This document shows, in pieces, positions 1-64,000 of a stretch of DNA of 64,000 nucleotides; position 1 is the stretch's first letter, and each line of letters begins with the position of its first letter. A model generated the notes under the pieces. It saw only the letters and a list, made by a program, of their open reading frames with translations. It was not told where the DNA came from and searched no databases. A program made the position numbers and the translations under genes. The DNA is from Pseudomonadales bacterium (GTDB lineage: Bacteria; Pseudomonadota; Gammaproteobacteria; Pseudomonadales; DC-out160). The stretch lies in the NCBI GenBank assembly GCA_019090455.1, contig JAHRWA010000039.1, positions 186,001 to 250,000 on the forward strand. Reading direction: 5' to 3'.

Positions 1-1575
1 AGTAACAAACAACAATTGATATTGCGCATGGAACAACGCACTTTCCATAATTAACTGCTCTGTTTCAACCATTCCAAATCTAAACCCATTATCAGCATTC
101 GGAATTTCAAAAGCTCGGAGAAAAACAATTTGCGGTTTTCGTTTGAAAAAATATCCTAAATCATACTGCTTACTCGTATGATGGCCTGGGCTCAAACCAA
201 TCACCCGATCTGTCAAACCCGCCATATCATAAACATTAGCATCGGTTAAATACCCTAATTTCCCTATATCCACCATGCCAACACTTCTCGCTCCTACATC
301 TTTAACGAACTGTATTCGATAATCGTTTTCATAGTTGATGGTGAAGGCGGTACTCGTTGCGACTCTCGCTAGATAATGATTCTCCTTATGACATATTCCA
401 ACAAAAACACCAAAAGTCAGGCTAAGAATCAAGGTTATCGCTAACTTATGCTCCGTTTTTCTCTCTCTACTCTTTCCCGGATTACCCTCATTTTTCCCAG
501 TGTTTTCATCTTCCGGCAACTCTTTCACTTGCGACTTATATTTCACTTGCAAAAAGCTGGCGGAAACAAAATAACTGATACCAGATGCCGCCAGAATAAA
601 AAAGGTCATGGCAGGCATTAAGAAGCGATAAGATGACATCCAATCGCCTCCCTCAAGTACAGGGGGAATAAACCACAGAAAACCTGACAACAACATTTGT
701 CGATGAAAAGCCGTACCGATATAACCTCCCGCTAGAGCAAACATTACCAATAAAATAAAAAAATGAGACTCTGACAAGGCACGATAGACATATTCAAAAC
801 CAAGACTGATAACCGGCTCCTTGGCGTAATAGGTATTCGGTAATATGTCACTGAATACCATCCAACGCACCAGTAATAAAAGACAGAATCCAAAAACAAA
901 ATAACAAGCCATAGGAAAAAAACGCTTAATACCCAAGAATATATTTCTCTCAACAAGCCAACACTGCACAGCGCCGACAACCATGAAAAAGGGCGTTTCC
1001 GGCCTCATCCAAGCGGTAAGAAAAAAAAGAAAAAACAAATAACTTTGATAACTCAGATTGTATGTCGGCGACTTCAAAAAGGCTTCTGTACACAACACGA
1101 GAAGAAATATATACAGCATTTGCTCCATTCCCGTTGCTGCGTAATAGACAAAACTCGGTAATAGTGCAGCCATCACAACGACACCCAAAGCCCATTGGCT
1201 GGTGGCATACCGTTGTACTGTTTCCGAAATACGCCATATCGTAAGCATAAATACAGATACACCAAGAACAACTGAAATAATCAGAATATTGTGCGACCCG
1301 AATAACACACCGAACCCCGCCAACAATAGAAGCCACAATGGTGAGGAAAAACCCTCAACAACGGCTCCTTGAGGGTTATAGACAAAACCAAACCCATCAA
1401 TCAGGTTTCGAGCATAACGGTAGGTAATATACGAATCATCAATTTGAAAAGGTAATATATTTAAAATATAAATACTGGCAAATAACAACGAGAAAATTAA
1501 AACTAAGAAAGAGATTTTTGGGTGAACTATGGCTACTAATTTTTGCTTTGCCAATTTGAACTGAAATTCTGACAT
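1..1575 (-). CDS. GT-C family polytopic membrane glycosyltransferase (AftB-like), C-terminus cut by window edge
   Basis: I translated the minus strand by hand from the ATG at 1575; it stays open for 525 codons to the left edge. The family transfers sugars from polyprenyl-phosphate donors on the outer face of the inner membrane. After a first membrane helix (about residues 21-42) comes the GT-C loop with Asp46-Asp47 in DDSYITYRYARNL. Then follow YNPQGAVVEGFSSPLW, RPE, PNTYYAKEP and GGDWMSSYRFLMP, the last two being hallmarks of this AftB-like family, with many hydrophobic helices between. VGMVDIGKLGYLTD and DMAGLTD fall in the soluble C-terminal part. It lies 83 nt downstream of the hydrolase gene on the same strand, so it may belong to the NRPS-PKS operon. 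Sugar and acceptor cannot be read from the sequence. Confidence 0.8.
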   Translation of the reverse strand, partial: MSEFQFKLAKQKLVAIVHPKISFLVLIFSLLFASIYILNILPFQIDDSYITYRYARNLIDGFGFVYNPQGAVVEGFSSPLWLLLLAGFGVLFGSHNILIISVVLGVSVFMLTIWRISETVQRYATSQWALGVVVMAALLPSFVYYAATGMEQMLYIFLLVLCTEAFLKSPTYNLSYQSYLFFLFFLTAWMRPETPFFMVVGAVQCWLVERNIFLGIKRFFPMACYFVFGFCLLLLVRWMVFSDILPNTYYAKEPVISLGFEYVYRALSESHFFILLVMFALAGGYIGTAFHRQMLLSGFLWFIPPVLEGGDWMSSYRFLMPAMTFFILAASGISYFVSASFLQVKYKSQVKELPEDENTGKNEGNPGKSRERKTEHKLAITLILSLTFGVFVGICHKENHYLARVATSTAFTINYENDYRIQFVKDVGARSVGMVDIGKLGYLTDANVYDMAGLTDRVIGLSPGHHTSKQYDLGYFFKRKPQIVFLRAFEIPNADNGFRFGMVETEQLIMESALFHAQYQLLFVT

Positions 1576-1658
1576 CACTCTATGCCACTTGGAAACTTTA
1601 GTCTCAATTGTTGGACCTCTTGTTTTGAATTATTAGATTCATTAAATAACTGACTCGC

Positions 1659-2501
1659 CTATCTGTTAACACCTTGAAAAAGTTTGAGATGTGTACTTGC
1701 CCAGTTCGCTATGGTAGAAATCAGCTGATCGCGATGGGCTTGGACTGGATAGAGGTGCATGGCATGAGGGAAAAAGACTTCATCACAGCAATCCGCTAGG
1801 TTTTCGATACCCGAAGCCCGCGCGTACTGCCCTACTTCATTGTATCGACTTAAGGCATGGCTGGTGAAAATGGCTAAAACTCTACCTCGTTTTTCCATAA
1901 TATAGGAGAAACACTGTTCTTCATCTTCTCGTGTTGGCTTATCGCGAAGCGACTCCATTTCTTCTGATGCCGCAGTTGTTGATGCGATATGTCGATAAAC
2001 AAACCGAGCAAATATGCTATGCATAGTTAGCCATTTATACGGATTACTTATTTTCCTGAACCAATTACGCATATAAAATCGATTGTCTCTTGATGATATA
2101 GGGTCCATCAATATTAACCCTTTTACGCAGGGTTCAAGCGCAGTTAATTTTATTGCATTATCGGCCCCCGAACAGAGTCCACCCAGAATAAAATCTTGCA
2201 CACCAAAACGTTTATACAATGCTTCCTTAATGAATCCCCAATCCAATGCTACCGATTCGCGATTATTTAAACCTAACCGTGCAGGCGTATCCCCTTTACC
2301 AGAAAGGTCCACTCGCAATACGATATAACCTAACTCCGCCAACTGCCGACCCAACAATACATTCAGTCGATATGGCTCTTCTCTATGCAATAATCCTGCG
2401 TTAAACAAGATAACGATGGGGGCATCCGCCATAGTTTCTGGTAAGGAAAGCATACCAAAGCCACGATTATTTTCGCCATACCGGAAAAAATCTTCCTTCA
2501 T
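1659..2501 (-). CDS. alpha/beta hydrolase, similar to exosortase-A-associated hydrolase 1
   Basis: A 280-residue cytoplasmic alpha/beta hydrolase without signal peptide. The nucleophile elbow is GGLCSGAD near residue 109, with Ser as nucleophile. A downstream Asp in ILMDPIS and a late His in FFPHAMHLYP could complete the triad. The pattern VLRVDLSGKGDT followed by GLC at the elbow resembles the hydrolases that travel with exosortase A loci. Here it is instead the fourth gene of an NRPS-PKS operon. Its ATG overlaps the stop of the preceding hydrolase-like gene by 4 nt (2498-2501), so the two are translationally coupled. Since the assembly line has no fused thioesterase, a role in releasing or proofreading carrier-bound intermediates is a reasonable inference, not shown. 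Confidence 0.75.
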   Translation of the reverse strand: MKEDFFRYGENNRGFGMLSLPETMADAPIVILFNAGLLHREEPYRLNVLLGRQLAELGYIVLRVDLSGKGDTPARLGLNNRESVALDWGFIKEALYKRFGVQDFILGGLCSGADNAIKLTALEPCVKGLILMDPISSRDNRFYMRNWFRKISNPYKWLTMHSIFARFVYRHIASTTAASEEMESLRDKPTREDEEQCFSYIMEKRGRVLAIFTSHALSRYNEVGQYARASGIENLADCCDEVFFPHAMHLYPVQAHRDQLISTIANWASTHLKLFQGVNR

Positions 2502-3286
2502 AACTTCAGGACCTTCTCTGCTATCGCTTCGAGAACCGGTTTAGGACTTAGCAAACTCACATCGAACATGGGCCAACCATAATCAAAATTCGTCAAGGTG
2601 CAGTTTGTATAGATATTGTTATCCAAACTATTCTCATACACGCTCGTACTACCGGTCCGAATCACTTGCGTATCTGCTTTATTCTCACAGCGCTTTGCAT
2701 CCAGAGTTAAACTCTCAAACCACATTTTGAAGTCATCACTGTACGAAAAAGCCTGATAGCAGGTATCTATTGAGCCACTATCGGTAGCATTATCTTTTAC
2801 AGTCTTAACGTTATAAATCTTTGCCAGTTCAATATGCTGCTGCTTGAGTTGTTGATTTAGCTCCTCAATATAATGAATATAATCTAGCCCCGAAGTAATG
2901 GGGTCCCAAAATACATATCGTGATATTTGATTATGTACACTCTGCGCCGCAATCGTCGCACCAAACCGCACGCCTAACAACGTCACGGATTCAGCCCCCG
3001 TCAGAGCCAGACCTTCTTCAATGCAATCATCCAAATCTTTAACCCATTGCCCACCTTCCACCTCCAACAGATTACCGAAAGACTCCCCCGTACCGAGATA
3101 ATCAAATCGAATGACATGCATTCCTTTGGAGGCGCAACCATTAGCGAGATCCACTAAGGCTTTATAGCAGCGACGATATTCATCGAACAGGGGAGGACAA
3201 ATGATTAACAATCTAGTCGAGGTGATCTCACTAGCAGAGTGATAACTCCCAAATAATCTTTCATTTGAAAAAAAAAATAATTCCAT
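2498..3286 (-). CDS. alpha/beta hydrolase-like protein without nucleophile serine (exosortase-A-associated hydrolase 2-like)
   Basis: A 262-residue protein with an alpha/beta-hydrolase N-terminal half: LLIICPPLFDEYRRCYKAL, then VIRFDYLGTGES. At the position of the usual G-x-S-x-G elbow it reads LLGVRFGA near residue 106, so the nucleophile serine is replaced by Arg. The exosortase-A hydrolase 2 family, as I recall it, also carries a GLR-type elbow, so the change may be a family trait rather than decay. No late catalytic His is obvious in the C-terminal third. It starts 62 nt after the second NRPS stop and overlaps the next hydrolase by 4 nt. It may act as a non-catalytic partner of that enzyme; this is inference. 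Confidence 0.7.
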   Translation of the reverse strand: MELFFFSNERLFGSYHSASEITSTRLLIICPPLFDEYRRCYKALVDLANGCASKGMHVIRFDYLGTGESFGNLLEVEGGQWVKDLDDCIEEGLALTGAESVTLLGVRFGATIAAQSVHNQISRYVFWDPITSGLDYIHYIEELNQQLKQQHIELAKIYNVKTVKDNATDSGSIDTCYQAFSYSDDFKMWFESLTLDAKRCENKADTQVIRTGSTSVYENSLDNNIYTNCTLTNFDYGWPMFDVSLLSPKPVLEAIAEKVLKL

Positions 3287-3348
3287 TTTATCTTAAGTTC
3301 TACTAAGTGTTTAGCCTGGCTAGACTGTCATTTAACTGGACTGAGACG

Positions 3349-6300
3349 CTATTGGAACAGGCGCCGCCAAAGGCTTTTCTTGCTTTTTGTCCCTTCTGGA
3401 TTGCCTGTCTTCTCTGGCTTTTCCTTCTCCACCGTAACGTCTAGTACTTTCACTGCTGGGTCTAACTCAGCCAAATACTTTTCGAAACTTGCTGCCAGTA
3501 TTTCTATGACACAATCATCAACTTGGGCTGAATCGTAATCAAAAACAGCTAATAATCCATCTGGCTGAATTCTAGTCCAAAATTCAACGGGATATTCTGT
3601 TTGTAACCGTGGTATATCAATTTGCCTTAATACTAGCTCAGCCAATTGTGATGGTCTAGTTCGAACATCCTGAAAACCAAAACTCACGGGGACAAAATCT
3701 ACAAACCCTTTTTTATCGTTGCCCGTATTTTCCACAATATCAGCAAACGTAATATCCTCGTGTCTCTGGAACTCCGAAAGTTGAGCCACAATGTTCTTAA
3801 GACTCGCAACGAAACCATCACCAGGAATTTGTAGTTTGCAGGGAACCGTTGATACGAAGCCACCGATCAATCCTATAACCTCCGCTGAATATCTTCCCGT
3901 CACCGGCAGACCAAGCGCAACATTACTCGTTTCCAATTGATCACTTAACGATTTCGCAAAAGCCGCAAACAATACTTCGTGTACTCGCAATTCGTTTGAA
4001 TCACAAAATAGCTCAATATTTTGCAATGTCTCTCGACTGAGGTTGAACACCTGACGCTGACAACCTCCTTTTTCCGCCTTTGATCGAATCAAAGGCATCG
4101 TAGCCACCTCTTCAGAAGCAGACGATTGATGAAAGTGCATCACCTCATCGCTAACCTTTCGCTGTCGACTCCAATGTGCATAATCACGATATTCCAATGT
4201 GTGCTGAGAAATCGACGATGCAGTATTTGCAATACTGGATAAATAAAATGCCTCCAGGTTATTGAGAAAAATATCGAAAGACCAACCATCAAAAATAAGC
4301 TGATGAGGCACTAGTAGTAAACAATGTTTTTGCTCAGCAAGTTTATACAACCTCACTCTGCATAGGAGACTGTTGATGGGTTCAAACGCCGTCGCGGATA
4401 CCTGTTCTGCATCTGCCGTCGCGGTAGCAAGAGGATCTACAGAATCACTCACATCCACAACCTCTAACATCGCAATTTCTGTCATGCGTTTGAGCTGTAA
4501 GTGATAGCCCCCTTCATTCTTTACCACCACCGTTCGCAGAGCCGTTTGATACTCAAACACTCGCTCGATACTTTTGCGAAATGCACTGAGCTGTAAGTCA
4601 CCCTCTAGCAACCATGCGGCGGGCAAATTATGACAAGTGGTCTCAGGAAAATCCAACTGACGCCGTAACATTCGCTCTTGATCATTACTGAGATCACGAA
4701 CAGCCGTACTGCTTAACGCCACTGGCCCCTGCACTGTCACCCTCTCTTGCGCTTTATTATTCGCTATTCTCTCGGCGAGTACAGACAAGGGGTGAGCGAC
4801 GATTTCAGCGGGCGTTAATCGAAATCCCGTTTCGGCGTCGATTCTTCGAATAGATTCCAACGCTAATAGCGAGTGTCCGCCGATATCAAAAAAACGATCA
4901 TCGCGTCCAATCGCGTTCTCTGGCTTAATCAGATCAGTCCAAATACTCGCAATGGTTTTTTCGAGCGGGCTATCCAATCCGCTTTTCGACAACAAAGTGG
5001 ATGCATTAAGTTCAGGCTTAGGTAATGCTTTACGGTTTAATTTTCCATTGGGCAATAGGGGAAGTTCATCAACGCTTAATAAATATTGAGGCACCATATA
5101 GCCTGGCAGCAATTCTCTCAGCCTTTTACGAATGGCTATGGTTTGAAATGATTCGTTTTCTGCCGGTACACAGCAAGCAACGATTCTCACATCCAGTGGC
5201 GACGGCTCCCAAAGATACACAGCAGAAGCCTGAACACTGGCAATACTGACAATAGACTGCTCTATCTCGCCCAACTCAATACGATACCCCCGCACTTTGA
5301 CTTGATCATCCAAACGGCCCAAATGCTGTATTTCACCATTCGGTAAGGTTTTACCTAGATCCCCCGTCCGATACAAACGCCCCCACTCAGGATGATCAAC
5401 AAATCGATCACCAGTGAGATTAGCCAGATTATGATATCCCAATGTCACTCCCTTACCTGCGATACAGATTTCTCCTGGAACCGATAAGGGTAAAGGATTC
5501 AATGCGGCATCCAAAATATAAAGCTGAGTATTAGCAATAGCCTTGCCGACAGATATCACTTCATCACAACTGGTGATGCGCTTACAAGAGGACCACACCG
5601 TGGTTTCAGTGGGGCCAAACATATTCCACAATTCTTTAGAACGAGGTAATAACGCATCAACAAGATCAATCGGTAATGCTTCGCCACCACACAGCGTCCT
5701 AATTTTCGACGCTGTTTTCAGTGCGTCATCGCCCCAATCACTGGCCAGTAATATTCTCCAAGTCGCTGGAGTGGCCTGCACTATAGTCACTGACTCTTCA
5801 GCAATTAGATTCGCCAGTTTCTCTCCATCCTTTACTTCTTGTCGGCTAGCAATTACCGTCGTTGCTCCGCTAATCAACGGTAAGAAAAGCTCCAAAACAG
5901 AAATATCGAAAGAAAGCGTGGTCACTGCCAGCAAACGATCACCAGCCTCGCAACCCGGTTCTCTCGCCATACTCTCCAAGAAATTAATCATCGCACTACA
6001 GGGGACAAGGATGCCTTTTGGTTTACCCGTGGAACCCGAGGTATAAATCGTATAGGCCAAACGATCTGGATCGACCTCACCGCTATCAATCTCACACCCA
6101 TCCCTATCATCTAGATTAATAGTATCTAGATCAATATGCGTAACAGACGCGTCACGTATTCCTTTCGGAGCAGATGAATCTTCAATAACAAACGAGGCAT
6201 CCGAATCCTCTAACATATAAATCAAACGATCTGCTGGGAAATCAGGGTCTAGCGGGAGATAAGCCGCACCCAGTTTTAAAATGGCAAAAACGCTGAGCAG

Positions 6301-7872
6301 CATTTTTTCATTTCGCTCACAGCACAGCCCTACCACGCTACCTTCAACAATTCCCTGCGCGGCCAAGTAGGAAGCGTACTGATTAGATCGGTTATCCAGT
6401 TCGGCATAACTCAATCTTGACTCACCCGACACTATGGCTAATGCATCTGGGCTTGTTTTTACGCGCTGGCGAAAAGCCGAGATAACATCCGTGCATTTAA
6501 CGGGATATTCTGTGTCGTTACTCTTCAATAGAGTAGGCGGAACCGCTTTCGTCAAAACAATATCGTTCAACAGAACTTGCGGATTCGCAATCACCGTCTC
6601 TAGAATACTCTCTAGCGCCATCAGCCAAGTCTTTATGGTTTCTTCGCAAAACAATGCTGTGGAATAAGTTGCCTCAATCACCAAAGTATCGGGAGAAGGA
6701 ACGACATTCAAAAAAACCTCAAAACTCTCCGCCGCTCTCGGTACGGTACGCAGAGTTGCGCTCGCCTCACCAAAATCCAGAGGAGGCATCGCTTGATCGA
6801 TGTTAAAAATGCTACTAATAAGAGGCACTCGAGAACGATCTAGCACCAACCCTTCTAACAGTTTTCCAAACGTAAAGTTGGGATGTTCACTGGCGGTGAG
6901 TACTTCTTCTTTTACCCTAGTGACCAAATCGACAAATGAAGTCTCGCCATCTAATGAAACCCGTATAGGCAGTAACTGCACCATATGGCCTACCAAACTC
7001 AATTGCTTCATCGCCACCTGTCCGGCAATCGGCAAACCAACGACGATATCCTCATTTTGAGTTAGGCGATTCAGCAGAGCAAAATAACTCGCCATAATCA
7101 AATTCACTAGACTGGCTTTGAAACCCGCAGCGGCTTTAGGTAACGCTTTCGCCAATTCTGGGGAAACAGCGTAATCAAAGCGAGCAGCTTGAAAAGGTCG
7201 CGTTTGTGGCCGCCCCCAATCCAAGGGCAAGTCTAATACCGAAGGAAGGTCACGAAATTTCTCGCGCCAAAAATCAATATCAGTGTTCGCAATCTGCGCC
7301 GCATCTTGTTGTTCTGCGAAATCAAAGAAGGACGCGGCCTCGTTTCTTTTATTGGGATCGCCTCGATACAGTTCACTCAGCTGATTCAACAGCAATCCTA
7401 AGGACCAGCCATCACAAACAATATGATGAACCACAATAATCAACTCATAGACATCGGCTTCTAGCTGTTTCAACCAAACAAATAACAGCGGACCTTCTTC
7501 TAGATTCATCGGGGATATTGCAATATTTTGCCAAAGATCCGCGATCTCAAGTTTTTGTGTTGTTTCATCTAGGGAACGAAGATCTTCAAAATCGATTGTT
7601 AAATTCCGAGTCTCCTGCAAACACAATTCATCGCCTCGACGTGAAAAAGTGGCCCGTAGAATATCGTGTCTCTCAATCAACGTATCAAAACAGGCTTCAA
7701 GCCTTAACAAATCAAGGCTGCCTTTCACCGTGAGAGAAACCGCTTCATTAAATGCTGTATTGGCCACATCACTCATTTGAGCCGACGCGATAATTTCCTG
7801 TTGCGGGCCTGTGGTTGAACTGACTCGCAATATTTCTCCGCCAGCAAACGGATCGAACTCTTCTGTACTCAT
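3349..7872 (-). CDS. Non-ribosomal peptide synthetase, domains C-A(Gly)-PCP-C
   Basis: A 1507-residue NRPS. The first condensation domain has an intact HHIVCDGWS near residue 150. The adenylation domain carries TIYTSGSTGKPKG (about 606-620), NMFGPTETT (about 746) and NGKLNRKALP (about 943). Reading the specificity positions by hand gives DILQLGMVWK, very close to the known glycine code DILQLGLIWK. The carrier domain has FFDIGGHSLLALES near 995. A second condensation domain follows, but its active-site motif reads HQLIFDG near 1193, so the second, catalytic His is Gln. There is no thioesterase or reductase; the tail is short, Lys-rich and basic. The ATG overlaps the TGA of the upstream megasynthase (7869-7872), so the product should be passed directly between the two proteins. 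Confidence 0.93.
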   Translation of the reverse strand: MSTEEFDPFAGGEILRVSSTTGPQQEIIASAQMSDVANTAFNEAVSLTVKGSLDLLRLEACFDTLIERHDILRATFSRRGDELCLQETRNLTIDFEDLRSLDETTQKLEIADLWQNIAISPMNLEEGPLLFVWLKQLEADVYELIIVVHHIVCDGWSLGLLLNQLSELYRGDPNKRNEAASFFDFAEQQDAAQIANTDIDFWREKFRDLPSVLDLPLDWGRPQTRPFQAARFDYAVSPELAKALPKAAAGFKASLVNLIMASYFALLNRLTQNEDIVVGLPIAGQVAMKQLSLVGHMVQLLPIRVSLDGETSFVDLVTRVKEEVLTASEHPNFTFGKLLEGLVLDRSRVPLISSIFNIDQAMPPLDFGEASATLRTVPRAAESFEVFLNVVPSPDTLVIEATYSTALFCEETIKTWLMALESILETVIANPQVLLNDIVLTKAVPPTLLKSNDTEYPVKCTDVISAFRQRVKTSPDALAIVSGESRLSYAELDNRSNQYASYLAAQGIVEGSVVGLCCERNEKMLLSVFAILKLGAAYLPLDPDFPADRLIYMLEDSDASFVIEDSSAPKGIRDASVTHIDLDTINLDDRDGCEIDSGEVDPDRLAYTIYTSGSTGKPKGILVPCSAMINFLESMAREPGCEAGDRLLAVTTLSFDISVLELFLPLISGATTVIASRQEVKDGEKLANLIAEESVTIVQATPATWRILLASDWGDDALKTASKIRTLCGGEALPIDLVDALLPRSKELWNMFGPTETTVWSSCKRITSCDEVISVGKAIANTQLYILDAALNPLPLSVPGEICIAGKGVTLGYHNLANLTGDRFVDHPEWGRLYRTGDLGKTLPNGEIQHLGRLDDQVKVRGYRIELGEIEQSIVSIASVQASAVYLWEPSPLDVRIVACCVPAENESFQTIAIRKRLRELLPGYMVPQYLLSVDELPLLPNGKLNRKALPKPELNASTLLSKSGLDSPLEKTIASIWTDLIKPENAIGRDDRFFDIGGHSLLALESIRRIDAETGFRLTPAEIVAHPLSVLAERIANNKAQERVTVQGPVALSSTAVRDLSNDQERMLRRQLDFPETTCHNLPAAWLLEGDLQLSAFRKSIERVFEYQTALRTVVVKNEGGYHLQLKRMTEIAMLEVVDVSDSVDPLATATADAEQVSATAFEPINSLLCRVRLYKLAEQKHCLLLVPHQLIFDGWSFDIFLNNLEAFYLSSIANTASSISQHTLEYRDYAHWSRQRKVSDEVMHFHQSSASEEVATMPLIRSKAEKGGCQRQVFNLSRETLQNIELFCDSNELRVHEVLFAAFAKSLSDQLETSNVALGLPVTGRYSAEVIGLIGGFVSTVPCKLQIPGDGFVASLKNIVAQLSEFQRHEDITFADIVENTGNDKKGFVDFVPVSFGFQDVRTRPSQLAELVLRQIDIPRLQTEYPVEFWTRIQPDGLLAVFDYDSAQVDDCVIEILAASFEKYLAELDPAVKVLDVTVEKEKPEKTGNPEGTKSKKSLWRRLFQ

Positions 7873-10800
7873 GGACGACCTACTTCTGTTTTTCCAACTT
7901 CTGTTTTTTTAACTTCTAGGTTTTTTACTTCTAGGTACTTGCCTTTATTCTTGGGATCTTCCACAAAGTATGCTGGCTCCCCTTTCGCATTTTTCCCCAG
8001 TCGCGCACCAGGTGGTATCGGTGTTTCTTGCTGATCAAAATAGCTTTTAGCCGCAACACTATCCCCTTCAATCAAACCCATTCTGACCAGATGAGCAAGA
8101 GAGTTTTTAAACGCTTCGATTATTTTTCGAATATCTTTTTCGCTGTGCTCCGTAGTCAGAAAGTTAGGTCGGTATTGTTGAATATTAATCCCTTCATAGG
8201 TCATCATGGTGAAGAGTAAATGTCCCCAATGGGCATTAGCAGGCACCGACACGTAAAACAAAGAAGCAAATTCCTCGAGCTTAACCTCACACTTCATCTC
8301 ACTGATAAAAGCTTTCACTTCTGTTGCCATACTCTGAGTCTTGTCCGCTAACTGAGTATAAAGCGACGGGCCCAACTCCTTTATCTTATGCAGCACCGCA
8401 TTCGCGGCGGCTAAACTCAAAGGATGACGAACGAAAGTCCCTGCAAAAAATGTCACGCCGACCTCCGGTATGGAATCATCCCCGTACTGCCAAGTCCCAC
8501 CATCAAGGGCATCCATAAACTTCGCCTTGCCTCCGATTAACCCGATAGGAAACCCACCCCCCACAACCTTACCGTAGGTCGTCAAATCAGCGTCAATACC
8601 GAAGTACTCTCCAATCCCTCCCGGCGCAACTCGAAAGCCCGTGACCACCTCATCCAAAATTAGCGCTGTTTTATTGTCTTCCGTAATTTGACGCACCGAC
8701 TTTAAAAACTCACCATCATGATACTCGGGCATACGACTTTGTACTGGCTCAATCAGTACTGCCGCCAACTCCTTACCCAGAGATCTAATAATATCCAAAC
8801 TCTCATCATCCGCCCAAGGCAGGACTAGCATGTTATGCGTCATCTCCTTGGTGATTCCTGGCGCGGCCGGCAAAGCTTGATAGTCTCGTCCAGGACGATT
8901 AATCACCTCGTCAAATATCCCATGATAACTGCCTTCAAACATAACGATTTTACTGCGCCCTGTTACGGTACGTGCCAAACGTATCGCCCCCATCACCGCT
9001 TCAGATCCCGTACTGGCGAAGGTACAGCGCTCATTACCTGTCAACTCACAAAACAATTTCGCCACCTCACCCGCCAAGAGTGACTGAGGTCCAGTTTCAA
9101 CACCTTTATCCAGCTGTTGTTTAACGGCGTCAGTAATAAAGTCAGGGGAATGCCCAAAGAAAATCGGACCAAAACCATTGGCGGTATCAATTAACTCATT
9201 ACCGTCGATATCCCACAATTTTGAGCCTTTTGATCTCTCCGTCACGATGGGAAAAACGATTTCTTTCCACTCAGGATTAAACCCAGACACCGTTCGCGGA
9301 TCGGCTAAATGCTTTCGATGTTTTTGTGTCAGCGCTTTTGAGGAGGAAAACTTTTTCTCATAGTTCAACATCACCTCATCAATCCACTGCTTTTGCGCTT
9401 GGCTCAATGTCACCCCCACCTTCTCTCGGGTAATGCGAGTTCCCGGTGTATGCCTTGCTTTCCCTTTGGTCTCTACAGGTTTATCTAACTCGGCGGGCGT
9501 ATTCGTCAATGGTAAGTTTGATGATGATACGTTTGGTGATGACACGTTTGGTGATGACACGTTTGGTGATGAAAGAGTAGTTGGCGACAAGGTAGTAGCC
9601 GCCAGTTGCATCTGCATCACTTGCAATTGCGCTTGAATTAAATCGTGTATCGCATTGCCCGTCGCGCCTATCGGTTGCTGATTCACTATCGGCTGTGATG
9701 CTGGAGAGGGAGATACTGATGTTGTATCAGGTGTTTCTTGAATCTCAGCAGGTACACGCTCTGCAATAAACTCACTCAACTCCCCTAGACAAGTGTAATC
9801 TTCCACCAGATGACGAAAGGTAAGACCCACATCAAAACATCCATCAATCGCCGTCGCCGCTTGAGTCAGTAGTAACGAATCTAAACCCACTTCGCCAAAA
9901 TGCGTCTCTAGCGCCATGTCCATAAGATCATAACCCGTTACATCCTCAAACAATTCCTTAAGACGTTGTTGTACTCGTTGTAAGTGTTGCTCTCCACTCA
10001 TGGTGACTTCCGGTATTGTATTTGACGAATTTTTGGTTGATGTCGATTGATTTAAAGATGTTTCAGGCAATACGTTAGGCTGCGTTTGCCCCGGTTGCGC
10101 GGTGTTAGTAAGGCTTAACAATAAATTTTTCTGTTGTAATAACTGTTCTTGTAATAACTGTTCTTGTAATAACTGATTCTGAGATAATTCAGACGACTGA
10201 GGCGAAATTGTAGAATTAGGTTCCACTGCATCTAACCAATGAACCTCAGCTGCAAAAGCATATCCTGGTAAGCTTACCTTTTTCATTTGCTCAGATTGAA
10301 AATGCGCTTTCCAGTCTATGGGAAAACCTTTTACCCAGAGCTTATTGAGCCCCTGTAAGACTTCCATCCCATTTTCACGATTCACGCCATAATTCGGCAA
10401 GAGAGGAACACTAACGGTCTCACCAAGATTATCTTGAAAAGCCGCAAGCGATAACAAGGTACTGCCAGGTCCCACCTCCAACAACGCGAGGGAATAATCA
10501 CTATACTGATTTAATAGCGTTTTCATTGCAGACGAGAATTGCACCGTCTTTCGCAATTGATTTGCCCAATACTCCGAAGACATCGCCTCCTCAGCACTCA
10601 AAGTCAGACCCGTAGCCGTGGAGATAATAGGAATATTCGGCGCGTGACGCGCCACTTTATTAACCGCATCGCGAAATGGCTCCACGATAGGCTGCATCAT
10701 GTCAGAGTGAAATGCATGACTCGTCTTCAGTAAAGTCGAATCAATATCTCGTGAAATCAGTTTCTGTTCAAATGCCTTGAGATCCTTATTTGTACCTGCG

Positions 10801-13800
10801 ACACCAGTTAACAACGGTGCGTTGTGAGCCGCTATACACAAAGAGCCCGTCATCAAATCGGCTATATTTTCAGATCCTGTTTTTACCGCCAACATCGATC
10901 CCGTTGGCATCGACTGCATTAACGCACCTCGGCGCGCTACCAACGTGGTTGCATCCTCAAAACTAAACACACCCGCAATCGCAGCAGCGGCAAACTCGCC
11001 AATGCTATGACCGATGAGTACATCCGGTTTGCAGCCTTTTTTAATTAAGTACTGAGCTAAACAATATTCCAGCAAAAATAAGGCAGGCTGTGCAATTTGG
11101 GTTTGGTTAATGTCCAGCGCTTTTTTACTAACCACTTCCCCATTAAACAATATGGAACGAATATCAAATCCTTCCTGATCCGCAATCAGCTCACTACCCC
11201 GATCAAAGGTTTCTCGATAATCCACATCGGACTCATACAAACAACGGCCCATCATCACTCTCTGAGAACCTTGCCCCGAGAATAAAAATGCGCTCTTCCA
11301 GCCTACGCCTTTGAGCACCTCTCCTCTTACGACTTGCTTCGATTGTTGATCCAGATTATCGATCAACTCAATCACTGTCTTGCCTGACACTGCGGCTCGA
11401 TAAGAAAAGTGTTTTCGTCCCAGTGCAGAGGTATAAGCGATTTTGGCTATTTCGCTTTTTTCGCATTGCTCGAAATTCTCTTCTTTCTCAACATTCTCTT
11501 CTAAATTAATATCCTTAAGAAATTCAGAATAGCGATCCAATTGTATCGCCAAAGATTCCTTCGATTTAGCAGACACAAGCACTGAAAATGGCTCAGACGA
11601 TAGTTCAGATTTTTCCGCATCTTTCGCTTGTTCAATCAAAACATGAGCATTCGTACCGCCAACACCCAATGAGGTGATCGCCGCCCGACGAGGTGCATCA
11701 GACAACCACGGTTTAAGCGTGTTATTGACATAAAAGGGGGTTTTTCCCAATTCCAGTTTCGGATTAGCCGTCTGAAAGAATAAGGTCGCGGGTATTTGTC
11801 CACGCTGCACTGACAGCACGGCTTTAATAAAACTGGCAATACCGGCTGCATGTATCGCGTGACCAATATTGGATTTGACCGAACCAATAGCGCAGGTTTT
11901 TTTGGTTCCAGAATTTACCGCATAACTTTGTCTTAGCGCCTCGATTTCGATGGGGTCACCCAAGGGTGTTGCCGTACCGTGTGTTTCAATAAAACCCACT
12001 GAGCTGGGTTCAAAACCAGACCGAGCCAGCGCTGCATTATAGACATCTACCTGACCGCCCACACTGGGCGCAGTGAAACTCGCCTTCTGTTCACCGTCAT
12101 TATTCACAGCATGGCCTTTCACAACCGCATATATTTGATCCCCATCCCGCTGCGCTAAATCAAGACGTTTTAGAACGACCATACCAGCACCGTCGTTAAA
12201 GGTGGTGCCAGTGGCTTTTGCGTCAAATGGCCGACAATGGCCATCCACTGAAAACATCCCCCCTTCTTGATATAAATAACCACTCTGTAATGGTGTCGTG
12301 ATCGAGACGCCACCGGCAATCGCCATCTCACAATCACCGCGCTCTATGCTGGCACAAGCTTGCGATACCGCCACTAGCCCAGTTGAACACGCACTGTAGA
12401 CATTGACGCTGGGTCCTTTCAGGTTTAATTGGTAAGAAATACGAGTCGTTAAAAAATCCGCTTCATTCGCCAACGATGCATTGAAGGCGCCATATCGCTT
12501 TAGCAAACTTTTATTAGGTAATACATATTGATGAAAATAGCGAGGCCAATTAGCGCCCGCAAAAACTCCCGTACGTAAGCCTTTATCCCCCTGATCAGCA
12601 TCGGCATCCCCTGGTGGATAACCTGCATCTTCCAATGCATGCCAAGCCATTTCTAACATCACTCGATGCTGCGGATCCATCACATCCGCTTCAACAGGTG
12701 AAATCCCAAAAAACTTCGCATCAAATTTATCACTGTCATCCACTACCCCTTTGGCTCTCACGTAGTGTTTGTGATGACGCTCTTCCTGATCCACTTCAGA
12801 ACTAATTTCGTCTTCGTTGAAGAAGCGGATGGTTTCTTTTCCTGCTACCAAATTATCCCAAAACTCTTTGGCATTTTTTGCCCCCGGAAATCGGCAAGCC
12901 ATTCCAATCACAGCACAATCAACTGTTGTCGTACTGGCACTGGCACTGGCACTGGAAAGATATCTCTTTTCTTTTTCACTACTCTCTAGAAAAAAGCGTA
13001 ACTGAGTTTGTACGCTGGGATACTCAAATACGAAGGTCGACTTGAGTGTTATCGAAAACACTTTTTCTAAGGCTTCCGCTAATTGCACTGACTCCAGCGA
13101 GGTCCCCCCCACATCCAAAAAATTATCATCTGCTGCCACCTGTCGGCCAAGTATGGTTTCCCAGCAATTCGCAATCGCTTTATGGCTAGAAGCAAGATCC
13201 ATTTTTGAGTTTCTAGTTGGATCTTTATTTGAGTCTTTAGTTTTATCTTTAGAATAGAAAGGATCGGGTAATTTAGATTCGTCTAGTTTTCCATTTTTAT
13301 TCTTAGGTAATAACGCCATCGGGATAATAAAGTGCGGCAACATAAAGTCAGGCAGTTTGACGGCAAGCTGCTCACGAATCGCTTGTCGATTCAATCCAGA
13401 TTTCAATTCCTCTTTCGAAGCCTCATTTCTCGTAACGACATAAGCCGTTAATCGCTTTTGCCCCCGAGGTCCCAATTTCACGAAGACTCTCGCTTCGACT
13501 ATGTCGGGAAGTTCATTAATGACTAGCTCAATTTCTCCCGGTTCGATTCGATGACCGTCGATCTTTATTTGTTTGTCATTGCGTTGCAAGTAATCGTAGC
13601 TACCATCATCGAGCACAGTCACCAAATCACCCGTCCGATACCCTTTGCGTATGTCACCATCACGGCAGGCAATATCAACAAACCGCTCGGCACTCAATTC
13701 CGGGCGATTAAGGTATTGCGTAGCCACGCCATCACCAAAAACGATGAGTTCGCCTTCACCCGATGCGGGTTTCAATTGCTCGTCAAAAATATCGCAAGTA

Positions 13801-14819
13801 GTACCTTTGATGGGATAACCAATGGGTATTCGTTTAATCCCTTTCGGTAGTTTTTTAGGGATAGGGTAGACAGTGCTGAAAGTCGTATTTTCGGTGGGGC
13901 CATAACCATTATAAAATGCCGTGTTAGGCAACGCCACCAAGCCTTTCCGAATATGGGATACCGATAACGCCTCACCGCCAATGATTAATTGCTTCACGCC
14001 AGCTAGCGATTCAGAGTGATCCGAGATGATGGCGTTATACAAAGAAGTGGTTAACCATAACGTAGTGATGTGTTGCGATTCGATGGAATTTCTAATGCCG
14101 GCGGGCGTCAACACCTCTATTTCTGAGTGCAGGACACAAACCCCACCGTTCAGCAAAGGCCCCCAAAGCTCAAGTGTGGAAAGATCGAAGCTTAAAGCCG
14201 ATAACTGGAAAAACACTTCCTTGGAATTGAAATCGATATAGTCAGTTTCACAAACCAATCGAGTGACACCTCTATGTGGGACAACAACACCTTTTGGAGC
14301 ACCAGTAGAACCCGATGTGAAAATAATATACGCAGGAAGTTCCGCATCCGTGCTCACTTTGATCTGTAAATTCAACGACGGATTTGAACCCAAGGATTGA
14401 TCTGAACCCAATGATTTCTCAGTAATCGGAGTGGAGTGCCATTGGATATTCAAATTATTGGCGGTAGGTATTGTGCTATCACACAAGCCAACGGTTGCTC
14501 CTACTTCACTACAAATAAATTGTTGTCTCTCCAGAGGATAATTGCCATCAACAAAAACATAGTGCGCGCCCACCCATAATATTCCCAATAAATTAGAACA
14601 TAATTGCGGGCTTCGTTGAGACATGAGTATAACGGGATCACCTGAACCAACCCCTATCGAGGCTAAATATGCAGCGGTATGTCGAGCTTCCACCAACAAT
14701 TCCGCATAGGTAATACCATGCCAGTCATTGTCAATACAGTACTTAACGGCAATATGATCTGGATACTTCTGCGCAGTCGCGACAAATATTTCAACTATTG
14801 TTTGCAATCTTCTACTCAC
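7869..14819 (-). CDS. Hybrid NRPS-PKS megasynthase, domains A-PCP-KS-AT-PCP-aminotransferase
   Basis: A 2316-residue hybrid enzyme without a leading condensation domain, so it is a loading protein. Adenylation: IIFTSGSTGAPKG near 163, YNGYGPTEN near 302; the code DLLWIGGTFK is nearest the valine code DAFWIGGTFK. First carrier: FLDVGGTSLES near 567. Ketosynthase about 631-1060 with SACSTGL, ETHGTA and SNIGHA. Acyltransferase about 1176-1455 with GHSIGE and HAFHS, the malonyl signature. Second carrier: GEVGLDSLL near 1645. Class III aminotransferase about 1850-2270 with the PLP lysine in TTYGKVVGGG near 2080. The order resembles MycA/ItuA-type enzymes, which make beta-amino acids. No ketoreductase is present, so transamination of the beta-ketone is the expected step. 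The start is uncertain: GTG at 14819 lacks a spaced ribosome site, and TTG at 14807 is preceded by GAGAAGTGAG. Confidence 0.93.
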   Translation of the reverse strand: MSRRLQTIVEIFVATAQKYPDHIAVKYCIDNDWHGITYAELLVEARHTAAYLASIGVGSGDPVILMSQRSPQLCSNLLGILWVGAHYVFVDGNYPLERQQFICSEVGATVGLCDSTIPTANNLNIQWHSTPITEKSLGSDQSLGSNPSLNLQIKVSTDAELPAYIIFTSGSTGAPKGVVVPHRGVTRLVCETDYIDFNSKEVFFQLSALSFDLSTLELWGPLLNGGVCVLHSEIEVLTPAGIRNSIESQHITTLWLTTSLYNAIISDHSESLAGVKQLIIGGEALSVSHIRKGLVALPNTAFYNGYGPTENTTFSTVYPIPKKLPKGIKRIPIGYPIKGTTCDIFDEQLKPASGEGELIVFGDGVATQYLNRPELSAERFVDIACRDGDIRKGYRTGDLVTVLDDGSYDYLQRNDKQIKIDGHRIEPGEIELVINELPDIVEARVFVKLGPRGQKRLTAYVVTRNEASKEELKSGLNRQAIREQLAVKLPDFMLPHFIIPMALLPKNKNGKLDESKLPDPFYSKDKTKDSNKDPTRNSKMDLASSHKAIANCWETILGRQVAADDNFLDVGGTSLESVQLAEALEKVFSITLKSTFVFEYPSVQTQLRFFLESSEKEKRYLSSASASASTTTVDCAVIGMACRFPGAKNAKEFWDNLVAGKETIRFFNEDEISSEVDQEERHHKHYVRAKGVVDDSDKFDAKFFGISPVEADVMDPQHRVMLEMAWHALEDAGYPPGDADADQGDKGLRTGVFAGANWPRYFHQYVLPNKSLLKRYGAFNASLANEADFLTTRISYQLNLKGPSVNVYSACSTGLVAVSQACASIERGDCEMAIAGGVSITTPLQSGYLYQEGGMFSVDGHCRPFDAKATGTTFNDGAGMVVLKRLDLAQRDGDQIYAVVKGHAVNNDGEQKASFTAPSVGGQVDVYNAALARSGFEPSSVGFIETHGTATPLGDPIEIEALRQSYAVNSGTKKTCAIGSVKSNIGHAIHAAGIASFIKAVLSVQRGQIPATLFFQTANPKLELGKTPFYVNNTLKPWLSDAPRRAAITSLGVGGTNAHVLIEQAKDAEKSELSSEPFSVLVSAKSKESLAIQLDRYSEFLKDINLEENVEKEENFEQCEKSEIAKIAYTSALGRKHFSYRAAVSGKTVIELIDNLDQQSKQVVRGEVLKGVGWKSAFLFSGQGSQRVMMGRCLYESDVDYRETFDRGSELIADQEGFDIRSILFNGEVVSKKALDINQTQIAQPALFLLEYCLAQYLIKKGCKPDVLIGHSIGEFAAAAIAGVFSFEDATTLVARRGALMQSMPTGSMLAVKTGSENIADLMTGSLCIAAHNAPLLTGVAGTNKDLKAFEQKLISRDIDSTLLKTSHAFHSDMMQPIVEPFRDAVNKVARHAPNIPIISTATGLTLSAEEAMSSEYWANQLRKTVQFSSAMKTLLNQYSDYSLALLEVGPGSTLLSLAAFQDNLGETVSVPLLPNYGVNRENGMEVLQGLNKLWVKGFPIDWKAHFQSEQMKKVSLPGYAFAAEVHWLDAVEPNSTISPQSSELSQNQLLQEQLLQEQLLQQKNLLLSLTNTAQPGQTQPNVLPETSLNQSTSTKNSSNTIPEVTMSGEQHLQRVQQRLKELFEDVTGYDLMDMALETHFGEVGLDSLLLTQAATAIDGCFDVGLTFRHLVEDYTCLGELSEFIAERVPAEIQETPDTTSVSPSPASQPIVNQQPIGATGNAIHDLIQAQLQVMQMQLAATTLSPTTLSSPNVSSPNVSSPNVSSSNLPLTNTPAELDKPVETKGKARHTPGTRITREKVGVTLSQAQKQWIDEVMLNYEKKFSSSKALTQKHRKHLADPRTVSGFNPEWKEIVFPIVTERSKGSKLWDIDGNELIDTANGFGPIFFGHSPDFITDAVKQQLDKGVETGPQSLLAGEVAKLFCELTGNERCTFASTGSEAVMGAIRLARTVTGRSKIVMFEGSYHGIFDEVINRPGRDYQALPAAPGITKEMTHNMLVLPWADDESLDIIRSLGKELAAVLIEPVQSRMPEYHDGEFLKSVRQITEDNKTALILDEVVTGFRVAPGGIGEYFGIDADLTTYGKVVGGGFPIGLIGGKAKFMDALDGGTWQYGDDSIPEVGVTFFAGTFVRHPLSLAAANAVLHKIKELGPSLYTQLADKTQSMATEVKAFISEMKCEVKLEEFASLFYVSVPANAHWGHLLFTMMTYEGINIQQYRPNFLTTEHSEKDIRKIIEAFKNSLAHLVRMGLIEGDSVAAKSYFDQQETPIPPGARLGKNAKGEPAYFVEDPKNKGKYLEVKNLEVKKTEVGKTEVGRP
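9523..9567 (-). repeat. 15-bp tandem repeat coding SSPNV units in the carrier-aminotransferase linker
   Basis: Three consecutive 15-mers of the form gatgayacgtttggt lie inside the hybrid megasynthase and keep the frame. They encode repeated Ser-Ser-Pro-Asn-Val units in a low-complexity linker between the second carrier domain and the aminotransferase. Copy number could vary without breaking the gene. Confidence 0.85.
10131..10187 (-). repeat. 15-bp tandem repeat coding Gln/Leu-rich units in the AT-carrier linker
   Basis: Two exact copies of ctgttcttgtaataa, with one shortened and one degenerate flanking copy, keep the frame of the hybrid megasynthase. They encode LLQEQ units in the linker between acyltransferase and second carrier domain. 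Confidence 0.8.
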
Positions 14820-15044
14820 TTCTCGGTATGGCAGATGAACTACCCAATCTCATCAGTATAGCCACGGTACCCGCGACCCGTGCAGATTACCTGAATTCCC
14901 TATTAGAAAAAAGTCGAGCGCGAAACCGCAGTAGTAGCATTTGAAATGAATTTTCTGATAACTTTCGTGAAGAACAGCGAGAAGGAAATTTTGATGCAGC
15001 CCTAAATAAAACTCACACAGGGCTGCACTTTAACGTAACGGTCT
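14820..15044. other. Intergenic leader between the megasynthase and the acyl-CoA dehydrogenase
   Basis: This 225-nt gap is both the 3' end of the dehydrogenase transcript and the probable promoter region of the NRPS-PKS operon. It contains the hairpin at 14996-15026. I see no convincing sigma-70 promoter on the minus strand. Confidence 0.4.
14996..15026 (-). terminator. Probable terminator hairpin after the acyl-CoA dehydrogenase gene
   Basis: Perfect 8-bp arms gcagccct (14996-15003) and agggctgc (15019-15026) lie 19 nt past the dehydrogenase stop. On the minus strand the hairpin is followed by the A/T-rich ATCAAAATTT, which is a weak U-tract. It would insulate the dehydrogenase from the NRPS-PKS operon. 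Confidence 0.5.
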
Positions 15045-16211
15045 TTACTTAAACTTACTCTTACCCAATATATGATCGGAAATAATACGCAACTGAATTT
15101 CAGAGGTACCTTCAAATATCTTAGTGAGCCTCGAATCACGCCAATAACGCTCAACCGAATGCAGCTTTGTATATCCCGCTCCACCCAAAATTTGCAATGC
15201 TTCGCTAGTGACGCGTTCTGACATTTCAGAGGCAAAATATTTCGACATACCGGCCTCTTTGTCACATCGCTGCCCCGTGTCCACCTGAGCACACACGTGA
15301 TAATTCAGTTGCCGGGCAGCCTCGATCTCCGTTGCCATTTTAGCTAATTTGAACCGAGTCACCTGAAAATCAGCAATGCTACGACCAAACTGCTCTCGCT
15401 CTAATGCATAGGCTGTGGCATCTTCTAATGCTGCTTGTGCAAGACCGATAGCTCGAGCCGCGGTGTGAGCCCGCGCTGTTACCAAATCGGCACTGACAGC
15501 ATAAAATGCTCCGCCTTCGCTGCCTACCATGGCACTTGCTGGTACTCGCACACTATCGAAATGTAGCTCCCACGTTTTCCAACCAAAATAGCCAATCTTT
15601 GGAATCTCACTGCCATTCACACCTTCAGGGAGTTTACCCACTTCTTTTTCAATCTTGAAAAAAGTCAGCCCTCGATGTTTTTTGTTAGGGTCGATTTTGG
15701 GATCTGTTCTTACCATCACCAAAATATAATCCGCACCGTCGGCGAATGTGCACCAATATTTGCTTCCTGTGATAATCCAATCGTCGCCGTCTTTAACTGC
15801 TCGGCAAGTTACATTAGCAATATCAGATCCGGCTTCGGGTTCTGATAAGGCAATGGCACAAAGATAATCACCACTGGCCACTCGAGGTAAGGTCTCTTTC
15901 TTCTGCTCCTCTGACATTTCACGCACGCCAACCATACCGTTGCCCCGAGCAATGAGACTCGCCACACTCATCCAACCGCGAGCAAGCTCTTCTGCCACAA
16001 GGCAGTATTCGAAACAGCCTAAACCTAAGCCACCGTATTCCTCGGGAATCATGATGCCAAAATATCCCATATCGGCGAGCTTCTTTCGCAATGACATGGG
16101 GATATCGCCTTGCACTGCATCCAATTCCTTGGCGACGGGTACCACTTCTTTATCAGTAAATTTACGTGCAGACTCTTTTATTAGCTGCCTTTCCTCGGTG
16201 AGATAATTCAT
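15045..16211 (-). CDS. Acyl-CoA dehydrogenase
   Basis: An FAD-dependent acyl-CoA dehydrogenase of about 388 residues, oxidising acyl-CoA to 2-enoyl-CoA and passing electrons to ETF. I chose the ATG at 16211 (MNYLTEERQL) because GAGGG lies about 8 nt upstream; the open frame continues 26 codons further but without a good site. Family signatures are ALSEPEAGSD near residue 126, the helical C-terminal domain ending LQILGGAGY, and FEGTSEIQ near 366-373, whose Glu is the usual catalytic base. It lies divergent from an SDR gene across a 243-nt gap. It sits upstream of the megasynthase but behind a hairpin, so its part in that pathway is unclear; branched-chain or fatty acyl-CoA breakdown is equally likely. 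Confidence 0.9.
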   Translation of the reverse strand: MNYLTEERQLIKESARKFTDKEVVPVAKELDAVQGDIPMSLRKKLADMGYFGIMIPEEYGGLGLGCFEYCLVAEELARGWMSVASLIARGNGMVGVREMSEEQKKETLPRVASGDYLCAIALSEPEAGSDIANVTCRAVKDGDDWIITGSKYWCTFADGADYILVMVRTDPKIDPNKKHRGLTFFKIEKEVGKLPEGVNGSEIPKIGYFGWKTWELHFDSVRVPASAMVGSEGGAFYAVSADLVTARAHTAARAIGLAQAALEDATAYALEREQFGRSIADFQVTRFKLAKMATEIEAARQLNYHVCAQVDTGQRCDKEAGMSKYFASEMSERVTSEALQILGGAGYTKLHSVERYWRDSRLTKIFEGTSEIQLRIISDHILGKSKFK

Positions 16212-16454
16212 ATTCGTGGCCCTCAAATTAATTTGAGACGGGACTTTAACCCCTAACATTAACAATCTCAAGAAGATCAAAATTCTCACACCTAATACAT
16301 CAATCAGAAAATAGAAATCGAAAATCGAAAATCAGAGACCCCTTTTGTTTCTACTTGGGTGAATCTCACACCACTGGTAGACTCCTCCGCATAAGATTAG
16401 GAATGGCACAGATCAAGAGCTTGATCATCAACAGTAATACAGGAATACGACTCA

Positions 16455-17324
16455 ATGATTGAATACAAAAAACATTACGGCCTAACGGATGAAGAACTCA
16501 TTAACTACCCTACCGTTTTTGCAGATGATTTATTGAAAGGTCATGTGGCTTTGGTATCCGGTGCTGGTACAGGAATTGGTAAGGGTATCGCCACTTTATT
16601 TGCCCGACTCGGAGCCGACCTGGTCATCTGTGGACGTAATGAAGAACGATTAGAGAAATCGGCAGAATTCTTGAGAGGCTTTGGCGGACGAGTCGTCACC
16701 GATATTCTGACCATCCGAGACCCACTTAAAGTCGAAGCGCTGATGGATAAAGTCTGGCAAGAATATGGCCGACTCGACTATCTGATTAACAATGCAGGCG
16801 GACAATTTGCACAGAATGCTATCGATATCAGTTATAAAGGTTGGCAAGCCGTTATCGACACCAATCTCAACGGCACTTGGTACATGATGCAAAATGCGGC
16901 TAAGCGCTGGCGTGACACCGACGAGCCCGGCAGCATAGTTACCGTGACCGCTGACCTTTGGAGAGGAATCAATCAAATGTCACACACCACCGCTTCACGT
17001 GCAGGGGTTATCTACCTTGCTAAAAACCTTGCGGTAGAATGGGCACCATTCAATATTCGCGTGAATACCGTTGCAGCAGGATCTATAGAGAGTAGCGGCT
17101 TCAACAACTACGGCGACGAAGCACATGAATCTTTATTCAAACCGGGTTTAATGAAAAGACCGGGGCATGTGATGGATATCGCCGAAGCCTGCGTCTATGC
17201 CTCTGCTCATTCCGGCAATTACATTACCGGTGAAACCATAACCGTCGGTGGGGGAATGTCACTCTGGGGTGAGTTTTGGCCTGCAGGAAAACCCGACTAC
17301 TTCAAAGGTCCAGGAGAGGAATAA
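16455..17324 (+). CDS. SDR family oxidoreductase, DECR/PECR-like, lacking the YxxxK motif
   Basis: A 289-residue short-chain dehydrogenase/reductase. The nucleotide-binding motif is VSGAGTGIGKG near residue 35, and NNAGG is intact. Where classical SDRs have YxxxK it reads TTASR, followed by AGVIYLAKNLAVEWAPFNIRVN. This matches the dienoyl-CoA and trans-2-enoyl-CoA reductase branch, which also lacks the classical tyrosine. An acyl-CoA substrate is therefore likely. AGGAA lies about 8 nt before the ATG. It is divergent from the acyl-CoA dehydrogenase and could reduce enoyl-CoA products of the same route; that link is inference. Confidence 0.85.
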   Translation: MIEYKKHYGLTDEELINYPTVFADDLLKGHVALVSGAGTGIGKGIATLFARLGADLVICGRNEERLEKSAEFLRGFGGRVVTDILTIRDPLKVEALMDKVWQEYGRLDYLINNAGGQFAQNAIDISYKGWQAVIDTNLNGTWYMMQNAAKRWRDTDEPGSIVTVTADLWRGINQMSHTTASRAGVIYLAKNLAVEWAPFNIRVNTVAAGSIESSGFNNYGDEAHESLFKPGLMKRPGHVMDIAEACVYASAHSGNYITGETITVGGGMSLWGEFWPAGKPDYFKGPGEE

Positions 17325-17331
17325 CAGGTAC

Positions 17332-17364
17332 AAAAAAGGCCCCATTACCAGGAGCCTTTTTTTT
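17332..17364. terminator. Bidirectional rho-independent terminator between convergent SDR genes
   Basis: The arms aaaaaaggc (17332-17340) and gcctttttttt (17354-17364) form a stem flanked by an A-run on one side and a T-run on the other. It can therefore end transcripts from both converging genes. Confidence 0.85.
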
Positions 17365-17408
17365 CATACCAACATCAAGAGAGATGAAAACTACAAACTA
17401 ATCAATAC

Positions 17409-18179
17409 TCATTTAGGCTGCATTCTAATTCCGCCGTCAAGACGAATACATTCTGCATTAAGATATTCATTTTCTGCCATCATTACTGACAAGTGTGCGA
17501 TTTCCGCAGGTTTACCCAAACGCTTAGGATTAACCACCATACTGGATAATGCAGTGACCACTTGCTCAGGAGCAGAATCAAATAACGGAGTATGTATCAG
17601 CCCCGGTACTATGGTATTCACACGGATACCAAGAGGTGCTAAATCACGAGCCATGGGTAAAGTCATACCGATGACGCCACCTTTGGATGCACTGTAAGCG
17701 ACTTGTCCTATCTGACCTTCATAACCTGCAACAGAAGCGGTATTGATAATAACACCACGACCACCGTGCTCATTGTAAGCTTCATTCTTCGCCATTTGTT
17801 CCGCCGCTAAACGGCAAACGTTAAATGTGCCTATCAAGTTAACTTCTAACACTGTCTTATAGGCGCTCATAGCATGAGGCCCATTTTTGCCATAAGTTTT
17901 AGCTGCGGAACCAATACCGGCATAGTTATTACAAATATGAAGTGCACCAAATTTTTCCATGATGCCCGCAATGCCGTTTTCCACGGAAGCTTCATCAGCC
18001 ACGTTGACATTAAAAAAGGCAACCTTATCGCCTAACTCTTTAACCAGTTTTTCACCGCGCTCTACGTTCATATCAAAAATGGCAACACTTGCGCCTTTTT
18101 CAACATACGCTCTGACGGTAGCTTCACCGAGGCCAGACGCGCCTCCGGTAACGAGTGCGACTTTTCCTGCAATATCCAT
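17409..18179 (-). CDS. SDR family dehydrogenase, 3-hydroxyacyl-CoA dehydrogenase type 2-like
   Basis: A classical SDR of about 256 residues when started at the ATG at 18179 (MDIAGKVALVTGG), which has AAGGAGT 6 nt upstream; 13 more in-frame codons upstream lack such a site. The cofactor motif is TGGASGLGEA and the active site is INTASVAG followed by YSASKGG, so Ser, Tyr and Lys are all present. NNYAG replaces the usual NNAG. The closest family I recognise is the NAD-dependent 3-hydroxyacyl-CoA dehydrogenase type 2/HSD10 group. It would oxidise 3-hydroxyacyl-CoA in beta-oxidation. It converges on the DECR-like SDR and shares its terminator. Confidence 0.88.
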   Translation of the reverse strand: MDIAGKVALVTGGASGLGEATVRAYVEKGASVAIFDMNVERGEKLVKELGDKVAFFNVNVADEASVENGIAGIMEKFGALHICNNYAGIGSAAKTYGKNGPHAMSAYKTVLEVNLIGTFNVCRLAAEQMAKNEAYNEHGGRGVIINTASVAGYEGQIGQVAYSASKGGVIGMTLPMARDLAPLGIRVNTIVPGLIHTPLFDSAPEQVVTALSSMVVNPKRLGKPAEIAHLSVMMAENEYLNAECIRLDGGIRMQPK

Positions 18180-18406
18180 AATAGACTCCTTGGTAGTTAA
18201 ACTTCTCTGATCCAGCACATATCAATCACGCACCGACAACCGCGCGCATTTTACTCGATTGAATCCGGAAAAACCACCGAATGAACAAACAGCAAAATGG
18301 GGATAGACGCTAAAAACTAAAACCAATTTTAATTTGACTGCAGGAAATTTAGGTTCGAATATTAGGGTAACCAGAAAAGGTCAAATGATGTATTTTGGAG
18401 AACACC

Positions 18407-18640
18407 TTGAAAAAATTAAAAAATGAAAAAGAACTGGTCAAGAAAGCCATCGAAGCGGGCGTAAAATACGCGGAGAATCGCGGCGTCGTGGAGTTTGAAG
18501 CCACCGACTCGGCTAGTGAAAAAATCGAATACATCTACCGTCTGCTCACTCATGACAAAGTGATACAAGCGATTCCTGAAGATCAGGTTTCTCAGAAGAC
18601 TCTTAGGCATAAACTGGCAATTTGGGCTTCTAAATTATAA
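18407..18640 (+). CDS. DUF5062 family protein
   Basis: A small charged cytoplasmic protein of 77 residues. MKKLKNEKELVKKAIEAG, EKIEYIYRLLTHDKVIQ and LRHKLAIWASK resemble the DUF5062 family of gammaproteobacteria, whose function is unknown. I place the start at the TTG at 18407 because GGAG at 18397-18400 is 6 nt upstream; a TTG at 18395 is also in frame but has no site. It stands alone, divergent from the SDR upstream. Confidence 0.7.
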   Translation: MKKLKNEKELVKKAIEAGVKYAENRGVVEFEATDSASEKIEYIYRLLTHDKVIQAIPEDQVSQKTLRHKLAIWASKL

Positions 18641-18765
18641 ACAGTACCCAACAACATTATTTGATCCAGGCGTGTCACAAAATGACAAAGTAGACACTTG
18701 TTGGATTGATTACATCGGTTGAATGATGAATTAAAGTAGTATGTGCAGAGGTAAAGAGAACTCGC

Positions 18766-19068
18766 TTATTCATCCTCTGCATCCCACTGCTCCTCAAAGC
18801 CATTTCGCTCCAAGTAACCACCTACAATATTGATCAGATCTTCCATTATTGCCTGCATCCCGATAACCCCTTCTACGGAATTATGATTTCGATCCACAAT
18901 AACTGCCTCATCAACCATCTTCCAATAAAATTGAGTAAGCTGCTCCGCCTCCGACTTTGTAGTAACCTCCTTTTCTTCATTGGCTAGCGACAAAGCAAGG
19001 TTGTCATTCAAAAGCCGGGCAAAATGGATAAATACTTTTTTCTGCTCTAAATCCCGAAAATTTATCAT
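18766..19068 (-). CDS. Hypothetical acidic protein
   Basis: A 100-residue soluble acidic protein that I do not recognise. The start is taken at the ATG at 19068 (MINFRDL) because AAGGGG is 5 nt upstream, rather than 6 codons earlier. It has no signal peptide or membrane segment. The middle is helical and rich in Glu; the end is EQWDAEDE. The last codons can pair with downstream DNA (GCAGAGG with CCTCTGC), a possible weak 3' hairpin. No neighbour hints at its role. Confidence 0.6.
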   Translation of the reverse strand: MINFRDLEQKKVFIHFARLLNDNLALSLANEEKEVTTKSEAEQLTQFYWKMVDEAVIVDRNHNSVEGVIGMQAIMEDLINIVGGYLERNGFEEQWDAEDE

Positions 19069-19274
19069 TTTTATCCCCTTGAACAATCTTTAATAATGAC
19101 CATTCTATCTGCAACCCACACTAAATTATCATGTAGCTTTTTGGGCTGAAATCTTTTCTGTCACTGTTAAAAAATATTAATGTTTTCGCTTGTATTAGGC
19201 TAGTCGTGTACCCACTACTTAAATTACACCTCTTATCATTAACCAAGCTCTGCATTAAACACAGATAAACAATA

Positions 19275-19484
19275 ATGGAAACTAGCCTAATTATTCAATT
19301 GGTCACCCTTGCCATCGTCGTCCTACTAATAACCGCAGTCATTAATATCAAAACAATCGTCGCGAACGGTAAAGTTCGAAAATCCCTGGGCGGTGCAGTG
19401 ATTGTCGTATCGTCCGTTTTTGGTGGCACTCGACACACACCAAAACAAGAACCCGAATCGGAGAAATCAGGGGAACCTAAATAG
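19275..19484 (+). CDS. Small single-pass membrane protein, hypothetical
   Basis: A 69-residue protein with one clear N-terminal membrane helix (about residues 5-25, LIIQLVTLAIVVLLITAVI). A basic middle and a hydrophilic Glu/Pro-rich tail follow. No family is recognised and there is only a weak ribosome site. The helix-then-basic layout suggests the tail faces the cytoplasm. Confidence 0.45.
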   Translation: METSLIIQLVTLAIVVLLITAVINIKTIVANGKVRKSLGGAVIVVSSVFGGTRHTPKQEPESEKSGEPK

Positions 19485-19762
19485 ACTGACCGATTCACTT
19501 TAGCTAATGCCTCAGATTTGAGATCTACTTAATTTTACGTACTCTCTATTACATGGCTCTTTTAAAGCCTTAAGCAAGGAAGACAATAGCGATATGCCAC
19601 TCACTCTATCAAAAAACCTTATTGATTCCATAAGCTTGAATAAAAACCTTGAAATTTTGATCTCTCTCTGAATAAACAAATTTTAATAGCCTGTCTTTTG
19701 ACGATTATAGGTTAAAACGATTATACTGAACGAATCGAACGAAATTATAGAGATTGAATAAA

Positions 19763-20023
19763 ATGGATGCACTTTCCGCCAACGAAGCAAAAACTCATTT
19801 TGGTAACATGCTATTAAGGGTGCAAAGCGCGCCGATCCAGATTAATAAAAATGGTAAGCCCGTTGCTGTGGTAATTTCAGCAGAAGAATACGAAAGCATA
19901 CAGGCGCTCAAACTAAAGATGTTGCAAGCCAGAGCAGCACAAGCTAAAGCCGATATTACAGCAGGCAACCTAAAGGATGGCGAATCTTTTTTTGATGAGC
20001 TGGAAGCTGGCCATCACGATTGA
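19763..20023 (+). CDS. Type II antitoxin, Phd/YefM family
   Basis: An 86-residue Phd/YefM-type antitoxin. Typical features are LSANEAKTHFGNML at the N-terminus, then INKNGKPVAVVISAEEYESIQ. The acidic C-terminal arm should wrap the toxin. The ATG at 19763 fits the family start; a TTG 9 nt upstream is also in frame. The stop overlaps the toxin start as TGATG. Such antitoxins bind their own promoter through the N-terminal domain, so the roughly 280-nt A/T-rich upstream gap probably holds the operator. Confidence 0.9.
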   Translation: MDALSANEAKTHFGNMLLRVQSAPIQINKNGKPVAVVISAEEYESIQALKLKMLQARAAQAKADITAGNLKDGESFFDELEAGHHD

Positions 20024-20334
20024 TGTCAACAACATTTCACTTAACTTCGGATGCTCAAGCGGACCTTATCGCAATTCGCCAGTTTACACTTCAACAATGG
20101 GGGCCTGCTCAGTCCCAAAAATATTTATCGGAACTCCGCAAAACTATTATCCTACTTAACGAAGCCCCGTCTCTTGGCAAGCCCAGGCCAGAAGTTGGGT
20201 CGCATGTACTTAGCTTCCCTCATGTCAGTCATGTCATCTATTACGTTGTACATGAGCAGCAGCTAGTGGTATTCGGAGTGTTACACAAACGCATGGTGCC
20301 ACTTAATCATCTGGCTGAGCGTGAGATGTTTTAA
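20023..20334 (+). CDS. Type II toxin, RelE/ParE family
   Basis: A 103-residue ParE/RelE-superfamily toxin. Signatures are LTSDAQADLIAIRQFTLQQWG at the start, the middle GKPRPEVGSHVLSFPHVSHVIYYVV and the end VVFGVLHKRMVP. This form is nearer ParE (DNA gyrase poison) than the ribosome-dependent RelE, but the target cannot be fixed from sequence. The ATG shares one base with the antitoxin stop, giving strict coupling. The gene looks full length. Confidence 0.9.
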   Translation: MSTTFHLTSDAQADLIAIRQFTLQQWGPAQSQKYLSELRKTIILLNEAPSLGKPRPEVGSHVLSFPHVSHVIYYVVHEQQLVVFGVLHKRMVPLNHLAEREMF

Positions 20335-20383
20335 TACATCCCTCAAGACAATTCCATTAGATAAGCACGTGATATGAACGCCT

Positions 20384-20428
20384 CATACCTCGCATTTCTA
20401 AATACAGACTTTATAAATGCAAGGTATG
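20384..20428. repeat. Inverted repeat, 14-bp arms
   Basis: catacctcgcattt (20384-20397) and aaatgcaaggtatg (20415-20428) are inverted copies with one mismatch and a 17-nt loop. There is no T-run on either strand, so it is not a classical terminator. It lies between the convergent toxin and acyl-CoA ligase genes. Confidence 0.7.
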
Positions 20429-20478
20429 GAGATGTTGTGACCATCCCCTTCTATACTCCTAGATATTGCTACACCCCA

Positions 20479-22056
20479 CTAACCCACCTTTCGGCCAGCC
20501 GCTTTCCAATACTTTTCTCGCACACTACGACGCAAAACTTTGCCTACAACACTCATAGGTAATTCATCCACAACCAACACCGTCTTCGGCGCTTTATAGC
20601 TACCGATTTTGTCTTTAACAAACTGAATCAGTTCTTTCTCTCCCAGCTCTTGCCCTTCTCGCAGCATCACTTCTGCGTGTACGGCCTCTCCCCATTCTTC
20701 GTGAGGGATGCCCACTACGGCGGACATAAGCACGGCTTTATGGCTATTGACGATGGCTTCCACTTCGGTGGCGTACACGTTAAAGCCACCGGAGATGATC
20801 ATGTCTTTTTTCCGGTCGACGAGATAGATGAAGCCTTCGGTATCTTTATAACCCATGTCACCGGATTTCCAATAACCGTTGATAAACTCCTCTGCGGTTT
20901 GTTCTGGATTTTGGTAGTAGCCTTGAATGGTTGCTCGCGAGCGAATCCAGATCTCTCCGATTTCCTGCCCTTCTACCTGCTTACCTTCACTATCATTGAT
21001 CACCAACTCGATTCCCGCAGCCACTTGTCCCGCTGCAGCCAGACGTCCTTCATCTTCAGGCTTCTCAATGCGATGAGCTTGTTTACTCAATGACAGGGCG
21101 ATTGCTGGGTGTTCTGTTGAGGCGTACACCTGGATAAAGATGTTACCGAATTTCTCTTGTAACAAACTGAGTTTCGCTGGGCTCATGGGAGCCGCACCGT
21201 AGAACATATTTTGCAAAGTGGAAAAGTCGGAATCTCGCGCTTCTTTCAATTCTAACAATCGATATAAAATGGTGGGTACCAACATTGCGCTGGTGACGCG
21301 CTCTTTTTCAATCGTTTGGCAGTACCGAACCAGATCTGGTTCATTTAACGTTATATTGCAAGCACCCGCATAAAAGGCGGGCAACCAAAGTAATCCACTG
21401 CCGTGGCTAACCGGTGCAATATGCAACATGCGTGTATGGCTTTTCCAGACTTTGTCGGGCAAGGCATAAAAGCTATCCCGAATCGCCATCCAATTGTCTG
21501 CGCTATACATCGCAGGTTTACCTTTGCCTGTGGTGCCCCCGGTAAATCGAATTAACACATTGTGATCTCGGTCGTCGATTTCAATATTGGGGTTTGCTTT
21601 CGAAGCGGCATTAACCAAACTCCAAAAACAATATAAACCCTCTTTCGGCTCCTCAATAGGGTCCATACAAACAATAGCCACATCACGTTCACGCAACATA
21701 GTGTAATGACTTTCGATGAGTGAATTTTCGATAAAAGCCACTTTCGGTTTTGCGCAGTCTACTTGCCAAGTATGCTCATCTAAGGAATCCCGAAAATTGG
21801 TAAAGGCGGCAGTCGCATCCCCTTTCAGGATGGTGGGCAAATGCAATAGCCCCATATTATCGTTATCTAAAATATTGATAAAATGATCGCCGCTTTTTAA
21901 CGATAACTCCTCTCGCATCATATTCACGATTTGATTAGTTAACAGATGCATAGCTCGATAAGTGTATCGACGGTTTCGCTCTACATTGACTAGAGCTTCA
22001 TTTTCCGCATATTGATCGGCCAGGGATTGAAAGTGAGAACTGTAATTTATTTTCAT
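20479..22056 (-). CDS. AMP-dependent acyl-CoA synthetase/ligase
   Basis: A 525-residue ANL-superfamily enzyme that activates a carboxylic acid as acyl-AMP and then as the CoA thioester. Motifs are the P-loop-like FTGGTTGKGKP near residue 172, YASTEHP near 316, the hinge DRKKDMIISGGFNVYATEVE near 420 and the catalytic lysine region SVVGKVLRRSVR near 507. No carrier-protein domain is attached. The ATG at 22056 has AGAGAGAT upstream. The substrate is not evident; fatty or terpenoid acids would fit the neighbouring dehydrogenases. It could also prime a pathway acid, but it is not in the NRPS operon. Confidence 0.9.
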   Translation of the reverse strand: MKINYSSHFQSLADQYAENEALVNVERNRRYTYRAMHLLTNQIVNMMREELSLKSGDHFINILDNDNMGLLHLPTILKGDATAAFTNFRDSLDEHTWQVDCAKPKVAFIENSLIESHYTMLRERDVAIVCMDPIEEPKEGLYCFWSLVNAASKANPNIEIDDRDHNVLIRFTGGTTGKGKPAMYSADNWMAIRDSFYALPDKVWKSHTRMLHIAPVSHGSGLLWLPAFYAGACNITLNEPDLVRYCQTIEKERVTSAMLVPTILYRLLELKEARDSDFSTLQNMFYGAAPMSPAKLSLLQEKFGNIFIQVYASTEHPAIALSLSKQAHRIEKPEDEGRLAAAGQVAAGIELVINDSEGKQVEGQEIGEIWIRSRATIQGYYQNPEQTAEEFINGYWKSGDMGYKDTEGFIYLVDRKKDMIISGGFNVYATEVEAIVNSHKAVLMSAVVGIPHEEWGEAVHAEVMLREGQELGEKELIQFVKDKIGSYKAPKTVLVVDELPMSVVGKVLRRSVREKYWKAAGRKVG

Positions 22057-22439
22057 TTTTATCTCTCTTTGTAATGCAACAGATGTTTTTTTATTTATCG
22101 CTATTTTCTAATATTAACCACTATCTTTCAGGTTCAACGATAACAATGCAACTTATATTATTTCCGAATCTCAACGGCTAAACGCAGGATCAGAAGCGGC
22201 ATCCCAACCAGCCTTTCACTCTACGCACTAGTCTTCGCCGCGATCTCTGCACAAAAGTCGAACACGTTTACCACATGCATGAGTTCATCATGAAATTAAG
22301 GGATATCACGCATCATAAGGCGCTTTGTCGGCAACACTCTGACTGCTCGCCCATTGATTCAATGGAATCTAAATCTAAACCCCAGTTCTCCTCTTTTTTA
22401 CGTAAACGCCGCCTATAATAGGGAGTGGAGCACCAGTTA
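22057..22439. other. Intergenic region between acyl-CoA ligase and solute-binding protein genes
   Basis: This gap separates two divergent genes and should hold both promoters. A TATAAT hexamer at 22414-22419 suits the plus-strand gene. I see no RNA gene or strong repeat. A 47-codon frame at 22275-22418 lacks a ribosome site. Confidence 0.4.
22414..22419 (+). promoter_or_regulatory. Possible -10 box of the solute-binding protein gene
   Basis: A perfect TATAAT lies 20 nt before the chosen ATG. No matching -35 hexamer is evident, so support is partial. Confidence 0.35.
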
Positions 22440-23258
22440 ATGAAGCACTATCGCCAACTATTGGGAGCATATTGCGACATGCGATTTTTTACATTCACAC
22501 TATGCCTGCTATTTGGGCTATTGATAATCTCATCTAGCTACGCCTGTGATAACGGAACGGCACTCATATCTGGTGACCCCGATTATCCGCCTCTTACATG
22601 GCGTAGCGGAGATAAACTCATCGGTGCTAACGTAAAGTTAGCAAAACTGTTATTTAAAGAAGTAGGGATAAAAGCGATACCGGATGAAGGCGGCCCCTGG
22701 AAGCGCGTTTTATTGCGAGCACGAAGAGGCAAGGTTGATCTGCTGTTAGGTGTCCGAAAAACAGTTGAGCGGGAGCAATATCTCACCTATATAGAGCCTC
22801 CTATCACTCCTTCCGCACAATCGGTTTTCATGGCAAATCACCGTACATTCAAATATGAAGCATGGAAGGACTTATCGACCAAAATAGGAGGAGTCACCTT
22901 AGGTGCCAGCTTTGGCAAGGAGTTTGATGCCTACGCCGAGAAGCAACTCAAAATTGAACAAGCTCGGACAATGACACAAAATTTGGCTAAATTAGACATT
23001 GGTCGTATTGATTATTTGTTAGGCCCGCTGGTCACCACCCAACTCCACGCTCAACTCCAAGGTTATGATCTCAAGATAATTAACGCACCCACGCCCTTAG
23101 TCGTCATCAAGGAGTATTTGGCCATACCCAAAAACTCCAGGTGCCATCAATATGTCGCACATTTTTCAAAATTTATACAAGAACTAACCGCCACTGATCG
23201 CTACGATGAACTACTGGAGGAATACTTCATTTATTGGAATGACAACGAAGTTAAATAA
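22440..23258 (+). CDS. Periplasmic solute-binding protein, family 3 (amino-acid type)
   Basis: About 272 residues with an N-terminal signal sequence ending near SSSYA. The mature part has the family 3 pattern: ISGDPDYPPLTWRSGDKLIGANVKLAKLLF, then GKVDLLLGVRKTVEREQYLTY. The family binds amino acids or other small solutes in the periplasm. No ABC permease or ATPase is nearby, so it may be an orphan receptor domain. It converges on a hybrid histidine kinase gene 35 nt away. The ATG at 22440 is preceded by GGAG; GTG at 22425 and ATG at 22479 are alternatives. Confidence 0.85.
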   Translation: MKHYRQLLGAYCDMRFFTFTLCLLFGLLIISSSYACDNGTALISGDPDYPPLTWRSGDKLIGANVKLAKLLFKEVGIKAIPDEGGPWKRVLLRARRGKVDLLLGVRKTVEREQYLTYIEPPITPSAQSVFMANHRTFKYEAWKDLSTKIGGVTLGASFGKEFDAYAEKQLKIEQARTMTQNLAKLDIGRIDYLLGPLVTTQLHAQLQGYDLKIINAPTPLVVIKEYLAIPKNSRCHQYVAHFSKFIQELTATDRYDELLEEYFIYWNDNEVK

Positions 23259-23293
23259 TGTTCTGATGACGCGCATTTAATGTTAGCAGTCCG

Positions 23294-25702
23294 TTAAAAC
23301 CGGAACTTATCAAAAGTCCTTTTCAAATCATCCGACTTCACTGGCTTTGCTAAATAGTCGTCCATTCCAATATCACCTGCATATTCTCGTTTATCCACCA
23401 TCGCATGTGCGCTAAGAGCAACAACATAAGCCTCCTCCCCATTTAATCGTTTTCTACTCTGCGCTTTGATTTGCCTAGTCGCTTCCCAGCCGTCCATCTT
23501 CGGCATTTCAACATCCATAAGAATCAAATCAAAAGGAGTGGCGTTATTGAGATAGCAGTCCACGGCTTCTAATCCATCATTGGCTACAACCGGAGTAATA
23601 CCTAGCTTGCGCAACATACCCAGAACAACCATTTGATTCACTAAATTATCCTCTGCCACAAGGACATTCATCTGAGAGTAGTCAATATTCTCTTCATCTT
23701 TTTTCAGAATCGGATTAACACTAATTTCACCTCCAAACAATTCAATCAGTTCCGCTCGTAATATTCGCCTAGTGACCGGTTTCTCAATCGCGCACACTAT
23801 GTCAGTCCCTTCGAAATCCGCTTTCGTCAATAACCGACGAGCCGCGCTGATCAAAATCTGCTTGATGGGTGGATCATAATCCAAATCCCGTATACATCGA
23901 GCCAACTCGATACCATCCATTTCTGGCATTAAATAGTCCAGCAAAACACAATCAAAAGGGTTATTATCTGAGTGCGCAGCAACAATGGCGCTTAACGCCA
24001 GTGCACCACTCATCACCACGGACACATTCATTCCCCACGAAGACAAGCGACTGGTCATCACTTCATTGAAGGCAGCATGATCATCCACAAGAAGAACTCG
24101 ACACCCATTCAATACCTCTATATCGCCTTCAACGGGCACACACATATCCTTGCTCGACTTCTCAACACAGATAGTAAACCAAAATGTGGACCCCTCCCCT
24201 TTGTTACTGTTAACACCGATCTCCCCTCCCATAAGTTCCACTAACTGTTTACTAATCGCTAAACCTAAGCCGGTTCCACCGTATTTTCGAGTAGTTGATG
24301 AATCAGCCTGAGTGAACGAGGTAAATAGCTGTTCGCGCTCTTGCTCATCAAGACCGATACCCGTGTCCGAAATACTAAACCGATATAACATATGATCTGA
24401 AGAACGTTGATCAATACAGGCTACGCGTAAACTCACTTCTCCTTGCTCGGTAAATTTAAATGCATTTCCCAATAAGTTCATCACTATCTGGCGCATGCGA
24501 GTTGGATCCCCGCATATGGATACAGGCGCTCCTTGCTCTACGGCGGCGATAAAATTCAATTTTAGTTCACTCGCTTTAAACGCAAAAATTAAAGCGCATT
24601 CATCAATCAGTGCTTCGAGATCGAAGTCCACTTTTTCCAGGGACATTTTACCCGCTTCTATTTTTGAAAAATCCAGCACATCATTAATGACGGATAACAA
24701 TGCGTTACCCGAACTTTGTACCGTATTGACATATTGCTTTTGCTTTTTATTCAGCTCAGTATCCTGTAACAACTCAACCATTCCCAATACGCCATTCATC
24801 GGCGTTCTAATTTCATGACTCATATTCGCTAGAAATTCGCTTTTAGCTCTTGAAGCTCGTTCCAACTCGGCAGTGCGCTCATCCACTTTATCTTCTAAAT
24901 GAACTTGGTAATCCATCACTTCCTTATTACGCATCACTAAAGCCTTTTTCATGGTGATAAAAGCGCGAACCAAAATTCCCAGTTCGTCACTACTACTGGC
25001 TATAGTGGAATTCACCAACTTGCTATTCTCTTCATTGAGATCTCGCGAGTCCGGTGCCAGATCATTCATTGCACCGGTTAATCTCGTCAGCGGATTCGCG
25101 ACAATACGATTAATGACAATAAAAGCAATGAGCCAAAGAAAAATAGTCTTAACTGCGGCATTAATGAAAGTAATAAAAAAAGTGTAAGCAGCGTGATCCA
25201 ACACGACATCGGAACTGGAGAACAGCACCAATGTGCCCACCGTTACGCGACCACGATATTGGCTATCGAATGCCACCTCATATTGATAGGAAAGGAGTTG
25301 CCGAAAACGCCCCTTAGAAAACTGGGTAGCCGCTTTTTTATTACCATCCTTAAACTCAACGACTAATCCATTCTCATCACGAATCAACCCATTCTGAGCT
25401 AAAACATCACCTTGATCATCAAAGAACTTCACTCCCAGAATATATTCGTTTAGCATCACGCCACCGACACTCGATTCCATTTGCTCGTCATCAAGATTCC
25501 ATACAGCCTGAGAAAATATAGGTTCAAATGTTTCAGCAACCTTAGAAACCGCCTCCTCTAATCGGTCCTTTTCATTGAAGTACTCAAGCCCCAATTGAAA
25601 TGACGTGGTAGACATCGCAATAATAAAATAGACGCCCATTATGGCTCGAAGCAATTTTGCCGCCAAGGTAGAACTTAATCGTATGGGAGTGTGAGTTGCC
25701 AT
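23294..25702 (-). CDS. Hybrid sensor histidine kinase with two receiver domains
   Basis: An inner-membrane hybrid kinase of about 802 residues. The N-terminal helix (about 15-40) and a second near 180-205 enclose a periplasmic sensor of about 140 residues with no recognised fold. A HAMP segment follows, then HisKA with [15 protein letters not shown] near 293 (phosphorylated His), the ATPase with TGTGIGL-type loops ([19 protein letters not shown]) and two receivers. Receiver one has LLVDDHAAF and [11 protein letters not shown], receiver two VAEDNLVNQ and [11 protein letters not shown]. Layout is like BarA/TorS without an Hpt domain. The ATG at 25702 has no clear ribosome site; TTG two codons upstream is possible. 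The output partner is not in the window. Confidence 0.9.
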
Positions 25703-26041
25703 AGACAATACGAAAAACAGGAACTAAGGATAATGAAAAAAAAGAATATTACTCTTTTAACCTTAGCTCTCGATCCCATAAATGCATTGTCTATTATTAC
25801 TATTGACCAGCAAGACTTTCATTTACAAACATCGTGTCGTAGATCGACTGTATTGATCGACTGTATTGATCGATTGGGATTGCTGATAAATCTACGGTAC
25901 ACAAAAGTGTAACGCCCAGTCTCTTGGTCTATTCTTTTCTATATGAGGTCATCATTCTGAAATATCTAAAACCCAACTTTTGCTCCCTCTCTCTAGTCCT
26001 CAATATCAACAAGATGATTAGTAGACTTTGGAATTAGCATA
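25703..26041. other. Intergenic region between divergent hybrid kinase and GGDEF-EAL genes
   Basis: This A/T-rich gap should hold the promoters of both genes. The only structure seen is the 13-bp tandem repeat at 25842-25880. A 73-codon frame beginning inside the kinase gene looks like chance. Confidence 0.4.
25842..25880. repeat. 13-bp tandem repeat upstream of the GGDEF-EAL gene
   Basis: Two exact copies of gatcgactgtatt (25842-25854, 25855-25867) and a degenerate third copy lie head to tail, about 160-200 nt before the GGDEF-EAL start. Each unit contains GATCGA, so it could be a repeated operator. Confidence 0.65.
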
Positions 26042-28708
26042 ATGAGCGAAAAAATCGATTACAAACAACTTATCGATGAATTGGACTCAGGGATAATTCT
26101 TCTCAATTCGGCAATGGAGATCGCCTACGTCAATGAATGGGTTCGAGAAAGATCAGTCAGCGTTTTCGACTCATTAATCGGTCTCCATATTAGTACTGCC
26201 TATCCTCAGATAGAAAAAACTGAATTAGCCGAAACATGCCTTCGTATATTTAATAACGAGGTAACACGAGGTAGTCCTATAGCACCAACCGATATTGATG
26301 TTAACGAGCTTCATGTCCACGACATTACTGTTCATGAATTCAATATTCAATGGTTCCCCTGCCCTAGCATTCAAAACGCTACTCCTCCAGGCAAAAAAAA
26401 TAACACGCTTCAAAGGGTCCAGATTACTCCGCGCCGACAATCAAATGGGAAAGTTTTTTGTGAGCTCATCCTAAATACTATCAATAATGGCATCGCTTCT
26501 AACGCCATAACAGATGAATCACAACAGCTAGTAGATATTGTTGATTACACAGCAGAAGCCATCATTGCATTTACTGATGAAGGTAGCATTATTGTTAGCA
26601 ATCAAGCGGCACAGCGCATGTTTGCCTACACTCGAGATCAGATGTTGAGTCTAAACTTTAATGATTTACTCAATAGTGCCAAATCCAGTTTAGACAATGG
26701 TCATCAAGTATTGAAAACCATTAGTGACTACATCAAAGAAACTCAAATTTGCCAAGCTTCAGGTGATCAGGAACTTCCCATTACCGCGACTTGTTATCGA
26801 TCCAATGGGCAAGATTTCCCGGGGGAATTAAAATTAAGTCGGATCGACTCTGACAGCAGTAATATTGCGGTAATAAGAGATATCACTACGCAATTATTAT
26901 CGCATCAAGCGCTATTAGAGAGTGAAATGCGTTTTCGCACACTGGCTAAGATTGCTCCCGTCGGTATATTCCACACCAATGTTGAAGGAATCTGCATCTA
27001 TGCGAACTTAACCTGGTTTGCCATTACACGTTTAAATAAATCAATACTGGGTGTGGATACATGGCGAAAAAGTGTTTATGAAGACGATAGAAAAAAAGTA
27101 GATAAACATTGGGCTGCTTGCATTGAGGGCGAACAAGACCTCAGTGTGGAGTTTCGGATTCAAAGACCTGACAACTCTCTGGTATGGGTCCTTTGTCAAA
27201 TGATGATAGAAATCGACTCCAAAAATGACATTGTCGGATATGTAGGAACACTCACTGATATCAATCAGCTGAGAATCAGTCAGAAGAAGATCGAGCGGCT
27301 CGCATTTTATGATCCACTCACCGAGCTTGGAAATCGCAGGTTATTCAAAGATAGATTATTGCGCAGCCTCGTCGATAGAATGCAGACGATGAGAAAAGTC
27401 GCACTGCTCACCATTGATCTGGATAATTTCAAACCCATCAATGATACCTTGGGACACGACGCGGGAGACACACTATTGCGCACGATGGCCAAAAGATTAG
27501 CGGGATCAGTCCGTAGATGCGACACCGTTGCTCGCGTTGGCGGTGATGAGTTTGCCATTATTCTTTGCGAAATTGATTCCCCTGAAAGTGTCACACGAGT
27601 GGCGTACAATATTCAAAAAACACTCAATGCTCCTCTCGAAATTTCAGGAAAGAAGATAAAGATGTCAGCCAGTATCGGTATTGCGCTGGCACCTGATGAT
27701 GGAGATGATCAAGAAACATTATCTAAAAGTGCAGATCTAGCATTATATGCAGTCAAAGAATCGGGGCGCGACAATTTTATGTTTTTTGATTCAACGATGA
27801 ATGAAAAAGCAAAATTTCGAATAGGCATGGAAAGTGATTTACGAATCGCGATAGAACAACAAGAATTTATCGTGTATTACCAGCCTCAAATTGCCCTTAA
27901 AAACAATAACATAATAGGTATGGAAGCGCTGGTAAGATGGCTACATCCGGAGCAAGGAATGGTAGCACCCGACGCATTTATCTCCATCGCCGAAGGTGCT
28001 GGGCTCATCGTTGCCTTAGGTAATATTGTGCTAGAAGAGGCCTGCCAAAAAACAGCACAACTCATTGCCGACGGGATAGTCGATAGTGAATTTAGAGTTG
28101 CCATAAACTTGTCGGCGAAACAACTGACAAGCCCTAAGGTTCTCTCTCGTATCTGGCTAGCCATGACCACTGCTGGTCTTCAGCCTCTGAATATAGAACT
28201 GGAAATCACCGAAAACCTACTCTTTGAGAATTTTAGTTTTGCGACAAAAATTCTACATTGCCTCCAGGGTCTTGGCTTTACTATTGCTATTGATGATTTT
28301 GGTACAGGTTATTCTTCGCTTAGCCATTTAGTGAGATTGCCCGTAGACAATTTAAAAATTGACAGATCTTTCATCACTAGAATGTCAGAAGGCCACCAAG
28401 ACAGGGTATTAGTCACCACTATCTTAACTTTAGCGCATCAGCTAGGGTTAAGCGTTGTAGCGGAGGGCATCGAGGAGGAAACGGCTGTCAATGAACTCAG
28501 AGAACTGGACTGTGATTATGGTCAGGGCTACTTCTACAGTCGCCCATTGCCAATAGATCAATTTAGGCAGTATATAGAATCAAGATCAGAGGTAATCCCC
28601 TTCGAAACTCAATCGCCGTTAGAACCCACTTCCAACACAATCGCCAAAACAGCCGCCAGCAACATCGTTAATGATTCTCAAAACAATTCACCCACCCAAC
28701 CATTTTAG
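26042..28708 (+). CDS. PAS-GGDEF-EAL cyclic di-GMP signalling protein
   Basis: An 888-residue cytoplasmic protein with no membrane helix. The first 420 residues hold PAS-type sensors; one is clear at about 175-285 (TAEAIIAFTDEGSIIVSN) and another at about 300-415 (KIAPVGIFHTNVEG). The diguanylate cyclase has YDPLTELGNRRLF and an intact RVGGDEFAIIL near 500. The phosphodiesterase domain has EALVRWLHPEQG near 626 and DDFGTGYSSL near 755, so both active sites look intact. The enzyme could make or degrade c-di-GMP in response to a PAS-sensed signal. It is monocistronic and divergent from the hybrid kinase, which may share its regulation. Confidence 0.92.
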   Translation: MSEKIDYKQLIDELDSGIILLNSAMEIAYVNEWVRERSVSVFDSLIGLHISTAYPQIEKTELAETCLRIFNNEVTRGSPIAPTDIDVNELHVHDITVHEFNIQWFPCPSIQNATPPGKKNNTLQRVQITPRRQSNGKVFCELILNTINNGIASNAITDESQQLVDIVDYTAEAIIAFTDEGSIIVSNQAAQRMFAYTRDQMLSLNFNDLLNSAKSSLDNGHQVLKTISDYIKETQICQASGDQELPITATCYRSNGQDFPGELKLSRIDSDSSNIAVIRDITTQLLSHQALLESEMRFRTLAKIAPVGIFHTNVEGICIYANLTWFAITRLNKSILGVDTWRKSVYEDDRKKVDKHWAACIEGEQDLSVEFRIQRPDNSLVWVLCQMMIEIDSKNDIVGYVGTLTDINQLRISQKKIERLAFYDPLTELGNRRLFKDRLLRSLVDRMQTMRKVALLTIDLDNFKPINDTLGHDAGDTLLRTMAKRLAGSVRRCDTVARVGGDEFAIILCEIDSPESVTRVAYNIQKTLNAPLEISGKKIKMSASIGIALAPDDGDDQETLSKSADLALYAVKESGRDNFMFFDSTMNEKAKFRIGMESDLRIAIEQQEFIVYYQPQIALKNNNIIGMEALVRWLHPEQGMVAPDAFISIAEGAGLIVALGNIVLEEACQKTAQLIADGIVDSEFRVAINLSAKQLTSPKVLSRIWLAMTTAGLQPLNIELEITENLLFENFSFATKILHCLQGLGFTIAIDDFGTGYSSLSHLVRLPVDNLKIDRSFITRMSEGHQDRVLVTTILTLAHQLGLSVVAEGIEEETAVNELRELDCDYGQGYFYSRPLPIDQFRQYIESRSEVIPFETQSPLEPTSNTIAKTAASNIVNDSQNNSPTQPF

Positions 28709-29041
28709 TTCTTTTCGCAAGTGTTGAACGACGTCATGGAAGACAATAATTATCATACCGTTACACGTCAAATCCATTATCTATTGAATAACTGAACTTA
28801 ATAGAAGTAGCAGTTCTCAATATATATTAGAAGCCTCTCACAGTAATAATGGCGGAAAGTCACAAACGTACGTATTGATACATATCTCAAGCATCATCAA
28901 ACTTACTTCAATGTTTAGCCCCTCAATACTCGCTAAAATCATACCCTACAGACCGACACTATTGACCGACAAAGATATTCTATCGCGGTACCTTGCCCAA
29001 CATAAGTTACGGTCTAATCCAACAACCATGAGAGATACTCA
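28709..29041. other. Intergenic region before the M48-like membrane protein
   Basis: The gap is A/T-rich with no terminator I can recognise after the GGDEF-EAL gene. A 44-codon open frame in it is listed separately at low confidence. Confidence 0.4.
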
Positions 29042-29045
29042 GTGA
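28911..29045 (+). CDS. Possible short leader ORF overlapping the M48-like gene
   Basis: A 44-codon frame starts with ATG at 28911 and ends at TGA 29043-29045, overlapping the GTG start of the next gene as GTGA. Such an overlap is typical of coupled genes. There is no clear ribosome site before its ATG and no recognised family, so it may be chance. Confidence 0.2.
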   Translation: MFSPSILAKIIPYRPTLLTDKDILSRYLAQHKLRSNPTTMRDTQ

Positions 29046-31330
29046 GTGCCATAATCAGTAAGTTAGCCTTAGAACCGAAACCAGCACCGAAACTACAAGC
29101 AAAACCACAGGCAAAAAACAATACATTCAATACTTCCTCCTTAAAGTCAACTTGCAATAAACCCAAGGCTAAGTTGCACATTGGAAGTCAATCTCGACAA
29201 TCCCGTCAAAGTCGCTACGCCTCACCCTATAGGCCTATTACAGAACAGGATCTAGATTTAGAGTTTCTCTCTATCATTTCATTACCCAAAAACGAGACAC
29301 CCTTAAAAAGAACGCTATATTTTGCAGCTCCATTACTGGCTTTACTCGCCACTTTGTATGGTCTCGTTATCTCTACAACAATAGTAGGCTTAACACTGCA
29401 TGCGCTATCACACTACAACTTCACTTATGAACAGGTAGCGCTATTTCAATACATTTACTACACCTTGCTTTTTTGCGCGCCTCTTTTTGTTGGGTTTATC
29501 ATTCTGGTATTCTTATTAAAACCGCTACTGGCAAGACTTTTGAATCCTCAAAGTACCTCAATACTTCTGAATAAAGATAATGCCCTTTTTCTCAGTTTCA
29601 TCAATAAAATTGCTGACAAAATTGACGCACCTCATCCGACGGAAGTTCACCTCACCTTAGAGCCAAAAATTGGCATCTCCATCATAGGCAGCTTTCTCGC
29701 TCCAAGAAAAAACCGCCTTAGACTCTCTATTGGTATGCCGCTTATTGCTCAAAGTAATAGCCAACAATTGACTAGCTTGCTAATCAAAGAATTTGCTTTC
29801 TATAACAGACAATCTGGAAAGAATGCGACTCGAATAATAAGACATGTTCATCGCTGGCTCTACCACGCATCAAAGAAGCCTGATGCAATCGATAACATCT
29901 TAGACAATATACAGACGAAGTCTTCTTCAAAATCAATGCAGTATCTTGTCACCCAAGCACAAAGCGTAGCTGATCTCACGCGACAGTTTTACACTCCGTT
30001 TTATCGTGTCACTGACTGGATAGCAGCACCGGCACTACACAATCTTTATTTCCGTGCAGATCAAATTAATCATCCATTCTGCGGTATTAATGCCATCAGA
30101 ATTGGGGAAGCCCACCATCGTTTCCTCAATGACGGTTATGCTCGTTGGCAGAAATCAGCCAAAGTCACCGACACACAAAGACAAATAGACCTCGTTAACA
30201 CAATCGTCGAACACGCTAAAGTAATATCGAAAGAACAAACTGAGTTACCCCTGCATCAACTCACCCGAAAAACAGGGATGTATGCTCCATCCTGGAAAGC
30301 GAGACTCGCGCGACTCCCCGATACCGAATCAGAGATTCTGTACCAACAAAAGTACCCTGCACAGTGTTTGATGCCCAATTTTCAAAAACTCAGTTTAAAA
30401 ATAACGACTCTTTTTTATAGCAGCCACTGCGAAGGTAGTTCCAATTGCGGTAAATTGCACAAAGATCTTGGTCTGCCCAAACCGGACAACTCGCTAATGA
30501 CTGACTATTTCAGTCATCTCTTTCGCCATGACATTGTACTCACACCCAGTTGGAAGGAAAATGAATATGGGTCATCGCTGTCATTGAAGAAAGATCTAGA
30601 AATAACAATACATCAGTTACGACAAGCTATCCCCGATGGTAAGAAAATAATCGAGTCCCTCGACAGCATCAATCAAATGTTGGCAGAAACAAAAATACAA
30701 GCCGATAAGCTATCGCCTATTTCAACCGAAAAACAAGTCATCACCAAAACACTAGCCCACCTAACACAAACACAAAATGGAATTTTAGTTGAACGTTCAA
30801 CCATCGACAATTTGCTCAATTTGCGACTCAGTCTAGGCATCAGCGACCACGTTATTCATTATTCCAATTCGAAATTGCATTTTTCAAATTCCATGGCAGT
30901 TCTCCAGATGCTAAACACAATGCAACCAAAAGTGAGTGCACTTAGAACCCATACTCAATCATTACAACAACTGCTAAGTAACGTTGATCAACAGCAGCGC
31001 AGCCGTAAAAGGAAAAGAGATCCCAACTTACAGGCACAACTTAAAAAATCTGCCGTAGTGTGTGGTAAATCCATTCTAAGCATACAAAAAGAGTTGGATA
31101 AGGAGGTTCAAAGTCCGCGAGTCGAGCGGCTCACTCAACAAATGGAGAAATTAAGGTCCGACAGCTGTAAAGATCCCATCGCCCGACTCAATGCGTCCCG
31201 TCACGTACTCGAAGCTTTTAGAGATCTCTATGCCAGCATCATCACTGAAATCGTCGAAGCCTGCACAGAGGCAGAAAAAAAGATGAAAATTGCGCCTCTT
31301 AAACTCACTTTAGGAAGACCTACCCATTAA
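29042..31330 (+). CDS. Large membrane protein resembling an M48 peptidase with the zinc motif lost
   Basis: A 762-residue protein with two strong membrane helices (about 96-125 and 138-168) after a basic, Lys/Gln-rich N-terminus. The next part follows the layout of bacterial M48 metallopeptidases: a short conserved strand region ending RLRLSIGMPLIAQSNSQQLTSLL, then the place of the HExxH helix. M48 enzymes there read HEFGHF; this protein reads KEFAFY (near 258-263), keeping only Glu. The following HVHRWLYHASKK also resembles the family. The C-terminal 350 residues are helical and coiled-coil-like. It is likely an inactive relative. The GTG start has GAGAGAT upstream. A sulfatase-family gene follows after 145 nt. 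Confidence 0.55.
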   Translation: MSAIISKLALEPKPAPKLQAKPQAKNNTFNTSSLKSTCNKPKAKLHIGSQSRQSRQSRYASPYRPITEQDLDLEFLSIISLPKNETPLKRTLYFAAPLLALLATLYGLVISTTIVGLTLHALSHYNFTYEQVALFQYIYYTLLFCAPLFVGFIILVFLLKPLLARLLNPQSTSILLNKDNALFLSFINKIADKIDAPHPTEVHLTLEPKIGISIIGSFLAPRKNRLRLSIGMPLIAQSNSQQLTSLLIKEFAFYNRQSGKNATRIIRHVHRWLYHASKKPDAIDNILDNIQTKSSSKSMQYLVTQAQSVADLTRQFYTPFYRVTDWIAAPALHNLYFRADQINHPFCGINAIRIGEAHHRFLNDGYARWQKSAKVTDTQRQIDLVNTIVEHAKVISKEQTELPLHQLTRKTGMYAPSWKARLARLPDTESEILYQQKYPAQCLMPNFQKLSLKITTLFYSSHCEGSSNCGKLHKDLGLPKPDNSLMTDYFSHLFRHDIVLTPSWKENEYGSSLSLKKDLEITIHQLRQAIPDGKKIIESLDSINQMLAETKIQADKLSPISTEKQVITKTLAHLTQTQNGILVERSTIDNLLNLRLSLGISDHVIHYSNSKLHFSNSMAVLQMLNTMQPKVSALRTHTQSLQQLLSNVDQQQRSRKRKRDPNLQAQLKKSAVVCGKSILSIQKELDKEVQSPRVERLTQQMEKLRSDSCKDPIARLNASRHVLEAFRDLYASIITEIVEACTEAEKKMKIAPLKLTLGRPTH

Positions 31331-31475
31331 TTGAAGAGGTCACTACACAAGTAAACCTGCCAGGTATTGGCCCCACTGCTCGAATGTAATAGAATACTGC
31401 GCTGATAAATTAGCCGGATGGCCTTCCTTTGATCGCTACCCGGAAACTCTTCAGCTTCGAGCATTAGACAATCCC

Positions 31476-33413
31476 ATGATTTCTAGACTATCCCGCATTG
31501 CCAGTCCCTTTTTGATAACGCTCGTTATTTTTAGTTTTTTCCGTTTATATCTATTCTTGGTCTATCAAAACGATTTTAGCAATTTGAGTTCATCAGAAAT
31601 TCTGATTTCGTTTCTCACGGGAATTCGTGTTGATGCCATTACATTATTCGCTTTCTTTTCGATATTCATTTTAGCAATCACCTTTCCTTTGAGGATAAAC
31701 CAAAATAGATTTTTCCATGGTTCACTGTTATTCCTTTGGTATCTAATGATACTCATTATGATATCCACTTTATTTGGAGATTTTATTTATTTTAACCATG
31801 TGCATCGCCATCTTGCAGGGGAGTTATTCCAACTTGGAAATGACGCGGGATTACTGGGAGAGGTTTTAAAGAACTACTGGGTACATGTACTTTTTATATT
31901 GGCATTTTTCGTCGTGCTAGCCAAAGTCTTCATACGAATTCACAAGTCACCATTAAACGAGTTGCCATTCAATTTTCAGAATGTTGTTTTGTTTACCATT
32001 ATATTTCTCTGCTTGGTCGTGGGTATAAGGGGTAAAATACAGGGCAAACCTTTTGGCATTGTCGATGCCTACTCTACGAATAAGGCTTCCAGTGGAAATT
32101 TAGCGCTAAACGGAATTTACAGCGCTTTTCGTAATTCATCCAATAAAAATAAGGCCTATCATTATACTAGCGATTCTCGCGCCTTGGCCTTAACACAGCA
32201 GTTATTAGAGGATGAAAGTTTTGAATTTACCGATCCCAACTTCCCTCTATTACGAAAATTAAAAGTGGACCCTCTATCCACGGACACGAACACCGACATA
32301 GAGAAACCCCAATATAATATTGTCATTCTTCTATTAGAAAGTTGGAGCTCCATATTTGTCGACAGCTTTACTCATAATAATTTCGGAGTGACGCCTAATT
32401 TTGACGAAATAGTGAAAGAGAGCGTGCAGTACACCAACTTTTTCGCCAATGGCCAGCGTAGCATTGATGGTGTTACCGCCTTATTTGCAGGCATCCCTCG
32501 TGTTGAAGGCATGAGCTTATTGGGTAGCGGTCTAGAGATGTCTAATATCTCTTTGCTGGGCAACATTGCCAAGAACAATAACTATCAAACCTTAGCGATG
32601 CAAAGCTCTAAACGCTCTTCCTTTCGATTGGATTCAATTGCGAAATTAGCCGGATTTGATGACTATTATGGTTCAGAGGATATTCCTCAATTGGGCATTG
32701 AAACCAGTGGCAAGCAGCCCTATTTTGGTACATGGGACAATAATACCTTGGATTTTTTCCACCATAAGATGGACCAGCTTACCCCTCCTTTTATGGCTTT
32801 TGCATTCACCTCAACGACTCACGTGCCATACATTTCACCAGGCAAAGAATGGGAAAAGTATCCGCATGACGAAAACAATATTTTCGGCTATCTCAATACA
32901 TTGAAATATGCCGATGAGTCCCTGGGGCGGTTTATGGCCAAGGCAAAACAGAGTGATTGGTTTGCGAATACCATTTTCATTATCATGGCGGACCATACTC
33001 TTGGCTTTGGCGATAATCGTAAAGATTTTGAGGGCACCGATTTAAAAACCGAATACCGACCACTGGAGAACATGCGCATCCCTATGGCAATCTATGCGCC
33101 AGGAATTCTTCCCGCCAGAGTCGACGATCGAATCGCTTCACAGGCTGACCTGATGCCCAGCTTAATTGACCTATTGGGCTGGAAAGGTGAATTTTCTTCA
33201 ATGTCAAAATCCGTATTTTCTGACTCTCCCGGATTTGTCATTTTCGGAAATGGACCCGTCATCGGTTTCGTTAATGACCAAGGCTATTTACTGCATTCGC
33301 TACAAACTGAATTGGAGAACACCATTGAAGATCCACAAGCAACGGATAGCCTCTTGTCCTCTTATCAGAGTATTACGAGACTCCTGCGTGAAAATAACTT
33401 TGTATCACACTAA
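31476..33413 (+). CDS. LTA synthase/sulfatase-family membrane phosphotransferase
   Basis: A 645-residue inner-membrane protein with about five N-terminal helices (residues 10-190) and a periplasmic alkaline-phosphatase-superfamily domain. Catalytic-domain features are NIVILLLESWSS near 280-290 (metal-binding Glu), NGQRSIDGVTALFAGIP near 323, where a Ser sits near the usual nucleophile Thr, and MADHTLGFG near 503 (metal Asp-His). The family transfers phosphoglycerol or phosphoethanolamine groups to envelope glycans or lipids. Gram-negative members often act on periplasmic glucans or lipid A; the acceptor here is unknown. The last 9 nt overlap the end of the convergent apbE. Confidence 0.85.
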   Translation: MISRLSRIASPFLITLVIFSFFRLYLFLVYQNDFSNLSSSEILISFLTGIRVDAITLFAFFSIFILAITFPLRINQNRFFHGSLLFLWYLMILIMISTLFGDFIYFNHVHRHLAGELFQLGNDAGLLGEVLKNYWVHVLFILAFFVVLAKVFIRIHKSPLNELPFNFQNVVLFTIIFLCLVVGIRGKIQGKPFGIVDAYSTNKASSGNLALNGIYSAFRNSSNKNKAYHYTSDSRALALTQQLLEDESFEFTDPNFPLLRKLKVDPLSTDTNTDIEKPQYNIVILLLESWSSIFVDSFTHNNFGVTPNFDEIVKESVQYTNFFANGQRSIDGVTALFAGIPRVEGMSLLGSGLEMSNISLLGNIAKNNNYQTLAMQSSKRSSFRLDSIAKLAGFDDYYGSEDIPQLGIETSGKQPYFGTWDNNTLDFFHHKMDQLTPPFMAFAFTSTTHVPYISPGKEWEKYPHDENNIFGYLNTLKYADESLGRFMAKAKQSDWFANTIFIIMADHTLGFGDNRKDFEGTDLKTEYRPLENMRIPMAIYAPGILPARVDDRIASQADLMPSLIDLLGWKGEFSSMSKSVFSDSPGFVIFGNGPVIGFVNDQGYLLHSLQTELENTIEDPQATDSLLSSYQSITRLLRENNFVSH

Positions 33414-34307
33414 GGCAATGCTTCCCTCTAGCTGGTGATTCTGGTTCATCAATAGATAAGGCAGACCCAGATCTTCCAACCATTGCGATGCTTGCTTTTG
33501 CGTTTTTAGCATTGCAATGGTTGTCGCCGTGCCGGCTACCAAGCATTGCTCAGCAAGCACACTGACGGAGGCAAGACTTTGCACAGGCCATCCTGTTTTT
33601 GGATTGAGGATATGACCGTATTTCTTACCCGCGATAGTGATACAACGTTCATAGTCACCACTACTGGCTAGAGACCCTTTGGTAATCCCTATTTTAGCCA
33701 TCGCCTTTTCAGTGGAACCAGGATGTCGAATACCCACTTGCCATGCCTCCCCCGTCGGATGCGGCCCCAACACGGCGATGTCTCCCCCCAAGTCAATTAA
33801 CCCGTGACACAGACCTTCCTTTTTGCACAAACTTAATAACGCATCAACCGCATACTCCTTAACGTACCCCCCAAAATCCAATTCCATTCCCTGTAAAGGC
33901 AAATACAAAAAAGGCTTGTTCCATTCCACTTTGTCCCAGCCAACACACGGCAAGAGTGTCTGGATTGTATTTTGAGTCGGCACTTTACCTGACGTAAAAT
34001 CCCATGCTTTTCTCAGTATGCCGGAGGTAATATCAAATATTTGATCGCTTTGCTCATAAGCTACCTGTGCATAATCAAGCAAAGTTGCGGTTTCAGGATC
34101 CACTTGCGTACGCTCTCCCGTTCCCGCTCGAAGAGTGAATAAGTGGGTAAGGCTATCTGATCGATAACGAGAGTACTTACTTTCGAGCCGAGACACTTCC
34201 GCTTTTGCTAGTGTTGATACTCGGTCTATCTCTTCTTTGCAGTCACCGTAAAGGCGTAATTCACAAGGACTTCCCATTGCCTTAAAAGTATAAACACCGA
34301 ATTCCAT
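33405..34307 (-). CDS. apbE: FAD:protein FMN transferase (ApbE family)
   Basis: A 300-residue ApbE-family flavin transferase, which attaches FMN to a Thr of target flavoproteins using FAD and Mg2+. Recognisable parts are FKAMGSPCELRLYG at the start, SKYSRYRSDS, LDFGGYVKEYAVD, LIDLGGDIAVLG, SSGDYER, YGHILNPKTGWP and the metal-binding end AGTATTIAM. There is no signal peptide or lipobox, so it should act in the cytoplasm, unlike secreted ApbE forms. Neither Nqr, Rnf nor another obvious target flavoprotein gene is in the window. AAGGG lies about 10 nt before the ATG. Confidence 0.92.
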   Translation of the reverse strand: MEFGVYTFKAMGSPCELRLYGDCKEEIDRVSTLAKAEVSRLESKYSRYRSDSLTHLFTLRAGTGERTQVDPETATLLDYAQVAYEQSDQIFDITSGILRKAWDFTSGKVPTQNTIQTLLPCVGWDKVEWNKPFLYLPLQGMELDFGGYVKEYAVDALLSLCKKEGLCHGLIDLGGDIAVLGPHPTGEAWQVGIRHPGSTEKAMAKIGITKGSLASSGDYERCITIAGKKYGHILNPKTGWPVQSLASVSVLAEQCLVAGTATTIAMLKTQKQASQWLEDLGLPYLLMNQNHQLEGSIALV

Positions 34308-34425
34308 AATTGAGGCGCCCTTTTTACTATTACTTTTGATACCTATTACTTTATGTACTTATGACTTTTGATCGCCGTAACATTGTGTATAGGATTTCTG
34401 ATAGTTATAGTACATGGCACGAATA

Positions 34426-34461
34426 GTACCTATATCTCAATGTACCTATATCTCGATGTAC
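34426..34461. repeat. 16-bp tandem repeat upstream of the outer-membrane barrel gene
   Basis: gtacctatatctcaat (34426-34441) is repeated as gtacctatatctcgat (34442-34457), and a third copy begins with gtac. It lies 50-85 nt before the ATG of the next gene, in the probable promoter region. Confidence 0.6.
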
Positions 34462-34510
34462 TTCCAGCAAAAGGTACTGCCCTTATAAGTTCACTCATCC
34501 TGTCTGCAAC

Positions 34511-35413
34511 ATGAGTCCCGGTATGCCTCTCAAAAAAATCTTGCTCCCATTCACGATAGTCAGCTTGATATTATCTCTATCGTGCTATGCCGATACGCCT
34601 TCCACGACAAAGCAGCGCAGTGGATATAGTTTTTTTGGGGCCGGCTACGACTTAGTAGATTATGAAGAAAATACAGTAAGAATAATCGACGGTAAAACAG
34701 TGGATGTTGAAACGGCGTCAGGTTTAAAGTTCACTCAACACAGTGGAGCTTACATTTCCGTAAATAGGAATTGGGGATTTTATTTGGGAAGTTCATCCAC
34801 GTTAGGCGAATCACAATCTGAAGAACAATGGCAGATCGATGATATCAGCGTCAAAACAAACAAGGTTTCATTCGAAAGACAACGAATTGAAGGGTTAATC
34901 ACATACCGGCTTGCGCCTGAAAGGTACTTTCTATTGGGCGTTCAATATAGCAATATCGATTTCAAACGATTTGCAGCACATCTCACACCAGAGGCTGCCA
35001 GTTTCGGAGTCGATGAAACAACCTTTAGTGCAGGAACCGTATCAGAAAGTGTTTGGGACCTTAGTCTAAAGATTGGCTACGAGATGAGTACACTGTTTGA
35101 TAGCAATCATCCCGGCTGGCAATATCAAGTCCAAGCGATAGCGGGTCTTCCTTTGACGACCAGTATTACCAATACCGATGTTAATGAGGGTCAGTCCTAT
35201 AATCGTCATTTTGGCGGCATTCAATTGAGACTGAACTTGATTTACGGTTATCAATTTAATGAGAATATTGTCGCAGCATTGAGTTTGGAGCTTGCCCTCC
35301 GACGACGCGATGCAATTAGTCACGATGTGGTGGGGTCTACAGGCATTACAGAGTTCCCGGAAAATACCCTGCTCTATTCCTTCCCCAGCTTTATCTTATT
35401 GTGGTCTTTTTAA
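34511..35413 (+). CDS. Secreted outer-membrane beta-barrel protein, hypothetical
   Basis: A 300-residue protein with an N-terminal signal sequence (LPFTIVSLILSLSCYA) and no further membrane helices. Alternating hydrophobic-polar strands with aromatic ends run through the protein, and the last residue is Phe (LLWSF), as in many barrels. Phrases such as YSFFGAGYDLVDYEEN and LIYGYQFNENIVAALSLEL fit a small OmpA/OmpW-like barrel. I cannot name the family. Both ATG 34511 and ATG 34523 are possible starts; neither has a good ribosome site. It stands alone between apbE and the transhydrogenase operon. Confidence 0.7.
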   Translation: MSPGMPLKKILLPFTIVSLILSLSCYADTPSTTKQRSGYSFFGAGYDLVDYEENTVRIIDGKTVDVETASGLKFTQHSGAYISVNRNWGFYLGSSSTLGESQSEEQWQIDDISVKTNKVSFERQRIEGLITYRLAPERYFLLGVQYSNIDFKRFAAHLTPEAASFGVDETTFSAGTVSESVWDLSLKIGYEMSTLFDSNHPGWQYQVQAIAGLPLTTSITNTDVNEGQSYNRHFGGIQLRLNLIYGYQFNENIVAALSLELALRRRDAISHDVVGSTGITEFPENTLLYSFPSFILLWSF

Positions 35414-35701
35414 TTTGGCCTGATAAGTAATGACATACCTCGCTCCAAACTTTACAATGCGGCCACAAGCGTCCAATTTAGGGCGAACAGATACCCATAT
35501 TGGGGCAACACTATAGAAAATTATTATTTTACTATGAGTTTCAATCACTTGAATGCCCTTCCTGCCACTCTATCGCACGTGAACGCATTTTGATCAATAG
35601 CCGATAGAACTCCAAATCTAAAATCCAGAAACAACACCAAGGGTTCAGCTGGACCTAATAGAAACAGTTTGCTCTCAATAATGAATTAACAGGTCATTTA
35701 T

Positions 35702-36835
35702 ATGCAGATAACAATACCTAAAGAAACCCATAGCGGAGAAGATCGGGTACCTATCGTACCAGCCGTTGCCAAAAAACTGGTTCATATGGGCGCCAAATTA
35801 ATGGTTGAGAGCGGAATGGGCCTGGGCTGCGGTTATAGTGATGAAGACTACAGTCGAGTGGGGGCTGAAATCACTGGCGATAGGCAGGCTGCGCTAGCAA
35901 GTGCGGACATCGTGTTGCGTATCCGTAAACCCGATATAACTGAGGTCAATCAGCTAAAATCGGGCTGCATTCATATCAGCTACCTCGATCCTTTTAATGA
36001 GTCCGAACTCATAGCTGCCTTTAAACAACACGGTGTCACCGCCATTAGCATGGAGATGATTCCCCGTATCACTCGTTCGCAGAAAATGGATGCACTCAGC
36101 TCTCAGGCAAGCCTAGCCGGATATGTTGCAGTGCTATTGGCTGCTTTGAGATTGCCTTCCATCTTCCCCATGATGATGACACCTGCGGGTACTCTTAAAC
36201 CTGCCAAGGTCTTTATTATTGGCGCTGGCGTCGCAGGCTTACAAGCCATAGCGACGGCGAAACGATTGGGCGCCAAAGTCACTGCGTTTGATACTCGACC
36301 CGTAGTCGCAGAACAGGTGCACTCTCTAGGTGCAAAATTCCTCGAAATTGACTTAGGTGAAACTGGCCAGACAGCAGACGGTTATGCTAAAGAGCTCACC
36401 CCTGAGCAAGTTCAAATGCAGCGCGAAGCACAGAAAAAATTCATTGCCGATTCTGACGTAGTCATCACCACTGCGCAGGTCTTTGGTCGTAAACCTCCCG
36501 TTCTCGTCACCAAGGATATGGTCGAAGGCATGCAACATGGATCGGTGATCGTGGATATGGCGGCAGAAACGGGTGGTAACGTAGAAGGCTCTGTCCCGAA
36601 CGAAACCGTCATCGTTAATGGCGTGAATATTATAGGCCAAGCCAACCTCCCGAATGAAGTTTGTCGCGATGCCAGTCTCATGTACTCCAACAATCTATTC
36701 AGCTTGGTGGAAGATAATTGGGACACGGAACAAAAACACTTCAATCTCGATCTAAACGATGACGTCTTAACTGGGTGCGTGATCACTCATAAAGGTGAAA
36801 TCGTCAACACCACCATCAAAAACCTAAAAGGATAA
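35702..36835 (+). CDS. pntAA: NAD(P) transhydrogenase subunit alpha, part 1
   Basis: The 377-residue NAD(H)-binding domain I of proton-translocating transhydrogenase, which drives NADPH formation from NADH using the proton gradient. It begins with MQITIPKETHSGEDRVPIVP. The Rossmann motif FIIGAGVAGLQAIATAKRLGA lies near 170, with the NAD-binding acidic stretch FDTRPVVAEQV after it. The central QASLAGYVAVLLAA and late GQANLPNEV are typical. This is the split form, with the alpha subunit as two proteins. Gaps to the following genes are 5 and 6 nt, so the three form an operon. Confidence 0.95.
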   Translation: MQITIPKETHSGEDRVPIVPAVAKKLVHMGAKLMVESGMGLGCGYSDEDYSRVGAEITGDRQAALASADIVLRIRKPDITEVNQLKSGCIHISYLDPFNESELIAAFKQHGVTAISMEMIPRITRSQKMDALSSQASLAGYVAVLLAALRLPSIFPMMMTPAGTLKPAKVFIIGAGVAGLQAIATAKRLGAKVTAFDTRPVVAEQVHSLGAKFLEIDLGETGQTADGYAKELTPEQVQMQREAQKKFIADSDVVITTAQVFGRKPPVLVTKDMVEGMQHGSVIVDMAAETGGNVEGSVPNETVIVNGVNIIGQANLPNEVCRDASLMYSNNLFSLVEDNWDTEQKHFNLDLNDDVLTGCVITHKGEIVNTTIKNLKG

Positions 36836-36840
36836 TAAAC

Positions 36841-37122
36841 ATGGAGATCGTCTATCTCACATTTATTTTGATGCTCGCTATATTTTTGGGTTTTGAATTA
36901 ATCAACAAAGTCCCCGCGACATTACACACACCACTCATGTCCGGTGCCAATGCTATATCAGGTATCACTGTGGTAGGTGCCATTGCTTCTGCCGGTTCCG
37001 GCAGTGGGGATGCTGCCAATATATTGGGGGCTATCGCCGTCGCCTTGGCCACAATTAATGTTGTGGGTGGTTATTGGGTTACAGATCGCATGTTAGCGAT
37101 GTTTAAGAAAAAGGGGAGTTAG
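36841..37122 (+). CDS. pntAB: NAD(P) transhydrogenase subunit alpha, part 2
   Basis: A 93-residue membrane part of the split alpha subunit, with three to four helices. The conserved VPATLHTPLMSGANAISGI and the Gly/Ala-rich helix containing GAIAVALATINVVGGYWVTDRML form part of the proton channel of domain II. AAGG lies before the ATG. It works with PntAA and PntB in the inner membrane. Confidence 0.95.
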   Translation: MEIVYLTFILMLAIFLGFELINKVPATLHTPLMSGANAISGITVVGAIASAGSGSGDAANILGAIAVALATINVVGGYWVTDRMLAMFKKKGS

Positions 37123-37128
37123 GATCAC

Positions 37129-38487
37129 ATGACATTGGATCTTGCATTAAATATGATTTACGTGGTTTCAGCCGGATTATTTATATATGGATTGAAACTA
37201 TTGGGTTCACCTGCCACTGCACGTCGCGGAAATGCTATTTCTGCTGTCGCAATGTTAATTGCGATTATCGTCGCGCTGTTAGATCAATCCGTTGTGGATT
37301 ATCGATGGATCATTGGCGGCGTTATCATCGGCACCATCATCGGCGGGCTGGCTGCACGGCTTATCGCAATGACCTCCATGCCAGAAATGGTCGCGTTATT
37401 TAACGGTTCAGGAGGCACAGCCAGTTTATTAGTCGGATGGGCTGCACTCAGCACCCATAATGACACTTTTAGCGTGGTCACCATATTTTTGTCCATACTC
37501 ATCGGTGGTGTAACTTGCTCAGGAAGCTTGATCGCGTATTTAAAACTGAGTGAGAAAATGAGTGGCAAGCCCATCATTTTCTCAGGCCAACGGATCGTCA
37601 ATAGCATACTGGTATTAGCGATTTTAGTTTGCGGCGTCATGCTGACTATCGACCCAAGCAACTTAAACTATCTCTATGCCGTCATCGCCTTATCGGTGTT
37701 ATTCGGTGTAATGGCCGTTATCCCCATCGGCGGTGCCGATATGCCGGTGGTGATTTCATTATTGAATAGTTACTCCGGTCTAGCCGCTTGTGCCGCTGGT
37801 TTTGCCGTTAACAATAATATATTGATCGTTGCTGGCTCCTTAGTGGGCGCTAGCGGAATGATACTGACCAACATTATGTGCAAGGCGATGAATCGCTCCT
37901 TGGTTAATGTTTTATTCTCGGGCTTCGGTGCCGTTAGTACTGAAACCACAAAAGTGGAGGGTGAAATCAAACCTATTAGCGTTGAAGATGCATTCTACAT
38001 ATTAGAAGCCGCGACCAATGTGGTTATCGTACCTGGATACGGTATGGCGGTTGCCCAAGCTCAGCATGCGGTAAAAGAGTTACAACTGTTATTGGAAAAA
38101 AACGATGCGGAAGTTAACTACGGCATACATCCCGTTGCAGGCCGAATGCCTGGCCATATGAATGTATTACTGGCTGAAGCAGATGTACCCTATGACCAAC
38201 TGATCGAAATGGAAGAAATCAATCCCCGCATGGATAGTGTCGATGTTGCCATTGTTATTGGTGCAAATGATGTGGTGAACCCTGCCGCACGGGAAGTGGA
38301 ATCCAGCCCAATCTATGGTATGCCAGTCATTAATGTTGACCAAGCCCGTACCGTTTTCGTTCTCAAACGTTCCATGGCATCAGGGTTTGCAGGGATAGAG
38401 AATCCCTTATTCTACAAAGACAATACGCGAATGCTGTTTGGAGACGCCAAAGAGAGTATTAGTGGCTTAGTGCGTGAGTTTGGTTAA
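37129..38487 (+). CDS. pntB: NAD(P) transhydrogenase subunit beta
   Basis: A 452-residue beta subunit with about nine membrane helices in the first 260 residues and the NADP(H)-binding domain III after. Signatures are MPEMVALFNGSGGTASLLVGW in the membrane part, VIVPGYGMAVAQAQHAV (NADP-binding) near 302 and GIHPVAGRMPGHMNVLLAEA. VIGANDVVNPAA and KRSMASGFAGIENPLF complete the domain. It forms the proton pathway with PntAB. It converges on a REC-REC-kinase gene 43 nt away, with no clear terminator between them. Confidence 0.96.
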   Translation: MTLDLALNMIYVVSAGLFIYGLKLLGSPATARRGNAISAVAMLIAIIVALLDQSVVDYRWIIGGVIIGTIIGGLAARLIAMTSMPEMVALFNGSGGTASLLVGWAALSTHNDTFSVVTIFLSILIGGVTCSGSLIAYLKLSEKMSGKPIIFSGQRIVNSILVLAILVCGVMLTIDPSNLNYLYAVIALSVLFGVMAVIPIGGADMPVVISLLNSYSGLAACAAGFAVNNNILIVAGSLVGASGMILTNIMCKAMNRSLVNVLFSGFGAVSTETTKVEGEIKPISVEDAFYILEAATNVVIVPGYGMAVAQAQHAVKELQLLLEKNDAEVNYGIHPVAGRMPGHMNVLLAEADVPYDQLIEMEEINPRMDSVDVAIVIGANDVVNPAAREVESSPIYGMPVINVDQARTVFVLKRSMASGFAGIENPLFYKDNTRMLFGDAKESISGLVREFG

Positions 38488-38530
38488 GCTCTTGTATATA
38501 GAACGCGTGTTTTAATAAATGCGTGTTTTA

Positions 38531-39997
38531 TTAGACCCTTGAATGTACTAATGGTGCAGTGGTCATTTGCAAATGAAACCGGAAGCAACTCCCGCCTTCC
38601 GGCATATTCCTATATTGTAGTTTTCCACCATGCGCATCAATGATATCTTTGCAAATTGACAAACCAAGCCCAGTACTTTTTTCATCCCCCGTTGTTTTAG
38701 ACCCCAGGGTGACATAAGGTTTATAGAGATTATCCAATTTATCAGCCGCTATACCCGAGCCTTGGTCCGTCACCTCAAGAACATGATGATGGTCTTCTTC
38801 AAATGTTTTAATTAATATATCCGAGCCGATTGGTCCGTAATTAATAGCATTAGATAGAAGATTATCAATAGCCTGCCTTATACGTTCTTTATCAAATTCT
38901 GTTTCTTCCAAATTTCCTAGATCATACTTCACTAATTGTTGTTTTTTTTCTGCGGCGAATCGATGTACAACAATACTTTCCATCGCTGTAGAGGAAAGAT
39001 TAAAGTTTCCCATTTCTATATCGAGCTGCCCCGCTTCAATTGCTGACAAACACAAAATATCCTCTACATAATTTAATGTTTGGTCAGCTTGACGTTCAAT
39101 CATATCCAACAGTTTATTTATCTTAGATAAATCTTCACAACGGCGAATCTGTTTCGCCGCATTCTTAACAATACCTAATGGCCCCCGTATATCATGAGAT
39201 GCCATACCGATCAGATGATTTTTTTGTTTATTACTAATATCCAATTGATGAGTAATGCTCTGATTACCAATAACCTGATTAATTCGTGTTAAGAACTCTT
39301 CTTGTTCAAACGGTTTTAAAATAAAGTCGCTCGCACCATACTTGATAAATGCGATGGTGGTATCTTTGCTTCCAAGTGAAGAGATACCAATAATAGATAA
39401 CGCCATGGAGCTATACGATTCGCGAATCCTTCGCGTCAGACAAAGACCGTCCATACCCGACATCTGATAATCAATTATCGCCAAATTGATATCGGTATTC
39501 TCCGGCAAAATGGATAACGCTTCCTCGCCCGACGCTGCGGAGAGTGTCTGAAAACACTGCGTTTTCAATAAAGCGCAAATCATTTCTCTCGCTGATTTGT
39601 CATCGTCGACAACAAGTACTTTTGTTGAATAATTATGGTAGATGCGATCCACCATATTAATGACGTAATCAATACTGTGATTACCTTCCTTTACGGTATA
39701 GTCAGCTACCCCTTTAGAGATTAATTCATCTCGTAATTCGCCACTATATTCACCCGTAAAAACCAATGCGGGAATGTGATAGCCTCGAACCAAGTCAATA
39801 CCTTCTCCGTGCGCTGCATCCGGTAAATTAAGATCAACAATAGCAACGAATATATCACTACTGTGCTCTTTAAGGATTAGCGATGCTTCAGCATGACTTG
39901 TTGCGGATAACGATTCGTAACCGAATCGCTCTGCCACCAAAGTTACCAACATACTAGAGAAGGCTTCTTGATCCTCTATCACAAGCATTTTTTTCAT
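38531..39997 (-). CDS. Cytoplasmic REC-REC-histidine kinase
   Basis: A 488-residue soluble protein with receivers before the kinase. Receiver one has LVIEDQEAF and the phospho-Asp in VAIVDLNLPD; receiver two has LVVDDDKSA, AIIDYQMSGMDG and the Lys in LKPFE. The kinase part has LIGMASHDIRGPLGI near 265 (His site) and the ATPase with DNLLSNAINYG, TDQGSGI and STGLGLSICK. No membrane segment or classical sensor domain is seen, so input probably comes by phosphotransfer from another kinase. The hybrid kinase at 23294-25702 is one candidate, as inference only. The conserved loops appear intact. Confidence 0.88.
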   Translation of the reverse strand: MKKMLVIEDQEAFSSMLVTLVAERFGYESLSATSHAEASLILKEHSSDIFVAIVDLNLPDAAHGEGIDLVRGYHIPALVFTGEYSGELRDELISKGVADYTVKEGNHSIDYVINMVDRIYHNYSTKVLVVDDDKSAREMICALLKTQCFQTLSAASGEEALSILPENTDINLAIIDYQMSGMDGLCLTRRIRESYSSMALSIIGISSLGSKDTTIAFIKYGASDFILKPFEQEEFLTRINQVIGNQSITHQLDISNKQKNHLIGMASHDIRGPLGIVKNAAKQIRRCEDLSKINKLLDMIERQADQTLNYVEDILCLSAIEAGQLDIEMGNFNLSSTAMESIVVHRFAAEKKQQLVKYDLGNLEETEFDKERIRQAIDNLLSNAINYGPIGSDILIKTFEEDHHHVLEVTDQGSGIAADKLDNLYKPYVTLGSKTTGDEKSTGLGLSICKDIIDAHGGKLQYRNMPEGGSCFRFHLQMTTAPLVHSRV

Positions 39998-40280
39998 TTG
40001 AGACTATGCCCGATATTCGCTGCCTGGATAATTTCAGCGTATGGTTTAACAGTAATATGATTTTTCAATATCTCTGATTTATCCTGAAACCTACATGAGA
40101 TTTCGAAGGATACACGTAGACCACTCTAGGCCCGATACTGTCGTACACCTAAACTGAGTCTATATTATAAAGAATAGGACAAATGCATTCTTTTCGCCCC
40201 ATTCAAGTCTGAAAAATTGCGCCTAATTTGGCTAATGACAGCTTGCCTAAAACCTAAAAAAAACGTTATAAAACCAACCT

Positions 40281-41504
40281 TTAAAACGCGATACTGGCCT
40301 TAACCGAATAGAGAGACCATGAATCTTTCGGGACAATGTTAATCTCAAATGGCAAGGAAAGCCCTACCCCATGAATTCGTTTAACCTCGGCCTTAATCAG
40401 GCTATTTTCGGTGACTTCATAAGACACGCTATAAGTGAACTCCTTTTGCCACGCCAAGTAATCGGGTAACCCTTTAGAAGTAAAGAAACCCGCTTTTCCT
40501 TCGCCGCCGAGAGAGAACGATTCACCATACGAAATTGCGACGGACAGATTCCCAGTAAACTGCCATGAAAATCCAGCATACCAACCTTCCGTCTCAAACT
40601 CAGTGGCCTCGAATAGCGTGTCAATGGAGTCGGTTCTCAGTAGCAGATATTCGTATGCCAGTGTCAACGGTCCTTTATCATACTCAATAGAACTAACAGA
40701 CATTTGCGCCAATTTTATCTCAGTATCTATAAAACCTTCAATAACAGCCGTAATCATCGCTTGCATCCAAGTTTGGCCTACCCGCAATTCAGGCGTAATG
40801 GACCAAACAGCACCAAAGCCTTCCAGATGCTGAAAAGTAACTTCAAGCTCGGACAGGCTAACTTGCGCCGCTTGCATAACTTCATCGAGGTTCAATCCAC
40901 GTCCCAAAAAATCAACTCTCATCAATCCAAATGAGTTGTTGATATAGCCAGAATTCGCGTCCATATCCAACGTCCCAACAAACAATTCATAATCCAAATA
41001 GCCAAATTTAGAAAAATCAATATTGCCGTAGAGTTCAATGCCTTGTATTGCCACCAAGAATTCCCGAAGGTTTTCCATATACACAGCCTGAGGCAATAGC
41101 ACTGACGTTCTAAGATAATCGACGTCCCTTTGTTTATTATACAATCCAAAAGGCAACTTTATTTTACCCACTCGAAACCCCAACCAGCTTTCAGCGCTAT
41201 AATCCAAAAAAGCCCAGTCTATTGTCGGCGCACTTTCCCCCTCTCCCGCAAGTTGCTGACTAAAGAACTGTACTCCGAAATACAAATTGTCTTCCATCGG
41301 TACGACAAAGCTCAAACCCACTTCACTAAAATTCCACGTCCCGTTTTTTGTATCTTTAAAATAATCATTATCCGACGATTTAAGAAATCCCTGACTTAGA
41401 AATCCATTGATTCTTACATCCTTAATTCCGACTGCGAACGTAATACTAGTACTGAAAAGCAATAATAATACGGCTGTGTTAAGAAAATACCTGACAACTC
41501 TCAA
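40281..41504 (-). CDS. Porin-like outer-membrane protein, hypothetical
   Basis: A 407-residue protein with a signal peptide (TAVLLLLFSTSITFA), then VRINGFLSQGFLKSSDNDYF and strand-rich sequence to a terminal Phe (VKASIAF). Stretches such as WLGFRVGKIKLPFGLYNKQRDVDYLRTS resemble phosphate-selective and related porins, where an R-V-G-K-x-K-x-P-F-G pattern is common. Substrate is unknown. The start is a TTG with AAGG 8 nt upstream; I saw no better ATG. It is divergent from the FNR-linked small membrane gene, across a 259-nt gap that contains the proposed FNR site. Confidence 0.72.
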   Translation of the reverse strand: MRVVRYFLNTAVLLLLFSTSITFAVGIKDVRINGFLSQGFLKSSDNDYFKDTKNGTWNFSEVGLSFVVPMEDNLYFGVQFFSQQLAGEGESAPTIDWAFLDYSAESWLGFRVGKIKLPFGLYNKQRDVDYLRTSVLLPQAVYMENLREFLVAIQGIELYGNIDFSKFGYLDYELFVGTLDMDANSGYINNSFGLMRVDFLGRGLNLDEVMQAAQVSLSELEVTFQHLEGFGAVWSITPELRVGQTWMQAMITAVIEGFIDTEIKLAQMSVSSIEYDKGPLTLAYEYLLLRTDSIDTLFEATEFETEGWYAGFSWQFTGNLSVAISYGESFSLGGEGKAGFFTSKGLPDYLAWQKEFTYSVSYEVTENSLIKAEVKRIHGVGLSLPFEINIVPKDSWSLYSVKASIAF

Positions 41505-41686
41505 TGCAATTACCTTTTATATTTACGACACTTAAAAAGTATAGCTCAACGCATAACAGAACGACCTTCTCTAAACCAGTCACCATAGAAAAAACGTAAG
41601 TGATTTCAAATCCCATTTTGGACGTTTTAGACATTCTAGATAAAATAATCATAACCTACGTTTATATCAACTCATCTATTCCGTTA

Positions 41687-41700
41687 TTGATTCAAGTCAC
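41687..41700 (+). promoter_or_regulatory. Putative FNR-binding site, class II position
   Basis: TTGATtcaaGTCAc matches the FNR/ANR consensus (TTGAT-N4-RTCAA) at nine of ten positions. TATGGT at 41722-41727 is a plausible -10 box; the spacing puts the site centre near -41.5, the class II activator position. The fnr gene itself lies 455 nt to the right. Confidence 0.55.
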
Positions 41701-41763
41701 GATAGAATTATCGTCAGCCTCTATGGTAGGGATATCACTAGACTAAACAACAGGAGAGATCAG

Positions 41764-41889
41764 ATGAATGAAGGCGAAATGAATGATGGAGCGGCGCTTA
41801 GTAACGTAGGCATAGTAGGATTATTTATATTGACATGCTCAGTGTTTCTAGTCGCTGCATCCTGCTACATCAGCTCTATTGTGAGTTAA
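41764..41889 (+). CDS. Small single-pass membrane protein, 41 residues
   Basis: A 41-codon gene with a strong ribosome site (caggagag, about 7 nt before the ATG). The N-terminal 14 residues are hydrophilic and acidic; one membrane helix follows (VGIVGLFILTCSVFLVAASCYI) with two Cys, then a short tail. I recognise no family. It is too short for standard gene callers and may be unannotated. It is preceded by the putative FNR site and promoter and followed by a hairpin at 42007-42027, so it looks like a complete small transcription unit. A role as a micro-oxic small regulator or respiratory accessory protein is inference. Confidence 0.65.
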   Translation: MNEGEMNDGAALSNVGIVGLFILTCSVFLVAASCYISSIVS

Positions 41890-42006
41890 AATCAGATGGG
41901 TTAAATATAACTGGGGACTTGAATTTGGATAGCGGGTAGTTAAGTAATGCTGCAATCTTTAACTATCTTGGCATGCTACCTCTATCTTGAAGTTCAGGGC
42001 TATTTG

Positions 42007-42027
42007 AGGTCGAGTCAGACTCGACCT
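42007..42027. terminator. Terminator-like hairpin between the small membrane gene and fnr
   Basis: aggtcgagtc and gactcgacct are perfect inverted arms separated by one base; a stem of 8 with a 5-nt loop is physically likely. It is followed by TTTGTT on the plus strand only. It lies between convergent genes and may serve both. Confidence 0.55.
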
Positions 42028-42155
42028 TTGTTCATCTTAGAAGAATAAATTTCGCTCCCATCATTACCCACACTTGGTTTAATAAACAATGGCAGCACGT
42101 CGTGACTGATTACAGATAATTACTGATTAAATATAGTGACTGATTAACTAGCGAA

Positions 42156-42992
42156 TCACTGCATATTATTACTGAGATTGCCTAATGCCACCAAATCTAG
42201 GATTGTAACTTCTTTATTTTCCGCAGTGAGGATTTTTCTCGTTTGAAGCTTCGAAAAAACACGGCTTACGGTTTCAACGGCGAGACCCAAGTAGTTCGCA
42301 ATATCTCCTCTTGACATGGGCAACCGAAATGAACTGCCCGAAAGTCTTCTATTTTTGAATCTGTCTGAAATATTGAGTAGGAATGCCGCGATTCGCTGAT
42401 CCGCCGATCGATTATTAATAAGCATAATGAGTTTTTGATCGACCTCTATTTCTCGGGCCATGAGACCAAACAAATGCCGTTGCAAGCTTGGAATTTCACG
42501 ACTCAATTTTTCAAGCTCTGTAAATGGAATTTTACATATTGAGGTGTTCTCAAGTGTCTTCGCATAATTTGTATGGTAACTGGAATTCAATCCATCTAAG
42601 CCAAGGACTTCTCCCGGCGTATAAAATCCCGTTATCTGATTTTGTCCATCAGGTGAAATAGTATAGGTCTTCAAGCATCCAGTGCGCACCACATAGAGTG
42701 CATGGAAAGCGTCACCATGGCGAAACAAATGAGAGCCTTGTTTAACCGGCTTACGACGTTGGATGATAGTATCTAACTTCCCAAATGCGTTCTTATTCAC
42801 TGAGATAGGCAAACATAAGCTGTAAAGTGCACAGCTTTCACAGGATGCGCTTAATAGCTTTGCCGGCGCAGAAAAGGAATTAGGGTCCTTATACACCGGT
42901 GCTACATCACTAGATTTAATAACCACAGGCTTTACATTATTTTGTCGCGCTACAGCATGTTTTGCAGTGGATTCAACAGAAGCAAAGGACAT
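42156..42992 (-). CDS. fnr: FNR-type oxygen-sensing transcription regulator
   Basis: A 278-residue Crp/Fnr regulator. Cys51, Cys54, Cys60 and Cys153 match the E. coli FNR iron-sulfur ligands 20, 23, 29 and 122 exactly in spacing (CESCALYSLC and ICKIPF). It should therefore bind a [4Fe-4S] cluster, dimerise and bind DNA under low oxygen. The effector-fold phrase RHGDAFHALYVVRTGCLKTY and the DNA-recognition helix AVETVSRVFSK (E, S and R contacts for TTGAT) are intact. The N-terminal extension of about 30 residues is longer than in E. coli FNR. It is divergent from the FixL-like kinase gene, which suggests a shared oxygen-response locus. Confidence 0.93.
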   Translation of the reverse strand: MSFASVESTAKHAVARQNNVKPVVIKSSDVAPVYKDPNSFSAPAKLLSASCESCALYSLCLPISVNKNAFGKLDTIIQRRKPVKQGSHLFRHGDAFHALYVVRTGCLKTYTISPDGQNQITGFYTPGEVLGLDGLNSSYHTNYAKTLENTSICKIPFTELEKLSREIPSLQRHLFGLMAREIEVDQKLIMLINNRSADQRIAAFLLNISDRFKNRRLSGSSFRLPMSRGDIANYLGLAVETVSRVFSKLQTRKILTAENKEVTILDLVALGNLSNNMQ

Positions 42993-43055
42993 TCAATTTC
43001 TCCAGGCTGGTCGTCTTTAAGAGGTTAATAATTGCGTTTCGTCAAGAACTGCTAA

Positions 43056-43079
43056 AATTGTATGTGATAATATACAATT
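43056..43079. promoter_or_regulatory. Perfect inverted repeat between fnr and fixL-like gene, possible operator
   Basis: aattgtat (43056-43063) and atacaatt (43072-43079) are perfect 8-bp inverted arms with an 8-nt spacer. The site lies in the divergent promoter region, 64 nt before fnr and 181 nt before the kinase start. Spacing fits a dimeric regulator, but it does not match the FNR consensus. Confidence 0.45.
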
Positions 43080-43260
43080 CAGATATCCGCAAATGTACCT
43101 GGAAAGATTGCGGTAACTACCTAGTTTTCCCTCAAGAGCTATACCCCTAACACAGTCTAGAGCCGACTATTTAATTGTTTATTGTCCTGACCGCTGTTCC
43201 CATTGAATAGACTTTGTTAATGTTCATATTATTTGAACCTATACCGAATTGGATAAAATA

Positions 43261-44913
43261 ATGACCGGCGATTCCGTAAGTAAACCCAGTCATCATTCGA
43301 ATAAAATGTCGAAGACAAAAAACAGCTCCAAAGCGCAGTTAGATGCCTTAATTGATGCCGCTGTTGATGCCATTATTATTGCCGACGATAAAGGTTGCAT
43401 TGAACTTTTTAGTCGCTCCGCAGAAAAAATATTCGGCTATACGCAAGGTGAGCTTATCGGAAAAAATCTTAGCTCAATCATGCCGCCTCCCTATAGGGAG
43501 GCTCACAATAGCTATATGAATAATTATAGTGAAACTCGACAACCCAAAATAATCGGAATTGGCCGTCTTGTCACAGCGCAAAGAAAAGACGGTAGCGTAT
43601 TCCCGATAGAACTATCCGTAGGAGAAACAATCGAAAGTGACAAAGTGCAATATATCGGCATCATCAGGGATGTTTCCGAACGGGTAGCAATAGAAAGAGA
43701 AAAAGAGCGACTTCTAAAGAAAAACCAAGCCATATTAGCGTCTATCTCTGATCTTATTCTCGAACTCGATAGCAACAACAATATTACCTGGGCAAACCAG
43801 AAAGCACTGGTTTTTTTCGGGTCTTCACTTTTGAACTCGCCTTTTTCAACTATATTTAATAACACATTAATACCAGACACTTCATTAGCAGAGAAGAAGA
43901 AAACTCATAAAAATGCGACATCGATTAATTTCAATGATACTCCTTTAACAACCTTCGAAAATATAGATCAATGGCATCTCAATCAAAGTGGACAAGAATG
44001 CTTACTCGATTGGCACTGTCAGAAAATTAAAAGTGAACAAGGAAATCCCTCAGGCATGATTGCGGTTGCTCGAGATAAAACAGCAGATTATAAAGCCCAC
44101 CTGAATTTACAAAAAGCGGAGAGCGAAGCGAGAGAGCATCGAGATAAACTCGCCCACGTCACTCGTTTAAGTACTTTAGGAGAGATGGCTGCGGGCATAG
44201 CTCATGAAGTCAATCAACCTCTCACCGCTATTTCGACTTATGCGCAAGCTTGTCATCGTTTACTAAGGTTGTCGAACACAAAAACAGAAGTGGTAATCGA
44301 AACACTACAAAAGATAAGTCATCAAGCACAGCGAGCAGGCGACATCATCCATCGCATGCGAAAATTTGTAAAGTACAAGTCCAGTATGCTGGAGAAAGTC
44401 GATGTCAACGAACTTATATCTGAAGTATTAAGATTGACGGATTCAGATATTGATCGCAATAATATAGAGCTAAAACATACTTTTTTCGAGAACGCGGTAT
44501 TTGTTTCTGTTGATCCTGTTCAAATCCAGCAGGTAGTGCTTAACCTAATTCGCAACGGCATTGAATCTATTAACGCAAATACAGAACCTCACAACACCCG
44601 AACCATCAACCTTCAAACAAGCAACATTCAAACAATCGATCTACAAAGAAAACACCTCGGCGCTAGAGAAATTGAAGTTTCCGTCTCTGACTCAGGAGGT
44701 GGAGTGAATAAAGAAACCATTGGCGAGTTATTTAATCCTTTTTTCACCACCAAAAGCACAGGTTTAGGAATGGGCTTGTCAATCTGCCAATCCATTATTA
44801 CTGCACATCACGGCGAAATAAAATACTCTCCCAATCCTAAAGGTGGAGCCATATTTTCTTTCACCTTGCCGATAGCTTTGGAGCTAGACAATGGTGGCGT
44901 TGAAAATGAATGA
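43261..44913 (+). CDS. fixL: FixL-like haem-PAS oxygen-sensor histidine kinase
   Basis: A soluble kinase of about 550 residues. The first PAS domain (about 26-140) matches FixL: His82 in YREAHNSY corresponds to the proximal haem ligand, and Arg102 in IIGIGR, 20 residues later, to the distal Arg that contacts O2 in Bradyrhizobium FixL (His200, Arg220). AQRKDGSVFPIELSVGE also follows FixL. A second PAS lies at about 160-290. The kinase has LGEMAAGIAHEVNQPL near 308 (His), RNGIE, DSGGGV and GLGMGLSICQS. It should autophosphorylate when oxygen is lost and phosphorylate FixJ. The start is the ATG at 43261; TTG 43249 is in frame. Its end overlaps fixJ. Confidence 0.88.
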   Translation: MTGDSVSKPSHHSNKMSKTKNSSKAQLDALIDAAVDAIIIADDKGCIELFSRSAEKIFGYTQGELIGKNLSSIMPPPYREAHNSYMNNYSETRQPKIIGIGRLVTAQRKDGSVFPIELSVGETIESDKVQYIGIIRDVSERVAIEREKERLLKKNQAILASISDLILELDSNNNITWANQKALVFFGSSLLNSPFSTIFNNTLIPDTSLAEKKKTHKNATSINFNDTPLTTFENIDQWHLNQSGQECLLDWHCQKIKSEQGNPSGMIAVARDKTADYKAHLNLQKAESEAREHRDKLAHVTRLSTLGEMAAGIAHEVNQPLTAISTYAQACHRLLRLSNTKTEVVIETLQKISHQAQRAGDIIHRMRKFVKYKSSMLEKVDVNELISEVLRLTDSDIDRNNIELKHTFFENAVFVSVDPVQIQQVVLNLIRNGIESINANTEPHNTRTINLQTSNIQTIDLQRKHLGAREIEVSVSDSGGGVNKETIGELFNPFFTTKSTGLGMGLSICQSIITAHHGEIKYSPNPKGGAIFSFTLPIALELDNGGVENE

Positions 44914-45514
44914 ATCAGAGCCCACTATTTTTATAGTCGATGACGACGAGGCAGTACGTGATTCGCTAATGCTACTTTTTCAATCTGTAGGAATGAATGC
45001 GAGGGCATTCGAAAGTGGCGAGGCATTTTTGGATCAATTCAGTATGGATACACCGGGTTGCTTAGTTCTTGATATTCGAATGCCAGGAATGAGCGGCCTT
45101 GAATTGCAGAACAAACTCAACGCAATGCACTGTATTTTACCCATTATATTTATTACCGGTCATGGGGATATACCCATGGCGGTCAAGGCCGTGCAATCGG
45201 GTGCTATCGATTTCATTCAAAAACCATTCAGAGATCAGGATCTACTGGATCGAATCAACGATGCAATCCGCCTCGACATTACGCACCGACAAGAATTGAC
45301 TCAAACTCAGCAGATCAAAGACAAACTTGCCACGTTAACTAAGCGAGAGTATGAAATCATTATGTTAGTAGTGGATGGTTGCGCCAATAAGGTCATTGCT
45401 AGCGACTTAAATCTAAGTCAAAGAACAGTGGAGTTACACAGGTCTCATGCGATGCAAAAAATGGGAGCAAAATCACTCGCCCATATCATACGTATGATAG
45501 TCAATATTAATTGA
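44906..45514 (+). CDS. fixJ: FixJ-family response regulator
   Basis: About 202 residues: receiver with FIVDDDEAVR, the phospho-Asp in LVLDIRMPGMSG, FITGHGDIPMAVKAVQSGAIDFIQKPF, and a LuxR-type DNA-binding domain with LTKREYEIIMLVVDG and SQRTVELHRSHAMQKMGAKS. These phrases are close to FixJ. The chosen ATG at 44906 overlaps the fixL stop by 8 nt; ATG 44891 is also in frame. Transcription and translation should be coupled to fixL. Its targets are unknown, but fnr on the other side is an obvious candidate by analogy with FixJ-FixK. Confidence 0.9.
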   Translation: MNESEPTIFIVDDDEAVRDSLMLLFQSVGMNARAFESGEAFLDQFSMDTPGCLVLDIRMPGMSGLELQNKLNAMHCILPIIFITGHGDIPMAVKAVQSGAIDFIQKPFRDQDLLDRINDAIRLDITHRQELTQTQQIKDKLATLTKREYEIIMLVVDGCANKVIASDLNLSQRTVELHRSHAMQKMGAKSLAHIIRMIVNIN

Positions 45515-45635
45515 GACTCAACACTAATCGACTCTATTCAAAAGTATACGTATAAGCGCGTATAGGAATGGACAGTCATACAAACCATAATGAAGATTAA
45601 CTTACCCAAAAAAGTCGTTATAGATACCTTGCTTA

Positions 45636-46040
45636 ATGACTCGAAAATTAGACGATAAAAGCACGACCCTGAATAACATGACCCAAAAACAGATCGCTAT
45701 AGTGAATACAAACAAAAACACGCCGTCGGCATTAAAGAGCCTACTCAGCGATTTGGGTTATGGAGTCGAATGTTACACCCAAGTATCAACATTAATAGAA
45801 ATCACCAAAACACACCCAACGGATGTCATTATTATTGAATCTGACATCGCAAATGATGCGGGCCTAAATTTAGTAAAAACATTTAATCAACTCGTAACCC
45901 CTATACCGACAATATTATTAACCGATAACGGAGACCTTCTGTCAGCAGTAGAAGCTATGAAGTTTGGAGCGCTCAATTACATTGAAAAACCCATAGCTGA
46001 TAGTGCTTTAGCAAAAATTGTCCATCAAGCTTGCTCATAA
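45636..46040 (+). CDS. Atypical single-domain receiver, phosphorylation pocket lost
   Basis: A 134-residue protein with receiver fold. The acidic pair of true receivers is replaced by NTN in AIVNTNKNTPS, and the phospho-acceptor strand reads VIIIESDIAND, with Glu-Ser at the place of the usual Asp. The switch Thr region ILLTDNG and the Lys in YIEKPIADS are retained. It is therefore probably not phosphorylated in the normal way. It lies 121 nt after fixJ, and its sequence around GLNLVKTFNQ and AVEAMKFGALNYIEKP most resembles FixJ-type receivers. It may be a decoy or adaptor of the FixLJ system. ATG 45678 (MTQKQIAIVN) is an alternative start. Confidence 0.75.
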   Translation: MTRKLDDKSTTLNNMTQKQIAIVNTNKNTPSALKSLLSDLGYGVECYTQVSTLIEITKTHPTDVIIIESDIANDAGLNLVKTFNQLVTPIPTILLTDNGDLLSAVEAMKFGALNYIEKPIADSALAKIVHQACS

Positions 46041-46343
46041 ATTTAGCCCTTTACCACTTCGGAAACGTTTCGCACGAGTCTTCTCCTAAAACCTTTCATT
46101 TACCCTCCTTCTTATTTATTTTCCTCTCCTACCCCTTAATGCCAGACTAGATGTCGCGTATTGATTGCCAAGTTGCGCCAAAATAAAAGGTGATTACACT
46201 CTAAAAATCACACCAACATCCTTGACGTGGGATTTTTTCCCACATACTCTAGATGTTAGATGAGAGGAAAAGCCCGTTATTGACCTAATAACACAAACGT
46301 ACCCATGACTATAACAGCCAGATAAAATAAATAAGGCTCTAGA
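46041..46343. other. Intergenic region before the beta-propeller lipoprotein
   Basis: It contains a 6-bp hairpin gtggga/tcccac with a T-rich 5-nt loop at 46227-46243, possibly an operator. I see no RNA gene, and no strong terminator after the receiver gene. Confidence 0.35.
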
Positions 46344-48845
46344 ATGAAAGCTAAAAAATTGAATTCGATAGAGATTCGTATTGTCGCATTAGCTAGTCTA
46401 ATCGCTTTGACAACAGGATTGGCCAGCTGCGGTGGCAATAGCGACAAAGAAGAGGATAGCTCTGCACAGATGCTAATTCCGGCAGAATCTTCCGCTGATT
46501 TCACAGAACTGGTCAAATCAAGTTACCGTAATATCGGTGCGATAGCCTCCACCCGAACGAATACAGTTGTTACTTTGGAGGAGGATCTCAATTTCGCGGT
46601 AGATGAAGCCTCAACGGGAGCGGCACCTCCGGCCACGAGTGATAGTCGAGACAGTGACAGCCAGTCTGGTGGGAGCAGTTCTAGCACTAACTTGATTGAA
46701 GCGGGCGTTGACGAAGCAGACTTGATGAAGTTTGATGGTGAATTTGTTTTTACTGTTGAAGAGTCGACGGGTTATCAAGGCTGGAATTGCCACACTTGCG
46801 TTATAATAGATGACGGTGGCTTGATAGCAGACAGTGGTGTTTCATCGGACAGTTCAGACTCCAGTTTTTTTTACGCACCCACACCCATTGAACCCGCTCG
46901 CATTCATGTGCATAGGGCAAATGAAGACCCCGCATCTGCTGACTGGATCAGTAGCGTCGAGCTATCTGAAAAGGGAGCTAGCACAATGGGTTTATATCTG
47001 AATGGCAGTCGTGAAGATAATACGGCTCAGCTAATTAGCGTCAATTCTAGCAATAACTATGGCTGGGAGCGGTGGGCTCAAACTGAATCCTGGCAAGGCG
47101 GTAAAACCTCCATTCATTTTCTCGATACCAATAATCCTGCAGAGCTAACTGAAACCCAAAAACTGGAGTTACAAGGTTTTTACATTGATAGCCGCGTTGT
47201 GGATGGTGTGCTGTATATCGTATCTCGGCATACTCCGACCTTGGACGGATTTCAGTATTACCCCAGAACGGAAGAGCAAGAAAACACAAACTTATCCATT
47301 ATTGAAAACCTCGACATCGATGGAATCTTGCCTGCATTGATAATCAATGACGGCGAAGAGCAAAAACTGGTTTCCGCTGAGAACTGCTTCGTACCGCAAG
47401 CGGATGAAACCGGTTATTGGCCTTCTATCATTACTATCACCGCCGTAACGCTCAGCACCCCGACTGAACCCAGCTCCAGTTGTGCTTTGGCTAGCGGAGC
47501 CGGACTTTATGCGTCGCCCAATGCTCTGTTTTTAACACAAGACCAGAATGACAACGGCGATCGCAAAACACGTATTCATAAATTTGCCTTATCCTCCTCC
47601 GGCGCGACTTATCGCGGTAGTGGCGAAGTCGATGGTTATCTGGGATGGAATGGTTCCACTGCTTTTAAAATGAGTGAGAAAGACGGTTATTTTAGAATAA
47701 TCACCACCACAGGCAGCTGGGGCAACTTGGAACATCACTTAACGATACTTGCTGAAAACACGACAACTGAATCCGACGCCACTCAATCAGAGAATGAATC
47801 GACACCATTAGCACTCACCACAATTGCTCGCATCCCCAACGATGAACGACCACAAGCCATAGGCAAGCCTGGCGAGAATATTTACGGGGTACGCTTTTTG
47901 GGAGACCGAGGGTATGTGGTCACCTTCCTTCAAATCGATCCACTCTATATCTTAGACCTTTCCGATCCCAGCGATCCCTTTGTTGCCGGTGAACTGGAAG
48001 TGCCCGGCGTTTCCGAGTATCTACAATTACTAGACGAAGACAGCCTGTTGGGTATTGGCCGCAGTGATAATAATAAAGTACAAGTGAGTTTGTTTGATGT
48101 TTCCGATGCATCCAACCCTACTCTCGCGAACACCTCTATTGTGGGCAATTACTCTAGTGCCGCTTATGATTATCATTCAATCGCATGGACTCACGATTCA
48201 GAATCCGCACAAACCAAATTTGCTTTTCCTGTCACTCGCTACAGAGGTGATGACTGGGGTAGCTCTGAAACAGGCTTAGCATTTCTGGAAATAGACACGC
48301 TGAATAATACTTTCTTAACAGAAGATAATATGCCGGTATTCAAAAACAACTTTGGACCTTGGCGTTATGGCGTCAACAGTGCGGCAAGAAGTTTAATCCA
48401 AGGCGATGCCATACATTACATCAGTGGACACTTAATTTGGTCCGCCTCTCAAATGGATCTAGAGCAAGTACAAGGGCCTCAAGGTCAATGGGCACTTTCG
48501 ATAAGTTTAACTCCCTACCTAGACTCTATAGCAGCTCAGACTGTCGATAATGCTAATCTCACAATAGAGGGCGATACGTTAACAATGAACTTCGAAGGGA
48601 GTAGCTGTATAGATGAATGGAACTTGTATATCGGCACTATCTTTAAAGAGAGCAATCCCGTTCAAGTGGACTCGAAACTCTACGGCGTCCCCAATGGAGA
48701 GGTGTGCATACAAGTCATGACACCCGTATCACTGCGTTTTAATCTAACTCAGCTGAAGAATACTTATTTTCAGGCTTACCAAGCGGAATCAGGCTCTATC
48801 CTGTTGAATATAGAGCATGCCGGAAGCGTAAATTATCTCTTCTAA
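46344..48845 (+). CDS. Beta-propeller-domain lipoprotein
   Basis: An 833-residue exported lipoprotein. The signal peptide ends in a lipobox near LASCGG (Cys29 region), followed by a low-complexity linker. NLIEAGVDEADLMKFDGEFVF near 118 is the start motif of the secreted C-terminal beta-propeller family (Beta_propel). Later blades include GVRFLGDRGYVVTFLQIDPLYILDLSDPSDPFVAGELEVPGVS split across about 515-560. Function of the family is unknown; it is often extracellular in archaea and bacteria. ATG 46344 has AAGG upstream. Repeated Cys (CHTCVI near 155) may form disulfides. It is monocistronic. Confidence 0.85.
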   Translation: MKAKKLNSIEIRIVALASLIALTTGLASCGGNSDKEEDSSAQMLIPAESSADFTELVKSSYRNIGAIASTRTNTVVTLEEDLNFAVDEASTGAAPPATSDSRDSDSQSGGSSSSTNLIEAGVDEADLMKFDGEFVFTVEESTGYQGWNCHTCVIIDDGGLIADSGVSSDSSDSSFFYAPTPIEPARIHVHRANEDPASADWISSVELSEKGASTMGLYLNGSREDNTAQLISVNSSNNYGWERWAQTESWQGGKTSIHFLDTNNPAELTETQKLELQGFYIDSRVVDGVLYIVSRHTPTLDGFQYYPRTEEQENTNLSIIENLDIDGILPALIINDGEEQKLVSAENCFVPQADETGYWPSIITITAVTLSTPTEPSSSCALASGAGLYASPNALFLTQDQNDNGDRKTRIHKFALSSSGATYRGSGEVDGYLGWNGSTAFKMSEKDGYFRIITTTGSWGNLEHHLTILAENTTTESDATQSENESTPLALTTIARIPNDERPQAIGKPGENIYGVRFLGDRGYVVTFLQIDPLYILDLSDPSDPFVAGELEVPGVSEYLQLLDEDSLLGIGRSDNNKVQVSLFDVSDASNPTLANTSIVGNYSSAAYDYHSIAWTHDSESAQTKFAFPVTRYRGDDWGSSETGLAFLEIDTLNNTFLTEDNMPVFKNNFGPWRYGVNSAARSLIQGDAIHYISGHLIWSASQMDLEQVQGPQGQWALSISLTPYLDSIAAQTVDNANLTIEGDTLTMNFEGSSCIDEWNLYIGTIFKESNPVQVDSKLYGVPNGEVCIQVMTPVSLRFNLTQLKNTYFQAYQAESGSILLNIEHAGSVNYLF

Positions 48846-48874
48846 ATATCCGTATCATAGACAGTAGTAGTAAC

Positions 48875-49015
48875 ACATCCACCTAGTTAAACTTTTAGTT
48901 TACAGTTTCCTAGTTCCCACGGTCTTCCGTGGGAACTCATACCCAACTTGATAGTATCGTATGCATTCCCACGCGGGAGCGTGGGAATGCGATGAAATTT
49001 CAACTAGGTGGATGT
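48875..49015. mobile_element. MITE-like element with 14-bp terminal inverted repeats and two internal palindromes
   Basis: The 141-bp segment is bounded by acatccacctagtt (48875-48888) and its exact inverse aactaggtggatgt (49002-49015). Inside are two perfect hairpins: gttcccacgg/ccgtgggaac at 48913-48936 and gcattcccacgc/gcgtgggaatgc at 48963-48990. Short gtgggaa palindromes of this kind are scattered in many gammaproteobacterial genomes. It has no coding capacity and lies between convergent genes, where it could also stop transcription. Confidence 0.6.
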
Positions 49016-49060
49016 CAGCGTAGGATATTAAATTTATTATGTATCACGTATCGCGCAATT

Positions 49061-49480
49061 CTATTTAGGTCGAATCAGTTTCGCAACAGTGCTCGCTGTC
49101 GCCGTTAACGTATTTTCCGCGTTATACATACGCCCTTCGAGAAAGGCCATTTTGTAACTCTGTTTGAGGATGCAACCTTCTACTCTTAACTTCCCCGCTC
49201 GTGTTGGCTCCAAATAACTGGTTTTGATTTCTAAAGAGGATAGCCCCATTAATTCTGGTCCTTGAACAAAAATGGAATGACTCATCACAACATCCAGCAT
49301 AGCGGTAATAAAACCGCCTTGAACAATATCGATAGAGTGGCAATACTCTTTTCCGATATCAAATTCAAAGGTACACATGGGCATTTCATCGCTGAAATCG
49401 ATCATGGTTCCACCCAGTAATCGGATGAACTCTGGCCTTTGATTATTCATTTCTTCGATAATCTGTTTTTTATTTTTCAT
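49061..49480 (-). CDS. PaaI/hotdog-fold acyl-CoA thioesterase
   Basis: A 139-residue single hotdog domain. The family motif appears as CHSIDIVQGGFITAMLDVVMSHS near 46-68, with the central helix and an Asp that usually acts in catalysis or binding. The following strands (SLEIKTSYLEPTRAGKLRVEG) match. It should hydrolyse acyl- or aryl-CoA thioesters. It lies downstream of the MMPL exporter on the same strand, 129 nt away, and near an enoyl-CoA hydratase; a shared acyl-CoA route is possible. Confidence 0.85.
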   Translation of the reverse strand: MKNKKQIIEEMNNQRPEFIRLLGGTMIDFSDEMPMCTFEFDIGKEYCHSIDIVQGGFITAMLDVVMSHSIFVQGPELMGLSSLEIKTSYLEPTRAGKLRVEGCILKQSYKMAFLEGRMYNAENTLTATASTVAKLIRPK

Positions 49481-49609
49481 GCTTTATCTCTTATTCTTAT
49501 TCTCAATTATGCGATTACAAAGCCCATATCTTATCAAAATAGAGATGAGATACAGATGTCCAGAATCCGGGATGCAGGAGTATATCGGAATCCATCGCAG
49601 AATAAATCC

Positions 49610-51979
49610 CTATGAATTCACTGCACCTTTAAGGCTATTGTCAAGAGAACGATCGAGAGTAGCACCCGATTGCTCTAAACCTGCCTCTTCTAAAGGGTCG
49701 TCAGACTCAAACAAGAACAACAATGGTGGTAATAAAAAATAAGAAATTAACAGAGACAAGGTCAATGAAATTGCCGTTAACTGGCCCAGTACCGTATTGG
49801 GTTGAAACTGAGAAAAGCCCAATATCACAAAACCTAAGACCAAAATCGTCGTCGTCACACCCAGTGCCACTCCCACTGTCTTGAATGCATATTCGATCGC
49901 TTCGGCCACTGATTTGTTTAACTCTTGTTTCGCTCTGAGGTATTTACTCAGAAAGTGAACCGTATTATCGACAATAATACCCAGCGATATCACCGTAATC
50001 GTGATCCCTGTCATACCCAGCTCTCCAACGAAAATAGCCCAGATACCATATGTCAAAATAGCGGGACATAGATTCGGAATTAAACTCAACAAACCTAACT
50101 TCAAACTTTTCAGCGCAACCAGGAGTACTATCGAAATCAGCACAATGGCAAGCACCAGCCCCTGCACCATACTCGGCAAGTTACGTTCAGAAATATGAGA
50201 GAACATAATAGAAGGACCCACGGCATTACTCACTGTGAGTGCTGGTGCATTGTGCTGGGCCCAGTCCTGTGCCTTTTTAGCGAGAGCAATAACATCTGGT
50301 GAAGTGGTGTTTTTAATGATGACGGAAAGCCGCGTGGTACTTCGATCAATATCCATGGTATTACTCAAGTCCAAACCGTAGGGTAGCGAGAGCTCATAGA
50401 GAAACATATATTGGGCAGCGGATTGATGATCGCTAGGAATTCGATAGTATTCCAACTCGTCGTTGTGGAGGTTCTTGTTAAGTCGTTTCAGTACAGTGGT
50501 TATTTCGCTAACGTAGAGCACCTCCTCTTGAGTTTCAAACCAGCGACTAAACGCATCCAGTTGATTCAAATAATCAGGCTGGTAGATGCCGCGCTTTTTA
50601 TCAGCAGAGACCGAGTATTGTAGCGCCATCACGCCCGTAAGATTCTCTGCGATAAAATCATTGTCTGCTCGAAACGTCATGCTCTCATCAAAATATTCAA
50701 CGAACAAATCATTGAATTCAATTTTAGGAATGTAGACACTCGACACAATAATCGCGGTGACGAAGAATACAAGCAGTGCAGAACGGTAGGCCTGAACAAA
50801 ACGGAAGAGCTTGCCCATATTGTCTTTCTTTCCGCTATTCACGCTCTTTTTGCGTGTTGTAGGCAAAATAACAATAAACACAGGGAGCGCCACTACCGAA
50901 AAGAACCAAGCAGCCAAGGCACCTATCGCAACCATATTCCCCATATCCCTAAAGGGAGGTATTTCGCTAAAATTCAAACTCAGAAAACCGATTACCGTCG
51001 TTAAGGTCGTCAAAAAAATGGGTTGCATATTGATACGCAGCGCTTCCAACATAGCGTCATTTTTTGGCTTTCCTTTATCTATTTCTTGGTAGTACGTAAT
51101 AAGCAGGTGAATGGAATCAGCAACCCCTAGCGTCAAAATGATAATAGGAACCATTGCCGTCACATTCGTTTGGGTAATCCCTAAATAACCGGCGGCACCG
51201 AAGGCAACAATGCAAGAAAGACTCACCACAGCTAATGTTCCTACCGTTCCCCAAAAAGAGCGGAGAAACAGATAAGTGACAGCAATAATCAACAAAAACA
51301 TCGCCGGTATTAATGTCATCGAATCTTCTATACCGGCTTCTAAAAATGCGGCATTCAATACAGTTTGACCCGATAGGTATGTTCGAATGTTAGCGTTTTC
51401 ACTCTCCATATCGCTCGCCAACTGACGTGCATAGGCGATGGCTATCGACTCATCAGCACCCGCATCAGGCTCCAGATTCATGGTGATATTAATCCCCGCG
51501 ACATGGCCTTTTTTCGACACCAGCATTCCCACAAGAATGGGATCTGCCATTGCGATATCACGTATTTCATTCACCCGATCCGGTGTTAGATCTTGATTCT
51601 CATCGACAAGCGGCTCAACAACTAGGTCATCTTCTTCGGAATAGGTGTGTTGGTAATTAGCGAGTGAATCGACTCGTTTGGAGAAAGGCGTTTGCCACGC
51701 TTTCTGGGTGTAATCATTAATAAGAGCAAGAATATCTTGCGAGAAGATATTCCCACCCTTCGCCTCGATCGCAATCAATATATTATCTTGATTGCCAAAG
51801 ACATCCTGAAATCGATCGAAGTCTTGTAGTTGTGGGTTTTGGTCACTGAAAAAAACGCGATAATTATTGGTAAATTCTAAATCTTTAACACCGACACCAA
51901 AACTGGCGACGACGAGAACAGTAAACAACAGTCCCCAGTTTTTGAGTTTTAGAATAGATGAGCCTAGCGGATACGACAT
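49610..51979 (-). CDS. RND-superfamily MMPL-type exporter
   Basis: A 789-residue inner-membrane protein with about twelve helices in two halves, each starting with one helix, then a periplasmic domain and five helices. LKDLEF-type N-terminus (VGVKDLEFTNNYRVFF), LTLGVADSIHLLITYY near 285 and SLGIIVDNTVHFLSKYLRAK near 675 are hallmark helices of the MMPL/HpnN-like group, with the proton-relay Asp in each half. The family moves lipids or hydrophobic compounds across or out of the inner membrane. AAGGA lies 8 nt before the ATG. The hotdog thioesterase follows downstream. Cargo is unknown. Confidence 0.88.
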   Translation of the reverse strand: MSYPLGSSILKLKNWGLLFTVLVVASFGVGVKDLEFTNNYRVFFSDQNPQLQDFDRFQDVFGNQDNILIAIEAKGGNIFSQDILALINDYTQKAWQTPFSKRVDSLANYQHTYSEEDDLVVEPLVDENQDLTPDRVNEIRDIAMADPILVGMLVSKKGHVAGINITMNLEPDAGADESIAIAYARQLASDMESENANIRTYLSGQTVLNAAFLEAGIEDSMTLIPAMFLLIIAVTYLFLRSFWGTVGTLAVVSLSCIVAFGAAGYLGITQTNVTAMVPIIILTLGVADSIHLLITYYQEIDKGKPKNDAMLEALRINMQPIFLTTLTTVIGFLSLNFSEIPPFRDMGNMVAIGALAAWFFSVVALPVFIVILPTTRKKSVNSGKKDNMGKLFRFVQAYRSALLVFFVTAIIVSSVYIPKIEFNDLFVEYFDESMTFRADNDFIAENLTGVMALQYSVSADKKRGIYQPDYLNQLDAFSRWFETQEEVLYVSEITTVLKRLNKNLHNDELEYYRIPSDHQSAAQYMFLYELSLPYGLDLSNTMDIDRSTTRLSVIIKNTTSPDVIALAKKAQDWAQHNAPALTVSNAVGPSIMFSHISERNLPSMVQGLVLAIVLISIVLLVALKSLKLGLLSLIPNLCPAILTYGIWAIFVGELGMTGITITVISLGIIVDNTVHFLSKYLRAKQELNKSVAEAIEYAFKTVGVALGVTTTILVLGFVILGFSQFQPNTVLGQLTAISLTLSLLISYFLLPPLLFLFESDDPLEEAGLEQSGATLDRSLDNSLKGAVNS

Positions 51980-52416
51980 AGCTTACTTCCTTAGGTCGTC
52001 ATTTGATTTTTATTGGCGTTGGTAATGAGATCTTCGAATGATGGGTTTTCAAGTGACTTGATTACAAACAGTGATGCCGGATTTCTTTTTAAATTGCGAA
52101 ATCCTGGTTAAATTTCGGGCTGCATTCTGCTCTTTTTACCGGATGGATTCAAAGACAGAGTAGAATGACTGTCCATACGCTAAGCGTAATTTTTCATAGC
52201 TGACAGAATGTCATAAAAACCACAGCTTAAAGTAGTCAATACCACAAACAAAAACTTCAACAAAATCATTTACATTCATCTAACTCTAAGAGACTGTATT
52301 ACAACACAAGCACCTCAAAAACATTAATATCCACTTCAACACCAGTAACAACCCATTTCAACACCAGCAACTACATCAATATCTACATCAATATAAAGCA
52401 ACGGCAGGAGCCCAAA
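51980..52416. other. Intergenic region between divergent MMPL and enoyl-CoA hydratase genes
   Basis: It should hold two promoters. The last 110 nt contain loosely repeated caacaccagtaac/caacaccagcaac and tacatcaatat phrases, which look like slippage repeats. I see no hairpin terminator or RNA gene. Confidence 0.4.
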
Positions 52417-53181
52417 ATGACCGATGAGATTTTAGTAAGTAAAGAAGATGGCATCATGATTGTTACCATCAATCGCCCTAAAGCAAAAAATGCAGTAAAC
52501 AAAGCGGTATCAGATGGTATCGCTACAGCGATGGAAGAGCTCGACGACAGTAGTGATCTACAGGCTGCTATTATTACTGGTGCTGACGGTACCTTTTGTT
52601 CCGGCATGGATCTGAAAGGTTTTCTCAAGGGTGAATCCCCTATCGTACCAGGGCGTGGTTTCGCCGGACTAACAGAAAGAGGCCCAAAAAAGCCTTTAAT
52701 TGCTGCTGTTGAAGGTTATGCTTTAGCAGGTGGATTAGAGCTATTGATGGCCTGCGATTTAATCGTTGCAGCGGAAGATGCAAAGTTCGGTATTCCCGAA
52801 GTCAAAAGAGGTTTAGCGGCGGGTGCTGGAGGTCTGATAAAACTACCTCGCCAAATGCCCCATAGGTTGGCAATGGAATTGGCATTAACAGGTGATTCCT
52901 TCACGGCACAGCGAGCTTACGACACCGGTCTGATTAACCGTATCGTCAAGAAGGGAGAGGCATTACAAAATGCTTTGACGTTAGCGAAGACCATCGCAGC
53001 CAACGGCCCAGTCGCCGTCATTGCGTCGAAACAAATTGTCAATGAATCTCAAGATTGGTCCGCAGAAGACATGTGGACCAAACAAACTGCGTTAATTATG
53101 CCGGTATTCAAGAGCGAAGATTCCCGCGAAGGCCCTCTGGCATTTGCGGAAAAGCGAGCCCCTGTTTGGAAAGGTAAGTAA
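52417..53181 (+). CDS. Enoyl-CoA hydratase/isomerase (crotonase family)
   Basis: A 254-residue crotonase. The oxyanion-hole segments are TFCSGMDLKGF near 64 and GYALAGGLELLMACD near 105. The two Glu residues used for hydration are present: one in GGLELL and one in PEVKRGLAAGAGGL near 127. It should hydrate trans-2-enoyl-CoA, or isomerise related acyl-CoA. AGGAG lies 7 nt before the ATG. It is divergent from the exporter and converges on the RND pump, whose terminator hairpin follows it. Together with the dehydrogenase, SDRs and ligase further left it could make up a beta-oxidation set. Confidence 0.92.
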   Translation: MTDEILVSKEDGIMIVTINRPKAKNAVNKAVSDGIATAMEELDDSSDLQAAIITGADGTFCSGMDLKGFLKGESPIVPGRGFAGLTERGPKKPLIAAVEGYALAGGLELLMACDLIVAAEDAKFGIPEVKRGLAAGAGGLIKLPRQMPHRLAMELALTGDSFTAQRAYDTGLINRIVKKGEALQNALTLAKTIAANGPVAVIASKQIVNESQDWSAEDMWTKQTALIMPVFKSEDSREGPLAFAEKRAPVWKGK

Positions 53182-53223
53182 ACTACCTAGATGTTATGGT
53201 TTAAATCTAAAATATTAGGCAAT

Positions 53224-53267
53224 AAAAAAACTGAAATAATGGAGATAGATCGTATCTTCATTATTTC
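53224..53267 (-). terminator. Terminator hairpin overlapping the RND pump stop codon
   Basis: gaaataatggagata (53233-53247) pairs with tatcttcattatttc (53253-53267) over 15 bp with one G-U pair and a 5-nt loop. On the minus strand it is followed by a run of seven T (53225-53231). The stop codon at 53261-53263 lies inside the stem. Confidence 0.8.
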
Positions 53268-56200
53268 GTATCCAATCTAAACCAAAGTGCATACAGTGCG
53301 GGCACAAACAGTATTGTAATCACCGTACCCACCGCTACACCCCCTATCAACACATACGCCAACGGCCCCCAAAAACTATCAAAAGTGAGGGGCACAAATG
53401 CAAATACCGCTGCCACAGCCGTTAACACTACCGGACGGGCGCGACGTACTGCGGCCTCTACCACGGCCTCCACTGCAGGCATACCCTCTTTGAAATTATC
53501 AGAGACCTGCTGAGTTAAGATCAGAGTATTACGCATCAAAATACCCCCCAAGCCCGTCAGCCCCAGCAACGCCACAAACCCAAAAGGCTGATTGAATAAT
53601 AGCAACGCAATAACGGCACCGATCAATCCCAAAGGCGCCGTCGCCATCACCATAAAGGTTCCGGAAAAAGAGCGCATTTGTAGCATGATAAAAATCAGCA
53701 TGAATGCCAACATCACAGGCTGTAATTTTTGAATAGATATATCGGCCTTGCTGGACTGCTCTAACGCACCACCAATGTCGATGTGATAATTTGACGGCAA
53801 ATTATTGCGGATATCCTCCATCGATTCCCAGAGAGCAGCGGTAACATCGTTAGCTTGTGCATCACGTATATCAGCATCGATAGCAACAAAGCGTTCCCGA
53901 TTATAACGTTTGATAACCGGATCTTCGTATCGGATTTCCAGCTCACCTAACTGACTAAGGGGGATTTTACGCCCTTCTCGGGTGAGCACCTCTAGCGTCA
54001 GCAAAGCAGCGCCTTTCGCGACGACTTCCACGGTGCGGATATCTTGTCTAACCTCCGCCACAGGCATACCGTCAAATTGAAAATTCATTTGTTGAGACAC
54101 CTCCAATGGAGTCAGTCCTAGCAAGCGCAATCGTTCCACATCCATCGCCAAATGCAATACGGGCACCCGCTCATCCCATTCCAAATGTGCGTTATGAGTA
54201 TTGGGGTTTAGAATCATTATCTCTTTTATTTGATGTGCAATTTGGCGCAACTTCATCGGGTCAGGACCGACGACTCGAAAACTCACAGGCCATTCCACAG
54301 GTGGGCCGTATAGCAATCGATAAATCCGTATGCGCGCCTCGGGGAACGCCCCCTCAGCAACAAGCCTGTTTAATTTCGCCATAATCGTATCTCGATCGTC
54401 GGCATTGTTCGCCACCGCAACGACCTTGGCAAAAGCAGGATCTGGCGGCTCAGGATTAGCCGAGACAAAAAAGCGTGGTGCACCAGCACCAACGTAGGCT
54501 GACAGGGTTTTCACTTCCGGCATAGGGGCGAGAATGGCTTCAACTCGTTTCGCGATTTGATTTGCCGCATCAATACTACTGCCTTGAGGAAGATAAATGC
54601 TGACAAGCACTTCTGGGCGGTCAGATCGAGGGAAAAATTGCTTCTGAACCGGTCCCACTAAACCCAAAATTGAAAGCACTAACAACATCACTGTTGCAGC
54701 CACTACCGTTTTACGACGACTAACACACCAACTGATTAGACTGCGTAAACGACTATAGAGAGGTTGATTGTAAAGATCAGCTTCACTGTGCTGATGATTA
54801 GACGGAACAGACAGTAATTTCACCCCCAAATAAGGGATAAAAACCACAGCCACAACCCACGAAACCAACAATGCAATACCCACTACCCAAAAAATATTAC
54901 CCGCGTATTCGCCCACACCGGACTGAGCAAAACCAATGGGAAGAAAGCCAACCACCGTCACTAGCGTACCAAACAGCATTGGAGCGGCGGTGACATTCCA
55001 AGCATGTGCAGCAGCCGGTACGCGATCCCAACCTTGCTCCATTTTCACGAGCATCATTTCAATAGTAATAATGGCGTCGTCCACCAATAGGCCCAGCGCG
55101 ATGATCAGTGCTCCAAGCGTAATACGATCCAAATTAAGGTGCATTAAATTCATAATTAAAAAAGTAATGCCCAAAGTTAATGGTATCGCAATCCCCATAA
55201 CCAAACCTGCCCGTAGCCCAAGCGATAGGATACTCACCCCCATCACCACTATCACAGCGATAACAAATTTTATTTGAAACAAATTGACTGCAGCTGAAAT
55301 CGCTTCGGTCTGGTTTGTCAGCATAGAGATCGACAACCCCAGCGGTAATTGTCGATCCTGTTTGTCAATAAAATGAGATAGACGTTGGCCTACCGCCAAA
55401 CCATTCTCCCCCTTATTAACAACGACTCCCAACAGAACAGCATCCTTCTCCCAGGAGCGCACAAGGTAACGAGGCGGAGCCTCATAGCCACGGCGAATCG
55501 TGGCAATGTCGGATAGTTTAATGAGTCGTTCACCAATGCGCAGTGGCATCGCAGCAAGCTGTTCAGGATCAGAGAGATCAGTATCAATTCTCAGATAAAG
55601 CCGTGGCCCTACGGTATCAATTCGCCCTGCTGGACCGAGACGGTTGTTGGCGTCAATGGCACTGAAAATATCTTCAGCTTCAATACCTAAATTAATCAGT
55701 TGTATGCTATCAAACTCGATATAAACACGCTCAGTACGTTCGCCCAGTAAAATGACTTTGTGTACACCCTCCACTCTTTGCAGTTGATCTCGTAGCGCTT
55801 CCGCTTCCCGAGTTAATTCGCGCATTGGCAATCCTTCTGCCGTCACTGCCATTAAACTGAAATAAACATCAGAGAAATCATCATTGATAATCGGGCCAAT
55901 CACACCTTTAGGTAATCTCGGTGCCTCGTCCAGCATACGCTTGCGCACTTCAATAAATAGGTCAGGTAATTTCTCCTGCGGCGTAAAGTCTTTGAACTCT
56001 ATTTGTAGATCGGCTCGCCCTGGCCGAACGGTACTTTCAATACTGTCGAGAAAATCAACCTCTTGAATCCGTTTTTCAAGCCTGTCTACCACTTGCTCTT
56101 GTAACTCATGGGTAGTCGCACCAGGCCACACGGCCGATACCATCATAACGCGTACCGTAAAGGAAGGATCTTCTGCTCTACCCATAGAGAGAAAAGCGTA

Positions 56201-56287
56201 TACCCCAACGACTACCGATAGAATGAGAAAAAAGAGTGTTACCGATCGTTCCCGCACAGCTAACGCGGATAGATTGAGAACACTCAT
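53261..56287 (-). CDS. RND multidrug/solvent efflux pump, inner-membrane transporter
   Basis: A 1008-residue AcrB/HAE1-type transporter with twelve helices and two large periplasmic loops. Family signatures are the N-terminal SLSALAVRERSVTLF-like start, SMGRAEDPSFTVRVM, WPGATTHELQEQVVD and GLLVDDAIITIEMM near 400, which carries the two proton-relay Asp. LGLTGLGGILMRNTLIL near 910 is the matching C-terminal helix. It is fueled by protons and should pass substrate to the adaptor. The ATG overlaps the adaptor stop by 4 nt (56284-56287). No outer-membrane channel gene is present, so a TolC encoded elsewhere must be used. Confidence 0.94.
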   Translation of the reverse strand: MSVLNLSALAVRERSVTLFFLILSVVVGVYAFLSMGRAEDPSFTVRVMMVSAVWPGATTHELQEQVVDRLEKRIQEVDFLDSIESTVRPGRADLQIEFKDFTPQEKLPDLFIEVRKRMLDEAPRLPKGVIGPIINDDFSDVYFSLMAVTAEGLPMRELTREAEALRDQLQRVEGVHKVILLGERTERVYIEFDSIQLINLGIEAEDIFSAIDANNRLGPAGRIDTVGPRLYLRIDTDLSDPEQLAAMPLRIGERLIKLSDIATIRRGYEAPPRYLVRSWEKDAVLLGVVVNKGENGLAVGQRLSHFIDKQDRQLPLGLSISMLTNQTEAISAAVNLFQIKFVIAVIVVMGVSILSLGLRAGLVMGIAIPLTLGITFLIMNLMHLNLDRITLGALIIALGLLVDDAIITIEMMLVKMEQGWDRVPAAAHAWNVTAAPMLFGTLVTVVGFLPIGFAQSGVGEYAGNIFWVVGIALLVSWVVAVVFIPYLGVKLLSVPSNHQHSEADLYNQPLYSRLRSLISWCVSRRKTVVAATVMLLVLSILGLVGPVQKQFFPRSDRPEVLVSIYLPQGSSIDAANQIAKRVEAILAPMPEVKTLSAYVGAGAPRFFVSANPEPPDPAFAKVVAVANNADDRDTIMAKLNRLVAEGAFPEARIRIYRLLYGPPVEWPVSFRVVGPDPMKLRQIAHQIKEIMILNPNTHNAHLEWDERVPVLHLAMDVERLRLLGLTPLEVSQQMNFQFDGMPVAEVRQDIRTVEVVAKGAALLTLEVLTREGRKIPLSQLGELEIRYEDPVIKRYNRERFVAIDADIRDAQANDVTAALWESMEDIRNNLPSNYHIDIGGALEQSSKADISIQKLQPVMLAFMLIFIMLQMRSFSGTFMVMATAPLGLIGAVIALLLFNQPFGFVALLGLTGLGGILMRNTLILTQQVSDNFKEGMPAVEAVVEAAVRRARPVVLTAVAAVFAFVPLTFDSFWGPLAYVLIGGVAVGTVITILFVPALYALWFRLDTK

Positions 56288-57333
56288 TGTATTAACTCCC
56301 GCACAGCCATATTAGGTGAGAGTAAATGGGTTCCCAACGAAATAACATTATTGCCTTGCGTCAACTCACCTTGAATCTTCGCGAACTCGGTATCTAAGGT
56401 AAGCACTTTAATCGGAATCGGTTGAGCATACCCGTCTATTATTTGCCAAACCCTTGAACCTTCACCTCTCTCATCGAGTGCTGTAATTGGCACCTTAAAG
56501 GTTAACGTCTCATCCGCTGCCATAATAAATTCGGCACGTACAATAGAACCCAGCGCTAAGGCCTGACTTTTTTGGGTAACAGAATAACGTGCTCGCCAAG
56601 TACGACTCTGCGGGTCGACGGCTCCTGACACCTCACGTAAATCTAACGGGATCGCCCCACCAACGCCAAGAAGACTGCCTTTCGCAGGCGGATTAGCAAC
56701 AGCAGGGAAAAACAACTCAATTTCCCGCGCCCCTTCATGCGCCAATATCGCCACCGACTGCCCCGTGATAACGACCTGTCCCTGCTGTCCCGTTACCTCA
56801 GTAAGAACCCCGGCAGCGGGGGCTTCTAATCGCGCATAAGCGAGACCATTTTGTGCTTGGGCCAGTTTTGCCTTTGCCGCGCTCAGTCGAGTATGGGTCT
56901 CCTGCTCATTGAGTTCCGCCAAATCCAGTGCTTGAGCACTCGTTAGATTGTCGGCACGCATCCGAGTCGTTCGTTTAAGATCGGTGCGTGAAGTCGTCAA
57001 CGCCACTTCCGCCGCAGCAACATTCGCCTGAGCAAATTGAACACCCTGATCCAAGTCTCTAGGGTCCAGCTCAAACAACGCTTGTCCAGCATAAACCACC
57101 TGCCCCGCATCCACTCGTCGAGCAAGAATCCGGCCACTCACCTGAAACGCAATGGGCGTCGTATGACGCGCACGAACAATGCCAGATAGCGTTAACATGT
57201 TATCGCCAGCTAACGTTAACACTGCAGTTTTGACAAAGGGTACATGAACATCGTTAGCGACATTATCTTCACTGCTACTACAGCTACATAACACAATGAC
57301 AAATAAACCTAACAGACGTTTTGATAATTTCAT
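56284..57333 (-). CDS. RND efflux periplasmic adaptor lipoprotein (membrane fusion protein)
   Basis: A 349-residue adaptor with a short lipoprotein signal (FVIVLCSCSSSED). The biotinyl-lipoyl halves are TTPIAFQVSGRILARRVDAGQVVYAGQALFEL split over 58-90 and LEAPAAGVLTEVTGQQGQVV near 170. An alpha-helical hairpin lies between them (about 95-160), and beta-barrel and membrane-proximal domains follow. It bridges the RND pump and an outer-membrane channel. It is the first gene of the two-gene operon. I see no regulator gene next to it. Confidence 0.93.
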   Translation of the reverse strand: MKLSKRLLGLFVIVLCSCSSSEDNVANDVHVPFVKTAVLTLAGDNMLTLSGIVRARHTTPIAFQVSGRILARRVDAGQVVYAGQALFELDPRDLDQGVQFAQANVAAAEVALTTSRTDLKRTTRMRADNLTSAQALDLAELNEQETHTRLSAAKAKLAQAQNGLAYARLEAPAAGVLTEVTGQQGQVVITGQSVAILAHEGAREIELFFPAVANPPAKGSLLGVGGAIPLDLREVSGAVDPQSRTWRARYSVTQKSQALALGSIVRAEFIMAADETLTFKVPITALDERGEGSRVWQIIDGYAQPIPIKVLTLDTEFAKIQGELTQGNNVISLGTHLLSPNMAVRELIQ

Positions 57334-57787
57334 TTCGACACCTAAAGATGAAAAGAAGCTAATTTTAGCTCATGACAAATCTGTGAATACAGGCATGCCG
57401 GTGAGTACAGTATAGATGGATCTATTGGATTCGTAAAATGGGCGGACACAGGTAAAATTAGAGTTGCGCTATCATACAACACTTTATTCTCGCTAAGCGA
57501 TTTACAATACACTGCATTCTGTTTTACGAAAGCTGCCTCTTTTACTTTCCCTTCATTCAACAACTATCCCTTCATTCAACAACTTTCTCTTCACCCAACA
57601 ACCACCCTCATTAATACAATGTTTCGGAATATTGGAATCAACACACTTGGCACTCGATAACCCCTTCGTTACACTGGGATCGCCAGGATGGTAGGTCCCA
57701 GCAAAAACGGATTTTAAAATCCAAAAGGGACGATTGCATCAGTAGTACCTGCAACTCTAAAAACACAAAAAAAAGGGAGTAGGGAAA
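57334..57787. other. Intergenic region between divergent RND adaptor and PQQ-propeller genes
   Basis: It must hold two promoters. ccttcattcaacaact recurs about three times, imperfectly, at 57548-57603, and ggattttaaaatcc at 57709-57722 is a 14-nt palindrome about 65 nt before the propeller gene. No gene is supported here. Confidence 0.4.
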
Positions 57788-59626
57788 TTGAAGACACAAA
57801 ATAAAAAAGTAATTCGTTATCTATTCGCCGTCACTGCATTGCTTGGTATCACCGGTTGCGGCGACGATGTCCCCAATTGGGGCTTCGGCCTCGAAAACAC
57901 CAATTATCAGAAATCAGAATCTCAAATTAACCCCAACAATGTGGGTAGCCTGGAAGTAGAACATATCATCGAAGTTGACGGTAATGTTCACGCGTACCCC
58001 ACGATACATTCCGATTCCGTTTATTTTGTCAGCAATGGTTTGCCGGCATTTGTAGAAGGCGGTGGCGGTAGCGTATATTCCTACGATATAGAAACAGGTG
58101 AAAAAAACTGGTCTAAAAAGATTAACTCCTTTTTACCACAACCACCTGACCTCGCGGCAGATCCTAATCAAAACTGGTCTCGCACCAGCCCTGCCATCTC
58201 ACGAAATACTTTAATTATCGGAACACAAATGGATTCCGCGTCCCTATTTGCTGGGTTTCCTCTAGGATTTCCAAAAGGCGCATGGATCATAGCGGTTAAT
58301 CGAAAAAATGGTGACTTAATCTGGCGAGTGAAGGCCAGTAATCACCCTGCTTCGATCATCACTCAATCTCCCACCATTCACAACGGCATTGTCTATGTTG
58401 GTATCTCTTCCCAAGAAGAAGGCTTTGCAATCGACGCAAACTACCCTTGTTGCTCATTCAGAGGGTCCATGCTCGCCCTGGATATAAAAACCGGCGAGGT
58501 TATGTGGGAGACTGATACCATCCCGCCCGCGCCAGTCGATGTCACGGCAGAAGAGTGGTTCTCTGGAAACGCGATATGGGGAAGTGCTCCTGCAATTGAT
58601 CTTAAAAGAAAATCAATTTACATCGCAACGGGCAATAACTATGAAGTACCCGAAGCACTCAGCACCTGTATATCGATCGCGAATGCTACCAAAGAAAGCT
58701 GTATTACCGATGCAGGTACTGACCCCGACGCTCTTGATACCTGTGTTGCTATACATACGACTGATTCGAGTCTCTGTTTAGACGATCACGATATCGCGGA
58801 CAACTACACCGATTCTATAATGGCGCTCGACTTACATACTGGTGCCGTTAAGTGGTCGCGGAACTTACAAGGATTTGATGCTTGGAACGTTGCATGCCTC
58901 ACTGTCCCTGGCATCCCCATAGATCCGGCCAATTGCCCTGACCCCACCGGACCCGATTTCGATTTTGCTCAAGGCGTAATGATCATGTCGACGAAAGACC
59001 CGGAAACCGGCGTCACTCGAGAATTAGTGGGTGCGGGGCAAAAGAGTGGTTTCTTTTGGGCCTTGGACCCCGACGATGGCGACCTAGTTTGGGGAACCGC
59101 TTCCGTACAAAGTCCAACGTTCCCATTTGAAACGGGCGGCACTGCGGGTGGACTCCAGTGGGGCTCTGCTTTCGATCCCGTGTTAAACCACATATACGTT
59201 CAAGATGTTAATTTTGATTCTAAGCCATTTGCGCTAAAGGCGGGATCCGATAACTTCTACCCCGTTGGGCATGCACTTTACCCTAAGAAGGTAGAGGCAG
59301 GCGATATGCTCAACGTCGGCAGTACATCCGCTCTTGATGCAACTACCGGCGAAGTGTTATGGACAGTCCCTAACTTTTTCGGCGTGTTTTCAATGGGTCC
59401 GGTGAGCGCAGCGAATGGCGTCGTTTACGCGGGCTCAATGCTGGACAGAGCAATGCATGCCTATGATGCAAAAACGGGGAAGATCCTGTTTAGTTATACT
59501 GCTGATGGTCATGTTAACTCGGCGCCGACTATCAGTAATGGACGGTTGTTTTGGGGTTCGGGATATCAGTTTATTGATCAAAGTGGATATGACAACAAAC
59601 TCATAATCTTTAAACTGCCTGACTAA
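57788..59626 (+). CDS. PQQ-binding-like beta-propeller lipoprotein (polyvinyl-alcohol-dehydrogenase-like)
   Basis: A 612-residue exported lipoprotein; the signal ends with a lipobox at GITGCG. The rest forms repeated PQQ-type propeller blades, e.g. GSVYSYDIETGEKNWSKKI, GSMLALDIKTGEVMWETD, LDATTGEVLWTVP and HAYDAKTGKILFSY. A vicinal Cys pair in YPCCSFRGSM resembles that of PVA-dehydrogenase-like proteins and may help bind PQQ. There is no haem CxxCH motif, so another carrier must take electrons. A Cys-rich insertion of about 50 residues (about 295-345) with several Cys is unusual. The TTG start has GGGAG and AGGG upstream. Confidence 0.82.
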   Translation: MKTQNKKVIRYLFAVTALLGITGCGDDVPNWGFGLENTNYQKSESQINPNNVGSLEVEHIIEVDGNVHAYPTIHSDSVYFVSNGLPAFVEGGGGSVYSYDIETGEKNWSKKINSFLPQPPDLAADPNQNWSRTSPAISRNTLIIGTQMDSASLFAGFPLGFPKGAWIIAVNRKNGDLIWRVKASNHPASIITQSPTIHNGIVYVGISSQEEGFAIDANYPCCSFRGSMLALDIKTGEVMWETDTIPPAPVDVTAEEWFSGNAIWGSAPAIDLKRKSIYIATGNNYEVPEALSTCISIANATKESCITDAGTDPDALDTCVAIHTTDSSLCLDDHDIADNYTDSIMALDLHTGAVKWSRNLQGFDAWNVACLTVPGIPIDPANCPDPTGPDFDFAQGVMIMSTKDPETGVTRELVGAGQKSGFFWALDPDDGDLVWGTASVQSPTFPFETGGTAGGLQWGSAFDPVLNHIYVQDVNFDSKPFALKAGSDNFYPVGHALYPKKVEAGDMLNVGSTSALDATTGEVLWTVPNFFGVFSMGPVSAANGVVYAGSMLDRAMHAYDAKTGKILFSYTADGHVNSAPTISNGRLFWGSGYQFIDQSGYDNKLIIFKLPD

Positions 59627-59955
59627 GCCTTATATACACGCGGCTGTGTTGCCATTTAGTTTACATCACAGCCGTGACGACTCCACTTCAGTTGCCTAAA
59701 CATTTCAAACCAGTGCCAGATGTGAATTGCGTCAACAACTGAACAAGCACATTCTTTTATTTCTATAAATTGAGAATCGCCTCACACCGGAATTAATGAA
59801 AAAAGCTACTATTTCTTTTCACGTTTAATTTGCAGTCTATTGCATATTGAACATTTAAAAAGAGAAATATTCCGCTTGTTGTTTTGCTTCAAAGACGAAA
59901 CTTCATAGTTCGAATATTGGTATCAAGTGATACCCATTAAATAACGGATTATGCT
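59627..59955. other. Intergenic region after the PQQ-propeller gene
   Basis: cggctgtg (59641-59648) and cacagccg (59667-59674) form an 8-bp stem shortly after the propeller gene stop. It has no T-run, so termination is uncertain. The rest is A/T-rich with no gene. Confidence 0.4.
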
Positions 59956-61722
59956 TTGATCAGTTTATCATCACCTTCTCGCCAATCTTATTTAGCTATC
60001 ATTATTATTTTTATCACTTCCCTCTCCATCAGTGCTTGCGGTGGGAAGGGAACACCCCAGGAAGCAACCGACCAATACCTTCAAGACAAGGCACTGGTAA
60101 GTGACGGGGATGGGAAGGAAAGCCAAGAACAGGCAACATCCACTCCCGATAATAATGCTGAATTAAGTCCTTTTTACCACAGCACGTTATCAATTACGCA
60201 TCAACCTCAAGACTACATCGGATTTTTAAACACCGACGCTAGCTTCACTATCACTGCCTCAAGCCGGAGTCCCTTGACGTACCAATGGCTGAAGAATCGC
60301 GAAGCGATCACGGGGGAAACCAACGCCATACTCACCCTACCAAACCTTCGTGAAAGTGACGCAGGAGAGTATCAAGTGATTGTCTACGACAAAAAATCCC
60401 ATAAAACATCTCAAATAGCGTCATTAAATCTATTGGGTAAGCCTACTATCGACACTCAGCCAATCAGCCTCACTGCCTACGAAGGAGACAGTGCCTCAAT
60501 TTTCACCAACTCTAACACCCAAGGCAACATCCGCTATCAGTGGTTCCATAATGACCATCCAATAGCAGGAGCAACTTCAAACACCCTCTCCACTTCACGG
60601 GCCCTCCAATCTCACGCCGGTAAATATTTTTGCGCCGTGAGTAACGAGGCAGGAACGAGTTACACCCGCTTAGTAGAGTTCGTCGTGTCTTCCAGAGAGA
60701 CAACTCAGCATACACTTTCTACCACTGTCTCTGAAGGCGGAGTCATCCAATCAAACATATCAGGTATCGATTGTGGTATCGATTGTGAGGAAACACTGGG
60801 CGATAACATTCCCATTTCTCTCGTCGCAACTGCCAATCAAGGTTTTGAGTTTAGCGGTTGGAGTGGTAGCTGTTCTGGAGCTGCTGATTGCAATCTTTTG
60901 ATGACAAAAGACCATACTGTAACCGCGATATTCACCCAGTACTTAGCGCCGACAATCCTCTCTCAACCCAATGATTTACTCATTAACGAAGGGCTCGATG
61001 CCTCGTTTTCCACTGCTGCCACAGGCAATGGAACACTGTCATACCAATGGTACAAAGACGACCTACTGCTATCGGGCGCAACCGCCAGTTTTCTCGATTT
61101 ATTGGAGACCACTTCTGCTGATGAAGGATTTTACTTCTGTGAAGTCACCAATGAAGCAGGCAGCGTTATTTCAAACTCCGCTGAATTAGTGATTATTGCG
61201 GCACCGATACCACAGCACCGACTCACCACTTCTCTCTCTGGCGGCGGCGTCATCCAATCCGATATTAATGGTATAACGTGTGGAACTGACTGTACTGAAA
61301 TGTTTAATCAGTTCACTCCCCTATCGCTTACCGCTATTGCTGACCCAGGCTATCAATTCAGCGGCTGGAGTGACAGTTGCTCAGGTACTGACAACTGTGA
61401 CCTAGTGATGGATACAGAGAAACGAGTCACTGCCACTTTCACCGCGAGCGGTTCTACAGAGAACGTAACCTTGCAATGGACTGAACCTAGTTTGTACGAC
61501 GACGGAGCACTGTTACCTCACACCGATATCGCTTTCTATGAAATACTTTGGGGTAGAAGCTCATCAAACTTAGAGTTGCTTGCCCAAATCAATGGTCACG
61601 ATACACATCAATACGTGGTTGAAAATTTAAGTTTAGGTGAACACTACTTTTCTATCTCTGTCACGACTGTCCATGGCACCAAAAGCAATCAGTCCAACAT
61701 TATTACCAAGGTTCTTAACTAA
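59956..61722 (+). CDS. Surface lipoprotein with Ig-like, InlB-type repeat and fibronectin III domains
   Basis: A 588-residue exported lipoprotein (lipobox SISACGG). Domains by pattern: Ig-like at about 75-155, 160-245 and 330-415, each with YQW and DxGxY signatures; two about 70-residue Cys-containing repeats at about 250-325 and 420-495 (GGVIQS, CG.DC, FSGWSxSCSGxxxC), of the InlB B-repeat type; and a fibronectin-like end (about 500-588). Four Cys in each repeat could form two disulfides. Such proteins act in adhesion or polymer binding outside the cell, with target unknown here. The start is TTG; the only near ATG (59951) hits a stop at once. Confidence 0.8.
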   Translation: MISLSSPSRQSYLAIIIIFITSLSISACGGKGTPQEATDQYLQDKALVSDGDGKESQEQATSTPDNNAELSPFYHSTLSITHQPQDYIGFLNTDASFTITASSRSPLTYQWLKNREAITGETNAILTLPNLRESDAGEYQVIVYDKKSHKTSQIASLNLLGKPTIDTQPISLTAYEGDSASIFTNSNTQGNIRYQWFHNDHPIAGATSNTLSTSRALQSHAGKYFCAVSNEAGTSYTRLVEFVVSSRETTQHTLSTTVSEGGVIQSNISGIDCGIDCEETLGDNIPISLVATANQGFEFSGWSGSCSGAADCNLLMTKDHTVTAIFTQYLAPTILSQPNDLLINEGLDASFSTAATGNGTLSYQWYKDDLLLSGATASFLDLLETTSADEGFYFCEVTNEAGSVISNSAELVIIAAPIPQHRLTTSLSGGGVIQSDINGITCGTDCTEMFNQFTPLSLTAIADPGYQFSGWSDSCSGTDNCDLVMDTEKRVTATFTASGSTENVTLQWTEPSLYDDGALLPHTDIAFYEILWGRSSSNLELLAQINGHDTHQYVVENLSLGEHYFSISVTTVHGTKSNQSNIITKVLN

Positions 61723-61859
61723 CGCTTTAACAAAACTGATAACGACAAAATGAAAAATTATAAAACATGTTCCTTGTGCAGGACAATGTCATAACGTATA
61801 AAGAAATCACCTAATCTAAAGTCGATATCAAGACCCCCAAACAATAAGAGAGGACAGCA

Positions 61860-62747
61860 ATGTTATTCATGCGTTCAATTATCGTTATCTTAGTATCCAT
61901 GATTTTTCTACTCCCCGCCCACGCCATTAAAATTGAAGGCGTCAGTGAATCCGACTTTGACCCGAGTGATGACGACTCAGATGATCCTGGGCAATATGAG
62001 GATTATGATGACAACCTAGGTGATAGAATTTCATTTACCGAAATTTATCAGGATGGCCACTTCATTCGGCTAGATAATAATAAAGTGAGCTTTCACATCA
62101 GTCGTGGGCATTGCTTAATTGCCTCGGATCAACATGATACTTTTATTGAAGGTTCCTGCGACGAATTATCCAAAAAAATGAAAACTAGTTATGCTAAAAA
62201 AATCGCTGAAATAATGAAAAAAATGAAAGCCTCAATGACGCCAGAAGCCATAGAAATGATGAAGAATCTGCGAGGAGATAATGTCAATGCTAAGCTGAAA
62301 AAATTGAGTACCGGAGAGGTTTCTGGAATCGACTCCGCTATTTTTTCTGCGGGAAGCAATAAATACTGGATATCAGAATCGATTTTAAATCAAATTAAAA
62401 AAGAGATGGATTACACTAAATTCCTCGAAATCCAACAGAATTTCGAAGATGCTTATCTTTCAATAGAACGTCATTTCAGAGACGTAGGTGAATCACACCG
62501 CATCGAGAAAGAACTTAGCCGAATGGGTTATCTGATGAAACAAACAGAAACGGATACGCTAAATTCAATAACCAAAAACATGTTAACACCAGAACAAATT
62601 AAACTTTTTGAGGGGATGGATCAGGATGAAACGGTGGTACTGGAGGTCCTATCAGTGAGCTATAACAAAGTGGATCTTAGTAAAATAAAACCTTCAGGCA
62701 ACAAGGTCTCGATTGACCAATACGTACAGATGATATTCGAAGAATAA
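61860..62747 (+). CDS. Secreted acidic protein, hypothetical
   Basis: A 295-residue protein with a signal peptide ending at LLPAHA. The mature start is strongly acidic (DFDPSDDDSDDPGQYEDYDDN). Most of the rest is charged and helical, with a Met/Lys-rich segment at about 105-155 (KKIAEIMKKMKASMTPEAIEMM). Two Cys (RGHCLIASDQ and GSCDEL) may form a disulfide. I do not recognise the family. GAGAGGA lies 6 nt before the ATG. A possible hairpin follows at 62769-62795. Confidence 0.7.
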   Translation: MLFMRSIIVILVSMIFLLPAHAIKIEGVSESDFDPSDDDSDDPGQYEDYDDNLGDRISFTEIYQDGHFIRLDNNKVSFHISRGHCLIASDQHDTFIEGSCDELSKKMKTSYAKKIAEIMKKMKASMTPEAIEMMKNLRGDNVNAKLKKLSTGEVSGIDSAIFSAGSNKYWISESILNQIKKEMDYTKFLEIQQNFEDAYLSIERHFRDVGESHRIEKELSRMGYLMKQTETDTLNSITKNMLTPEQIKLFEGMDQDETVVLEVLSVSYNKVDLSKIKPSGNKVSIDQYVQMIFEE

Positions 62748-63196
62748 GGTTAGCTTGCGACTTAAGGTCATACCGCACAAATTGTGATAGGTATGTTCCC
62801 TTTACCAGACGATCGTATTTTTGTAACTGAAAAATCAAAAGAGCGGTTCATGACGATAGGCGTACACCTGAAGACAGCCTGGTAAAATTTACGGCTGGCC
62901 GCTGTACGTCCTTGGTTTGGATTATGTTAGATCACCCATTCCTTATGAAAGAGGCGATCATCAATAAAACCACAAATTATACTTGGATTAAAACAGCTCT
63001 AATCAACGCACTGCAATCAATTAACCCCCTCATTTCAGCATCAATTCATCCCCCCCATGCATAGTTATTAAAAAACACTGCTAACCTTTATTGCATTAGT
63101 GATAACGATTCATTTATCACTAATGCAACTGAACCCAAAAACTGTGCGATGTTATTTTAGCCAACCACACCAAACCTTATTTTAATGAGGCAAACA
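62748..63196. other. Intergenic region before the HAMP receptor gene
   Basis: It contains a stem catacc/ggtatg with inner cacaa/ttgtg at 62769-62795, followed by TTCCCTTT, perhaps a weak terminator of the secreted protein gene. The strong inverted repeat at 63091-63128 lies 69 nt before the next ATG. A 46-codon frame at 62924-63064 has no good ribosome site. Confidence 0.4.
63091..63128. repeat. Perfect 15-bp inverted repeat upstream of the HAMP receptor gene
   Basis: ttgcattagtgataa (63091-63105) and ttatcactaatgcaa (63114-63128) are perfect inverted arms with an 8-nt spacer. No T-run follows on either strand. The location suggests an operator, or an attenuating hairpin in the leader of the receptor gene. 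Confidence 0.8.
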
Positions 63197-64000
63197 ATGA
63201 TTTCTCTTTGGAAGAACTTATCCATCAGATACAAAATTCTATCCATCGCCATATTGGGTGTCGTTGGAATAGCCATAATCGTCAATCACGGTTATTCAAC
63301 AACGGTCGAAGTTAACGAAAGACTCAATACCATTTCCAATGTTCAGTTTCCCATAATACTTCACACCAATTTGCTAGCTCAAGATATTAAAAATATAGCT
63401 GAGCTAGCCATTTTAGCCGCAGAGGATATTGATCGTCTGGACGATGCTCTGATTATTTATGAGGACGCAATAGAAGAACTCGTTTTTATTGTAAAAGCAA
63501 AACCCGGTCTCAAACCAAGATTAGATGCACTACGCACTCAACTCGATATTTATATAAAGGCCTGCACATCCTTCGCCGAGGATATAAACGATGGTCGTTT
63601 CGAAATGGGAAGCCCAGATGGGTTTAAAAGAGCCGGTGAAATGGGACTTCTTGTCAGAGAGATCAAAACCGAAATTGAGAACTTTCAGAAATCTAATCGC
63701 ATCATTTTCGTAAACAATCTAGAGGGTGCCGGTACTGCTGCGCAACAAATGTTAAAAACAAATTTAATAGTCGGAAGTATTGTTACTATCATTTTGATCA
63801 CCATCGCATTATTGATTTCTCATTATTTGGCGACAAAAATATCGATTGTTGGTCGCTCTTTATTTTCACTATCAGAAGGACACAGTGATCTTTCAAACCG
63901 ACTAGAGACAGACAGCTCCGATGAAATAGGTGCACTGGCAAAAACCTTTAACAATTTTCTAGAAATATTCTCCCGCAACAACAAAAAATTCGATGAAGCC
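63197..64000 (+). CDS. HAMP-containing membrane receptor (chemoreceptor or kinase), cut by window edge
   Basis: I translated 268 codons from the ATG at 63197 to the right edge without a stop; GAGG lies before the ATG. The first helix (about 13-32, ILSIAILGVVGIAIIV) and a second (about 190-215, NLIVGSIVTIILITIALLI) enclose a helical periplasmic sensor of about 155 residues of the four-helix-bundle type. A HAMP domain follows (about 216-265), ending DSSDEIGALAKTFNNFLE. This is typical of methyl-accepting chemotaxis proteins or histidine kinases; the output domain lies beyond the edge. Confidence 0.8.
   Translation, partial: MISLWKNLSIRYKILSIAILGVVGIAIIVNHGYSTTVEVNERLNTISNVQFPIILHTNLLAQDIKNIAELAILAAEDIDRLDDALIIYEDAIEELVFIVKAKPGLKPRLDALRTQLDIYIKACTSFAEDINDGRFEMGSPDGFKRAGEMGLLVREIKTEIENFQKSNRIIFVNNLEGAGTAAQQMLKTNLIVGSIVTIILITIALLISHYLATKISIVGRSLFSLSEGHSDLSNRLETDSSDEIGALAKTFNNFLEIFSRNNKKFDEA

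Follow-up and report, generated by a model that had tools for sequence, protein, structure and literature searches.

We have analyzed a window of 64,000 nucleotides from a bacterium of the Pseudomonadales, using the word window for the whole of that stretch of DNA. On its minus strand the list of open reading frames contains two large genes at the coordinates given in the initial annotation, confirming its observation of an NRPS-PKS line with an aminotransferase. The reading frames of proteins 1 and 2 share 4 bases. In protein 1, Pfam places AMP-binding at residues 14-370, ketosynthase (KS) at 636-1014, Acyl_transf_1 (AT) at 1178-1457 and Aminotran_3 (AMT) at 1856-2169, together with two PP-binding stretches; in protein 2 it finds two Condensation (C) stretches, AMP-binding and PP-binding. 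The KS, malonyl-type AT, carrier and class III aminotransferase expected in protein 1 are thus borne out by Pfam and by the motifs in Table 1, where we take HAFH of the AT to be the malonyl motif. The glycine-type module of protein 2 was also correctly foreseen, but the second, terminal C domain had been missed.

Table 1. Features of the two-protein line and of adjoining genes, in window coordinates
Feature	Positions	Strand	Details and basis
Protein 1, A-PCP-KS-AT-ACP-AMT	7869..14819	-	2316 aa, GTG start; ORF, Pfam, motifs
Loading adenylation domain A1	13263..14780	-	Code DLLWIGGTFK, Val-type; Pfam AMP-binding and AMP-binding_C; code alignment
Peptidyl carrier domain 1 (PCP1)	13002..13178	-	VGGTSL; Pfam PP-binding; motif
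Ketosynthase with C-terminal extension	11508..12914	-	Pfam; motifs ACST, HGTAT, NIGH
Acyltransferase, malonyl type	10449..11288	-	Pfam; motifs GHSIGE, HAFH
Acyl carrier domain (ACP)	9780..10007	-	Approximate limits; second PP-binding stretch in Pfam; motif GLDSL
Class III aminotransferase domain, MycA type	8085..9392	-	PLP lysine in TYGK (Lys2084 of protein 1); Pfam Aminotran_3; 403.8 bits to PDB 6kfm
Protein 2, NRPS C-A-PCP-C	3349..7872	-	1507 aa; ORF, Pfam
Condensation domain C1	6547..7800	-	AMT-following clade; Pfam; tree; motif HHIVCDG
Adenylation domain A2	5041..6474	-	Code DILQLGMVWK (Gly); Pfam; code alignment
Peptidyl carrier domain 2	4789..4956	-	GGHSL; Pfam PP-binding; motif
Terminal condensation-like domain	3463..4695	-	Catalytic His replaced by Gln (HQLIFDG); Pfam Condensation at C35:189466-190692; alignment
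Alpha/beta-hydrolase-fold protein, distant relative of exosortase-associated hydrolase 2 (TIGR03101)	2498..3286	-	Elbow GVRFG; NCBIfam 65.8 bits, cut-off 202.75
Alpha/beta-hydrolase-fold protein, distant relative of exosortase-associated hydrolase 1 (TIGR03100)	1659..2501	-	Cys elbow GLCSG; NCBIfam 38.4 bits, cut-off 168.45
Hydrophobic protein	1..1578	-	574 aa, runs out of window; 80 bases behind previous gene; pathway membership uncertain
Acyl-CoA dehydrogenase, upstream of line	15045..16289	-	Pfam; probably outside core

Relatives of the line and the predicted substrates of its adenylation domains

A scan of genome contigs with the AMT domain returned 14 loci. At eight of these the AMT is 68-76% identical to that of the window: HTCC2143 (L012), Desulfatitalea (L013), Aestuariirhabdus (L014), another member of the Pseudomonadales (L015), Desulfobacula (L016) and Marinobacter (L017-L019). 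The AMT of Ruegeria (L020) is 47% identical, and L021-L025, at 29-38%, were left out of further comparison. A search at the level of the order added a ninth ortholog, G537, with 75% AMT identity and a protein 2 of order C-A-C-A; L057-L059, which judged by length are the same contigs as L014, L015 and L017, were counted once. In G537, whose genome comes in 7 contigs, a frameshift within the AT region breaks up protein 1 (L056:11241-17983), through either decay or an assembly error. At an E value of 1e-90, AMT matches occur in 10 of 369 genomes of the class and 12 of 390 of the order, the window's own included in both.

The AMT tree unites the window and its nine orthologs in one clade (100/100) separate from BamA. 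BamA is the sole fatty-acid-started reference in this and the C-domain tree, and any tie between either clade and starter type is accordingly tentative. These nine further clusters, from Gammaproteobacteria and Desulfobacterota, have the layout in common over the length that their contigs cover; protein 1 is truncated by a contig end in L018, and protein 2 in L013 and L015. Identity to the window in the eight relatives is 46-57% for protein 1 and 49-63% for protein 2. Because nine orthologous clusters share the layout, and dN/dS between L012 and L014 is 0.10 and 0.13 for the two whole proteins, the arrangement is more than chance. On the evidence of sequence, the enzyme line is genuine and has been conserved among bacteria.

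Substrate codes of the A domains were extracted by alignment, with the offset at position 299 checked against Gly and Asn codes. Applied identically to BamA of bacillomycin, the extraction gave DLTKIGEVGK, presumably an Asn code, in agreement with the first Asn of bacillomycin, after the beta-amino acid. For A1 the alignment reproduced the Val-type code originally proposed. A1 also carries Asp at position 235 and Lys at 517, a pairing that by rule denotes alpha-amino acid substrates. The initial annotation had allowed that the first A domain might instead activate a fatty acid; an A-PCP unit with Asp235 and a Val-type code speaks against this.

Eight of the nine readable first A domains of the clade have Val-type codes: DLLWIGGTFK in the window, DLLWLGGTFK in L015, DAFWLGGTFK in L012, L014, L016 and G537, and DALWLGGTFK in L017 and L019. 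That of L018 is cut off by a contig end and stands outside the count. The ninth, in L013, is DFWNIGMVHK, which we take to be a Thr code. This Desulfatitalea ortholog (L013:464-8506) has an extra N-terminal C domain before its Thr-type A domain, so the module type seems to accept another, possibly acylated, amino acid. The orthologs vary at A1 code positions 236, 239 and 299.

The accessible part of a survey of 2051 A domains gives DALWIGGTFK among the commonest Leu/Ile/Val codes, used there as a Val code, DILQLGMIWK as a Gly code, and DVFWLGGTFK as reported from an Ala-activating domain (PMC12283262). Of six code strings sought in openly licensed papers only DALWIGGTFK was found, and not DLLWIGGTFK, so that these papers neither back nor contradict the latter. 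What stands of the proposed valine loading is an amino-acid starter with a Val-type code; the assignment of the near code DVFWLGGTFK to Ala makes Ala, Abu, Ile or Leu possible for A1. We regard a starter from among these, which would still give a 3,4-diamino acid, as conceivable but doubtful. It gains from that Ala assignment, from position 236, where the window's code and the usual Val one part, and from the Desulfatitalea ortholog, whose code suggests that the module type tolerates other amino acids; the predominance of Val-type codes in the clade argues against it.

The glycine code proposed for the second protein held up, DILQLGMVWK being present in eight of the nine readable clade members (L016 has DILQIGGVYK, and the second A domain of L015, being cut off, is not counted). 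Outside the clade, Gly codes of the DILQLG type follow the AMT in L020, L036, L037, L038, L039, L060, L061, L062 and L065, and a near variant does so in L040. None was found after the AMT in L041-L044, L063, L066, L068 or BamA.

The aminotransferase and the absence of a ketoreductase

The central proposal of the initial annotation was that protein 1 lacks a ketoreductase (KR) and carries a MycA-type aminotransferase in the beta-ketone position. Both parts are upheld. In a search of solved structures the window AMT matched that of MycA with 404 bits, whereas no other family scored above 196.3 bits. It is a class III domain fused behind the ACP; across all 35 AMTs aligned its PLP lysine never varies, and neither do 42 other residues. 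A Pfam search of the full protein 1 of the window, L013 and L020 found no KR. The AT-to-AMT gap of the window, with the ACP inside it, is 321 aa, which we take to be short for a complete KR, and the corresponding gap is 222-341 aa in 25 of 25 lines measured. Two stand-alone SDRs lie at 16455-18218 of the window, without relatives in the other loci compared.

The AMT is the domain best conserved relative to the window in six of the eight relatives; the KS ties with it at 69% in L017 and is ahead in L018 (71 versus 69%). Across these eight clade members the AMT is 69-77% identical to that of the window, while the A domains reach 35-63%, the AT 40-53% and the linkers 26-40%. Desulfobacula illustrates this well, with KS at 53%, ACP at 28% and the AMT still at 75%. 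For the closest pair, L012 and L014, dN/dS of the AMT is 0.04, compared with 0.12 for the terminal C domain. The window AMT is 46.5% identical to that of BamA.

The MycA and BamA lines of mycosubtilin and bacillomycin D resemble that of the window in KS-ACP-AMT-C order, in their homologous AMT and in the homologous C domain that follows it. They start from a fatty acid via an acyl ligase. The window line, by contrast, has an A-PCP unit with Asp235 and a Val-type code in place of the iturin-type loading unit of fatty acyl ligase and ACP, so that the amine would land beside another amine. That neighboring amine could alter the behavior of the AMT, which we count against the diamine reading. A further comparison is with statine-forming modules, which have the order A-PCP-KS-AT-KR-ACP. 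The skeleton from amino acid and malonate would be alike, but in protein 1 Pfam finds no KR to act on the beta-ketone and the AMT is present, predicting an amine at C3 rather than a hydroxyl.

Condensation domains and neighboring genes

When 54 C domains were placed in a tree, C1 fell within a 27-member clade (100/100) made up solely of AMT-following C domains, that of BamA from bacillomycin D included; the two other C domains of BamA fall outside. Three AMT-following C domains (L041, L054 and L055) are also outside the clade, and we count these against the diamine reading.

The terminal domain of protein 2 departs from a canonical condensation domain, having HQLIFDG where HHxxxDG with its catalytic second His is expected. 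HQxxxDG is found in all seven terminal C domains of the clade, which form a clade of their own on a long branch (2.24). In G537, G396 and G395 the corresponding C domains, each followed by an A domain, keep HH, as does the terminal C domain of Variovorax. We considered the terminal C domain as the remnant of a third Gly module, represented by C-A in G537, G396 and G395, and rejected this on account of its separate clade and its identity of only 23-25% to those domains. The C tree nevertheless joins the two groups, with a long-branch warning, and descent from a C-A module of that kind is possible. Searching solved structures with a profile of the terminal C domain gave bacitracin synthase 3 first and then the 'special condensation domain' 8z0q, that is, ordinary C domains. 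The glycopeptide X domain, a recruitment platform, has the motif HRxxxDD, which differs from HQxxxDG, and the likeness to it is one of possible working only. Separate C-containing proteins whose C domain lacks the catalytic His occur near carbohydrate-related genes in Ruegeria (L020:17729-20224, HN) and Rhizobium sp. SL42 (L065:18617-21166, HQ).

Behind the line stand two genes of the alpha/beta-hydrolase fold. By NCBIfam they come nearest to TIGR03101 and TIGR03100, with scores well below the cut-offs of both families. The pair is found behind the line in all six loci that reach so far (window, L012, L014, L016, L017 and L019), with the elbow Arg of the GVRFG gene and C110 and H249 of the GLCSG gene invariant in the six. 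It is not directly behind the HH-type lines of G537, G396 and Variovorax. Elsewhere in the window genome a second pair like hydrolases 2 and 1 lies near a different large line, of a 2043 aa protein and then a ketosynthase protein (G000:C52; L096:8780-20000); proteins related to this set, in the same company, adjoin the AMT line of G537 (L073). Other NRPS genes abound in this genome (contigs C14, C39, C63, C2 and C79), with 48 condensation-domain matches, two of them in the window's line.

The hydrophobic protein at the end of the window has no match in Pfam or NCBIfam and no relative in the other loci. A second hydrophobic protein lies behind the operon with a gap of 7 bases (L009:14212-15846) and matches PMT_2 mannosyltransferase with 46 bits. 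As possible parts of the pathway we considered the hydrophobic genes behind the operon and the acyl-CoA dehydrogenase, SDRs and acyl-CoA ligase at 15045-22056; the other loci compared contain no relative of any of them. The relatives have further neighbors. A JmjC/cupin gene lies beside the lines of L014, L017, L019, L056 and L060, with a fragment in L012; a family of 250-270 aa related to the TIGR04325 methyltransferases of Variovorax lies beside those of L014, L016, L017, L019 and L060; acyltransferase 3 accompanies L012, L014 and L056, and a GNAT gene L012, L017 and L019. None of these is beside the line of the window, and the JmjC-type gene has no match in the window genome.

A predicted route to a 3,4-diaminoacyl-glycine

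We think it probable that the two proteins form a hybrid NRPS-PKS line that joins a Val-type starter to malonate, converts the ketone into an amine and then adds glycine. Domain order, motifs, codes, lack of a KR and conservation are direct observations, from which we infer each reaction by way of known families. A1 would charge PCP1 with a small branched alpha-amino acid, valine being the likeliest, and the KS would extend this with malonate supplied by the AT, yielding a 4-amino-3-oxoacyl-ACP. As a KR is lacking, the MycA-type aminotransferase would turn the C3 ketone into an amine, giving a 3,4-diaminoacyl-ACP (3,4-diamino-5-methylhexanoyl if valine is loaded). C1 would then transfer the diaminoacyl group to glycine loaded by A2, forming diaminoacyl-glycyl-PCP. 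With its catalytic histidine gone, the terminal C-like domain is, we guess, more likely a docking or hand-off platform than a normal condensation domain. Our best candidate for release or transfer, again a guess, is the Cys-elbow hydrolase fold with its partner that lacks the usual nucleophile.

The match to MycA, the conservation and low dN/dS of the AMT and the position of C1 make a beta-amine the best reading, and a beta-amine on an amino-acid starter would give a vicinal diamine, a prediction that is well supported. The strongest added support comes from the layout with its conserved AMT and from the place of C1 in the AMT-following class that includes bacillomycin D's domain. Of the interpretation as originally put forward, the amino-acid starter, malonyl extension, absent KR, MycA-type AMT and subsequent glycine all stand; the terminal C domain, the hydrolase-like pair and the exosortase setting (below) were missing from it.

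The free amines of such a chain would be positioned for ring closure on chemical grounds, the C4 or C3 amine attacking the thioester and closing either a 4-aminopyrrolidinone or, with glycine, a ring of seven or eight members. Pfam finds no TE domain in the line, and the terminal C-like domain without its catalytic His would fit such an ending. We consider it improbable, however, as nothing in the sequence indicates cyclization and the hydrolase-like pair, present behind the line in every locus that reaches so far, argues for enzyme-assisted release. Retention of the ketone, through an aminotransferase that is inactive or acts on another substrate, is very unlikely. It would lead to an aminoacyl-malonyl-glycine beta-ketoamide or a tetramate, and the Val-malonate-Gly order does resemble that of andrimid, a beta-ketoamide of comparable order. 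The invariant PLP lysine and 42 other residues of the AMT, its dN/dS and the position of C1 inside the AMT-following clade all stand against it.

The A-CP-KS-AT-CP-AMT layout has been published before. As A-CP-KS-AT-CP-PLP1 it appears in Table 2 of a 2013 survey, exemplified by Pedobacter heparinus C6XWU5 (predicted Nrp-Mal-Gly-Pk), Thiorhodococcus drewsii G2E5C9 and Salinisphaera shabanensis F7QBN5, with Thiocapsa marina F9UAS6 as KS-AT-CP-PLP1 (PMC3870968). By the description in that table these proteins share the module layout of the window's, two of them with Gly predicted after malonate; the accessible part of the survey holds no product or discussion of a vicinal diamine for them (PMC3870968). 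In the accessible parts of the openly licensed literature we found no product for such NRPS-PKS lines and no link of them to exosortase, and no openly licensed paper on aminostatine or related names.

Guadinomine is a PKS-NRPS natural product in which a vicinal diamine is important for activity, as stated in the accessible part of the source (PMC6963908). It shares that diamine with the product predicted here, although its biosynthetic logic differs. The known route to it employs an aminomalonyl extender and an aminotransferase. To our knowledge, 3,4-diamino (amino-statine) acids are known from synthesis only. If the present route is real, it would provide a genetically encoded 3,4-diamino acid building block, and MycA-type aminotransferases would accept amino-acid-started chains.

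The exosortase and polysaccharide setting

We searched for exosortase with TIGR03109 at E values up to 1e-5. Eight of nine clade genomes gave a match, the search covering all but that of L012 and the miss being the genome of L018. Among genomes with an AMT at least 48% identical to the window's there was a match in 14 of 16, the second miss being G261; the match in G245 is a weak one (37.6 bits), and G046 has its exosortase on a different contig. Only one of ten genomes with lower AMT identity has a match, a weak one in Ruegeria. The cut-off of the family is exceeded in only four of the 26 genomes (G000, that of the window, G380, G704 and G756). The background in the order is 121 of 381 genomes, compared with nine of nine for those with an AMT of at least 48%; 0.32 to the ninth power is 3e-5, a figure for relatives that are not independent.

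AMT and exosortase are on one contig in seven genomes. Five belong to the clade, at distances of 8.5 kb (G756), 10 kb (G704), 10.5 kb (G755), 12.5 kb (G445) and 40 kb (G537), and two do not (G396, 15 kb; G395, 28 kb). In G380, G399 and G754 the AMT contig is shorter than 15 kb, too short to judge linkage. In Marinobacter algicola the line stands beside an exosortase set, with XrtA at 229.8 bits, PrsT at 437, PrsR at 674 and PrsK at 662, all above cut-off, among genes that we take to be glycosyltransferase and flippase-like, together with ligase genes. Some more distant AMT lines lie inside polysaccharide loci, in Aliiroseovarius and Rhizobium SL42; those of Spirosoma and A. vitis do not. Overall, the association of AMT and exosortase fades in the more distant AMT genomes.

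Unlike those seven genomes, that of the window has the line on contig C35 (456 kb), beside cobalamin genes, and the exosortase on C103; we count this against an exosortase connection. It could also suggest that the cluster is a transferred or decaying remnant without a product there, as could the same-genus genome G001 (87% complete), which has no AMT match at an E value of 1e-60, but this is scarcely to be believed, as both frames are open, the catalytic motifs are intact apart from HQ, and HQ is common to all seven clade terminal C domains and so is not local decay.

Returning to the 3,4-diaminoacyl-glycine, its fate as a decoration is a guess. The PEP-CTERM system has been tied to exopolysaccharide and floc formation in the accessible part of one study (PMC9850573). 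Close relatives of the line often have genes of exported slime polysaccharide as neighbors, and its product may accordingly decorate the surface instead of being a free antibiotic. Tentatively, and with a good deal of doubt, the doubly cationic 3,4-diaminoacyl-glycine might be passed on by the altered terminal C domain and the two hydrolase-fold proteins, the acceptor being an exopolysaccharide or a lipid-linked glycan that belongs to the exosortase/PEP-CTERM system. Small-molecule enzymes tied to exosortase have a precedent in the N-acyl amino acid synthases, which Craig, Cherry and Brady reportedly linked to PEP-CTERM/exosortase loci in 2011; unlike the present line, these are not NRPS-PKS enzymes.

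No role is known to us for the two hydrolases, 1 and 2, that are associated with exosortase A. If the proposed hand-off is true, exosortase-associated hydrolases 1 and 2 would be general transfer factors for carrier-bound acyl groups, and in this respect the exosortase link matters more broadly than the diamine building block. With a conserved line in two phyla that has relatives of these hydrolases behind it, the attachment of a peptide-polyketide to slime polysaccharide becomes testable.
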